Program-made: the position numbers and the translations under genes
The notes under the pieces: generated by a model
The model's input: the letters and a program-made list of their open reading frames with translations, nothing else
The model's database searches: none
What the model was told of the DNA's origin: nothing
From: Buttiauxella noackiae ATCC 51607
GTDB lineage: Bacteria; Pseudomonadota; Gammaproteobacteria; Enterobacterales; Enterobacteriaceae
Direction of reading: 5' to 3'
DNA length: 45,306 nt
Assembly: GCF_001654865.1 (NCBI RefSeq)
Contig: NZ_LXEO01000044.1
Span: 1-45,306 of the forward strand
In this document: in pieces, positions 1-45,306 of the stretch
Layout: each line of letters starts with the position of its first letter
Position numbering within the stretch: position 1 is the stretch's first letter

Positions 1-51
1 CGGCATTGCGCACAAGGCGGGTTTTTCGGTACAGCAATTAAGCTACAAAGA

Positions 52-1131
52 TTACAGAACGTCTACTGCGTTCAGTTCTTTGAAAGCTTGCTCCAGACGG
101 GTGATCATGGAAGTCTGTGCAGAACGCAGCCATACGCGCGGATCGTAGTATTTCTTGTTCGGCTGGTCTTCGCCTTTCGGGTTGCCCAACTGACCTTGCA
201 GATACGCTTCGTTAGCTTTGTAGTAGCTCAGGATACCTTCCCAAGTTGCCCACTGGGTATCGGTATCGATGTTCATTTTGATAACACCGTAGCTCACGGA
301 ATCTTTGATTTCTTGAGCAGTAGAACCAGAACCGCCGTGGAATACGAAGTTCAGGGAGTTGTGCGGCAGGTTGTGTTTCTTAGAAACATAATCCTGAGAA
401 TCACGCAGGATAGTCGGGGTCAGAACCACGTTACCTGGTTTGTAAACACCGTGCACGTTACCAAAAGAAGCAGCGATGGTGAAACGTGGGCTGATTTTGC
501 TCAGTTCAGTATAAGCGTAATCAACGTCTTCTGGCTGAGTGTACAGCGCAGAAGCATCCATATGGCTGTTGTCTACGCCATCTTCTTCGCCGCCGGTGCA
601 ACCCAGTTCAATTTCCAGAGTCATGCCCATTTTGGACATACGCTCCAGGTATTTAGAGCTGATCGCGATGTTTTCTTCCAGAGACTCTTCAGACAGGTCG
701 ATCATGTGAGAAGAGAACAGTGGTTTGCCGGTAGCTGCGAAGTGTTTTTCACCCGCGTCTAACAGGCCATCGATCCACGGCAGCAATTTCTTCGCGCAGT
801 GGTCAGTGTGCAGGATTACTGGCACGCCGTAATGTTCAGCCATCTGGTGTACGTGATGTGCGCCAGAGATAGCACCCAGGATTGCAGCGCCCTGAGGAAC
901 GTCAGTTTTCACGCCTTTACCAGCGATGAATGCAGCGCCACCGTTAGAGAACTGAACGATAACTGGAGCTTTAACTTTCGCAGCAGTTTCCAGTACAGCG
1001 TTGATAGAGTCGGTGCCTACGCAGTTAACTGCTGGCAGAGCAAAGTTGTTCTCTTTTGCTACCTGGAAAACTTTCTGTACGTCATCACCAGTGATAACAC
1101 CAGGTTTTACGAAATCAAAAATTTTAGACAT
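52..1131 (-). CDS. fbaA: Class II fructose-bisphosphate aldolase
   Basis: Cytoplasmic zinc enzyme of glycolysis and gluconeogenesis that splits or forms fructose 1,6-bisphosphate. The 359 residues equal the E. coli FbaA length. Visible class II features, counted with Met1: D110-H111 in HTDHCAKK, the acidic stretch LEIELGCTGGEEDG (about 172-185) and the zinc histidines H227 (NVHG) and H265 (FHGGSGS). The start is preceded by AGGA about ten bases upstream. It is the last gene of an epd-pgk-fbaA cluster, 100 bp after pgk. A hairpin terminator in that gap suggests only part of pgk transcription reaches it. The 51 bases after its stop show no gene. Confidence 0.98.
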   Translation of the reverse strand: MSKIFDFVKPGVITGDDVQKVFQVAKENNFALPAVNCVGTDSINAVLETAAKVKAPVIVQFSNGGAAFIAGKGVKTDVPQGAAILGAISGAHHVHQMAEHYGVPVILHTDHCAKKLLPWIDGLLDAGEKHFAATGKPLFSSHMIDLSEESLEENIAISSKYLERMSKMGMTLEIELGCTGGEEDGVDNSHMDASALYTQPEDVDYAYTELSKISPRFTIAASFGNVHGVYKPGNVVLTPTILRDSQDYVSKKHNLPHNSLNFVFHGGSGSTAQEIKDSVSYGVIKMNIDTDTQWATWEGILSYYKANEAYLQGQLGNPKGEDQPNKKYYDPRVWLRSAQTSMITRLEQAFKELNAVDVL

Positions 1132-1196
1132 GTTACGTTGTCCTGTATCGTTGGCCGTTAGAAAAAACGATGAGTCGCCCGCATTTGCAAACGACT

Positions 1197-1226
1197 AAAA
1201 AACAACGGGCAGGAAACCCTGCCCGT
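1197..1226 (-). terminator. Hairpin terminator between pgk and fbaA
   Basis: On the minus strand a 9-bp perfect stem (1205-1213 with 1218-1226) with a 4-base loop is followed by TGTTTTTT. It lies just after the pgk stop and before fbaA, so it probably attenuates or ends pgk transcripts. Confidence 0.7.
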
Positions 1227-1231
1227 AATCA

Positions 1232-2395
1232 TTACTTCTTAGCGCGCTCTTCAAGCATCGCTACTGCTGGCAGAACTTTACCTTCCACGAATTCGAGGAA
1301 TGCGCCGCCGCCAGTGGAGATGTAGGAGATTTTGTCAGCAATACCGAACAGGTCGATTGCTGCCAGAGTGTCACCGCCGCCTGCGATAGAGAATGCTTCG
1401 CTGTCTGCAATTGCATTAGCAACGATTTCAGTACCTTTACGGAAGTTCGGGAATTCGAACACGCCAACCGGGCCGTTCCACAGAATGGTTTTTGCATTCT
1501 TCAGGATTTCAGCCAGTTGTGCTGCAGATGCATCACCGATATCCAGAATCTGCTCGTCAGCTTTCACATCGTTTACAGATTTCAGAGTTGCAGTAGCAGT
1601 CTCAGAGAACTCAGTTGCAACGCGAACGTCAGCAGGTACTGGGATATCACAGATAGTCAGCAGGCGTTTAGCTTCGTCAACCAGGTCTGCTTCGTACAGA
1701 GATTTGCCTACGTTGTGGCCTTGAGCAGCAACGAAGGTGTTCGCGATGCCACCACCAACAATCAGCTGGTCAGCGATTTTGGACAGGGAATCAAGAACAG
1801 TCAGTTTGGTAGAAACTTTAGAACCGCCAACGATAGCAACCATTGGACGAGCTGGTTCTTTCAGTGCTTTACCCAGTGCGCTCAGCTCTTCAGCCAGCAG
1901 CGGGCCTGCACAAGCGATGTCTGCAAATTTGCCAACGCCGTGAGTAGAAGCCTGTGCGCGGTGAGCAGTACCGAAAGCGTCCATTACGAATACGTCACAC
2001 AGTGCAGCGTATTTTTTAGACAGAGTTTCGTCGTCTTTCTTTTCGCCTTTGTTGAAGCGAACGTTTTCCAGAACAACCAGTTCACCTTCAGCAACTTCAA
2101 CGCCGTCGAGGTAATCTTTAGCCAAACGAACCGGGGAAGACAATTTGTCTTTCAGGTAGTTAACAACCGGCAGCAGAGAGAATTCTTCGTTGTACTCGCC
2201 TTCAGTCGGACGACCCAGGTGAGAAGTTACCATCACTTTAGCGCCTTGCTTCAGGGCCAGTTCGATAGTTGGCAGTGATGCACGAATACGTGCGTCAGAT
2301 GTCACTTTCCCTTCTTTAACTGGTACGTTCAAATCTGCACGGATCAGAACGCGCTTACCAGCCAGATCCAGATCGGTCATCTTAATTACAGACAT
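1232..2395 (-). CDS. pgk: Phosphoglycerate kinase
   Basis: Cytoplasmic glycolytic enzyme that interconverts 1,3-bisphosphoglycerate plus ADP with 3-phosphoglycerate plus ATP. The 387 residues equal the E. coli length. The family signature [11 protein letters not shown] is at residues 15-25, SHLGRP follows near 58-63, and the C-terminal nucleotide-binding loops AGGGDT and STGGGA are present. GAGAGG precedes the ATG. It lies 48 bp after epd and upstream of fbaA in the conserved epd-pgk-fbaA order. Confidence 0.98.
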
Positions 2396-2443
2396 GGTGA
2401 ATCCTCTCGTTGATTCTTAAAGTTTTGCGAACGCATATGCGCT

Positions 2444-3463
2444 CTACCTGAAACCACTTGCGGCCATGACTAACGTCGTGTCGAGCATTCGGTTAGCAAA
2501 GCCCCATTCATTATCACACCAGACTAAAGTTTTAATCAGATGTTGCCCACTGACCCGGGTTTGTGTGCCATCAATAATGGCACTATGCGGATCGTGGTTA
2601 AAATCAGTCGAGACCAACGGTAATTCCGTATAGTCAACTATACCATGAAATGAATCTCGTGCTGCTTTTTGCAGCAACTTGTTGACTTCATTGGCTTTAA
2701 CTGCATTTTTCACCGTCACGCTTAAATCTATCGCTGTGACGTTGATGGTAGGAACACGTACCGCAATTGCTTCAAAACGATCGTTAAATTTCGGGAAAAT
2801 ACGTGTGATACCAGCAGCAAGACGCGTATCAACGGGAATAATAGACTGGCTGGCGGCACGGGTGCGGCGCAAGTCTGGATGATAGGCGTCAATAACTTGT
2901 TGATCATGCATGGCCGAATGAATGGTGGTCACTGTGCCCCACTCAATACCGTAAGCATCATCAAGCAGTTTGATAATTGGAATGATGCAGTTTGTGGTGC
3001 AAGAAGCATTTGAAACAATGCGATGTTCAGCAACCACACTTTCATGATTCACACCGTAAACAACGGTGGCGTCGAGGTCGTTACCGCCAGGATGAGAGAA
3101 GAGGACTTTTTTAGCACCAGCGGCAAGATGAGCCTCACCGTCTGCACGGGAGCCAAACACACCAGTGCAATCGAGCACCACATCAACGCCCAGTTCACGC
3201 CACGGCAAATTAGCAATTTGCGGTTCGTGCAAAATACGGATGGCGTCGTCGCCTACCCATAACTGGTCACGCTCCTGACGGACGTCCCAGGCGAAGCGAC
3301 CATGGCTGGTGTCATACTTCAACAGATGCGCCATACCCGCAGCATCAGCCAGTTCATTGATTGCTACGACGGTAATTTCCGCACGGCGACCGGATTCGTA
3401 CAAAGCACGTACCACGTTGCGCCCAATGCGACCGAAGCCATTAATTGCTATGCGTACGGTCAT
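2444..3463 (-). CDS. epd: D-erythrose-4-phosphate dehydrogenase
   Basis: NAD-dependent cytoplasmic enzyme oxidising erythrose 4-phosphate to 4-phosphoerythronate, the first step of the DXP-independent pyridoxal phosphate route. It is a GapA-like fold: NGFGRIGR near residues 8-15, catalytic Cys155 in ASCTTN and His182 in TIHSAM. Assignment to Epd rather than GapA rests on its 339-residue length, its place upstream of pgk, and an Epd-like sequence after the catalytic region ([20 protein letters not shown]). AGGAGA precedes the ATG. CRP and Cra sites lie upstream. Confidence 0.95.
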
Positions 3464-3584
3464 ATCTCTCCTGCCAGAATCCCTGAGACTAAGTGGCTGA
3501 CAGAGTAATCCAGCAATCGTCTGAGGGGAATCCTCGCACTATTGAAACTGCATTTGTTTGCTTAATTGTCGAACATTTAGTCGA

Positions 3585-3598
3585 CTGAAACGCTTCAG
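3585..3598 (-). promoter_or_regulatory. Cra (FruR) operator upstream of epd
   Basis: The near-palindrome ctgaaacgcttcag fits the Cra consensus (TGAAACG followed by a TTCA arm). It is about 120 bp upstream of the epd start. Cra control of the epd-pgk operon is known in E. coli. The site is inferred from sequence only. Confidence 0.65.
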
Positions 3599-3656
3599 CT
3601 ATGGTAAGCGAAACGGGGAATAAATGGAACGTTACCCCAGGACAGGCAACTAATCT

Positions 3657-3672
3657 TCTGACGCAGGTCACA
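3657..3672 (-). promoter_or_regulatory. CRP site upstream of epd
   Basis: On the minus strand TGTGA-N6-TCAGA matches nine of the ten core bases of the CRP consensus. It is about 200 bp upstream of epd and 73 bp (centre to centre) from the Cra site. Opposing CRP and Cra control fits a glycolytic/gluconeogenic operon. I could not fix a convincing -10. Confidence 0.6.
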
Positions 3673-3842
3673 TTTTCGATGGAATAACTGCAACGAATTA
3701 AAGGCTAAGGACGAATAGTAACCAGTATTGGCAAGCGGCCCTCATACTCACAGGCATTGGATCGAGACCGGATGTATACGACAGAGGACAAACGCCACCA
3801 CCGGGCAGCATTTGTCCTTTAGGCACTCAATTATGCACTCAA

Positions 3843-5858
3843 TTAAAATTCGATTCGTGCACCCAGATTGTAGCGGCGCCCTTCGACCAGCCCGTAATCG
3901 CCCCACGGACTGATACGTTGTGGGTCAGCATCAAATAGGTTGTAAACACCTGCCATAAGCTGGGTATTTTTGTTCAATTGATAACGCGCACCGAGATCAA
4001 CCATCGTCCAGGCCTCGTAATCAATATGATCGCCAGTATCGCGGTTGCTGCTGCGATAATTCGCTTTGCTCCACAGATCCAACGCTTGTGTAGCCGACCA
4101 GGTCAGCGACAAGTTCGCCATATGACGTGGGAAGTCATTAAGCGCATAACCTTTATTAACGCCGGTTTTCTGTTCGCTATGGTTATAGGTGTAGTTCGCG
4201 TTGGCTTTTACGGTTTCAGTCACTTGCCAGTCGGCATTAAGCTCCACTCCATAGACATCAGCTTTACCGACGTTGAAGTATTTACTGATAGAGTCAGCTT
4301 GATAGCCGTTCATCTGGCACTGGTTAGTCGCCGTCGTTTCACAAATAGTCTCTTCGGATATTTTATCTTTGAATTGGGTATAGAAAACGGTGCCGTCTAA
4401 CGCCAGCTTCTCTCCTGCCCAGTACAGACCCAGTTCAGAGTTGACGCTTTTCTCTGGTTTCAGGTCATCGTTACCCACGGTTAAATACGGGTATGGCGGT
4501 AATGAGCCACGTGGCGTCACGAAATCAGCGGAGGTTTCGCGCAATTCAGGTTTTTTATAGCCTGCGGATACACCGCCTTTCAGAGCCCAGGCGTCGGTAA
4601 TCGCCCAGTTGCCATAAAGTTTTGGCGTGACGTGTGTGCCGAAATAGTTATCGCGATCCATACGTGCGGATGTAGTCAGCGTAAAGTCGCCAATTTGCCA
4701 ACCATCTTCAGCGAACAGTGCCCAACCATTGCGGCTGATTTTGGTCACCGGCTCCACTCCTGGCGCTTCTTTACTGGAAACAGCAAATTGATCGTTCAAC
4801 TCTTCGCGAGTGAAATTAGCGCCGATGGTTAACTTATGGCTATCTAACGTGAAGGTCGTCTGGCTGTTGGCAACGTAGTTTTCAGTCTTAATGTACTGCG
4901 GAGCATCACCATCCAGACTGTACTTTGAGCGCCCTTTCTCGTAGTTGATGTAGTTTTTTGTTTCAATAGTGTCTTCAGCGTACCAACCGTTGTGGCTCAG
5001 TGTCAGCGCATCACGATCAAACCTCCACATCCAGGGCGCATTATCACGGTTCTTCTTTTGTTCCCCAGAGACAACATTGAGGTCAAATAAGTTTGTTTCG
5101 TTAGCTGCAAGGCCTACGGTCATATCGACAGACTTGCGATCGTTTTTGCTGAAATAGTTGTCACGATTGTCATCACGGCGATTGAGCCAGTCAGCGGCAA
5201 TGCTCACACCCAGCACATCCGGCACAATAGGCCCCATCGCGAACAAATTCATCTGGTTGGTGTTACCGAATGAACTGTCTTCCTGAATGAACGTATTAGC
5301 CGCCAACGCCCCGGTCCAGTCAGCCACACCGTAAGGCTTTTTGGTGATGACGTTAACCACACCACCAATCGCATCTGAGCCATACAACGATGACATCGGC
5401 CCACGAATCACTTCAATTCGCTCGATAGCTTCCATCGGTGGCAGGAAATTAACTTCAGCACCAATATCTTGCCCATAGGGGCGTGATTCACCGGTATTTT
5501 GTTTGACACTGTTGACCATAAACGCGGTATAGCTTGAGTCCATACCTCGCATCATTATACTGCCGGTCGCCATATCACTCGAACCACTACCTATATTAAC
5601 GCCTGGTAAATCCTGAATGGCTTCGGCAACATTCCTGTTTGGTTTTTCATCGAGCTGTTTTCGATCAATTACGGAAATTGTAGCTGGGGCATCTTTTTTC
5701 TGTTGAGAAAAACCCGATGCCGTCACCACCATTTGATCTTCATTTTCGTTAAGAGAAGAGCTATTTTCCTCGGCTAACACTGTAAGCATTGAGCCTCCAG
5801 CCAGCACCGCTATTCCTGCCACTGTTCGTGCCAACACCAACCGCTTATTATTTCCCAT
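3843..5858 (-). CDS. CirA/IreA-like TonB-dependent outer-membrane receptor
   Basis: Outer-membrane beta-barrel receptor of 671 residues, probably for a catecholate-type iron-siderophore. A signal peptide occupies about residues 1-29 (cleavage near VLA/EEN). The TonB box is QMVVTA at 42-47. The plug follows (about 55-175) with ERIEVIRGPMSSLYGSDAIGG near 146-166, and the barrel ends in Phe, as outer-membrane proteins usually do. The plug resembles CirA and IreA more than FepA, FhuA or YncD. It lies 88 bp after a YncE-like gene whose promoter carries a Fur box, so iron-repressed co-transcription is likely. Substrate is unproven; CirA-family receptors are also colicin entry points. E. coli K-12 lacks it at this position. 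Confidence 0.88.
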   Translation of the reverse strand: MGNNKRLVLARTVAGIAVLAGGSMLTVLAEENSSSLNENEDQMVVTASGFSQQKKDAPATISVIDRKQLDEKPNRNVAEAIQDLPGVNIGSGSSDMATGSIMMRGMDSSYTAFMVNSVKQNTGESRPYGQDIGAEVNFLPPMEAIERIEVIRGPMSSLYGSDAIGGVVNVITKKPYGVADWTGALAANTFIQEDSSFGNTNQMNLFAMGPIVPDVLGVSIAADWLNRRDDNRDNYFSKNDRKSVDMTVGLAANETNLFDLNVVSGEQKKNRDNAPWMWRFDRDALTLSHNGWYAEDTIETKNYINYEKGRSKYSLDGDAPQYIKTENYVANSQTTFTLDSHKLTIGANFTREELNDQFAVSSKEAPGVEPVTKISRNGWALFAEDGWQIGDFTLTTSARMDRDNYFGTHVTPKLYGNWAITDAWALKGGVSAGYKKPELRETSADFVTPRGSLPPYPYLTVGNDDLKPEKSVNSELGLYWAGEKLALDGTVFYTQFKDKISEETICETTATNQCQMNGYQADSISKYFNVGKADVYGVELNADWQVTETVKANANYTYNHSEQKTGVNKGYALNDFPRHMANLSLTWSATQALDLWSKANYRSSNRDTGDHIDYEAWTMVDLGARYQLNKNTQLMAGVYNLFDADPQRISPWGDYGLVEGRRYNLGARIEF

Positions 5859-5879
5859 TTTTTAATTACCTGAGATATT

Positions 5880-5918
5880 GAAAAAAGCCTACCGACCCTG
5901 TGAATTTTCACCACAGGG
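5880..5918 (-). terminator. Intercistronic hairpin between yncE-like gene and receptor gene
   Basis: A 7-bp stem (5896-5902 with 5912-5918) with a 9-base loop lies in the 88-bp gap. On the minus strand a T-run follows about ten bases later. It may reduce read-through into the receptor gene or protect the upstream message. It is too weak to be sure it terminates. Confidence 0.4.
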
Positions 5919-5946
5919 CTTTATTATTCTTTTAATTAAAATTGAG

Positions 5947-7017
5947 TTAGATTTTGTCGAGATCGACTTTAATAATGTAATCCGGTTTTTTGCCCATATC
6001 CTTTTCCCCCTGCTTCACGCTGGCATAAAGAGTGCGGCTATCAGCTGAAAGCGCAAGACTATTAGGCAAGGCCGATGTCGCGATGCTGGCTTTTACTTTG
6101 TAAGTGTCGCCGTCGACAACGCTTATCAGCTGTGCATTACGGTGAGTGATATAAACTTCGTTGCGACCACTGTTGTACATTACTGCCAGAGAATTAATTA
6201 CCTTGATGCGATCAATGATTTTGCCGTCTTCTAGTGAAACCACCAAAACATCGGATAAATCAGGATCGGTAATAAATGCACGCTCTTTTTTATTATCCAG
6301 CGCGATATTTAAGAAGAAGTGTTTTTTCTGCGGCTCAACTTTAACTCTTGAGATAATTTTATTATCGCTGGCATCAAGCGTAATAAATTCCCCACTGCCG
6401 TTTACAGCATAAACTCGCCCTTTGCTTTCATCGACAGCCAGCCCGGTTGGATATTCACCCATATTTTCAATGGTCGCAATATGCTGCTGTTTTTGCGTGT
6501 CGATAACCCAAATAATACCTTTCTGAGTAACACCTGATACATATAAGCGTTGGCGTTTTTTATCAAGCGCCATTTCACGGGTGTGAACGATTTCTTTAGG
6601 ATTACTGATATCACTCAGTTGAACCGTTTTAATTTCTTTATCAGTGCGTGTATCGATAAGCGTAACGGCCCCTTCAAGGGTGTTACCGATATACAAAATA
6701 TGGTTTTCTTCATCCAGCACAGTGGCAAATGCGCGTCGCTTAGTAGTAATTTTTCCGGTGGCTACCAGCGTATCTGGATTCAATTTATAGACCAGGCCAT
6801 CAGTTTTATCTTTATCAAATGAAGGGGCTGAGGCGGCGAACAGAACGTTCTGAGAAGCATCATATGCCAACTCGTAAACCCCATTACCCGCTGGAACGGC
6901 AAGGAACTCTTTTTCGGGAAGCGGTTTCGCACAAACAGACAGGGAACTCATCAGCAGCGCAGCGGTTAAAGCAATGAAACCCGAATTCTTGTAGCCAGAT
7001 AAAGTATGTCGATTCAT
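5947..7017 (-). CDS. YncE-like periplasmic beta-propeller protein
   Basis: A 356-residue secreted protein with a signal peptide of about 30 residues (hydrophobic IALTAALLMSSLSVCA, cleavage near CA/KP). It has repeated propeller blades with motifs such as YIGNTLEGAVTLIDTRTDKEI, RVYAVNGSGEFITLD and LPNSLALSADSRTLYASVKQ, closely like E. coli YncE (353 residues). YncE is Fur-regulated in E. coli and lies beside the receptor gene yncD. Here a YncE homologue is first in a same-strand pair with a CirA-like receptor. Its biochemical role is unknown; an accessory role in envelope metal or siderophore handling is inference. The ribosome binding site is weak. Coding is more AT-rich than the flanking glycolytic genes. 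Confidence 0.85.
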   Translation of the reverse strand: MNRHTLSGYKNSGFIALTAALLMSSLSVCAKPLPEKEFLAVPAGNGVYELAYDASQNVLFAASAPSFDKDKTDGLVYKLNPDTLVATGKITTKRRAFATVLDEENHILYIGNTLEGAVTLIDTRTDKEIKTVQLSDISNPKEIVHTREMALDKKRQRLYVSGVTQKGIIWVIDTQKQQHIATIENMGEYPTGLAVDESKGRVYAVNGSGEFITLDASDNKIISRVKVEPQKKHFFLNIALDNKKERAFITDPDLSDVLVVSLEDGKIIDRIKVINSLAVMYNSGRNEVYITHRNAQLISVVDGDTYKVKASIATSALPNSLALSADSRTLYASVKQGEKDMGKKPDYIIKVDLDKI

Positions 7018-7046
7018 TTACTTATATTCACATTAATTTACGTAAT

Positions 7047-7079
7047 GCAAATGATAATGATTTTCACTCTCATGATCAA
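7047..7079 (-). promoter_or_regulatory. Fur box overlapping a sigma-70 promoter
   Basis: Bases 7047-7065 match the 19-bp Fur consensus at 15 of 19 positions, counted by eye. On the minus strand a promoter overlaps it: -35 TTGATC (7074-7079), a 17-base spacer and -10 TATCAT (7051-7056). Fur binding would cover the -10, giving iron repression of the yncE-like gene and the receptor. Confidence 0.8.
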
Positions 7080-7220
7080 TACAAATAAAGAGCCATTAGA
7101 GATTGCGGTAATGCTTTGTTTTAGAGAAATATTTAGATGCACACCGTGGATGAATGTAATGTCGAGGCAGGGAATTTTGATTTTAAGACGAGAGGATTTT
7201 CGTATCTGAAGCATTAAAGA

Positions 7221-7245
7221 AAAGGCCAGCATTGCTGGCCTTTTT
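7221..7245 (-). terminator. tktA terminator
   Basis: An inverted repeat of about 10 bp (aaaggccagc / gctggccttt) has T-runs on both strands. It follows the tktA stop on the minus strand and could also stop plus-strand transcripts. The metK terminator has almost the same stem. Confidence 0.85.
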
Positions 7246-7249
7246 CACA

Positions 7250-9241
7250 TTACAGAACTGCTTTAGCCTGTTTCACCACATTCTCAACGGTGAAGCCAAA
7301 CTCTTCGAACAGCTGCTCTGCTGGAGCAGACTCACCGAAGGTGGTCATACCCACAACCGCGCCGTTCAGGCCAACGTATTTGTACCAGTAGTCAGCGATG
7401 CTGGCTTCGATAGCAACACGCGCAGCAACGGCTTTCGGCAGCACGGCTTCACGGTACGCTGGATCTTGTTTGTCGAACGCATCGGTAGACGGCATGGAAA
7501 CCACACGTGCTTTGATACCTTCAGCAGACAGCTGATCCCAGGCTGCAACAGCCAGTTCAACTTCAGAACCGGTCGCGATCAGGATCAGTTCCGGCTGGCC
7601 TGCACAATCTTTCAGAACGTATGCGCCGCGGGCGATATCCGCCAGCTGCTGTTCTGTACGATCCTGCTGTGCCAGGTTCTGACGAGAGAAGATCAGCGCG
7701 GTCGGGCCGTCGTGACGTTCTACTGCGTATTTCCACGCCACCGCAGATTCAACCTGGTCACATGGACGCCATGTGCTCATGTTTGGCGTTACGCGCAGGG
7801 CAGCAAGCTGCTCTACTGGCTGGTGAGTTGGGCCATCTTCGCCCAGACCGATTGAGTCGTGGGTATAGACCATCACCTGGCGTTGCTTCATCAGCGCGGC
7901 CATACGCACCGCGTTACGAGCGTATTCAACGAACATCAGGAAGGTAGAGGTGTACGGCAGGAAACCACCGTGCAGTGCAATACCATTCGCAATCGCCGTC
8001 ATACCGAATTCACGTACACCGTAATGGATGTAGTTACCGGCCAGATCTTCGTTGATCGCTTTAGAACCAGACCAGATAGTCAGGTTAGACGGTGCCAGGT
8101 CAGCGGAACCGCCGAGGAATTCTGGCAGCAAGTGTCCGAATGCTTCGATGGTGTTCTGAGACGCTTTACGGCTAGCGATTTTCGCAGGGTTAGCTTGCAG
8201 GTTCTTGATGAACTCTTGCGCTTTAGCTGCGAAATCAGCAGGCATGTCGCCTTTCATACGACGGGTAAATTCAGCAGCTTCCTGCGGGAAGGCTTTCGCG
8301 TAGGCTGCGAACTTCTCGTTCCATGCCGCTTCTTTCGCCTGGCCTGCTTCTTTTGCATCCCACTGAGCGTAGATCTCAGACGGGATTTCGAATGGCGCGT
8401 GTTTCCAGCCAAGTTGCTCACGAGTCAGTGCGATTTCCGCATCACCCAAAGGTGCGCCGTGGGAATCGTGCGTACCGGCTTTGTTTGGTGAACCGAAACC
8501 GATGATGGTTTTGCACATCAACAGTGAAGGTTTGTCGGTAACGGCCTTAGCTTCTTCAACAGCGCGTTTGATGGCGTCTGCATCGTGACCGTCAACGCCG
8601 CGCACAACGTGCCAGCCGTAAGCTTCAAAGCGTTTCGCAGTATCGTCAGTGAACCAGCCTTCAACGTGGCCGTCGATAGAAATACCGTTGTCATCATAGA
8701 AGGCAACCAGTTTACCCAGACCCAGCGTACCGGCCAGTGAGCAAACTTCGTGGGAAATGCCTTCCATCATGCAGCCATCACCCAGGAATGTGTAGGTGAA
8801 GTGGTCCACGATGTCGTGACCAGGACGGTTGAACTGTGCTGCCATGGTGCGTTCAGCAATTGCCATACCCACTGCGTTCGCAACACCCTGACCCAGCGGG
8901 CCAGTCGTGGTTTCAACACCAGCGGTGTAGCCCACTTCCGGGTGACCCGGAGTTTTGGAATGCAGCTGACGGAAGTTTTTCAGTTCTTCAATCGGCAGGT
9001 CATAACCTGTGAGGTGCAGCAAGCTATAGATCAGCATTGAACCGTGGCCGTTAGACAGCACAAAGCGGTCACGGTCAGCCCATGCAGGGTTCTGCGGGTT
9101 ATGGTTCAGGAAATCGCGCCACAGGACTTCGGCAATGTCTGCCATACCCATAGGGGCGCCCGGGTGACCGGATTTGGCTTTTTGTACTGCGTCCATGCTG
9201 AGTGCACGAATAGCATTGGCAAGCTCTTTACGAGAGGACAT
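7250..9241 (-). CDS. tktA: Transketolase 1
   Basis: Thiamine diphosphate enzyme of the non-oxidative pentose phosphate pathway, moving two-carbon units between sugar phosphates in the cytoplasm. The 663 residues equal E. coli TktA. Visible are H26 in SGHPGAP, H66 in [16 protein letters not shown] at 111-119, the cofactor motif GDGCMMEG starting at 154, and the C-terminal [20 protein letters not shown] lies five bases before the ATG. TktB-like identity cannot be fully excluded, but the position beside loiP and speB supports tktA. It makes the erythrose 4-phosphate used by Epd. Confidence 0.97.
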
Positions 9242-9506
9242 TTTGACTCCAGATCGGATGGTTGAAGGTCAGGCCTTGACTACTATGCGTTATGGGCTAC
9301 GCCCAAAAAATTGCCATCAATGTACCGCAAGCCGTGTGCCATGTACATGGAGCATCCTTTTGTCCGGTTAAGAAATCTCTGGAACCTGCTCGCATGTTGC
9401 GCAAGTTGCTGCGCGAGTTTGGTTAACTTCTTTATACTGAAGCGACTAGCCAATGGTTTGTGGCTGAATCACCTCTGAGCAGTTATCACTAATTAAGGAT
9501 ATTGGC

Positions 9507-10265
9507 ATGAAATTGCGCCCAATTTTATTAAGCCTGAGCGTTGCTGCCCTACTGAGCGGCTGCCAGAACATGGACTCTAACGGTCTGCTCGCTTCCGGTG
9601 CGGAAGCATTCCAGGCCTACACATTAAGTGATGCGCAGGTGAAAGAGTTAAGTGACAAATCTTGTGCTGAGCTCGACAGCAAGGCGAGCATCGCTCCAGC
9701 CAGCAGTGAATATGCTAAACGTCTCAGCAAGATTTCCTCAGCCCTGGGCGACAACATCAACGGCATGCCGGTGAACTACAAGGTGTACGTCACCAAAGAT
9801 GTAAATGCCTTTGCGATGGCTAACGGCTGCATTCGCGTATATAGCGGCCTGATGGACATGATGAACGATAATGAAGTCGAAGCGGTTATCGGCCACGAAA
9901 TGGGCCACGTCGCGCTGGGTCATGTGAAGAAAGGGATGCAAGTGGCGTTGGGCACCAACGCAGCACGCGTAGCGGCAGCCTCAGCAGGCGGTGTGATTGG
10001 CAGTCTGTCGCAGTCGCAGCTTGGTGATTTGGGCGAAAAACTGGTGAACGCGCAGTTCTCCCAGCGTCAGGAGTCTGAAGCCGATGACTACTCGTATGAT
10101 TTGTTGAGAAAACGTGGAATCAACCCAATTGGCCTGGCGACCAGTTTTGAGAAGTTAGCGAAAGCAGAAGAAGGCCGCCAAAGCTCAATGCTTGATGACC
10201 ACCCAGCTTCTGCAGAACGTGCGCAACATATTCGTGACCGTATGGCTGCGGATGGGCTGAAGTAA
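9507..10265 (+). CDS. loiP: Outer-membrane lipoprotein metalloprotease LoiP
   Basis: M48-family zinc endopeptidase anchored to the outer membrane (formerly YggG). The lipobox LLSGC puts the lipidated cysteine at residue 19. HEMGH at 130-134 supplies two zinc histidines and the catalytic Glu, and E191 in RQESEADDY is the likely third ligand. Length 252 equals the E. coli protein, which cleaves between Phe-Phe pairs and is linked to low-osmolarity growth. AAGGA precedes the start. It is divergent from tktA; no strong promoter could be fixed in the 265-bp gap. Confidence 0.95.
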   Translation: MKLRPILLSLSVAALLSGCQNMDSNGLLASGAEAFQAYTLSDAQVKELSDKSCAELDSKASIAPASSEYAKRLSKISSALGDNINGMPVNYKVYVTKDVNAFAMANGCIRVYSGLMDMMNDNEVEAVIGHEMGHVALGHVKKGMQVALGTNAARVAAASAGGVIGSLSQSQLGDLGEKLVNAQFSQRQESEADDYSYDLLRKRGINPIGLATSFEKLAKAEEGRQSSMLDDHPASAERAQHIRDRMAADGLK

Positions 10266-10272
10266 TATAAAA

Positions 10273-10300
10273 GCGGTGGATGGCGCGATAGCGCCATCCG
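10273..10300 (+). repeat. REP-like palindrome after loiP
   Basis: A 9-bp stem (10278-10286 with 10291-10299), loop gata. The sequence ggtggatggcgc...ccatccgac is of the same family as the REP pair between araA and araD. It sits between the convergent loiP and speB and may act as a terminator or message stabiliser. Confidence 0.65.
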
Positions 10301-10314
10301 ACACAAACAATTCT

Positions 10315-11235
10315 TTATTCGCCTTTCTTAGCAGCCTGGATATACAACATCTCCAGCGCCAAAGTCGCACCCGCCAGCGCGGTAATTTCGGACTGATCGT
10401 AAGCCGGAGAAACTTCCACAACATCCATACCAACGATGTTCAAGTCTTTCAAACCACGAACCAGTTTAAGCGCACGGTCAGTCGTCAGACCACCGATAAC
10501 CGGAGTTCCTGTTCCTGGTGCGAAAGCCGGGTCGATACAGTCAATATCAAAGGTCAGGTACACCGGCATATCACCAACAATTTGCTTAACCTGCGCCAGC
10601 ACATCGTCAACAGTGCGGTCATTCACCTGGCCTGCATCCAGCACGGTGAAACCATTGTCTTTATCGAACTCAGTACGGATACCAATTTGCACAGAGTGGT
10701 TCGGGTCGATCAAACCTTCTTTAGGTGCAGTGTAGAACATGGTGCCGTGGTCGAACTCGCAACCATTTGCATAGGTATCGGTGTGCGCATCAAAATGTAC
10801 CAGTGCCATTTTACCAAAGTGCTTCGCATGGGCACGCAACAGCGGCAGAGTCACAAAGTGGTCACCACCGAAAGAGAGCATACGCTTGCCGGCAGCCAGT
10901 AATTTTTCTGCGTGAGCCTGCAGACGTTCGCTCATATCACGCGCATCACCGAAGGCGTAAACCAGGTCGCCGCAGTCAACAACGTTCAAACGCTCACGCA
11001 CGTCGAAGTTCCACGGGAAGCGGTTGCCTTCCCATGCCAGATTAGTTGAAACCTGACGAATTGCCGCAGGGCCATGACGACCACCTGCACGGCCAGACGT
11101 TGCCGCATCAAAAGGAACGCCAGTGATAACCCAATCGGCATCGCTGTCGTATGGCATAAAGTTCAGCGGAAAACGTAAAAAACCGAAGGCATTGGATACC
11201 AGGGAATTGTCGTACTGATGGCCTAAGGTGCTCAT
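10315..11235 (-). CDS. speB: Agmatinase
   Basis: Manganese ureohydrolase that hydrolyses agmatine to putrescine and urea in the cytoplasm. All six metal ligands of the family are visible: H126 in GGDHF, D149, H151 and D153 in FDAHTDTYA, and D230 and D232 in [10 protein letters not shown]. Length is 306 residues, as in E. coli. GAGG precedes the ATG by seven bases. It follows speA, whose product makes agmatine, but a strong terminator separates them. Confidence 0.97.
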
Positions 11236-11267
11236 GGTTTGACCTCACGATGATGGTAATTATTAGC

Positions 11268-11313
11268 AAAAAAAAGTCCCCTCCGCGTCGTTAAACCCGA
11301 CGAGGAAGGGACT
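11268..11313 (-). terminator. Strong terminator between speA and speB
   Basis: On the minus strand a long GC-rich hairpin (11275-11313, with one small interruption) is followed by eight T. It should end most speA transcripts, leaving speB to read-through or its own promoter. Confidence 0.85.
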
Positions 11314-11375
11314 GTTTCATTCAGACTGCTTGTTGGCGCGGATTATCGCCGAATGCAGCATTATTTGTACACTAT

Positions 11376-11433
11376 TTACTCTAAATAATTCGCGTTGCAA
11401 AGTGTTGGCTGCAGCTCGAAGTATGACGAGTAA
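11376..11433 (+). repeat. Deleted ERIC remnant
   Basis: The left part (tactctaaataattcgcgttgca) and right part (gttggctgcagctcgaagta then tgacgagtaa) match the two ends of the intact ERIC copy at 41292-41417. About 70 bases of the interior are missing. The remnant abuts the speA stop codon. Confidence 0.65.
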
Positions 11434-11434
11434 T

Positions 11435-13411
11435 TTACTCGTCTTCTAAGTAAGTATAGCCGTACAACCCAGCCTCAAACTCTTCAAGGAACTGCTGCTG
11501 TAATGCCGCATCCAGATCGGTCTGTTTAACCTGATCGCGGAAATGCTTCAGCAAGGTGTTTGGATCAAGCTGAACATATTCCAGCATGTCCGCAACGGTA
11601 TCGCCTTCATCAGAAAGCTCCACCTCTACGCTGCCGTCAGGGAAGACAAACACGTCAACCGCTTCGGTATCACCAAACAGGTTGTGCATGTTGCCCAGAA
11701 TTTCCTGGTACGCGCCAACCATAAAGAAGCCCAGCAGCGGCGGGTTTTCCGCATCGTATTCTGGCATTGGCATCGTAGTCGCAATACCGTCGCCATCGAT
11801 GTAATGATCGATTGCACCGTCGGAATCACAAGTAATATCCAGCAGTACCGCGCGGCGCTCAGGGATCTGATTCAGACCTTCAAGCGGCAGCACAGGGAAC
11901 AACTGGTCTATGCCCCATGCATCCGGCATCGACTGGAACAGTGAGAAGTTGACGTAAATCTTATCCGCCATACGTTCTTGCAGTTCGTCGATTATTGGGC
12001 GGTGCGCACGGTTACTTGGGTCGAGCAAGCGTTGAATTTCATGGCACATGCTCAGGTAAAGTTGTTCCGCCCAGGCGCGTTCTTGCAGCGAGAAGCTGCC
12101 AGATGCATAGCCGGTGTGGATATCGTGCAAATCAATCTGGCTGTCGTGCAGCCATTCACGCAGCGAGCGGCGGTTGTTCGGCTCGTGCATTTCGCCCCAG
12201 GTTTCCCACATGCTTTGCAGTGCGCGCGGTGCGGCTTCAGCAGGCGCGGTTGGGGTTGTGTATTCGTTACGTTCAACACCGATGATGTTAGACACCAACA
12301 CGGTATGGTGCGCAGTTACCGCACGACCGGACTCGGTAATAACCGTTGGGTGTGGCAAACCGTGTTCTTCACACGCATCACCAATCGCCCAGATAATGTT
12401 ATTAGCATATTCGTTCAGGCCATAGTTGACCGAACAATCCGACTGGGAACGCGTCCCTTCGTAGTCCACGCCCAGACCGCCGCCCACGTCGAAGCATTCG
12501 ATGTTAACGCCCATCTTGTGCAGCTCAACATAGAAACGCGCAGATTCACGCACGCCTGTGGCGATATCGCGGATGTTCGCCATTTGCGAACCAAGGTGGA
12601 AGTGCAGTAATTGCAGGCTGTCGATACGACCCGCTTCACGCAACATATCAACCAGTTGCAGAACCTGCGTCGCCGCCAGGCCAAATTTGGATTTCTCGCC
12701 ACCAGAAGACTGCCATTTGCCGGAGCCTTGTGACGCCAGACGTGCGCGCACGCCAAGACGTGGCACGACATTCAAGCGCTCTGCTTCTTCCAGCACGATA
12801 CGAATTTCTGACATCTTCTCGATGACCAGATAAACCTTGTGGCCCATCTTCTCGCCGATCAACGCCAGGCGGATGTATTCACGGTCTTTATAGCCGTTAC
12901 ACACAATAACTGAACGCGTCATACCGGCATGCGCCAGAACCGCCATCAGTTCCGCTTTAGAACCCGCTTCCAGACCCAGAGGTTCACCGGAATGAATCAG
13001 TGATTCAATTACGCGACGGTGCTGGTTCACTTTGATTGGGTAAACGAGGAAATAGTCGCCGTTATAACCATAAGATTCGCGAGCACGTTTGAACGCTGCA
13101 TTAATAGAACGCAGGCGGTGCTGCAAAATCTGCGGGAAACAGAACAATGCAGGTAAACGCTGCCCCTGTGCTTCACGGGCTTTTACGAGTTCAGCGAGAT
13201 CAACACGAGCCTCTGGGACATCGGGATCGGGGCACACGGTAATGTGACCGAGTTCGTTGACGTCGTAATAGTTATTGCCCCACCAGGCAATATTGTAAGT
13301 ACGCAGCATCTTGCTTGCTTCCTGGGAGCTCATGGCAACCTCCTGCATGGAGCGGTGTACATCCTGCTCGCCCACTGACGAACCCGAAACAGAAGAGATT
13401 TTGTCAGACAT
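11435..13411 (-). CDS. speA: Biosynthetic arginine decarboxylase
   Basis: PLP enzyme that decarboxylates arginine to agmatine, the first step of the arginine route to putrescine. I chose the ATG at 13411: TGAGG lies seven bases upstream and the 658-residue product equals E. coli SpeA. A start at 13441 would add ten residues without support. The PLP lysine is K127 in [28 protein letters not shown] and the C-terminal CDSDG are typical of the alanine-racemase-fold decarboxylases. The 5' end overlaps yqgB. The last codons form a perfect 9+1+9 palindrome with the ERIC remnant downstream (11425-11443). Confidence 0.97.
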
Positions 13412-13550
13412 GGCGAACCTCAAATTTAAACGAATGTGCAAAACAGTTGACTACTATCGCAGGGGTATCCTGCAATAACAACCCATTAACAGCGCGTAGA
13501 AGCAGCATAAGACGCTGACAGGCTAGCTGTGCGACCGGTTTCTTTTTCAT
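13404..13550 (-). CDS. yqgB: Small protein YqgB
   Basis: A 48-residue frame beginning MKKKPVAQL and containing AIVVNCF, matching E. coli YqgB (43 residues), which also lies just upstream of speA. It overlaps the speA start by eight bases in another frame, so translational coupling to speA is possible. The ribosome binding site is poor. The middle of the protein differs from the E. coli one while both ends are conserved, which supports real coding. Function is not established to my knowledge. Confidence 0.75.
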
Positions 13551-13923
13551 ATCATAAGTAAAACACGTAACCGAACTCCGTTGTGCGGAGCGGCGAAACC
13601 ACGAGAATACTCTTATCGATGACAAGAGAGCCCAAGTTCTGAATTTTGCGGGTTTAAAAACCGGCCCGAGAATCCATCGATGCGCCAAGATGGGTATAAC
13701 ATCGGCAGGAATGTAGCTGTAGCAAAGAGTGGCTGGATGCGAGGAGCATATGCACGACCTGGACGGTCGCCAGAGTTTGCGAATTAAAGCGGTTTTTCAA
13801 TCGTATCACCTCCACGCATACGGTTTGGGTATGCGACAAGCCAAAGCTAAGAAATTTGCTCAACCCGGCTGGAAGTGGGCAACACAAAAACTGTGTGCTT
13901 GTTGAATGAGCCGCGCGCGCCGC

Positions 13924-13952
13924 TTTATACCGATAACAGAAGGAAATTGCAA
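13924..13952 (-). promoter_or_regulatory. Candidate yqgB-speA promoter
   Basis: On the minus strand, -35 TTGCAA (13947-13952), a 17-base spacer and -10 TATAAA (13924-13929), followed by a very GC-rich discriminator (gcggcgcgcgcgg). This gives a leader of about 370 bases before yqgB and about 500 before speA. A GC-rich discriminator is typical of stringently controlled promoters; that control is inference. Confidence 0.5.
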
Positions 13953-14059
13953 AGTAAAAATCCCTGGATTGCGGCACTGTCAGTAAAATTTGCCACCTGA
14001 GATTATTGGCACAGACTTGCAGGCGTAAAAATCACTGGTAATCTGATTAATGGATAACC

Positions 14060-14113
14060 TAGAATAGCCGTCCAGATGTTAATCCATCTATACCGATTAA
14101 CTGTTAGACTGCC
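14060..14113 (+). promoter_or_regulatory. metK -10 element and tandem MetJ boxes
   Basis: TAGAAT (14060-14065) fits a -10. Directly after it come six adjacent 8-base units at 14066-14113, several close to the MetJ box AGACGTCT (agccgtcc, agatgtta, atccatct, agactgcc). MetJ with S-adenosylmethionine as corepressor controls metK in E. coli. The unit scores are modest (3-6 of 8). Confidence 0.6.
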
Positions 14114-14220
14114 TGAAATGAAACCTGTGGTGAAAACTCAAGTTACCAGTACATCGCACTGGTTCGAGCGCCGATAAACAGCAGTCTGCACTAACCTAAT
14201 TCTCTTAGGGTGAATAAAAC

Positions 14221-15375
14221 ATGGCCAAACACCTCTTTACGTCCGAGTCTGTATCAGAAGGGCATCCCGATAAAATCGCTGACCAAATCTCCGATGCGGT
14301 GCTTGATGCGATCCTGGAACAGGATCCAAAAGCGCGCGTAGCTTGCGAAACTTACGTAAAAACCGGCATGGTTCTGGTTGGCGGTGAAATCACCACCAGC
14401 GCCTGGGTTGATATCGAAGAGATCACTCGTCAAACGATTCGTGAAATCGGCTACGTGCATTCTGATATGGGCTTTGATGCCAACTCTTGCGCAGTGCTGA
14501 GCGCTATCGGTAAGCAATCCCCTGATATCAACCAGGGCGTTGACCGTACTGACCCGCTGGAGCAAGGTGCTGGCGACCAGGGCCTGATGTTTGGTTATGC
14601 GACCAATGAAACCGACGTGCTGATGCCAGCGCCAATCACTTACGCACACCGTCTGGTTCAACGCCAGGCTGAAGTTCGTAAGAATGGCTCTCTGCCATGG
14701 TTGCGTCCGGATGCAAAAAGCCAAATCACCTTCCAGTATGACGACGGTAAAATTGTCGGCATCGACGCGGTAGTATTGTCTACCCAGCATTCAGAAGATG
14801 TTGCGCTTAAAACGCTACAAGAAGCCGTTATGGAAGAGATCATCAAGCCAGTTCTGCCGGCAGAATGGTTAAATGCTTCCACTAAATACCACATCAACCC
14901 AACTGGCCGTTTTGTTATCGGTGGCCCAATGGGTGACTGCGGCCTGACCGGTCGTAAAATTATCGTTGATACCTACGGCGGTATGGCTCGTCACGGCGGT
15001 GGTGCATTCTCTGGTAAAGATCCGTCTAAAGTGGACCGTTCTGCAGCATATGCGGCTCGTTATGTAGCGAAAAACATCGTTGCAGCTGGCCTTGCTGACC
15101 GCTGTGAAATCCAGGTTTCTTACGCAATCGGCGTGGCTGAGCCAACATCTATCATGGTTGAAACCTTCGGTACTGAGAAAATCTCTACCGAGCAACTGAC
15201 CCTGCTGGTACGTGAGTTCTTCGACCTGCGTCCGTACGGCCTGATTCAGATGCTGGATCTGCTGCACCCAATCTACAAAGAAACCGCAGCATACGGTCAC
15301 TTTGGTCGTGAGCATTTCCCATGGGAAAAAACCGACAAAGCAGAATTGCTGCGTGATGCTGCTGGACTGAAGTAA
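14221..15375 (+). CDS. metK: S-adenosylmethionine synthetase
   Basis: Cytoplasmic enzyme making S-adenosylmethionine from methionine and ATP. Its 384 residues equal E. coli MetK. GHPDK at 14-18 belongs to the ATP site. [12 protein letters not shown] at 116-127 and the glycine-rich GGGAFSGKD are the two family signatures. TAGGGTG precedes the ATG. S-adenosylmethionine feeds methylation and, through decarboxylation, spermidine made from the SpeAB product putrescine. The MetJ boxes upstream fit end-product repression. Confidence 0.98.
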
Positions 15376-15401
15376 ACCTCGCCAGTTCACCATCAAACTT
15401 T

Positions 15402-15432
15402 AAAGGCCAGCGCTTCGCTGGCCTTTTTGTTT
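15402..15432 (+). terminator. metK terminator
   Basis: An 11-bp stem (aaaggccagcg / cgctggccttt) with loop ctt is followed by a T-rich tract, 26 bases after the metK stop. Confidence 0.9.
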
Positions 15433-15492
15433 TTTACTCCCCTTCAACACTTAAATCCTCCTCCGAAAAATCTCTCGTAACAAACAGCACCA

Positions 15493-15508
15493 GTGGAAAC
15501 GGTTACAT
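15493..15508 (+). promoter_or_regulatory. Distal GalR/GalS operator
   Basis: gtggaaacggttacat fits the consensus GTGKAANCGNTTNCAC at all but the final base. It lies 183 bp upstream of the proximal operator, a spacing that could allow repressor looping. Confidence 0.7.
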
Positions 15509-15675
15509 TCGCGTTAACAAGGCATTAATTAAGACAGTTCTGCATGACAACTTTTTGTTGCTGCGCTAGTTACAAAATATTTCAGATTAGTCTCGCATGG
15601 AAAATTTTTGTTTTATTTTCTACACTCAATTCACTGTTTTAATTAAAAAAATTGCACATACAATTCTTGACACTA

Positions 15676-15737
15676 GTGTAACCGATTACACTAACGTGAG
15701 TTGAATCACACAATTTTACGTCGCGTTAACCTAATCT
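15676..15737 (+). promoter_or_regulatory. galP promoter: GalR operator, CRP site and -10
   Basis: GalR/GalS operator gtgtaaccgattacac (15676-15691) is a perfect consensus match. The CRP site CGTGA-N6-TCACA is at 15695-15710. The -10 TAATCT is at 15732-15737, giving a start near 15744. From there CRP is centred at -41.5 (class II) and the operator at -60.5, the same spacing as at the E. coli gal operon. A TTGACA at 15667-15672 lacks a good matching -10. Confidence 0.8.
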
Positions 15738-15779
15738 TAATAGCGAGATATCCCCCAAATTATTCAACTGGAGAGCAAT

Positions 15780-17174
15780 ATGCCTGAAATAAAAAAACAA
15801 GGGCGCTCGAACAAAAGCATGACCTTTTTTGTCTGTTTTCTTGCAGCCCTGGCCGGTTTGTTATTTGGCCTGGATATTGGCGTGATTGCCGGTGCGTTAC
15901 CGTTTATCGCAAAAGATTTCCAGATAACTGCGCATCAGCAAGAGTGGGTTGTAAGTTCGATGATGTTTGGTGCAGCTGTCGGTGCCGTTGGCAGCGGTTG
16001 GCTCTCCTTCCGCATCGGGCGTAAATACAGCCTGATGATTGGTGCTGTGCTTTTCGTTGCAGGTTCACTGTGCTCTGCTTTTGCACCGAACACTGAAATT
16101 CTGATTCTCTCCCGTGTATTGCTCGGCCTGGCAGTCGGTGTTGCGTCTTATACCGCCCCACTTTATCTGTCTGAAATTGCCCCTGAAAAAATCCGTGGCA
16201 GCATGATCTCAATGTACCAGTTGATGATTACCATCGGTATTCTTGGCGCTTACCTTTCCGATACAGCTTTTAGCTATAACGGCTCATGGCGCTGGATGTT
16301 GGGTGTTATCACCATTCCTGCGTTGATCTTACTTGTTGGCGTCTTCTTCCTGCCAGACAGCCCACGCTGGTTCGCCGCGAAACGTCGCTTCCATGATGCT
16401 GAACGTGTGCTAATGCGCCTGCGCGATACCAGTGCAGAAGCTAAACGTGAACTGGAAGAAATCCGTGAAAGCCTGAAGGTAAAACAAAGTGGTTGGTCAC
16501 TGTTTAAGGACAACAGCAACTTCCGTCGTGCCGTGTTCCTTGGTGTTCTGCTTCAGGTGATGCAACAGTTCACCGGTATGAACGTCATCATGTATTACGC
16601 ACCGAAAATCTTCGAAATTGCAGGCTTCACAAATACCACTCAGCAAATGTGGGGCACCGTCATCGTAGGTCTTATCAACGTCCTGGCAACCTTCATTGCT
16701 ATTGGTCTGGTGGACCGTTGGGGTCGTAAACCAACGCTCGTTCTGGGCTTCCTGGTTATGGCGGTAGGTATGGGTATTCTCGGCACCATGCTGCACGTCG
16801 GTATTCATTCCCAGGGTGCGCAATACTTTGCTATCGCCATGCTGTTGATGTTCATCGTTGGTTTTGCGATGAGTGCCGGCCCGCTGATTTGGGTGCTGTG
16901 TTCTGAAATCCAGCCGCTTAAAGGGCGCGATTTTGGTATCACCTGTTCCACCGCCACCAACTGGATTGCGAATATGATTGTCGGTGCAACGTTCCTGACC
17001 ATGCTCAATACGCTGGGTAATGCGAATACTTTCTGGGTGTACGCGGCGTTGAACCTGTTCTTTATTGTTCTCACTGTGTGGCTGATTCCGGAAACCAAAC
17101 ACGTTTCCCTGGAACACATCGAACGTAACCTGATGAAAGGTCGTCGGTTACGTGAGATTGGTGCTCACGACTAA
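15780..17174 (+). CDS. galP: Galactose:H+ symporter
   Basis: Inner-membrane sugar porter of the major facilitator superfamily with 12 predicted helices; 464 residues as in E. coli GalP. Family motifs: [16 protein letters not shown] in helix 1, RIGRKYS in the first cytoplasmic loop, PDSPRW after helix 6, the sugar-binding [12 protein letters not shown] in helix 7, DRWGRK, and [12 protein letters not shown] at the C-terminus. GGAGAG precedes the ATG. The gal-type operators and CRP site upstream support galactose-induced, glucose-sensitive expression, so the assignment to GalP over AraE is good. Confidence 0.95.
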
Positions 17175-17180
17175 CAATCA

Positions 17181-17212
17181 CAAGCCCCTCTCCTCAACCG
17201 AGAGGGGCTTGC
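17181..17212 (+). terminator. Hairpin after galP
   Basis: An 11-bp perfect stem (17182-17192 with 17200-17210) lies just after galP. It lacks a clear T-run, so it may terminate weakly or protect the 3' end. Confidence 0.6.
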
Positions 17213-17245
17213 ACCCTGTTCCACCTCGCACTATTCTTTGCCGCT

Positions 17246-17761
17246 ATGAAATCCCCAAGACTCCCCATCGCTATCCAGCAGGCGGTTATGCGCTGCCTAC
17301 GGGAAAAGCTTCAACAGGCAAATCTGCACTTAGGCCGTAACTACCCTGAACCGAAGCTGGTATATCAGCAGCGAGGCACGGCTGCGGGCACCGCATGGAT
17401 GGATAGCTACGAAATCCGCCTCAATCCGGTGTTGTTAATGGAAAACCAGCAGACCTTTATTGATGAGGTAGTGCCGCACGAACTGGCTCATTTGTTGGTG
17501 TGGAAACACTTTGGTCGCGTAGCGCCGCATGGCAAAGAGTGGAAATGGATGATGGAAACAGTACTTGGCGTTCCTGCCCGCCGGACACATAAGTTTGAAG
17601 TGCAATCTGTTCGCAAAAACACCTTCCCCTATCACTGCCGTTGCCAACAGCATCAGTTGACGGTGCGCCGCCATAACAAAGTCTTGCGCGGCGAATCAGA
17701 ATACCGCTGCGCGCAATGTGGCGACCTGTTAAAACCCGACGTTACAACCTCCTGTAATTAA
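17246..17761 (+). CDS. sprT: SprT-like zinc metalloprotein
   Basis: SprT family protein of 171 residues (E. coli 165). The zinc motif HELAH is at 78-82. A C-terminal zinc ribbon is visible as CRC near 140 and CAQC after residue 155. [16 protein letters not shown] is strongly conserved. The fold resembles the protease domain of eukaryotic SPRTN, but the role of bacterial SprT is not well defined. The C-terminus is a few residues longer than in E. coli. It sits between galP and endA as in E. coli. Confidence 0.92.
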
Positions 17762-17853
17762 AAATATTATTCATAAAGTTTCCTGATTTACCTTATTGAA
17801 TCCCAATAAAGCTTCAAGTACGGTGCGAGCACGTTTTAAAAAGGATTCTGGAA

Positions 17854-18561
17854 ATGTCTCGCAAAATTTCTTTGGCTGTTGCACTTGTTGCAGCCCTCTG
17901 CTCTTTCTCCACGTTCAGCACCGGTATCAATAATTTCTCTCAGGCTAAAGCGGCTGGTGCAAAAGTGAATGCCGATGCGCCAGGCGACTTCTATTGCGGA
18001 TGTAAAATTAACTGGGAAGGGAAAAAGGGTGTTCCCGATCTAGAGTCATGCGGCTACAAAGTGCGTAAAAATGAAAACCGCGCCTCACGTATCGAATGGG
18101 AACATGTTGTTCCAGCCTGGCAGTTCGGCCACCAGCGCCAGTGTTGGCAAGATGGTGGTCGTAAAAACTGCGCTAAGGACCCGGAATATCGCAAGATGGA
18201 AAGCGATATGCATAATCTGCAACCGGCTGTAGGTGAAGTAAATGCTGACCGTAACAACTTTATGTATAGCCAGTGGAATGGTGGTGAAGGCCAGTACGGG
18301 CAATGCGCAATGAAAGTGGACTTCAAAGAAAAGATTGCCGAGCCACCAGCGCGTGCCCGGGGTGCTATCGCCCGCACTTACTTCTATATGCGTGACCAAT
18401 ATCAGCTCAACCTTTCTCGCCAGCAAACACAACTGTTTGAGGCGTGGAATAAGCAATATCCCGTCACCACCTGGGAGTGCGAACGCGACGAACGAATCGC
18501 TAAAGTTCAGGGCAATCATAACCCTTATGTGCTGCGGGCTTGCCAGGCACAAAACAGCTAA
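17854..18561 (+). CDS. endA: Periplasmic DNA-specific endonuclease I
   Basis: Secreted nuclease that cuts double-stranded DNA; 235 residues as in E. coli. The signal peptide is about residues 1-22 (hydrophobic [17 protein letters not shown]). The catalytic beta-beta-alpha metal motif is in [12 protein letters not shown] (H84), and [17 protein letters not shown] carries the conserved Asn and Asp residues. Several cysteines fit periplasmic disulfides. AAAAAGGA lies upstream of the ATG. Confidence 0.96.
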
Positions 18562-18587
18562 CCTACACTAGCGGGAATTGTTTCTGT

Positions 18588-18609
18588 CCCCTCTCTCTGC
18601 AGGAGAGGG
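18588..18609 (+). terminator. Possible endA terminator hairpin
   Basis: A 7-bp stem (ccctctc / gagaggg) with a 7-base loop between endA and rsmE. No T-run, so termination is uncertain. Confidence 0.35.
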
Positions 18610-18645
18610 AGAATATATACATCTGATTTTGGATCATAAAAAACC

Positions 18646-19377
18646 ATGCGCATACCCCGCATTCATCACCCTGAACTCCTTTGTGTCGGCCAGGACATTG
18701 CACTTTGTGAAGACGCAGCAAATCATGTTGGCCGCGTACTACGCATGAGTGCAGGCCATGCGCTGCAATTGTTTGACGGCAGCAATCAGGTTTTTGAGGC
18801 TGAAATTGTTCAGGCCGATAAAAAAAGCGTGCGGGTAAAAGTCCTCAGCGCGAGCGTTGATGACCGTGAGTCCCCACTTCATCTACATCTCGGCCAGGTG
18901 ATGTCGCGCGGTGAAAAGATGGAATTCACGATTCAGAAAGCAGTCGAGCTGGGTGTGAATGTGATTACGCCTTTGTTTTCCGAGCGCTGTGGCGTAAAAC
19001 TGGATGCCGAACGCCTGAATAAGAAGCTTGGGCAATGGCAGAAAATTGCTATTGCAGCCTGCGAGCAATGCGGCCGGAATATCGTGCCGGAAGTTCGCCC
19101 AGCGATGGATTTGGAAGCGTGGTGTGCGGAACAAGATGACAGCCTGAAACTGAATCTGCATCCTCGTGCCAGCGCCAGTATTAATACATTGCCGCAACCT
19201 GTTGAACGTGTGCGCTTACTTATCGGCCCGGAAGGCGGTTTAACGGCTGATGAAATTGCCATGACCGCACGTCATCAGTTTACTGATATTCTGTTGGGAC
19301 CTCGCGTTCTGCGTACTGAGACTACCGCGCTCACCGCCATTACCGCGCTGCAAGTGCGCTTTGGCGATCTGGGCTAA
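18646..19377 (+). CDS. rsmE: 16S rRNA m3U1498 methyltransferase
   Basis: SPOUT-class methyltransferase that uses S-adenosylmethionine to methylate N3 of U1498 in 16S rRNA. The 243 residues match the family. The trefoil-knot motifs [14 protein letters not shown] and [16 protein letters not shown] are at the C-terminus, and a PUA-like domain is expected at the N-terminus. It is 14 bp before gshB, so the two are likely co-transcribed. Confidence 0.96.
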
Positions 19378-19391
19378 AACGGAGAAAAACA

Positions 19392-20339
19392 ATGATCAAG
19401 CTCGGCATCGTGATGGATCCCATCGCAAACATTAACATTAAGAAAGACTCAAGCTTTGCCATGCTGCTGGAAGCCCAGCGCCGTGGTTATGAACTGCATT
19501 ACATGGAAATGGCCGATCTGTATTTGATCAACGGCGAAGCACACGCACGCACTCGCCTGGTCACTGTCGAGCAGAATTACGATAAATGGTACGAATTTGG
19601 TAGTGAGCAAGACATCCAGCTTGCCGATCTCGACGTTGTATTGATGCGTAAAGACCCGCCGTTTGATACCGAATTTATCTACGCAACTTACATTCTTGAG
19701 CGCGCCGAAGAACAAGGCACATTGATCGTTAACAAACCGCAAAGCCTGCGCGATTGTAACGAAAAGCTGTTCACCGCCTGGTTTGCAGATTTAACTCCAG
19801 AAACGCTGGTGACGCGCAACAAAGCGCAGCTTAAAGCATTCTGGCAAAAACATGGCGACATCATCCTCAAGCCGTTAGATGGCATGGGTGGTGCTTCAAT
19901 TTTCCGTGTTAAAGAAGGCGACCCTAACATTGGTGTTATCGCTGAAACACTGACTGAACTCGGCAACCGTTACTGCATGGCGCAAAATTACCTGCCTGCG
20001 ATTGTTGACGGTGACAAACGTGTTCTGGTGGTGGATGGTGAACCTGTTCCATATTGCCTGGCGCGTATTCCACAAGGCGGCGAAACTCGTGGCAACCTGG
20101 CAGCGGGTGGCCGTGGCGAACCGCGTCCTTTGACAGAAAGCGACTGGGAAATTGCCCGTCGTGTTGGCCCTACTCTTAAAGCGAAAGGGCTGATTTTTGT
20201 TGGCCTGGATATCATTGGCGATCGCCTGACTGAGATTAACGTCACCAGCCCAACATGCATTCGCGAAATCGAAGCCGAATTCCCGGTTTCTATTACCGGC
20301 ATGTTGTTTGACGCAATCGAAAAACGCCTGGCTAAATAG
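19392..20339 (+). CDS. gshB: Glutathione synthetase
   Basis: ATP-grasp ligase joining gamma-glutamylcysteine and glycine to make glutathione in the cytoplasm. Length 315 (E. coli about 316). The ATP-grasp motif [13 protein letters not shown], the glycine-rich loop near [16 protein letters not shown] and the C-terminal [13 protein letters not shown] are visible. GGAG lies eight bases upstream of the ATG. Confidence 0.97.
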
Positions 20340-20346
20340 TCCGGCG

Positions 20347-20382
20347 CACCTCTTTTAAAGAGGTACGGCCCAAGGATGGGCC
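20347..20382 (+). other. Two short hairpins after gshB
   Basis: acctctt/aagaggt (20347-20363) and ggccca/tgggcc (20367-20382) lie in tandem between gshB and yqgE. Neither has a T-run. They may affect read-through into yqgE. Confidence 0.35.
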
Positions 20383-20470
20383 AAGTGTCCAGAGCAGTTC
20401 AACAGTGATAAACTGGCTATTGTCTGCGCATCAAATGTCGCTTTTTCAACCGGAACCAGAACCTCTGACA

Positions 20471-21034
20471 ATGAATTTACAGCATCACTTTCTAATTGCC
20501 ATGCCGGCGCTCCAGGATCCTCTGTTTAAGCGAGCAGTCGTTTATGTTTGTGAATACAACGATGAAGGCGCTATGGGGATAATCATTAACAAGCCCCTCG
20601 AAAACCTCCAGGTTGACGGTGTTCTGCAAAAACTCAAGATCGAACCAGAACCACGTGACCCAGCTATTCGCCTTGATAAACCTGTTTTTATTGGCGGCCC
20701 GCTGGCGGAAGACCGTGGTTTTATTTTGCACACCCCACCAGATTGTTTCGCCTCCAGCATCCGTATTTCGGATGACACTGTGATCACCACATCTCGTGAT
20801 GTCCTGGAAACTATCGGCACATCAAAACAACCTGCAGATGTGATTGTTGCACTCGGTTACTCATCGTGGGAAAAGGGGCAACTGGAACAAGAGATTCTGG
20901 ACAATGCGTGGCTAACCGCTCCGGCAGATGCCTCTATTCTGTTCCACACCCCGATTTCTGAACGCTGGCGTGAAGCCGCAAAATTAATCGGCATTGATAT
21001 CCATAATATGCCAAGTGAAGCGGGACACGCCTGA
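20471..21034 (+). CDS. yqgE: YqgE/AlgH family protein
   Basis: A 187-residue DUF179 protein of unknown biochemical role. I chose the ATG at 20471 because the product then begins [12 protein letters not shown] like E. coli YqgE and has the same length. An upstream ATG at 20405 would add 22 unlike residues. Conserved blocks include [25 protein letters not shown] and [12 protein letters not shown]. Its stop overlaps the ruvX start by one base (TGATG), indicating translational coupling. Confidence 0.93.
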
Positions 21035-21453
21035 TGAGCAGTGGAACTTTATTAGCCTTTGATTTCGGTACCAAAAGTATTGGTGTCGCCATCGGCCAAC
21101 GCATTACCAGAACGGCACGCCCCTTAACTGCACTGAAAGCACAAGACGGCACCCCCGACTGGAACGTTATCGAGAAAATCCTCAAAGAGTGGCAACCTGA
21201 TGAAGTTGTCGTGGGTTTACCACTGAATATGGATGGCACCGAGCAACCACTCACCGCCCGTGCGCGTAAATTTGCTAATCGCCTGCATGGCCGGTTTGGC
21301 GTAAAAGTCTCTTTGCAGGATGAACGCCTGAGTACCGTTGAAGCACGCGCAGGGTTATTCGAGCACGGTGGTTTCCGCGCGCTCAATAAAGGCAGCATTG
21401 ACTCTGCATCGGCGGTTATCATTCTTGAAAGCTGGTTTGACTATAACCCTTAA
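21034..21453 (+). CDS. ruvX: Holliday junction resolvase-like / pre-16S rRNA nuclease YqgF
   Basis: RNase H-fold protein of 139 residues (E. coli 138), implicated in 16S rRNA 5'-end maturation. The first acidic residue is D10 in [31 protein letters not shown] is the usual phosphate-binding region, and [12 protein letters not shown] near the end carries the last acidic site. It is coupled to yqgE by a one-base overlap and faces yggR, 13 bp away, tail to tail. Confidence 0.95.
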
Positions 21454-21466
21454 GCCCTGCCTCTGA

Positions 21467-22492
21467 TTAGCTCCATCCCTCTTCATTCGGAGAGGGTGAA
21501 AGCACTTCATTCGCAAGCTCTCCTTGTGCATGTAACAAAGCTTCGCACTGCGCAAAACTCTGCATACCGTATTGCTGCCCGGTTTGAATCAGCCCTGGTA
21601 ACTGATGCGTCTTGCCTTCGCGGATAAGGCTTGCCACGGCGGGTGTATTAACCAGTAATTCGAATGCAGCCACCCTTCCCCCGCAGCTATCAGGCAATAA
21701 TTTCTGCGCCAGCACTGCTTTTAAACTGCCCGCAAGCTGGCTACGCACCATGTTTTTTTCTTCTGCAGGAAAGACATCTACCAACCGTTCCACGGCTTGT
21801 GCCGCCCCGCGAGTGTGGAGGGTTGCCAGTACCAGATGCCCAGTTTCTGCGGCGGTAAGTGCAAGGCGGATAGTTTCACTGTCACGTAATTCCCCGAGCA
21901 AAATAACGTCGGGATCTTCACGAAGTGCCGCGCGTAAACCGGCAGAAAATGAACGGCAATGCTGGCCTGGCTCTCGCTGTTGAATCAAACAACGCTTCGA
22001 GTGGTGTACAAATTCAATCGGGTCTTCCAGTGTGAGAATGTGCCCGTCGAGCTGATGATTCAGGTTGTCTACCATCGCGGCGAGCGTGGTGGATTTCCCA
22101 CTGCCTGTGGCCCCCGTCACCAGAATCAATCCATCAGCAGATTTCAGTAATTCCGGGATGATGGCAGGAACGTTTAACGACTCAAGTTTTGGACTGTGGG
22201 AAGCAAGTATCCGTAATACTAGTGAGACACCCTGCATCTGGCGAAAGGCGTTGGCACGCAGCCGCGTACCGCTGACGAGGGTCACAGCAAAATCCAATTG
22301 TCCGTGCTCTTCCAGCTCTTCTCTTTGCCCGTTTGTCAGCCAGGTGTCCAGCAACGTTGCGGGTAATGGAACGTTTTCGGGTAAAGGTTCAAGTCGCCCT
22401 CGTCTACGCCAGCGAGCAGGAAGCTGTGCACACAGGTGTAGATCAGAGACGTTATGCTTTACACTAAGGGCCACAATTTCTTCGATATCCAT
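21467..22492 (-). CDS. yggR: PilT-like ATPase YggR
   Basis: Secretion-type ATPase of the PilT/GspE superfamily, 341 residues (E. coli YggR 326). I chose the start at 22492 because the product then begins MDIEEIVALSVKHNVSDLHL, matching the family. The open frame runs 85 codons further up but only through the antisense of yggS. Walker A GATGSGKST is at 127-135, and the Asp box LGELRDSETI and His box ATLHTRGAAQ follow. No pilin genes are near, so a twitching role is unproven. The C-terminus is longer than in E. coli. Confidence 0.9.
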   Translation of the reverse strand: MDIEEIVALSVKHNVSDLHLCAQLPARWRRRGRLEPLPENVPLPATLLDTWLTNGQREELEEHGQLDFAVTLVSGTRLRANAFRQMQGVSLVLRILASHSPKLESLNVPAIIPELLKSADGLILVTGATGSGKSTTLAAMVDNLNHQLDGHILTLEDPIEFVHHSKRCLIQQREPGQHCRSFSAGLRAALREDPDVILLGELRDSETIRLALTAAETGHLVLATLHTRGAAQAVERLVDVFPAEEKNMVRSQLAGSLKAVLAQKLLPDSCGGRVAAFELLVNTPAVASLIREGKTHQLPGLIQTGQQYGMQSFAQCEALLHAQGELANEVLSPSPNEEGWS

Positions 22493-22507
22493 ATCACTTT
22501 TCAATCT

Positions 22508-23212
22508 ATGAACGAGATAGCGCACAATCTGGCACAGGTTCAGAACAAAATCCTGGTGGCAACTGAACGCTGCGGCCGTGCTCCAGAAGAAGTTACTCTG
22601 CTTGCAGTCAGTAAAACTAAGCCTGCGAGTGCCATCGCAGAAGCTATTGCTGCCGGCCAACGAGTCTTTGGTGAAAACTACGTTCAAGAAGGCGTGGACA
22701 AAATTCGTTACTTTGCCGAAAACGGTGAGACCCCACTGGAATGGCACTTTATCGGCCCATTACAGTCGAACAAAAGCCGTCTGGTTGCTGAACATTTTGA
22801 CTGGTGCCATACCGTCGATCGTTTGCGAATTGCAACGCGGCTGAACGAGCAGCGTCCAACTGAGCTGCCGCCGCTTAACGTACTGATTCAAATTAATATT
22901 AGTGATGAGCAAAGCAAATCCGGCATTGCGCTCAATGAGCTTGATGCACTGGCAGCTGATGTCGCTGCTCTGCCGGGTTTGGTGTTACGAGGTTTGATGG
23001 CAATTCCTGCCCCTGAACCTGATTACGAGCATCAGTTAGCGGTTTGCCAGAAAATGGCAGACGCTTTCACATCGCTCAAAAACCGTTATCCAACGGTTGA
23101 TACGTTGTCCCTGGGCATGACCGATGACATGGACGCCGCGATTGCTGCAGGCAGCACCATGGTGCGCATTGGAACCGCTATTTTCGGCGCGCGGGATTAC
23201 CCTGCTCGCTAA
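22508..23212 (+). CDS. yggS: PLP homeostasis protein YggS (PLPBP family)
   Basis: Cytoplasmic pyridoxal phosphate-binding protein of the alanine-racemase N-terminal fold. It has no known catalysis and is required for normal vitamin B6 and amino acid balance. Start 22508 gives 234 residues as in E. coli; K36 in LAVSKTKPA is the PLP lysine. GENYVQEG, HFIGPLQSNKSR and LSLGMTDDM are conserved. It is divergent from yggR with only 15 bp between start codons, so each promoter must lie inside the other gene. Confidence 0.95.
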   Translation: MNEIAHNLAQVQNKILVATERCGRAPEEVTLLAVSKTKPASAIAEAIAAGQRVFGENYVQEGVDKIRYFAENGETPLEWHFIGPLQSNKSRLVAEHFDWCHTVDRLRIATRLNEQRPTELPPLNVLIQINISDEQSKSGIALNELDALAADVAALPGLVLRGLMAIPAPEPDYEHQLAVCQKMADAFTSLKNRYPTVDTLSLGMTDDMDAAIAAGSTMVRIGTAIFGARDYPAR

Positions 23213-23237
23213 TTCATTATAATTATTGAGGAACGCC

Positions 23238-23792
23238 ATGCTGACGTTGACTTTCCTGGTCAAAACGCTGATTGAACTGTATGTAATGGTGCTGCTGATT
23301 CGCATCTGGATGCAGTGGTCACGTTGTGATTTTTATAATCCTTTTGCACAGTTTATCGTCAAGATTACTCAACCGATTGTCGGGCCACTGCGCCGGGTAA
23401 TTCCATCGATTGGCCCGATTGATACATCTTCATTGTTGCTGGCGTTTATTCTCACCACGATGAAGTATCCAATTTTGCTACTTATTCAAGTGGGCGCATT
23501 GTCACTTGACCCGATGAACTTACTGGTTGGCCTGTTATCACTGCTGAAATCCGCCGGTACGCTGGTGTTCTGGGTGATTATAATTCGCTCACTGATGAGT
23601 TGGATTAGCCAGGGCCGCAGCCCAGTTGAATACGTACTGATGCAACTGACTGAACCGATGATGGCACCGATTCGCCGTGTGATTCCGGCGATGGGCGGAA
23701 TTGATTTCTCCGCGATGGTCGTCATTTTGATTCTCTACGCACTGAACTACCTCGGCATGGACTTGTTCCCGGGGCTTTGGTATTTGCTGTGA
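23238..23792 (+). CDS. yggT: YggT family inner-membrane protein
   Basis: A hydrophobic 184-residue protein (E. coli 188) with a duplicated YggT domain; each half has the motif [11 protein letters not shown] or [11 protein letters not shown] after a membrane segment. About four membrane helices are predicted. TGAGG lies eight bases before the chosen ATG at 23238; a TTG 12 bases upstream is less likely. The family is linked to osmotic stress and potassium uptake in other reports. It is coupled to yggU. Confidence 0.92.
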
Positions 23793-24079
23793 GTGCAGTG
23801 AGTCAAACCGAGGATGGGCTGGTTTTACGGCTATATATTCAGCCTAAAGCCAGCCGCGATAGCATTGTTGGATTGCATGGCGACGAGTTAAAAGTCGCCA
23901 TCACCGCCCCACCGATAGACGGCAAAGCCAACGCCCATCTGGTAAAGTATTTGGCTAAGTTGTTCCGCGTTGCCAAAAGCCAGGTTCTGGTTGAGAAAGG
24001 TGAGTTGGGCCGCCACAAGCAAATTAAGATTATCAACCCGCAACAAATCCCGACGGAAGTCGCGGCATTGCTCGATTAA
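23789..24079 (+). CDS. yggU: DUF167 family protein YggU
   Basis: A small protein of 96 residues, equal to E. coli YggU when read from the GTG at 23789. That GTG overlaps the yggT stop (GTGA), a classic coupling arrangement. Conserved parts are [21 protein letters not shown] and [11 protein letters not shown]. No function is established. Confidence 0.92.
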
Positions 24080-24107
24080 TCATCTAATTTCACAGGATTT
24101 TCTCACT

Positions 24108-24701
24108 ATGCAAAAAGTTGTCCTCGCGACCGGCAATGCCGGAAAAGTGCGTGAACTCGCTGATTTACTGGCCGATTTTGGTCTGGATGTTGTGGCACAA
24201 ACTGAACTGGGTGTTGAGTCTGCTGAAGAAACTGGCCTGACATTTATCGAGAATGCCATTCTGAAAGCACGCCATGCATCACAAGTTACTGGCCTGCCTG
24301 CAATTGCCGATGACTCTGGTCTGGCTGTTGATGTACTCGGCGGCGCGCCGGGGATTTACTCCGCACGCTATGCCGGAGTTGATGCTTCAGATCAACAGAA
24401 CCTGGAAAAGTTACTCGCTACACTGAAAGATGTGCCGGACGAGCAACGCAAAGCACGTTTCCACTGCGTGCTGGTGTATATGCGCCATGCAGAAGATCCC
24501 ACGCCACTCGTGTGTCACGGTAGCTGGGAAGGTCAAATTACCCGCGAAGCCGCAGGCCAGGGTGGCTTTGGCTACGACCCCATTTTCTTTGTCCCGAGTG
24601 AAGGCAAAACTGCCGCTGAACTGACTCGCGATGAAAAACGTGCGATTTCCCACCGTGGGCAAGCGCTAAAACTGTTACTGGAAGCAATGAAAAATGGCTA
24701 A
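24108..24701 (+). CDS. rdgB: dITP/XTP pyrophosphatase
   Basis: House-cleaning enzyme that hydrolyses dITP, ITP and XTP to monophosphates, keeping deaminated purines out of DNA. Start 24108 gives 197 residues as in E. coli, beginning [17 protein letters not shown]. The catalytic Asp is in [10 protein letters not shown] (D68/D69), and the C-terminal GYDPIFFVP and SHRGQAL are family motifs. It overlaps hemW by eight bases. Confidence 0.96.
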
Positions 24702-25830
24702 TTTGCCACCTCTGAGTCTCTATATTCACATCCCGTGGTGCGTACAGAAGTGCCCCTACTGTGACTTCAACTCTCATGCACTCAAAGGCGACGTACCGCA
24801 CGACGAGTATGTCGCCCATCTGTTGCGCGATCTGGATAACGACGCGCCAATGGCACAAGGACGTGAAATAAAGACCATCTTTATTGGTGGCGGTACGCCG
24901 AGCCTGCTTTCAGGTGAGGCGATGCAAAATCTGCTCGACGGTGTGCGTGCTCGCCTGCCGTTGGCAGCTGATGCGGAAATCACAATGGAAGCCAACCCCG
25001 GAACGGTGGAAGCAGACCGCTTCGTGAGCTATCAACGTGCGGGAGTGAACCGAATTTCTATCGGCGTGCAGAGTTTTAGCGAACCAAAATTGAAGCGTCT
25101 GGGGCGTATCCACGATTCAGGTGAAGCGAAACGTGCAGCACACCTCGCGAGCGGGCTTGGCTTGCGCAGCTTTAACCTGGATTTGATGCACGGCCTGCCG
25201 GATCAAACTTTGGAAGAAGCGCTCGACGATTTGCGCCAGGCTATTGAGCTCAGCCCTCCGCATCTTTCCTGGTATCAGCTGACGATTGAGCCAAACACGC
25301 TGTTTAGCTCACGCCCGCCAAAATTGCCGGATGACGACGCGTTGTGGGATATTTTCGAGCAAGGCGACAAGCTGCTGACCGCTGCGGGTTACCAGCAATA
25401 TGAAACCTCTGCCTATGCAAAACCGGGTTACCAGTGCCAGCACAACCTGAACTACTGGCGCTTTGGTGATTACCTGGGGATTGGCTGCGGCGCGCACGGC
25501 AAAGTGACATTCCCAGATGGCCGTATTTTGCGTACCGCTAAAACCCGCCATCCGCGTGGTTATATGGAAGGTAAATACCTCGACAAGCAGCACGATGTGG
25601 AGCAAGGCGACAAACCGTTCGAGTTCTTTATGAACCGTTTCCGTCTGCTGGAAGCCGCGCCGCGTAAAGAATTTAGCCTGTATACCGGGCTTGATGAGTC
25701 GGTGATTCGTGCGCAGTTAGACGAGGCAATTGCTAAAGATTATTTGGTTGAAACAGAGGATTATTGGCAGATTACCGAGCATGGGAAGCTGTTTTTGAAT
25801 TCGCTGTTGGAACTGTTTTTAGCTGAATAA
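24694..25830 (+). CDS. hemW: Heme chaperone HemW (radical SAM family)
   Basis: Radical SAM-fold protein of 378 residues as in E. coli. The cluster-binding cysteines are C16, C20 and C23 in [34 protein letters not shown] and GVQSFS follow. HemW proteins bind heme and are proposed to deliver it to respiratory enzymes; they were long confused with coproporphyrinogen dehydrogenase HemN. It overlaps rdgB by eight bases. It is the last gene of the segment matching E. coli 66-67 min; the next gene is setA instead of the E. coli neighbours yggM and ansB. Confidence 0.95.
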
Positions 25831-25843
25831 TCAGGAATTATTT

Positions 25844-25915
25844 GGCGGATGACGCTACGCTTATCCGCCCTACTAAGTGCAGTTGTAGGTTGGATAAGCG
25901 TAGCGTCATCCGACA
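25844..25915 (+). repeat. REP pair (BIME) at the hemW-setA junction
   Basis: Two inverted REP units share a perfect 20-bp inverted repeat (25847-25866 and 25892-25911) with a 25-base spacer that can itself pair (ctac...gtag). The first unit also forms ggcggat...atccgcc. The element fills most of the 95 bp between the convergent stops of hemW and setA. It probably stabilises or ends both messages and marks the synteny breakpoint. Confidence 0.85.
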
Positions 25916-25925
25916 TAATTTCGGC

Positions 25926-27104
25926 TTAAATATTCTTCACCCGGCTCGTCAAAATCAACGCCAGTACCGACAGCCCGGCAATCAGCCAGTACACCGAATG
26001 GTGCCCAAAACTCTCCGCCAACGCTCCCTGTAAAACCCCTGCCAGAATCACACCCGTCGAGATACTATTGGTGAATAATGTGGTTGCAGACCCCGGCCTA
26101 CCCGGCATTAAATCCTGGAACCACAACATTCCAATACCGGCGACAATACCAATAAACACCGCGTTAAAGAGCTGGAGCAATAGCAACGCCGTGCGGCTAT
26201 GGAATAGAATTAAGCCGACGTAGAACAACACGCCAGCCGCCACAGCAATCACCATCATGCGCCGCTTGCCAAAACGCTTCACGTAATAGCCCGCAAGAAT
26301 CATTGCCGGGATCTCAAGACCCGCAGCCGTTCCCATCAGAAGCCCCGCCAACGATTCGGGCAGCCCTAAATCACTGCTGACCCACAACGGCATGTCGATG
26401 ATATACATGGTGTTGCAGGTCCACATCAGCATCGAGGCGATAAACAGCATACGGACGTTTTTGTCTTTCCAGCCGCTGACCTGGGTAAGCGCCACATCAG
26501 CGGGCTGTTCAATTCTTGCGACTGAAGGAAGTGCGAAGAAAATTAGCGCAAGCGAGATAACGAAAATCCCGGCCGCGATAAGAAACATGGTGGTAAAGCC
26601 GTAATTTAACGCGAGCATAAACGACAATGGCGGGCCAATAACCCAGGCAAGCGAGAGCTGCGCACGCATGATCGAGCTGAACATCACCACTTCACGCGCA
26701 GAGTTATCGGCATACTCACGGGCAAGGGCGAAAATTTGCGGCATGGCGGTATTAGCAATAGACGCGAACATGACGCCAACGGTGATTAACGTCAGGTAAT
26801 GACGGTTAAAAGCAAAAAGCACACAGTTTGCTACTGCCATCATGCAACAAACCATAATCAGTTTGCGGCGATCGCCCTGATTATCTGAACGCTTCGCCAG
26901 TGCCAGGCTGACGAGAATCCCGGCTATCGCATTGACGGTATAAAACAGACCGACCCAGAATGGGCGCACCTCTACTTCGCGACTTAAAAACAGGCTAAGA
27001 GTGGGCGCCTGGAGTGCCCCCGCAATCCCCATCATGAAAGCCACAATCATAAATGCGGCATATACCGGATTGAGGCGGCGTCCTTTGGTCAGAAACCAAA
27101 TCAT
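25926..27104 (-). CDS. setA: Sugar efflux transporter SetA
   Basis: Major facilitator superfamily exporter of glucosides and lactose, 392 residues as in E. coli, with 12 predicted helices. YAAFMIVAFMMGIAGALQAPTLSLFLSREV at the start, AKRSDNQGDRRK after helix 2 and GMLWFQDLMPGR are conserved in Set proteins. AGGAA precedes the ATG. It lies downstream of sgrS on the same strand; in E. coli the two can be co-transcribed and both relieve glucose-phosphate stress. SetA over SetB is supported by the sgrS/sgrR context. Confidence 0.93.
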   Translation of the reverse strand: MIWFLTKGRRLNPVYAAFMIVAFMMGIAGALQAPTLSLFLSREVEVRPFWVGLFYTVNAIAGILVSLALAKRSDNQGDRRKLIMVCCMMAVANCVLFAFNRHYLTLITVGVMFASIANTAMPQIFALAREYADNSAREVVMFSSIMRAQLSLAWVIGPPLSFMLALNYGFTTMFLIAAGIFVISLALIFFALPSVARIEQPADVALTQVSGWKDKNVRMLFIASMLMWTCNTMYIIDMPLWVSSDLGLPESLAGLLMGTAAGLEIPAMILAGYYVKRFGKRRMMVIAVAAGVLFYVGLILFHSRTALLLLQLFNAVFIGIVAGIGMLWFQDLMPGRPGSATTLFTNSISTGVILAGVLQGALAESFGHHSVYWLIAGLSVLALILTSRVKNI

Positions 27105-27173
27105 GCAGAAATTCCTTTTGTTCGAGCGCTCACTGGGTGTGCAAAACGTAAACTATACCTTAATGACGGGCAT

Positions 27174-27432
27174 AAAAAAGCCAGCAGGAACAATCTGCTG
27201 GCCAGGTGAAATTCACCAATTCTCAGTCACACATGTATCAACGAGTCAGTGCTTCACGGTCACGGAAGTTGTCACCTCCCACTGCATTAAGTCCTCAAGC
27301 ATCCTTAGACGTTGCGATGCTGTCAGGCGAGCCAGCCATCCAGCGGAAACACTTTGGGTTGCGGTAAAATACTGTTGATAGAACTTAATAACTGGCGACC
27401 GTTTCATATACATCTCCACTTCCTCGTTTCAA
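27174..27432 (-). ncRNA. sgrS: Small RNA SgrS
   Basis: Hfq-dependent RNA made during glucose-phosphate stress that pairs with ptsG mRNA. On the minus strand the pairing region gtgtgactgagaattggtg (27214-27232) is nearly identical to that of E. coli. It is followed by a GGTG/CACC hairpin and a terminator: stem ccagcag/ctgctgg (27181-27201), then a run of six T broken from the stem by one C. The 5' end is estimated, about 25 bases before sgrT, by analogy with E. coli. It is divergent from sgrR and upstream of setA. Confidence 0.9.
27246..27407 (-). CDS. sgrT: Small protein SgrT, inside SgrS
   Basis: A 53-residue frame within SgrS containing KFYQQYFTAT, LTASQRLRMLEDLMQW, clearly SgrT-like (E. 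coli 43 residues). GGAG lies six bases before the chosen ATG at 27407; an in-frame ATG at 27413 is too close to it. SgrT inhibits the glucose transporter PtsG directly. This copy has extra residues at both ends and a divergent middle. It ends 13 bases before the RNA pairing region, as dual-function SgrS requires. Confidence 0.88.
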   Translation of the reverse strand: MKRSPVIKFYQQYFTATQSVSAGWLARLTASQRLRMLEDLMQWEVTTSVTVKH

Positions 27433-27500
27433 CGTTGTTAATTATTGGCGTAATATGAGGAGAGTTAAATTGATGAGTTTCTGACGGGAGTTCCTCTTTT

Positions 27501-29189
27501 ATGTCCAGCGGTCGTCTACAACAACAGTTCATACGTTTATGGCAATACTTTGAAGGTAAGCCGCAGGAAACCACGCTTAATGAGCTGGCAGATCTGCTGA
27601 ATTGCTCCCGTCGCCATATGCGTACGCTACTGAGTGCAATGCAGGAAAAAGGCTGGCTCAGTTGGAAAGCAGAGGTCGGGCGCGGCAAGCGTTCACAGCT
27701 GGAATTCCTGTATACCGGCCTTGCACTGCAACAACAGCGGGCTGAAGATCTTCTTGAGCAAGACAGAATTGATCAATTGGTGCAGATCGTTGGTGATAAA
27801 GCCGCTGTACGCCAAATGTTGATTTCGCATCTTGGCCGTAGCTTCCGTCAGGGGCGGCATATCCTGCGCGTTCTCTATTACCGCCCGCTGTTAAATCTAT
27901 TACCAGGCTCGGCTTTACGTCGTTCAGAAACCCATATTGCCCGGCAAATTTTCAGCGGATTAATCCGTATAAATGAGGAAAATGGGGAACTGGAAGCAGA
28001 TATTGCCCATCACTGGCAGCAAATTTCCCCATTACATTGGCGTTTTTATCTGCGCCCCGGCGTTCATTTCCACCATGGACGTGAGCTGGATATGCTGGAT
28101 GTAATGACGTCCCTGCAACGCATTAATAGCTTGCCGCTGTATTCACACATCACGCAAATTACCTCTCCAACTGCATGGACGCTGGATATTATGCTTTCGC
28201 AACCGGACAACTGGTTGCCGTGGCTGCTGGGTAGCGTCAATGCCATGATTCTGCCGCGTGAATGGCAAACCCTGAGCAATTTTTCCCGCCAGCCAGTCGG
28301 TACTGGGCCGTACTCTGTCGTACGCAATAATACTAACCAACTGAAGATTCAGGCTTACGATGATTACTTTGGCTATCGCGCACTCATTGACGAGGTAAAT
28401 TTCTGGGTATTGCCGGAGATCGGTGAAGATGTCAGTTGCGCAGTGCAACTGTCGGGCATGCCTGACAGTGAAAAAGCCGTAGAAAGCCGCCTGGAAGAAG
28501 GCTGCTATTACATTTTGTTTGATAGACGATCCGAATCTGGCAGTAATGATGAAGTTCGCCGCTGGCTAAGCCATGTATTGGCCCCCATCCATCTGCTTTA
28601 TAGCGCAGGAGCTCAAAACCAACAGTACTGGTTCCCGGCGTATGGGTTATTGCCGCGCTGGCACCACGCACGTCCACAACCGGTGCTTGAAAAACCTGCT
28701 GGTCTGGAATCTGTAACGCTGACGTTTTATCGCGATCACGTCGAACACAGAGTTATCAGTAAAGTCATGGAGGAATTGCTGGCTCGCGTAGGGGTTAAGC
28801 TTGTGGTGCAGGAGGTTAGCTATGAGGAGTGGCACCAGGGCAATGCTGAAAGCGATATCTGGCTTAACAGCGCGAACTTCACCCTACCGCTGGAGTTTTC
28901 CCTCTATTCTCATCTTTATGAAGTGCCGTTGATTCAAAAATGCATCGCAAATGACTGGGAAACCGATACCCGCAAATGGCATAACGGCGAACTTTCGCTA
29001 CCTGAATGGTGCCAAAAACGAGTTGAAAACAATGATATTTTGCCGTTAATCCACCACTGGCTGCGTATTGAAGGGCAGCGCAGTATGCGTGGTGTACGCA
29101 TGAACACACTGGGCTGGTTTGACTTTAAATCGGCATGGTTTGCGCCGCCGGAACCACAATCCGTGAATACGGGTAAAGAGCTTTCGTAA
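27501..29189 (+). CDS. sgrR: Transcriptional activator SgrR
   Basis: Activator of sgrS under glucose-phosphate stress. Of 562 residues (E. coli 551), the first ~110 form a winged-helix DNA-binding domain with [22 protein letters not shown]. Residues from about 160 on resemble periplasmic oligopeptide-binding proteins, with no signal peptide, so it is a cytoplasmic sensor. GGGAG lies about nine bases before the ATG. It is divergent from sgrS, as in E. coli, and upstream of thiB. A few insertions near residues 315-345 account for the extra length. Confidence 0.95.
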
Positions 29190-29218
29190 GATTCACAAAA
29201 TCATTACAATGCACGCGT

Positions 29219-29303
29219 TCTCAACGGGGTGCTAAGACGAAAGTCTGGCTGAGATAATACCCGTCGAACCTGATCCGGATAACGCCGGCGAAGGGATTTG
29301 AGG
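29219..29303 (+). promoter_or_regulatory. TPP riboswitch (THI box) upstream of thiB
   Basis: The conserved aptamer elements are present in order: acggggtgct, the ggctgagataatacccg block, gaacctgatccgg and aacgccggcgaaggga. A downstream stem (aagggatttgag with ctcaaagtcctt, about 29291-29322, imperfect) could be the expression platform ahead of the thiB ribosome binding site. The E. coli counterpart is sroA. Confidence 0.95.
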
Positions 29304-29350
29304 CTCAATTCTCAAAGTCCTTTGCCACCCCTAATTCCAAGAGGTGCAAA

Positions 29351-30334
29351 GTGTTCAAAAAATTCCTGCCGTTACTGGCACTCATCGCAGCCCCTGTTTT
29401 TGCAAAACCCCTGCTGACTGTTTACACCTACGACTCTTTTGCTGCCGATTGGGGTCCTGGCCCTGCGGTGAAAAAGGCCTTTGAAGCTGACTGCAATTGC
29501 GAGCTGAAATTTGTTGCCCTCGAAGATGGCGTTTCACTACTTAACCGTCTGCGCATGGAAGGTAAAAACAGCAAAGCCGACGTAGTTCTGGGGCTTGATA
29601 ACAACCTGCTGGAAGCGGCTGCACAAACTAAACTGTTCGCCCCGAGCAACGTCGACACCGGTTCACTAAAAATCCCAGGCGGCTGGAATAACAGTACGTT
29701 CGTGCCGTTCGACTACGGTTATTTCGCCTTTGTGTATGACAAAAACAAACTCAAAAATCCGCCAAAAAGCCTGAAAGAATTAGTCGAAAGCGACCAAAAA
29801 TGGAAGGTAATTTACCAGGATCCACGCACCAGCACGCCGGGTTTAGGTCTGCTGTTATGGATGCAGAAAGTTTACGGCGACAAAACGCCTGAAGCCTGGG
29901 CGAAACTGGCGAAGAAAACCGTCACCGTCACTAAAGGCTGGTCTGAGGCCTACGGCCTGTTCCTGAAAGGCGAAGGCGACCTGGTGATGAGCTACACCAC
30001 ATCTCCGGCGTATCACATCATTGAAGAGAAAAAAGATTACTACGCGGCAGCCAATTTCAGCGAAGGGCACTATTTGCAGGTGGAAGTGGCGGGTCGCCTG
30101 GCTTCAAGCAAGCAGCCAGAGCTGGCAGCGAAATTCATGAAATTCATCACCACGCCTGAGTTCCAGAACACGATCCCAACCGGCAACTGGATGTACCCGG
30201 TCACAGACGTGAAATTACCAGAAGGCTTTAATAGCCTGGTCAAACCGCAGACTACGCTGGAATTTAGCCCGCAAGACGTCTCTTCCCATCGCGCCAGCTG
30301 GATTAGTGAATGGCAACGCTCCGTCAGCCGCTGA
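29351..30334 (+). CDS. thiB: Thiamine ABC transporter, periplasmic binding protein
   Basis: Periplasmic protein binding thiamine and its phosphates for ThiPQ; 327 residues as in E. coli (also TbpA). A GTG start is preceded by AGAGGTG. The signal peptide is residues 1-18 (cleavage PVFA/KP). TVYTYDSFAADWGPGP, VVLGLDNNLL, FVPFDYGYFAFVYD and GNWMYPV are conserved. Its 3' end overlaps thiP by 25 bases. Regulated by the TPP riboswitch. Confidence 0.97.
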   Translation: MFKKFLPLLALIAAPVFAKPLLTVYTYDSFAADWGPGPAVKKAFEADCNCELKFVALEDGVSLLNRLRMEGKNSKADVVLGLDNNLLEAAAQTKLFAPSNVDTGSLKIPGGWNNSTFVPFDYGYFAFVYDKNKLKNPPKSLKELVESDQKWKVIYQDPRTSTPGLGLLLWMQKVYGDKTPEAWAKLAKKTVTVTKGWSEAYGLFLKGEGDLVMSYTTSPAYHIIEEKKDYYAAANFSEGHYLQVEVAGRLASSKQPELAAKFMKFITTPEFQNTIPTGNWMYPVTDVKLPEGFNSLVKPQTTLEFSPQDVSSHRASWISEWQRSVSR

Positions 30335-31947
30335 TCCCAGGCTGGCTGATTCCAGGGCTATGCGCCGCCACTCTCGTGGTCACCGTAGCCCTGGCTGCTT
30401 TTCTGGCATTGTGGTTGAACGCGCCGCAAACCGATATCCGCGCTTTGGTGCAGGATAGTTATTTGTGGCACGTACTGCGCTTTTCCTTCTGGCAAGCGTT
30501 TCTCTCAGCCGCCCTTTCCGTGTTACCAGCCATTTTTCTTGCCCGGGCACTTTATCGACGCCATTTCCCAGGGCGGCTCGCGCTGTTGCGTTTGTGCGCC
30601 ATGACGCTGGTTTTGCCAGTGTTGGTGGCAGTGTTCGGGATTCTGACGGTGTATGGTCGCGAAGGCTGGCTGGCCTCATTTTGCGCCTGGCTGGGAATTG
30701 AGTGGGCATTTTCACCCTACGGCCTGAAAGGCATTTTGCTGGCCCACGTTTTTTTCAATATGCCGATGGCGACACGCCTGCTTCTTCAGGCACTGGAAAA
30801 TATCCCCAGCGAACAACGACAGGTCGCCGCGCAGTTGGGAATGCAGGGTTGGAACTTCTTCCGCTTTGTAGAGTGGCCGTGGTTACGCCGCCAGATCCTT
30901 CCTGCCGCCGCACTGATTTTCATGCTCTGCTTCGCAAGTTTTGCCACGGTGCTTTCACTGGGCGGTGGGCCCCAGGCAACCACCATTGAACTGGCCATTT
31001 TCCAGGCGCTCAGTTATGACTACGATCCCGCTCGTGCGGCATTGCTCGCATTAGTGCAAATGGTTTGCTGTTTAGGCCTGGTGCTAATGAGCCAACGGCT
31101 GAGCAAAGCGATTCCCGTTGGTATCAGCCAGATGGAGGGCTGGCGCGATCCGCAAGATAACCTGCGCCGCAAACTGTGCGACGGGCTGTTAATTTCACTC
31201 GCATTGCTGCTGTTATTGCCGCCACTTTTGGCGGTAATCATTGATGGCATTAATAGTGGTTTTAACACGGTATTGTCGCAGCCGATTCTCTGGCAGGCAC
31301 TGTTCACCTCATTAAGAATTGCTGTTGGCGCGGGATTGATAAGTGTAGTCATCACGGTAATGCTGCTGTGGAGTTCGCGGGAATTGCGCCTGCGCAATCG
31401 TGCATTCGCAGGACAGGCGCTGGAACTCAGCGGCATGCTAATCCTCGCAATGCCGGGCATAGTGCTGGCGACCGGCTTTTTCCTGCTGCTCAATAACAGC
31501 GTGGGTTTGCCACAATCAGCCGATGGCATTGTGATTTTCACCAATGCGCTGATGGCGATCCCTTACGCGCTAAAAGTGCTGGAAAACCCGATGCTGGACG
31601 TCGCGGAACGCTACAACAAACTGTGCCAGTCGCTGAATATCAACGGCTTAAACCGCCTGCGTTATATCGAGTTGCGCGCCCTGAAACGCCCACTGGCGCA
31701 AGCCCTGGCATTTGCCTGCGTGCTGTCGATTGGTGATTTTGGCGTAGTGGCGCTGTTTGGTAATGAAGATTTCCGTACGCTGCCGTTCTATCTCTATCAA
31801 CAAATTGGTTCATATCGCAGCCAGGATGGTGCCGTTACCGCGCTTATCCTGCTGATATTGTGCTTTGCTTTATTCACATTGATTGAAAAACTTCCGGGGC
31901 GCTCTTCCCAAAATCATTCGAGTTGCAGGAAGGCGGTAATTGAATGA
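30310..31947 (+). CDS. thiP: Thiamine ABC transporter, permease
   Basis: Inner-membrane permease made of two fused halves, each with an EAA-type loop: EQRQVAAQLGMQGWNFFRF in the first and NKLCQSLNINGLNRLRYIE in the second. These contact the ATPase ThiQ. Length 545 (E. coli 536). Homology holds up to EKLPGR; the final residues SSQNHSSCRKAVIE are read from an ERIC element inserted at the 3' end, which also supplies the TGA stop. In E. coli thiP and thiQ overlap; here they are 78 bases apart. The change is at the extreme cytoplasmic tail, so transport is probably kept. Confidence 0.93.
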   Translation: MATLRQPLIPGWLIPGLCAATLVVTVALAAFLALWLNAPQTDIRALVQDSYLWHVLRFSFWQAFLSAALSVLPAIFLARALYRRHFPGRLALLRLCAMTLVLPVLVAVFGILTVYGREGWLASFCAWLGIEWAFSPYGLKGILLAHVFFNMPMATRLLLQALENIPSEQRQVAAQLGMQGWNFFRFVEWPWLRRQILPAAALIFMLCFASFATVLSLGGGPQATTIELAIFQALSYDYDPARAALLALVQMVCCLGLVLMSQRLSKAIPVGISQMEGWRDPQDNLRRKLCDGLLISLALLLLLPPLLAVIIDGINSGFNTVLSQPILWQALFTSLRIAVGAGLISVVITVMLLWSSRELRLRNRAFAGQALELSGMLILAMPGIVLATGFFLLLNNSVGLPQSADGIVIFTNALMAIPYALKVLENPMLDVAERYNKLCQSLNINGLNRLRYIELRALKRPLAQALAFACVLSIGDFGVVALFGNEDFRTLPFYLYQQIGSYRSQDGAVTALILLILCFALFTLIEKLPGRSSQNHSSCRKAVIE

Positions 31948-32025
31948 AGCCAGGGAGCATAGAAAACTATGTGACCAGGATGAAAGAAGGCAGCCAACGC
32001 ACCTGTAACTTGAAGGATGAAGGGA
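31903..32025 (+). repeat. ERIC element inside the thi operon
   Basis: An ERIC-like repeat with termini ttcgagttgcagg and cctgtaacttgaa (13-base inverted ends with two mismatches) and the internal blocks aaggcggtaa and cagccaacgc. Its centre is divergent from consensus. It runs from the last codons of thiP to the thiQ start codon. It carries the thiP stop and the GAAGG/AAGGG bases in front of thiQ. Confidence 0.8.
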
Positions 32026-32730
32026 ATGCTAACGCTGACTGATGTAACCTGGCTCTATCACCATTTACCGATGCGTTTTTCGATGCAGATCAACGCCGGA
32101 GAACGCGTTGCGGTGTTGGGACCTAGCGGAGCGGGGAAAAGTACGCTGCTCAGTTTGATTGCCGGTTTTCTGACGCCTGCCAGCGGGCAAATCATGCTAA
32201 ATGGCAATGACCACACGGCGACTGCGCCAGCACAGCGCCCGGTGTCGATGCTGTTCCAGGAGAATAATCTATTCAACCACCTGACTGTGCGTCAGAACAT
32301 TGGCCTCGGGTTAAATCCTGGCCTGAAGCTTAATGCCGCACAGCTCGAACGCCTGGCCACGATTGCCAACCAAATGGCGATAAGCGATTTACTCGACAGG
32401 CTGCCATCACAGCTTTCCGGTGGCCAGCGCCAGCGTGTCGCCCTTGCCCGCTGCCTGGTGCGCGAACAACCGATTTTGCTGCTCGATGAGCCATTTTCAG
32501 CACTCGACCCGGCACTGCGCCAGGAGATGCTGCAACTGCTTGATAATTTATGTCGCCAACAACAGCTGACGCTATTGATGGTGTCACACAGTATTGAAGA
32601 TGCAGCGCGAATCGCTGAAAGAAGTCTTGTGGTGGTCGATGGCCGTATCGCCTGGGATGGCGACACGGCAACCTTATTGAGCGGAGAAGTTAGCGCATCA
32701 GCGTTGTTAGGTATTAGTGGTGCCCAGTGA
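32026..32730 (+). CDS. thiQ: Thiamine ABC transporter, ATPase
   Basis: ABC ATPase of 234 residues (E. coli 232). Walker [10 protein letters not shown] at 32-40, Q-loop FQENN, signature [14 protein letters not shown] from 130 and Walker B ILLLDEP ending at 156 are intact. I chose ATG 32026, which aligns with the E. coli start and has GAAGG at seven bases; an ATG at 32017 adds three residues. The leader is ERIC-derived. The 3' end overlaps the convergent yabI by 17 bases. Confidence 0.95.
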
Positions 32731-33487
32731 GCACTTTCCAAAGAATACTGCGGTAAATCGGCATCATCGGGTGCATCTGAATGGCAACAAAGCTCCCCAC
32801 CGCCAGCACGGCTATTGTTGGGGCTAACCAATGCAAACGAGATCGTGGCAGGTACTGAGTTAAACGATCGGTACTTGCTTTACCGCTGCGCCACCAGCGC
32901 CAACACAACCAGCCCGCCAGCCACAGCCCCAGAGCCACCAGTAGCAAGAGCCATTTAAAGCTGCTGCTTTGCATATCCGCAGGAATATCAATCGCGGCAC
33001 CCGCCAGAATCCCCGGTAAAAAATAGATTGGTGGCCAGAAAATACAGCCAATAATGTTCGGGACGATAAATTTAGAAACCGGGAGATCAAGCATGCCTGC
33101 AACCATCGGCACCAGCGGTCGTGTCGGGCCAACAAAACGGCCAACCAGGATGGTAAACATGCTGTGCTGATGCAGCGCATGCTCGGTTTTATCCAGCAGC
33201 GCTTTGTTCTTTTTCATAAACGACCAGCGATGCAGCGGCCCTTTAAAGCGGCCTCCTAGCCAGAACGAAATCCAGTCGCCCAGCAGACAACCGATAATCC
33301 CCGCAGCCCAGGCATGATAGAACCCAACCTGACCGCCACCAATCAGCGCACCAAGCCCCGCCATCATTACTGTGCCAGGCAGGATAAGCCCCACCAGCGC
33401 CAGAGATTCCAGAAAAGCCACCAGCATCACTGCAAAAAGCGAGTACGCCACTGACTGAGTAATAAAGTGTTCCAGCAAAGCTTCCAT
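32714..33487 (-). CDS. yabI: DedA family inner-membrane protein YabI
   Basis: Membrane protein of 257 residues (E. coli 254) of the DedA/SNARE-associated family, thought to move lipids or support proton-dependent envelope functions. [26 protein letters not shown] and [19 protein letters not shown] are the family blocks. Start 33487 gives [12 protein letters not shown] like E. coli; the frame continues 33 codons upstream without similarity. The ribosome binding site is weak. Convergent with thiQ, overlapping it by 17 bases. Confidence 0.92.
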
Positions 33488-33593
33488 AAAGCGTCCGTCG
33501 AGAAACGAGTGGGCGATTCTCCAGAGTGTGGATTCAAGCGTCAAGCCATGATTTGTATGATTATGTAGGCTAACTACAAAACCCATTCAGCCG

Positions 33594-33625
33594 TATGTCG
33601 GATAAGCGCAGCGTCCTCCGACATA
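33594..33625 (-). repeat. REP palindrome between araC and yabI
   Basis: A 9-bp stem (33594-33602 with 33617-33625) of the gtcggat...tccgac family with an internal agcgcagcg. It sits 27 bp after the araC stop on the minus strand and probably protects or ends the araC message. Confidence 0.7.
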
Positions 33626-33652
33626 CATAAGGGCATCCAGTAAGGATAGCGG

Positions 33653-34498
33653 TTATTCGCAACCTGCACGAAACTCACTCGGACTTGCTCCGGTGCACTT
33701 CTTGAAAACTCGCGAAAAATAGAGCTGGTCTTCAAACCCGACATTGCGCCCGACGCTGGCAATCGGCATACGCGTAGTACTCAGCAATAGTTTGGCCTGC
33801 AAGATACGCTGGTCTTCGCGCCAGCTTAAAACGCTGACACCAAGCTGCTGGCGGAACAGATGCGACAGACGTGAAGGCGATAAGCAGACATGCTGCGCCA
33901 CACCTGCAATATCAAAATGGTTATCGGCCAGATGGTCACTGATGTACTGGCAGGCATCACGAACGCGGTTATCAAGCGGTGGATTAAGCGATGCGCTCAG
34001 CACTTCCATGCGCCTCAACAACAGTTGCTCTAATAGGTTAATCGCCAGTAGTTCGGCGTAGCGCCCTTCCGCCTGACCGGCTTCGATAATCTGGCCAAAC
34101 AACTGCGAAAAATTCTGCTGATGCGCATCATCCGGCCGGAAAAACCCGGTATGCGCAAAGATAGGATCCCAGTTTAACCACTCCTGCCAGTATGCACGTG
34201 GACGGAAGTACACCCACTGGTGATACCACTCTTTGCTGTCTGGAGCACGGCCATAATGATGCACCTCACCCGGCGGGAACAGAAGAATATCGCCTGGTCG
34301 GCAAACGTAGTTTTTGCCCTGATTATTGATAACACCTTCACCCTTCACCGTTAAATTCAGAATGTAACCTTTCATTCCTAATGGGCGGTCGATGAAGAAA
34401 TCCAGCGGCCCATCGGCTTCAATCGGCGTTAATCCCGCAACTAAATGGGCATTAAAAGAGTACCCCGGCAACAGAGGGTCATTTTGCATTTCAGCCAT
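33653..34498 (-). CDS. araC: Arabinose operon regulator AraC
   Basis: Arabinose-responsive activator/repressor of 281 residues. The N-terminal arm and cupin domain carry ligand contacts in [22 protein letters not shown] and [17 protein letters not shown]. The C-terminal double helix-turn-helix (about 180-281) has [24 protein letters not shown] and [21 protein letters not shown]. It ends 11 residues before E. coli AraC; as I recall, Salmonella AraC is equally short, so this is not a truncation. It is divergent from araBAD. Confidence 0.97.
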
Positions 34499-34686
34499 CT
34501 ACAAGCTCGCAATTCAAGAAGGGTGTAGAAACAATTTGTCCATATCCGTGCTATTCCTTGCCAGGGCAACACTATCTGAACCGTAAACCGTCCGATTCTC
34601 ATCATAAAGCCGCAATTTACCTGCACCTATGCTTTTTACCTGACAATTATGGGGTTTTAAGAAGATAACCAAACTGTTTATAAAAG

Positions 34687-34703
34687 TAGCAGAAATATCC
34701 ACA
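34687..34703 (+). promoter_or_regulatory. AraC half-site, araO1-like
   Basis: tagcagaaatatccaca matches the AraC half-site pattern TAGC-N7-TCCA closely. It lies 53 bp upstream of I1, the region of O1 in E. coli, and could mediate araC autoregulation. Confidence 0.65.
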
Positions 34704-34710
34704 TCGATTA

Positions 34711-34726
34711 TTTGCGGGGCGTCACA
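34711..34726 (+). promoter_or_regulatory. CRP site of the araC-araBAD region
   Basis: One arm TCACA (34722-34726) is perfect; the other (tttgc) is poor, as in the E. coli site, where gcgtcacactt is shared. It lies between the O1-like site and I1. Confidence 0.6.
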
Positions 34727-34739
34727 CTTCTCAAAGGCA

Positions 34740-34803
34740 CAGCACATTTCTCCATAACTACAGCGAATACGACCTGACTGTTTTTCTGCATAAAAACTAA
34801 TGT
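34740..34803 (+). promoter_or_regulatory. araI1-I2 and the araBAD promoter
   Basis: I1 (34740-34756) and I2 (34761-34777) each match the E. coli half-sites at 13 of 17 bases and keep the 4-base spacing. I2 overlaps the -35 CTGACT (34774-34779). An 18-base spacer leads to -10 TAATGT (34798-34803), the same geometry as E. coli pBAD, with a leader of about 28 bases before araB. Confidence 0.8.
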
Positions 34804-34837
34804 CATTTCCATAGATAACAGGTCAGGGAGTTTAAAA

Positions 34838-36544
34838 ATGTCGATTGCGCTGGGCCTCGATTTTGGTAGTGATTCCGTTCGCGCTTTAGCCGTTGATTGT
34901 GAAAACGGTGCAGAGCTTGCGACCAGTGTGGAATGGTATCCGCGCTGGCAAGAAGGCCAATACTGCGACGCCCCAAATAACCAGTTTCGCCATCACCCAC
35001 GAGACTATATTGAGTCCATGGAACGAGCGGTCAAAACCGTTCTCGCCGAACTGACTGCCGAACAACGCACCCGGGTTTGTGGCATCGGCGTTGACAGCAC
35101 CGGTTCAACCCCCGCGCCAATTGACGCCCAAGGGAATGTGCTGGCGCTGAAGCCAGAATTTGCCGACAACCCGAACGCAATGTTCGTGTTGTGGAAAGAC
35201 CATACGGCGGTTGAAGAAGCCGAAGCAATTACTCGCTTGTGCCATCAGCCTGGGAAAAATGACTACTCCCGTTATATCGGCGGCATTTACTCCAGCGAAT
35301 GGTTCTGGGCAAAAATCCTGCACGTTACCCGCGCCGATCAAAAAGTGGCACAAGCGGCGGTATCGTGGATTGAATTGTGCGACTGGGTCCCGGCACTGCT
35401 TTCCGGCACCACTAAACCACAGGATATTCGCCGTGGTCGCTGCAGCGCCGGGCATAAATCCTTGTGGCATGAAAGCTGGGGGGGTCTGCCTCCGGTCAGT
35501 TTCTTTGATGAGTTAGATCCGGTCATTAACCAGAATCTCGCTTACCCGATGTTTACTGAAACCTGGACTGCCGACATTCCGGTGGGCAACCTTTCCGCCG
35601 AATGGGCTGAGCGTCTTGGTTTGCCACAAAGTGTGGTGATTTCTGGTGGCGCGTTTGACTGCCATATGGGTGCCGTTGGGGCTGGTGCGCAGCCGAACAC
35701 GCTGGTGAAAGTTATCGGCACCTCCACTTGCGACATTTTGATTGCCGATAAACCTACTGTTGGCGACCGTGCGGTGAAAGGCATTTGCGGGCAAGTCGAC
35801 GGCAGTGTTGTCCCTGATTTTATCGGCCTTGAAGCCGGGCAATCTGCTTTCGGCGACATCTACGCCTGGTTTGGCCGTGTGCTTGGCTGGCCGCTGGAAC
35901 AATTGGCGCAGCAGCATCCGGAACTACGCGAACAAATCAATGCTAGCAAGAAGCAATTGTTGCCAGCGCTGACGGAAGCCTGGGCGAAAAACCCATCTCT
36001 TGAACATCTTCCGGTGGTGCTCGACTGGTTTAACGGACGTCGCACCCCGAATGCCAACCAGCGTCTGAAAGGTGTGATCACCGATTTGAACCTGGCAACA
36101 GACGCACCTGCGCTGTTCGGTGGGCTGATTGCCGCTACCGCCTTTGGTGCTCGGGCCATTATGGAATGCTTCACCGAGCAAGGCATTCCCGTCACTAACG
36201 TGATGGCTCTTGGCGGTATTGCACGTAAATCGCCCGTCATCATGCAGGTCTGTTCTGACGTACTCAATCGCCCATTGCAGATTGTCGCTTCTGACCAGTG
36301 CTGCGCATTAGGTGCTGCCATTTTTGCCGCTGTTGCCGCGGGTATTCACACGGATATTTCTCGTGCCCAACTCGCTATGGCCAGCCAAATTGAAAGTACC
36401 TTGCAACCCGATACCCAACGCGCCGAGCGCTTTGAGCAGCTTTATCGCCGTTACCAGCAGTGGGCTGTTAGCGCGGAACAACATTATCTCCCTTCAGCCC
36501 CAGTTGCAGCCCCTCGCGCAACCCAGGCCACTGTGACCCATTAA
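34838..36544 (+). CDS. araB: L-ribulokinase
   Basis: FGGY-family kinase that phosphorylates L-ribulose to L-ribulose 5-phosphate; 568 residues (E. coli 566). The N-terminal phosphate-binding motif [23 protein letters not shown], the central [13 protein letters not shown] and the C-terminal ALGGIARKS are visible. GGGAG lies nine bases before the ATG. First gene of araBAD; araA follows after four bases. Confidence 0.98.
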
Positions 36545-36554
36545 GGAAATGACG

Positions 36555-38057
36555 ATGAACATTTTTGAACAATATGAAGTGTGGTTTGTAATTGGCAGCC
36601 AGCATCTCTACGGTGCGGAAACGTTGCGTCAGGTGAATCAACACGCCGAGCAGGTTGTAAATGCGCTGAATAAAGAAGCCAAACTACCGTGCAAGCTGGT
36701 GTTGAAACCTTTGGGAACCACACCGGATGAAATTACCGCTATTTGCCGCGATGCCAGTTACGACGATAAATGTGCAGGTATGGTGGTGTGGTTACATACC
36801 TTCTCGCCTGCCAAAATGTGGATCAACGGCCTGAGTATTCTGACCAAGCCACTGTTGCAGTTCCATACCCAGTTCAATGCACAGATCCCATGGGGCAGCA
36901 TTGATATGGACTTTATGAACCTGAACCAGACTGCACACGGCGGCCGTGAGTTCGGTTTCATCGGCGCACGTATGCGCCAGCAGCACACCGTGGTGACCGG
37001 TCACTGGCAAGACCCACAAGCCCATCAACGCATTGGTTCCTGGATGCGCCAGGCCGTGTCGAAACAAGATACTCGCCAGCTCAAAGTTGTTCGTTTCGGC
37101 GATAACATGCGCGAAGTGGCAGTGACTGACGGCGATAAAGTTGCCGCGCAGATGAAGTTCGGCTTCTCCGTAAACACTTACGCTGTGGGCGACCTTGTTC
37201 AGGTTGTAAATGCGGTTAGCGACGGTGACGTCAATGCGCTGGTTGATGAATACGAAAGCAGCTACCGCCTGACTGCTGCTGCGCAAATTAATGGCGACAA
37301 ACGCCAAAACGTAATTGATGCTGCACGCATCGAACTGGGGATGAAACAGTTCCTGGAACAAGGTGGATTTAGCGCCTTTACCACCACATTTGAAGACCTG
37401 CACGGCCTGAAACAACTTCCTGGCCTGGCAGTACAACGTCTGATGCAGCAAGGCTATGGTTTTGCTGGCGAAGGCGACTGGAAAACCGCCGCTCTGCTTC
37501 GCATCATGAAGGTGATGTCAACGGGCCTTGCGGGCGGCACCTCTTTCATGGAGGACTACACCTATCACTTTGAAAACGGCAACGATATGGTGCTCGGTTC
37601 CCACATGCTGGAAGTTTGCCCATCTATTGCTCTTGCTGAAAAACCCATTCTCGATGTGCAACACCTGGGGATCGGTGGCAAGGACGATCCTGCACGGTTG
37701 ATCTTCTCCACCCAGACCGGCCCGGCACTTAACGCAAGCCTTATCGATCTTGGCGATCGTTTCCGTCTACTGGTGAACTGCGTTGATACCGTTGAAGCAC
37801 CGCACCAGTTGCCGAAACTGCCTGTGGCGAATGCCCTGTGGAAAGCGCAGCCGGATCTGCCTACCGCATCCGAAGCATGGATCCTGGCAGGGGGTGCGCA
37901 CCACACCGTTTTCAGCCAGTCTCTGACGCTTGACGATATGCGCCTGTTCAGCGAACTGCACGGTATCGAACTGGCCGTTATTGATAACGATACCCGCCTG
38001 CCTGCGTTTAAAGACTCTCTGCGCTGGAACGAGGTTTATTACAGCTACAAACGTTAG
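36555..38057 (+). CDS. araA: L-arabinose isomerase
   Basis: Converts L-arabinose to L-ribulose. I chose ATG 36555, seven bases after AAGGA, giving 500 residues as in E. coli; an in-frame ATG at 36549 sits too close to the binding site. Conserved: [52 protein letters not shown] with a metal Glu, and the metal His in [13 protein letters not shown] pair follows before araD. Confidence 0.97.
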
Positions 38058-38067
38058 TCAGGAGAAC

Positions 38068-38137
38068 GGTGGATGGCGCGTGCGCTCATCCACCCTACCA
38101 CTTCAAGTAGGTCGGATGACCGCACGCGCCATCCGAC
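38068..38137 (+). repeat. REP pair (BIME) between araA and araD
   Basis: Two inverted units, ggtggat...atccacc (38068-38094) and gtcggat...atccgac (38111-38137). They share a 21-base inverted repeat with one mismatch and a ctac/gtag spacer like the BIME at the hemW-setA junction. It lies in the 102-bp gap and likely stabilises araBA mRNA relative to araD. Confidence 0.85.
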
Positions 38138-38159
38138 ACTCATTTGAGCAGGACTTAAT

Positions 38160-38855
38160 ATGTTAGAAGATCTCAAACGTCAGGTACTCGAAGCAAATCT
38201 CGCGCTGCCGAAACATAATCTGGTCACCCTGACCTGGGGGAACGTCAGTGCGGTAGATCGTGAACGTGGCGTGTTAATTATCAAACCTTCCGGTGTCGAT
38301 TACAGCATTATGACTGCCGATGATATGGTGGTGGTCAGCCTGGAAACGGGCGAAGTTGTTGAAGGCAATAAAAAACCCTCCTCCGATACCCCAACGCACC
38401 GCCTGCTCTATCTGCAATTTCCGCACATCGGCGGAATTGTCCACACCCACTCGCGCCATGCGACAATTTGGGCACAGGCCGGGAAATCTATTCCTGCAAC
38501 TGGCACTACTCATGCGGATTACTTCTACGGCACCATTCCTTGCACCCGCAAAATGACCGATGAAGAGATCAATGGCGATTACGAATGGCAAACTGGCGAA
38601 GTGATTGTAAAAACCTTTGCTGAACGTGGAATCGACGCCGCGCAAATGCCTGGCGTGTTGGTGCATTCTCACGGCCCGTTTGCCTGGGGCAAAGATGCTG
38701 TCGACGCGGTACACAACGCTATTGTGCTGGAAGAAGTGGCATATATGGGCATCTTCTGCCGCCAACTTGAGCCAGAATTACCAGATATGCAGCAAACTCT
38801 GCTCGATAAACACTACCTGCGTAAACATGGCGCAAAAGCCTATTACGGCCAGTAA
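38160..38855 (+). CDS. araD: L-ribulose-5-phosphate 4-epimerase
   Basis: Class II aldolase-fold zinc enzyme converting L-ribulose 5-phosphate to D-xylulose 5-phosphate; 231 residues as in E. coli. Metal ligands H95 and H97 are in [17 protein letters not shown] has D76, and [12 protein letters not shown] carries the later His. AGGA precedes the ATG. The product feeds the pentose phosphate pathway, including TktA. Confidence 0.97.
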
Positions 38856-38856
38856 A

Positions 38857-38876
38857 CACTGTATATAAAAGCAGTA
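38857..38876 (+). promoter_or_regulatory. LexA (SOS) box upstream of polB
   Basis: CTGT-N8-GCAG at 38859-38874 within cactgtatataaaagcagta departs from the CTGT-N8-ACAG core by one base. It overlaps the likely -35 region. E. coli polB (dinA) is a LexA target. Confidence 0.75.
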
Positions 38877-38886
38877 AAGCCAGGCG

Positions 38887-38916
38887 AAGTGGTCTATAAT
38901 CAGACCACTTTTCCTT
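38887..38916 (+). terminator. araD terminator hairpin containing the polB -10
   Basis: A 9-bp perfect stem (38887-38895 with 38902-38910, loop 6) is followed by TTCCTTT after the stem's own TT. Its loop contains most of a perfect -10 TATAAT (38895-38900), so one sequence may both end araBAD and start polB. Confidence 0.65.
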
Positions 38917-38930
38917 TATGAGAATGCAGC

Positions 38931-41291
38931 GTGTCGCAAGCTCGTCAGGGGTTTCTACTCACGCGTCACTGGCGAGATACCCCACTCGGTACTGAAGTTG
39001 AATTTTGGCTGGCAACAGATGATGGCCCGGTAAAAGTGCGCCTGCCGCGCCAGGAATCGGTCGCATTTATCCCACAGTCACAACAAGCCGAAGCCGCACG
39101 TCTGCTTGAGCGTGAAAGCCAGTATCGGCTTACACCGCTGCCCCTCAAAGATTTCCATCGTCAGCCCGTTTGCGGCCTTTATTGCCGCCAGCATCGCCAG
39201 CTTATGCGCATCGAAAAACTGCTGCGCGATGGCGGTGTCAGAGTGTATGAAGCCGATATTCGCCCGCCAGAACGTTTCTTGATGGAGCGTTTTATTACCG
39301 CTCCCGTCTGGTTTAGCGGCGAGTCGCAAAATAACGTGTTGGTTGAAACAAAGCTAAAACCTGCACCGCAGTACCGCCCACCACTAAACTGGGTATCGCT
39401 GGATATCGAAACAAATCGCCACGGCGAACTGTATTGCATCGGCCTGGAAGGCTGCGGGCAGCGTGTCGTCTACATGCTTGGACCGGAAAACGGTGACGCC
39501 AGCGAGCTGGATTTCACGCTGGAATACGTCGCCAGCCGGCCGTTGCTTATCGAAAAACTCAATAGCTGGTTTGCAAAGCACGATCCCGATGTGTTGATTG
39601 GCTGGAACGTGGTGCAGTTCGATTTACGTGTATTGCAAAAAATGGCGGAACGTTATCAGGTGCCATTACGTCTTGGGCGTGAAAATAGCCTGCTGGAATG
39701 GCGCGAACATGGTTTCAAGCAAGGTGTGTTTTTCGCACAGGCCGCCGGGCGCGTGATTATCGATGGTATCGAAGCATTACGTTCCGCCTTCTGGAATTTC
39801 TCGTCGTTCTCCCTTGAGACAGTGTCCCGCGAACTGCTCGGCGAAGGTAAAGCGATTGATAACCCGTGGCAGCGGATGGACGAAATTGACCGTCGTTTTG
39901 CCGAAGATAAGCCAGCGCTGGCAAAGTACAATCTTAAAGACTGCGAACTGGTAACGCGCATTTTCCACAAAACGGAGCTGATGCCGTTTCTACTAGAACG
40001 CGCGACGGTTAACGGTTTACCGCTTGACCGCCACGGCGGTTCTGTTGCCGCATTTGGTCACCTGTATATTCCACGCATGCACCGTGCCGGTTATGTTGCA
40101 CCAAATCTGGGGGATGTGCCTCCGCAGGCAAGCCCTGGCGGTTATGTCATGGACTCGCGCCCTGGCCTTTACGACTCAGTGTTAGTACTCGATTACAAAA
40201 GTCTTTATCCGTCGATTATCCGCACATTTCTTATTGACCCTGTAGGCCTGGTTGAAGGGATGGCGCACCCGGAACCTGAGCATTCCGTTGATGGTTTTCT
40301 TGGCGCGCATTTTTCCCGAACCACGCATTGCCTGCCCGATATCGTTGGGCAAATCTGGTCCGGGCGCGATGAAGCCAAACGTCATGGCAACAAGCCATTG
40401 TCCCAGGCGTTGAAGATCATTATGAATGCGTTTTATGGAGTGTTGGGCACCAGTGCCTGCCGCTTCTTTGATCCTCGCCTTGCCTCGTCGATCACCATGC
40501 GCGGGCACCAGATCATGCTACAAACCAGGGAGTTGATTGAATCGCAGGGCTATGACGTGATTTACGGCGATACAGACTCTACGTTTGTCTGGCTGAAAAA
40601 AGCCCATTCCGAAGAAGATGCGGCACGTATCGGCAAGGAGTTAGTGAATCATGTGAATGCGTGGTGGAAGGCGCATCTGCAAGAAACCCAACAGTTAGAC
40701 AGTAAGCTTGAACTGGAATACGAGTCCCACTTTTGCCGTTTCCTGATGCCAACCATTCGCGGAACCGTTGAAGGTTCCAAAAAGCGCTACGCCGGAATGA
40801 TTCAGGAAAATGACAAACAGCGGATGGTGTTCAAAGGACTGGAAACGGTGCGAACGGACTGGACACCACTGGCACAAGAGTTCCAGAAATCGCTTTATTT
40901 GCGCGTATTCCGCAACGAGCCCTATCAGGATTATATTCGTGAAACCATCGCCAGTTTGATGGCGGGTGAGCTTGACGAGCAGTTAATTTACCGTAAACGT
41001 CTGCGCAGGCCGTTAAGCGAATATCAAAAAAATGTGCCGCCGCATGTCCGTGCTGCTCGCCTCGCCGATGAGCATAATCAACGGCTTGGTCGTGCCCCGC
41101 AATACCAGAATCGGGGAACAATTAAGTATGTGATCACCACCAACGGCCCGGAGCCCGTGGATTACCAGGAATCCCCCCTGGACTATGAACATTACCTGAC
41201 CCGCCAGCTCCAACCGGTGGCTGAAGGAATTTTACCTTTCCTTGAAGATGACTTTGCTACACTGATGACAGGGCAATTAGGGCTATTTTGA
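38931..41291 (+). CDS. polB: DNA polymerase II
   Basis: SOS-induced family B DNA polymerase used in lesion bypass and replication restart; 786 residues (E. coli 783). The 3'-5' exonuclease motifs are [16 protein letters not shown] and YNLKDCELV. The polymerase motifs are [22 protein letters not shown] and YGDTDST. The GTG start follows GAGAATGCAGC, a weak binding site. Near-identical C-terminus to E. coli (MTGQLGLF, the clamp-binding end). An ERIC element begins at the next base after the stop. Confidence 0.97.
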
Positions 41292-41417
41292 TTAACTCTA
41301 AATAGTTCGAGTGACAGGAAGGCGGCAAGTGAGCAAATCCCCAGCAGCTTGCTAAAGTAAGTGACTGGGCTGAGTGAGTGCCGCCAACGCCCCTGTAACT
41401 TGAAGTATGACGAGTAG
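41292..41417 (+). repeat. ERIC element between polB and rapA
   Basis: About 126 bp, the usual ERIC length. It contains ggcggcaagtgag, atccccagcagcttgc, aagtaagtgactgggc and gccaacgcccctg, with imperfect inverted ends (ttcgagtgacagg / cctgtaacttgaa). It begins right after the polB stop. Confidence 0.9.
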
Positions 41418-41558
41418 GTGACGAATGCGTCGGCTTCCAGTACCATAGCGCCCTCCTGAACCATCCATAAATCTACTTTTGAACTACCGCCCTCTTTATG
41501 CGCGGTCGTTATGCTATTGCCTGCAAATCTTAGTAACTGATAATAGAGCCGAAATCAT

Positions 41559-44465
41559 ATGCCTTTTACACTTGGTCAACGTTGGATCAGCGATACCGAA
41601 AGCGAACTGGGACTGGGAACCGTGGTCGCTTTAGACACTCGCATGGTAACCCTGCTCTACCCTGCCACCGGTGAAAATCGACTGTACGCCAGAAATGACT
41701 CACCTATCACGCGCGTGATGTTTAACCCGGGTGATACCGTCACCAGCCATGAAGGCTGGCAACTCAAAGTTGATGAAGTTAAAGAAGAAAATGGCTTACT
41801 TGCCTACATCGGTACGCGTCTGGATACAGAAGAAGCAGGTACCATGCTGCGCGAAGTGTTCCTCGACAGCAAACTGGTGTTCAGCAAGCCGCAAGACCGC
41901 CTTTTTGCCGGGCAAATTGACAGAATGGACCGCTTCGCCCTGCGTTACCGTTCCCGCGTTTACCAAAGCGAGCAGTATCGCCAGCCCTGGAGCGGCCTGC
42001 GCGGCATGCGCACCAGCCTGATTCCACACCAGCTGAACATTGCCCACGATGTGGGTCGTCGTCATGCGCCACGCGTATTGCTCGCTGACGAAGTCGGTTT
42101 AGGTAAAACGATTGAAGCCGGGATGATTTTGCATCAGCAACTGCTGGCAGGCAGCGCTGAACGCGTATTGATCGTGGTGCCAGAAACCCTGCAACACCAG
42201 TGGCTGGTTGAAATGCTCCGCCGCTTTAACCTGCGTTTTGCTCTCTTTGATGACGAGCGTTATGCCGAAGCCCAGCACGACAGCGATAACCCATTCGAAA
42301 CAGAACAACTGGTTATCTGCTCGCTTGATTTCGTGCGCCGCAGTAAGCAACGCCTTGAGCATCTGTGCGATGCAGAGTGGGATTTGATGGTGGTCGATGA
42401 AGCCCACCATTTGGTGTGGAGCGAAAATGCCCCAAGCCGTGAATACCAGGCCATTGAGCAACTAGCCGAACACATTCCAGGTATCCTGCTGTTAACCGCA
42501 ACGCCTGAGCAATTGGGTATGGAAAGCCACTTCGCGCGTCTGCGTTTGCTTGACCCAAGCCGCTTCCACGATTTCGAGCAGTTTGTTGAAGAACAACAGC
42601 ACTACCGCCCGGTGGCCGACGCCGTGGCATTGCTGCTGGCTGGCAATCATCTGACCAACGATCAGCTCAATATGCTGAGCGAACTGATTGGCGAGCAGGA
42701 TATTGAGCCGCTGCTGCAAACCGCGAACAGCAACCGTGAAGGTAGCGATGCGGCACGTCAGGAGCTGATTTCCATGCTGATGGACCGCCACGGCACCAGC
42801 CGCGTGCTGTTCCGTAACACCCGTAATGGCGTGAAAGGCTTCCCGAAACGCGAACTGCACACCATCCGTTTGCCACTACCAATGCAGTATCAAACCGCGA
42901 TTAAAGTGTCCGGCATTATGGCCGCACGTAAATCCGTGGAAGAACGTGCACGCGACATGCTCTACCCGGAGCAGATTTATCAGGAATTTGAAGGCGATAG
43001 CGGCACGTGGTGGAACTTCGATCCACGTGTTGAATGGCTGATGGGTTACCTGACTAGCCACCGCTCTCAGAAGGTTCTGGTTATTTGTGCCAAAGCCGCG
43101 ACAGCATTACAACTCGAGCAAGTTCTGCGTGAGCGCGAAGGCATTCGTGCCGCCGTGTTCCACGAAGGCATGTCCATCATTGAGCGTGACCGCGCAGCCG
43201 CATGGTTTGCCGAAGAAGACACTGGCGCCCAGGTACTGCTGTGCTCCGAAATTGGTTCCGAAGGCCGTAACTTCCAGTTCGCAAGCCAACTGGTGATGTT
43301 CGATCTGCCATTTAACCCGGACTTGCTGGAGCAGCGTATTGGCCGTCTGGACCGTATCGGCCAGGCGCACGATATCCAGGTTCACGTTCCTTACCTTGAG
43401 AAAACGGCGCAATCGGTGCTGGTGAAGTGGTTCCATGAAGGTCTGGATGCGTTCGAGCACACTTGCCCAACCGGCCGCACAATTTACGACAGCGTTTATC
43501 CGCAACTGATTGAGTATTTAGCAGCACCTGAAAATACCGACGGTTTCGATGCGCTGATTAAGCAATGCCGTGAGCAGCATGATGCATTGAAGATTCAACT
43601 TGAGCAGGGCCGTGACCGTTTGCTGGAAATTCACTCTAACGGCGGTGAGAAATCACAGGCGTTAGCTGAGTCCATTTCCGAACAGGATAACGATACCAAT
43701 CTGGTAAGTTTCGCTCTCAACTTGTTCGACATCGTCGGCATTAATCAGGACGACCGTGGCGACAACATGGTGGTACTGACTCCTGGCGATCACATGCTGG
43801 TGCCTGATTTCCCAGGGCTTCCAGAAGACGGTTGTACGATTACCTTTGAGCGTGAAGTGGCCCTGTCGCGTGAAGATGCACAGTTTGTGACCTGGGAACA
43901 CCCAATCATTCGTAATGGCCTGGATCTGATTCTCTCAGGCGATACTGGTAGCTGTGCACTCTCTTTGTTGAAAAACAAAGCACTGCCTGTTGGGACATTA
44001 TTGCTGGAGCTGATTTATGTTGTTGAGGCAAAAGCGCCGAAGCAATTGCAGCTCAACCGCTTCCTGCCGCCAACGCCAGTGCGTATGTTGGTGGACAAAA
44101 ATGGCACCAACCTTGCTGCTCAGGTCGAGTTTGAAAGCTTTAACCGCCAGCTCAGCACCGTGAATCGCCATACTGGCAGCAAATTGGTGAACGCAGTTCA
44201 GCAAGATGTTCACGCGATTTTGCAATTGGCAGAAGAGAAAGTGGAAGCTGCAGCGCAAGTGTTGATCAAAGCTGCTCGTGAAGAAGCTGATGATAAGCTG
44301 AGCTCTGAACTTTCCCGTCTGGAAGCGCTAAAAGCGGTGAATCCAAACATTCGTGATGATGAACTCGAAGCTATCGAGAACAACCGTCAGCAAGTGTTGG
44401 AAAGCCTCGCACAAGCCAACTGGCGTCTCGATGCGTTGCGCCTGATTGTAGTGACACACCAATAG
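41559..44465 (+). CDS. rapA: RNA polymerase-associated ATPase RapA
   Basis: SWI2/SNF2 ATPase of 968 residues, equal to E. coli RapA, that binds RNA polymerase and promotes its recycling. Two N-terminal Tudor-like domains (about 1-107) precede the helicase core: [17 protein letters not shown] (Walker A), [20 protein letters not shown], and C-terminal motifs [11 protein letters not shown] and [11 protein letters not shown]. The binding site before the ATG is weak (gagccgaaatcat). No firm promoter was found in the 142 bp after the ERIC. Confidence 0.98.
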
Positions 44466-44478
44466 TTTGCACACCGCT

Positions 44479-44602
44479 TTACTCAAATCATTCGAGTTGC
44501 AGCAAGGCGGCAAGAGAGAACATCCCCAGGAGCTTACAACAGTAAGTAACTGGGGTGGGCGAAAGCAGCCAACGCCGCTGCAGCTTTAAGGATGTAGAGT
44601 AA
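44479..44602 (+). repeat. ERIC element between rapA and rluA
   Basis: About 124 bp with ttcgagttgcagcaaggcgg, atccccaggagcttac, agtaagtaactggggtg and cagccaacgccgctgcagc. Its right end touches the rluA ATG and supplies the AAGGA-like sequence before it. Confidence 0.9.
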
Positions 44603-45262
44603 ATGTTGATGGAACCCTATAACCCGCCTACCGAACCCTGGTTAGTTATTTTGTACCAGGACGAGCACATCATGGTCGTCAATAAGCCTTCGGGCTTGTT
44701 GTCTGTACCCGGGCGTCTTGATGAGCACAAAGACAGTGTGATGACGCGCATTCAGCGCGACTTCCCGTTGGCAGAATCAGTTCATCGCCTGGACATGGCC
44801 ACCAGCGGCGTAATTGCCGTGGCACTGACAAAAGCGGCAGAGCGCGAGCTGAAGCGTCAGTTTCGTGAGCGTGAGCCGAAAAAGCAGTATGTGGCGCGGG
44901 TTTGGGGGCACCCTCAGCCAGAAGAAGGTCTGGTGGATTTACCGCTGATTTGTGACTGGCCGAACCGGCCAAAACAGAAAGTGTGTTATGAAACCGGCAA
45001 AGCGGCACAGACGGAATATCAGGTTCTTGAGTATGCAGCGGATAACTCGGCTCGTGTGCTGTTAAAACCAATTACTGGACGCTCACATCAGTTACGCGTT
45101 CATATGCTTGCGATGGGCCACCCCATTCTTGGCGACCGCTTTTACGCTACACCAGAAGCGCTGGCGATGGCTCCGCGTTTACAGCTTCATGCTGAAATGC
45201 TGACCATTACCCACCCCGAGTATGGAACACCCATGACGTTCCGCGCTCCGGCAGACTTCTAA
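44603..45262 (+). CDS. rluA: 23S rRNA/tRNA pseudouridine synthase RluA
   Basis: Makes pseudouridine at position 746 of 23S rRNA and 32 of some tRNAs. The 219 residues equal E. coli RluA. The catalytic Asp is D64 in SVHRLDMATSG. VNKPSGLLSVPGR, PITGRSHQLRVHM and GDRFYA are family motifs. TTAAGGATG lies upstream within the ERIC end. An ATG at residue 3 is an alternative start. Confidence 0.96.
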   Translation: MLMEPYNPPTEPWLVILYQDEHIMVVNKPSGLLSVPGRLDEHKDSVMTRIQRDFPLAESVHRLDMATSGVIAVALTKAAERELKRQFREREPKKQYVARVWGHPQPEEGLVDLPLICDWPNRPKQKVCYETGKAAQTEYQVLEYAADNSARVLLKPITGRSHQLRVHMLAMGHPILGDRFYATPEALAMAPRLQLHAEMLTITHPEYGTPMTFRAPADF

Positions 45263-45297
45263 AAAAAAGCCTCTCAATTGAATCGAGAGGCTTTTTC
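45260..45297 (+). terminator. rluA terminator
   Basis: An 8-bp core stem agcctctc/gagaggct (45267-45274 with 45284-45291), extended by A/T pairs, with a T-run after it. It starts at the rluA stop codon. The A-run on its left would also allow termination from the opposite strand. Confidence 0.9.
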
Positions 45298-45306
45298 TAT
45301 TATTTT

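What the first reader, a model, noticed from the sequence alone, without database searches (positions are those of the whole stretch)
25831..25925. Origin-spanning inversion junction between hemW and setA
In E. coli K-12 hemW (about 3.10 Mb) is followed by yggM-ansB, and setA (about 0.08 Mb) by leuD. Here they face each other 95 bp apart. Order and orientation on both sides (fbaA to hemW running toward oriC; setA to rluA also running toward oriC) are what one inversion spanning oriC would give. From recalled map positions the endpoints are about 0.83 and 0.79 Mb from oriC, so nearly symmetric, like the X-shaped inversions seen between related bacteria. The reciprocal junction should join the yggM/ansB side to the leuD side.
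Basis: partly seen in the sequence, partly recalled or inferred. Interest (0 to 1): 0.75.

Follow-up and report, generated by a model that had tools for sequence, protein, structure and literature searches.

The report
Genus-wide double flip around replication origin
Two genes that lie far apart in relatives of this bacterium sit side by side here because a huge piece of chromosome around the replication origin was flipped, a fixed and ordinary kind of change that marks the genus Buttiauxella and turns out to be the second of two nested flips.

Summary
hemW and setA face each other across 95 bp, and this is not an assembly join: all 11 other genomes of the genus searched, three of them near-complete, have the same junction. 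Named matches place the window in Buttiauxella. The predicted reciprocal junction exists: yggN faces leuD in the same draft genome and in all 11 others. yggM and ansB are missing there. In three near-complete Buttiauxella chromosomes the two junctions lie 779/788, 729/760 and 777/798 kb from the origin, so the inversion is nearly symmetric.

One inversion is not the whole story. Marker maps show that the origin core is not inverted relative to E. coli. A second, nested origin-spanning inversion (dolP/yraQ x cybC/nrdG) is also present. It is shared with Cedecea and Dryocola, whereas hemW|setA is a single gain on the Buttiauxella branch. So the nested inversion came first and the Buttiauxella inversion second, putting the origin back in its old orientation and exchanging two blocks between replichores. 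REP or ERIC repeats fill most junction gaps but not all. Known kind, new instance.

The parts
52..25830 (.). Block ancestrally on the left replichore (fbaA-pgk-epd ... rdgB-hemW), outside the inverted segment
   Evidence: tblastn with E. coli K-12 proteins, same order apart from two genes between epd and tktA
24694..25830 (+). hemW, last gene before the outer-inversion breakpoint, pointing toward oriC
   Evidence: 88% identity to E. coli HemW; Radical_SAM + HemN_C
25831..25925 (.). Breakpoint gap hemW|setA, a tail-to-tail intergenic region
   Evidence: same adjacency in 11 of 11 other same-genus genomes
25844..25869 (+). REP-like palindrome, first arm of a BIME-like inverted pair
   Evidence: pattern scan; the gap folds at -55.2 kcal/mol, z = -9.5; dispersed family: 65 of the 67 matches fall on the gap (both strands of palindromic sites counted, self included; 40 of 114 candidates scored)
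25889..25914 (-). REP-like palindrome, second arm of the inverted pair
25926..27104 (-). setA, first gene of the block brought over from the other replichore
   Evidence: 80% identity to E. coli SetA; MFS_1
25926..45262 (.). Block ancestrally on the right replichore (setA-sgrR-thiBPQ-yabI-araCBAD-polB-rapA-rluA), inside the inverted segment
   Evidence: tblastn with E. coli K-12 proteins
27173..27433 (-). SgrS small RNA gene upstream of setA, carried with the block
   Evidence: Rfam RF00534, 91.2 bits

Best explanation
The hemW|setA junction is one end of a chromosomal inversion spanning oriC, about 1.5-1.6 Mb long and nearly symmetric, fixed in the common ancestor of the sampled Buttiauxella. 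Its other end is yggN|leuD. It was the second of two nested origin-spanning inversions. An older one, with breakpoints dolP|yraQ and cybC|nrdG, is shared with Cedecea and Dryocola. Together they leave the origin core (yraQ-fusA-oriC-groL-tldE) in its E. coli-like orientation and exchange two blocks between replichores, each inverted relative to its new neighbours. Shown: both reciprocal junction pairs, their distribution, the marker order and the symmetry. Inferred: that breakage happened in tail-to-tail intergenic gaps because breaks there damage no gene or operon, and that near-symmetry arose because breaks occur where the paired replication forks are at the same time and/or because selection keeps replichores balanced. 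Recombination between REP copies is possible but not shown.
For: Reciprocal junction yggN|leuD in the window's own genome and in 12 of 12 Buttiauxella genomes counting it. hemW|setA in the same 12 of 12. Eighteen markers in 6 genomes plus 8 finer markers in 6 genomes give the same ori-half order in G008, G009 and G011, and E. coli-like order in G012 and G033, and in G020 (18 markers only) apart from a flipped mnmG. Inner junctions: nrdG|yraQ (25 bp) and tldE-cybC..dolP in G009, nrdG|yraR and tldE..dolP in G008 and in Cedecea davisae, tldE..dolP in G011. In the marker search tldE..dolP lie 10-27 kb apart in opposite orientation in 8 of 9 Buttiauxella/Cedecea/Dryocola-group genomes; the ninth, G065, gave no dolP hit but shows nrdG beside yraQ. 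hemW stays beside ansB or yggN in the four Cedecea/Dryocola-group genomes read, and setA stays near leuC or leuD in that group. In the tree the 9 hemW-setA rows form one fully supported clade with one change. Origin distances 779/788, 729/760 and 777/798 kb. The 4 breakpoints are tail-to-tail in E. coli, against 6 of 46 and 4 of 40 neighbouring pairs in two E. coli stretches, which include two of the four.
Against: The window's genome is a 104-contig draft, so its own origin distances are taken from relatives. The inner inversion is less symmetric: 629 versus 534 kb on the E. coli map. Dryocola, C. colo and the MAG L052 have nrdG beyond the dolP block on the same contig and gave no yraQ hit, so they need a further event. 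The hemW|yggN gap is not untouched elsewhere: in G068 and G069 hemW and trmB are about 94-96 kb apart on one contig, and in G070 on different contigs, so that site has been broken or filled more than once. No repeat is constant at the breakpoints: G001 and G005 have neither REP nor ERIC in either gap, so a repeat-mediated mechanism is not demonstrated.
Confidence: 0.93

Rival explanations
1. A single origin-spanning inversion from an E. coli-like order, with nothing else in the origin half.
For: Both reciprocal junctions of one inversion exist and are nearly symmetric.
Against: fusA, glyQ, mnmG, rpoB and groL keep the E. coli orientation relative to metK-eno-guaB and leuC-dnaE-clpX, and the inner junctions exist.
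Confidence: 0.02
2. Reciprocal transposition of two blocks (setA..nrdG and yggN..dolP) between the replichores, without whole-origin inversions.
For: The net result relative to E. coli is exactly a block exchange.
Against: It needs two long inverted transpositions that share ends exactly. Relatives hold the inner junctions without the outer ones, as stepwise inversions predict. No relative with the core still flipped was seen, so the intermediate itself is inferred.
Confidence: 0.04
3. Assembly join at a repeated REP element.
For: The gap is a REP pair of a dispersed family and the window's genome is a draft.
Against: Same junction in 11 of 11 other same-genus genomes, with different gap contents (REP, ERIC or a bare hairpin), and in 3 near-complete assemblies.
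Confidence: 0.005
4. The inversion was caused by homologous recombination between REP/BIME copies in inverted orientation at the two ancestral gaps.
For: REP units lie at hemW|yggN in Dryocola, and the E. coli hemW|yggM gap reads as REP units by eye. In Buttiauxella 10 of 12 hemW|setA gaps and 10 of 12 yggN|leuD gaps hold REP or ERIC.
Against: setA|leuD gaps lack them in Dryocola and, by reading, in C. davisae and others. hemW gaps of C. davisae, C. neteri and RIT693 show no such REP by reading. Two Buttiauxella have neither element in either gap. The scan did not score the E. coli gap. Elements turn over between species, so presence today says little.
Confidence: 0.2

Closest known systems
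Symmetric (X-shaped) inversions about the replication origin (Eisen et al. 2000, seen only as a reference entry in PMC12863080; Darling et al. 2008, PMC2483231, passages read)
   Same: Inter-replichore inversion with endpoints about equally far from oriC, conserved gene-versus-fork orientation, and a reciprocal junction.
   Different: Fixed at genus level, with one specified breakpoint pair and a resolved order relative to an older nested inversion shared with sister genera.
Repeated inter-replichore inversions and breakpoint reuse in Yersinia (Darling et al. 2008, PMC2483231, passages read)
   Same: Several overlapping origin-spanning inversions, and reuse of breakpoints (here the cybC|nrdG gap is used again in the separate lineage G028).
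   Different: Here the events are few, old and fixed. The ori/dif relative orientation is not conserved: G009 is E. coli-like, G008 and G011 are flipped.

Membership tests
Origin-spanning symmetric inversion | Two reciprocal novel junctions with consistent orientation | tested here: met
   hemW|setA and yggN|leuD, both tail-to-tail, in 12 of 12 Buttiauxella genomes
Origin-spanning symmetric inversion | oriC lies inside the inverted segment | tested here: met
   mnmG, taken as the oriC marker, lies between the two junctions in G008, G009 and G011
Origin-spanning symmetric inversion | Endpoints about equally far from oriC | tested here: met
   779/788, 729/760 and 777/798 kb; E. coli ancestral sites 827/795 kb
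Origin-spanning symmetric inversion | A single inversion accounts for the order relative to E. coli | tested here: not met
   A nested second inversion is required
Repeat-mediated (REP/ERIC/IS/rrn) inversion | The same repeat, in inverted orientation, at both ancestral breakpoints | tested here: inconclusive
   REP or ERIC in most present gaps, none in G001 and G005. No tRNA in the window; in the other stretches scanned, tRNAs only near nusA and a tRNA-Phe about 9 kb from the yggN|leuD gap. Rfam on the window gave only SgrS and a TPP riboswitch; rRNA operons were not sought outside the window

The most novel reading that the evidence does not exclude
Three lineages (Buttiauxella, Cedecea davisae and the unnamed genus of G028) each appear to carry a nested pair of origin-spanning inversions that leaves the origin core in its old orientation relative to the adjoining arms. 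G028 reached this by a separate first inversion that reused the cybC|nrdG gap with a different partner (yhbW|mtr). This may reflect a general pattern in which an origin-flipping inversion is unstable in evolution and is followed by a larger compensating one, with breaks confined to tail-to-tail gaps.
Probability: 0.2. Interest if true: 0.55.

Novelty: new member of a known kind. Interest (0 to 1): 0.35.

Why it matters
It gives clean, alignment-independent characters for enterobacterial phylogeny: a Buttiauxella marker (hemW|setA plus yggN|leuD) and a deeper Buttiauxella+Cedecea+Dryocola marker (cybC..dolP, with nrdG|yraQ in part of the group). It also shows, with a resolved order, that successive origin-centred inversions can move whole blocks between replichores while keeping distance from the origin and orientation to the fork. 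That makes it possible to test whether compensating inversions are favoured.

Tried and rejected
Single-inversion-only model: rejected by marker maps. Assembly artefact: rejected by independent assemblies. ansB loss caused by the inversion: rejected as a tie. A match at 80% identity or more is absent from the own genome and from 10 of 11 other Buttiauxella, but also from genomes without the outer inversion (G012, G028, G030, G034, G060, G061, G062, G064, G065: 9 of the 17 non-Buttiauxella in that search), and G005 has a 91% copy elsewhere at C8:5005. REP as a fixed footprint of the break: not supported, because gap contents differ between species; the REP pattern was tuned to the window and missed the E. 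coli units. Kluyvera georgiana (L064) first looked like another breakpoint because no leuD followed setA within the locus; leuC lies 12 kb away, so it is only a longer gap. The MAG labelled 'uncultured Buttiauxella' (L052) has the ancestral setA-leuD order, but the tree puts it with Dryocola, so it is no exception. Is ori/dif relative orientation conserved? No: 1 of 3 Buttiauxella is E. coli-like. G028 as a member of the inner-inversion clade: rejected, because its hemW/rdgB falls outside and its left breakpoint differs. Paper searches with Buttiauxella as a term listed 12 and 3 papers, none on this by title or abstract start; wider searches listed 0, 18, 12 of 48 and 1. Only passages of PMC2483231 and PMC12863080 were read.

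Counts not told elsewhere. Of 80 named setA loci, 8 have hemW next to setA (all named Buttiauxella isolates) and 69 of the 72 others have leuD downstream within the locus. L059 and L117 end within about 450 bases of setA, and L064 is explained above. Among 10 non-Buttiauxella genomes searched for leuD, setA lies within about 2 kb in 9; G022 gave no setA hit near it in the part that is listed. The match list was cut, so its rows are not complete.

Full report
What was checked. The window is the whole of contig C44 (45,306 bases) of a 4.80-Mb, 104-contig draft genome. SetA matches the 8 named Buttiauxella isolates at 96-99% identity, and a tree of five linked proteins places the window inside Buttiauxella. 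hemW (24694-25830, +) and setA (25926-27104, -) face each other across 95 bp.

The junction is real and genus-wide. A DNA search over 60 relatives found hemW and setA side by side in all 11 other same-genus genomes. In the other genera where both appear in the listed rows they lie on different contigs or far apart (its list was cut). Measured with stop codons, the gaps in the 11 genomes are 45-161 bp (101 for the window) and differ in content. With the window counted, REP-like letters are present in 8 of 12, an ERIC element in 2 (G010, G011), and neither in 2 (G001, G005). In the window the gap is an inverted REP pair, folding at -55.2 kcal/mol against a shuffle mean of -23.3. It belongs to a dispersed family: 65 of the 67 matches fall on the gap, counting both strands of palindromic sites. 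That it is a REP/BIME, and that the other element is ERIC, is recalled from known consensus sequences.

The reciprocal junction exists. In the same draft genome, contig C68 runs speC-nupG-mltC-yggX-mutY-trmB-yggL-yggN then leuD-leuC-leuB-leuA-leuO. yggN|leuD is found in 12 of 12 Buttiauxella genomes, own included; its gap holds ERIC in 8, REP in 2 and neither in 2. yggM and ansB are absent at the site. AnsB (80% identity or more) is absent from 10 of 11 other Buttiauxella but also from 9 of 17 other genomes in that search, so its absence is not tied to the inversion.

Distribution. Of 80 named setA loci, the 8 named Buttiauxella isolates have hemW next to setA, and 69 of the 72 others have leuD. 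Two loci end too early, and one (K. georgiana) has leuC 12 kb away. On an 82-row tree the 9 hemW-setA rows, window included, form one clade with full support and need one change (FastTree, local support only).

The map. Eighteen markers were placed on six genomes and eight finer ones on six. In G008, G009 and G011 (Buttiauxella; chromosomes 5.14, 4.64 and 5.22 Mb) one arm reads oriC, glyQ, fusA, rpoA, mreB, gltB, nusA, then valS, prfC, dnaK in flipped orientation, then setA|hemW, metK, eno, guaB. The other arm reads oriC, rpoB, groL, purA, ppa, then rpoD, mutY in flipped orientation, then leuC, dnaE, clpX. G012 and G033 keep the E. coli order in this half; G020 does too for the markers, except that mnmG itself is flipped. 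One inversion with ends hemW|setA and yggN|leuD cannot give this: a second, inner, origin-spanning inversion is needed.

The inner breakpoints. In G009 nrdG abuts yraQ (25 bp), and tldE is followed by cybC, a malonate decarboxylase cluster and then, 17 kb on, dolP in opposite orientation. G008 has nrdG|yraR and tldE..dolP. Cedecea davisae also has nrdG|yraR (34 bp) and tldE..dolP. In G011 yraR and nrdG are about 2.3 kb apart with an unidentified reading stretch between. The E. coli ancestral pairs are dolP|yraQ and cybC|nrdG. In a 15-genome marker search, tldE..dolP (10-27 kb, opposite orientation) was found in 8 of 9 genomes of the Buttiauxella/Cedecea/Dryocola group; the ninth (RIT693, G065) gave no dolP hit but shows nrdG beside yraQ. 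Of the six others, G012, G067, G068, G069 and G070 keep tldE near nrdG (1.4-13 kb), and G028 is rearranged separately. The outer breakpoints are intact in the group's other genera: hemW is followed by ansB or yggN in C. davisae, Dryocola, RIT693 and C. neteri, and setA by leuD. Hence the inner inversion is older and the outer one is a Buttiauxella novelty that flipped the origin core back. A relative with only the inner inversion and the core still flipped was not seen.

Results that complicate the picture. Dryocola, C. colo and the MAG L052 have nrdG on the far side of the dolP block on one contig; they need a further event, which I did not resolve. From strands, C. davisae also has the core in old orientation with nrdG and dolP blocks on swapped arms, implying a different second inversion; I did not place its oriC or locate those ends. 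G028 lies outside the clade and joins nrdG to mtr, with yhbW..dolP carried intact to the other arm, so its first inversion was independent and reused the cybC|nrdG gap. The hemW|yggN site is also disrupted in G068 (Enterobacter pulveris), G069 (Franconibacter helveticus) and G070 (Entomohabitans): hemW and trmB are about 96 and 94 kb apart on one contig in the first two and on different contigs in the third, with yggN not next to hemW. These keep setA next to leuC, so they are not the Buttiauxella inversion; what lies between was not identified.

Symmetry. Distances from the origin marker to the two outer junctions are 779.1 and 788.1 kb (G011), 729.5 and 759.9 kb (G009), and 777.0 and 797.8 kb (G008). 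The E. coli ancestral sites are at 827.4 and 794.6 kb for the outer inversion and 628.8 and 533.6 kb for the inner. If ends fell independently on arms of about 2.4 Mb, a difference of 33 kb or less would occur about 3% of the time (my estimate), so symmetry is suggestive for a single event. Replichores stay balanced: 2.58/2.64, 2.25/2.39 and 2.53/2.61 Mb. gyrA lies on the other arm in all three Buttiauxella, so more inter-replichore events occurred nearer the terminus.

Mechanism. The 4 ancestral breakpoints are tail-to-tail gaps, while such pairs make up 6 of 46 and 4 of 40 neighbouring pairs in two E. coli stretches, two of the four breakpoints included. A break there harms no gene, operon or promoter, and an inversion between two such gaps makes two new ones. 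REP and ERIC elements favour such gaps (recalled), so their presence at junctions is expected whether or not they caused the break. No repeat is constant across the genus. I judge repeat-mediated recombination possible (about 0.2) and unproven.

Known kind. Symmetric inversions about the origin are well described: Darling et al. 2008, PMC2483231, passages on over-representation, replichore balance, ori/dif orientation and repeated breakpoint use, and PMC12863080, passages. I found no report of this inversion in the searches, which cover only the held open-access library.

Noticed in passing
G028:C1 935355 (L182) and 4291934-4328836 (L202-L204): An unnamed genus outside the clade carries an independent inversion that reuses the cybC|nrdG gap with yhbW|mtr as partner; breakpoint reuse in separate lineages.
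   Followed up: partly
L207-L212 (G069:C23, G068:C4, G070:C3 and C26): In Franconibacter, Enterobacter pulveris and Entomohabitans yggN is no longer next to hemW (about 94-96 kb apart on one contig in the first two), although setA-leuC is intact: the hemW|yggN site was disrupted there separately.
   Followed up: partly
G008, G009, G011 (marker gyrA): gyrA sits on the other replichore, between clpX and rpsA, in all three near-complete Buttiauxella: further inter-replichore inversions nearer the terminus.
   Followed up: no
G008, G011 versus G009: Relative orientation of oriC and dif differs within Buttiauxella (G009 as in E. coli; G008 and G011 flipped).
   Followed up: partly
L175:1951-11992: cybC followed by a malonate decarboxylase gene cluster lies between tldE and dolP in G009; the tldE-nrdG gap is also widened (about 10 kb in G012, 13 kb in G070), so it looks like an insertion-prone site.
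   Followed up: partly
window 3843-7017 (-): TonB-dependent receptor and YncE-like beta-propeller genes sit between epd and tktA, where E. coli K-12 has yggC to cmtB.
   Followed up: partly
G005:C8:5005-6048: One Buttiauxella keeps a 91% identical AnsB (L-asparaginase II) away from the old site; the other 10 searched lack it.
   Followed up: no
L104 (CACSKA010000010.1) and L052 (CAMLJN010000002.1): Record labels look wrong: 'Chryseobacterium sp. 18061' carries an enterobacterial setA locus, and the 'uncultured Buttiauxella' MAG groups with Dryocola.
   Followed up: partly
L043:12881-13128: The yggN|leuD gap holds an ERIC-like element and is about 100 bp longer (248 bp) than the 148-bp gap usual in other Buttiauxella, as if the element had an internal insertion.
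   Followed up: no
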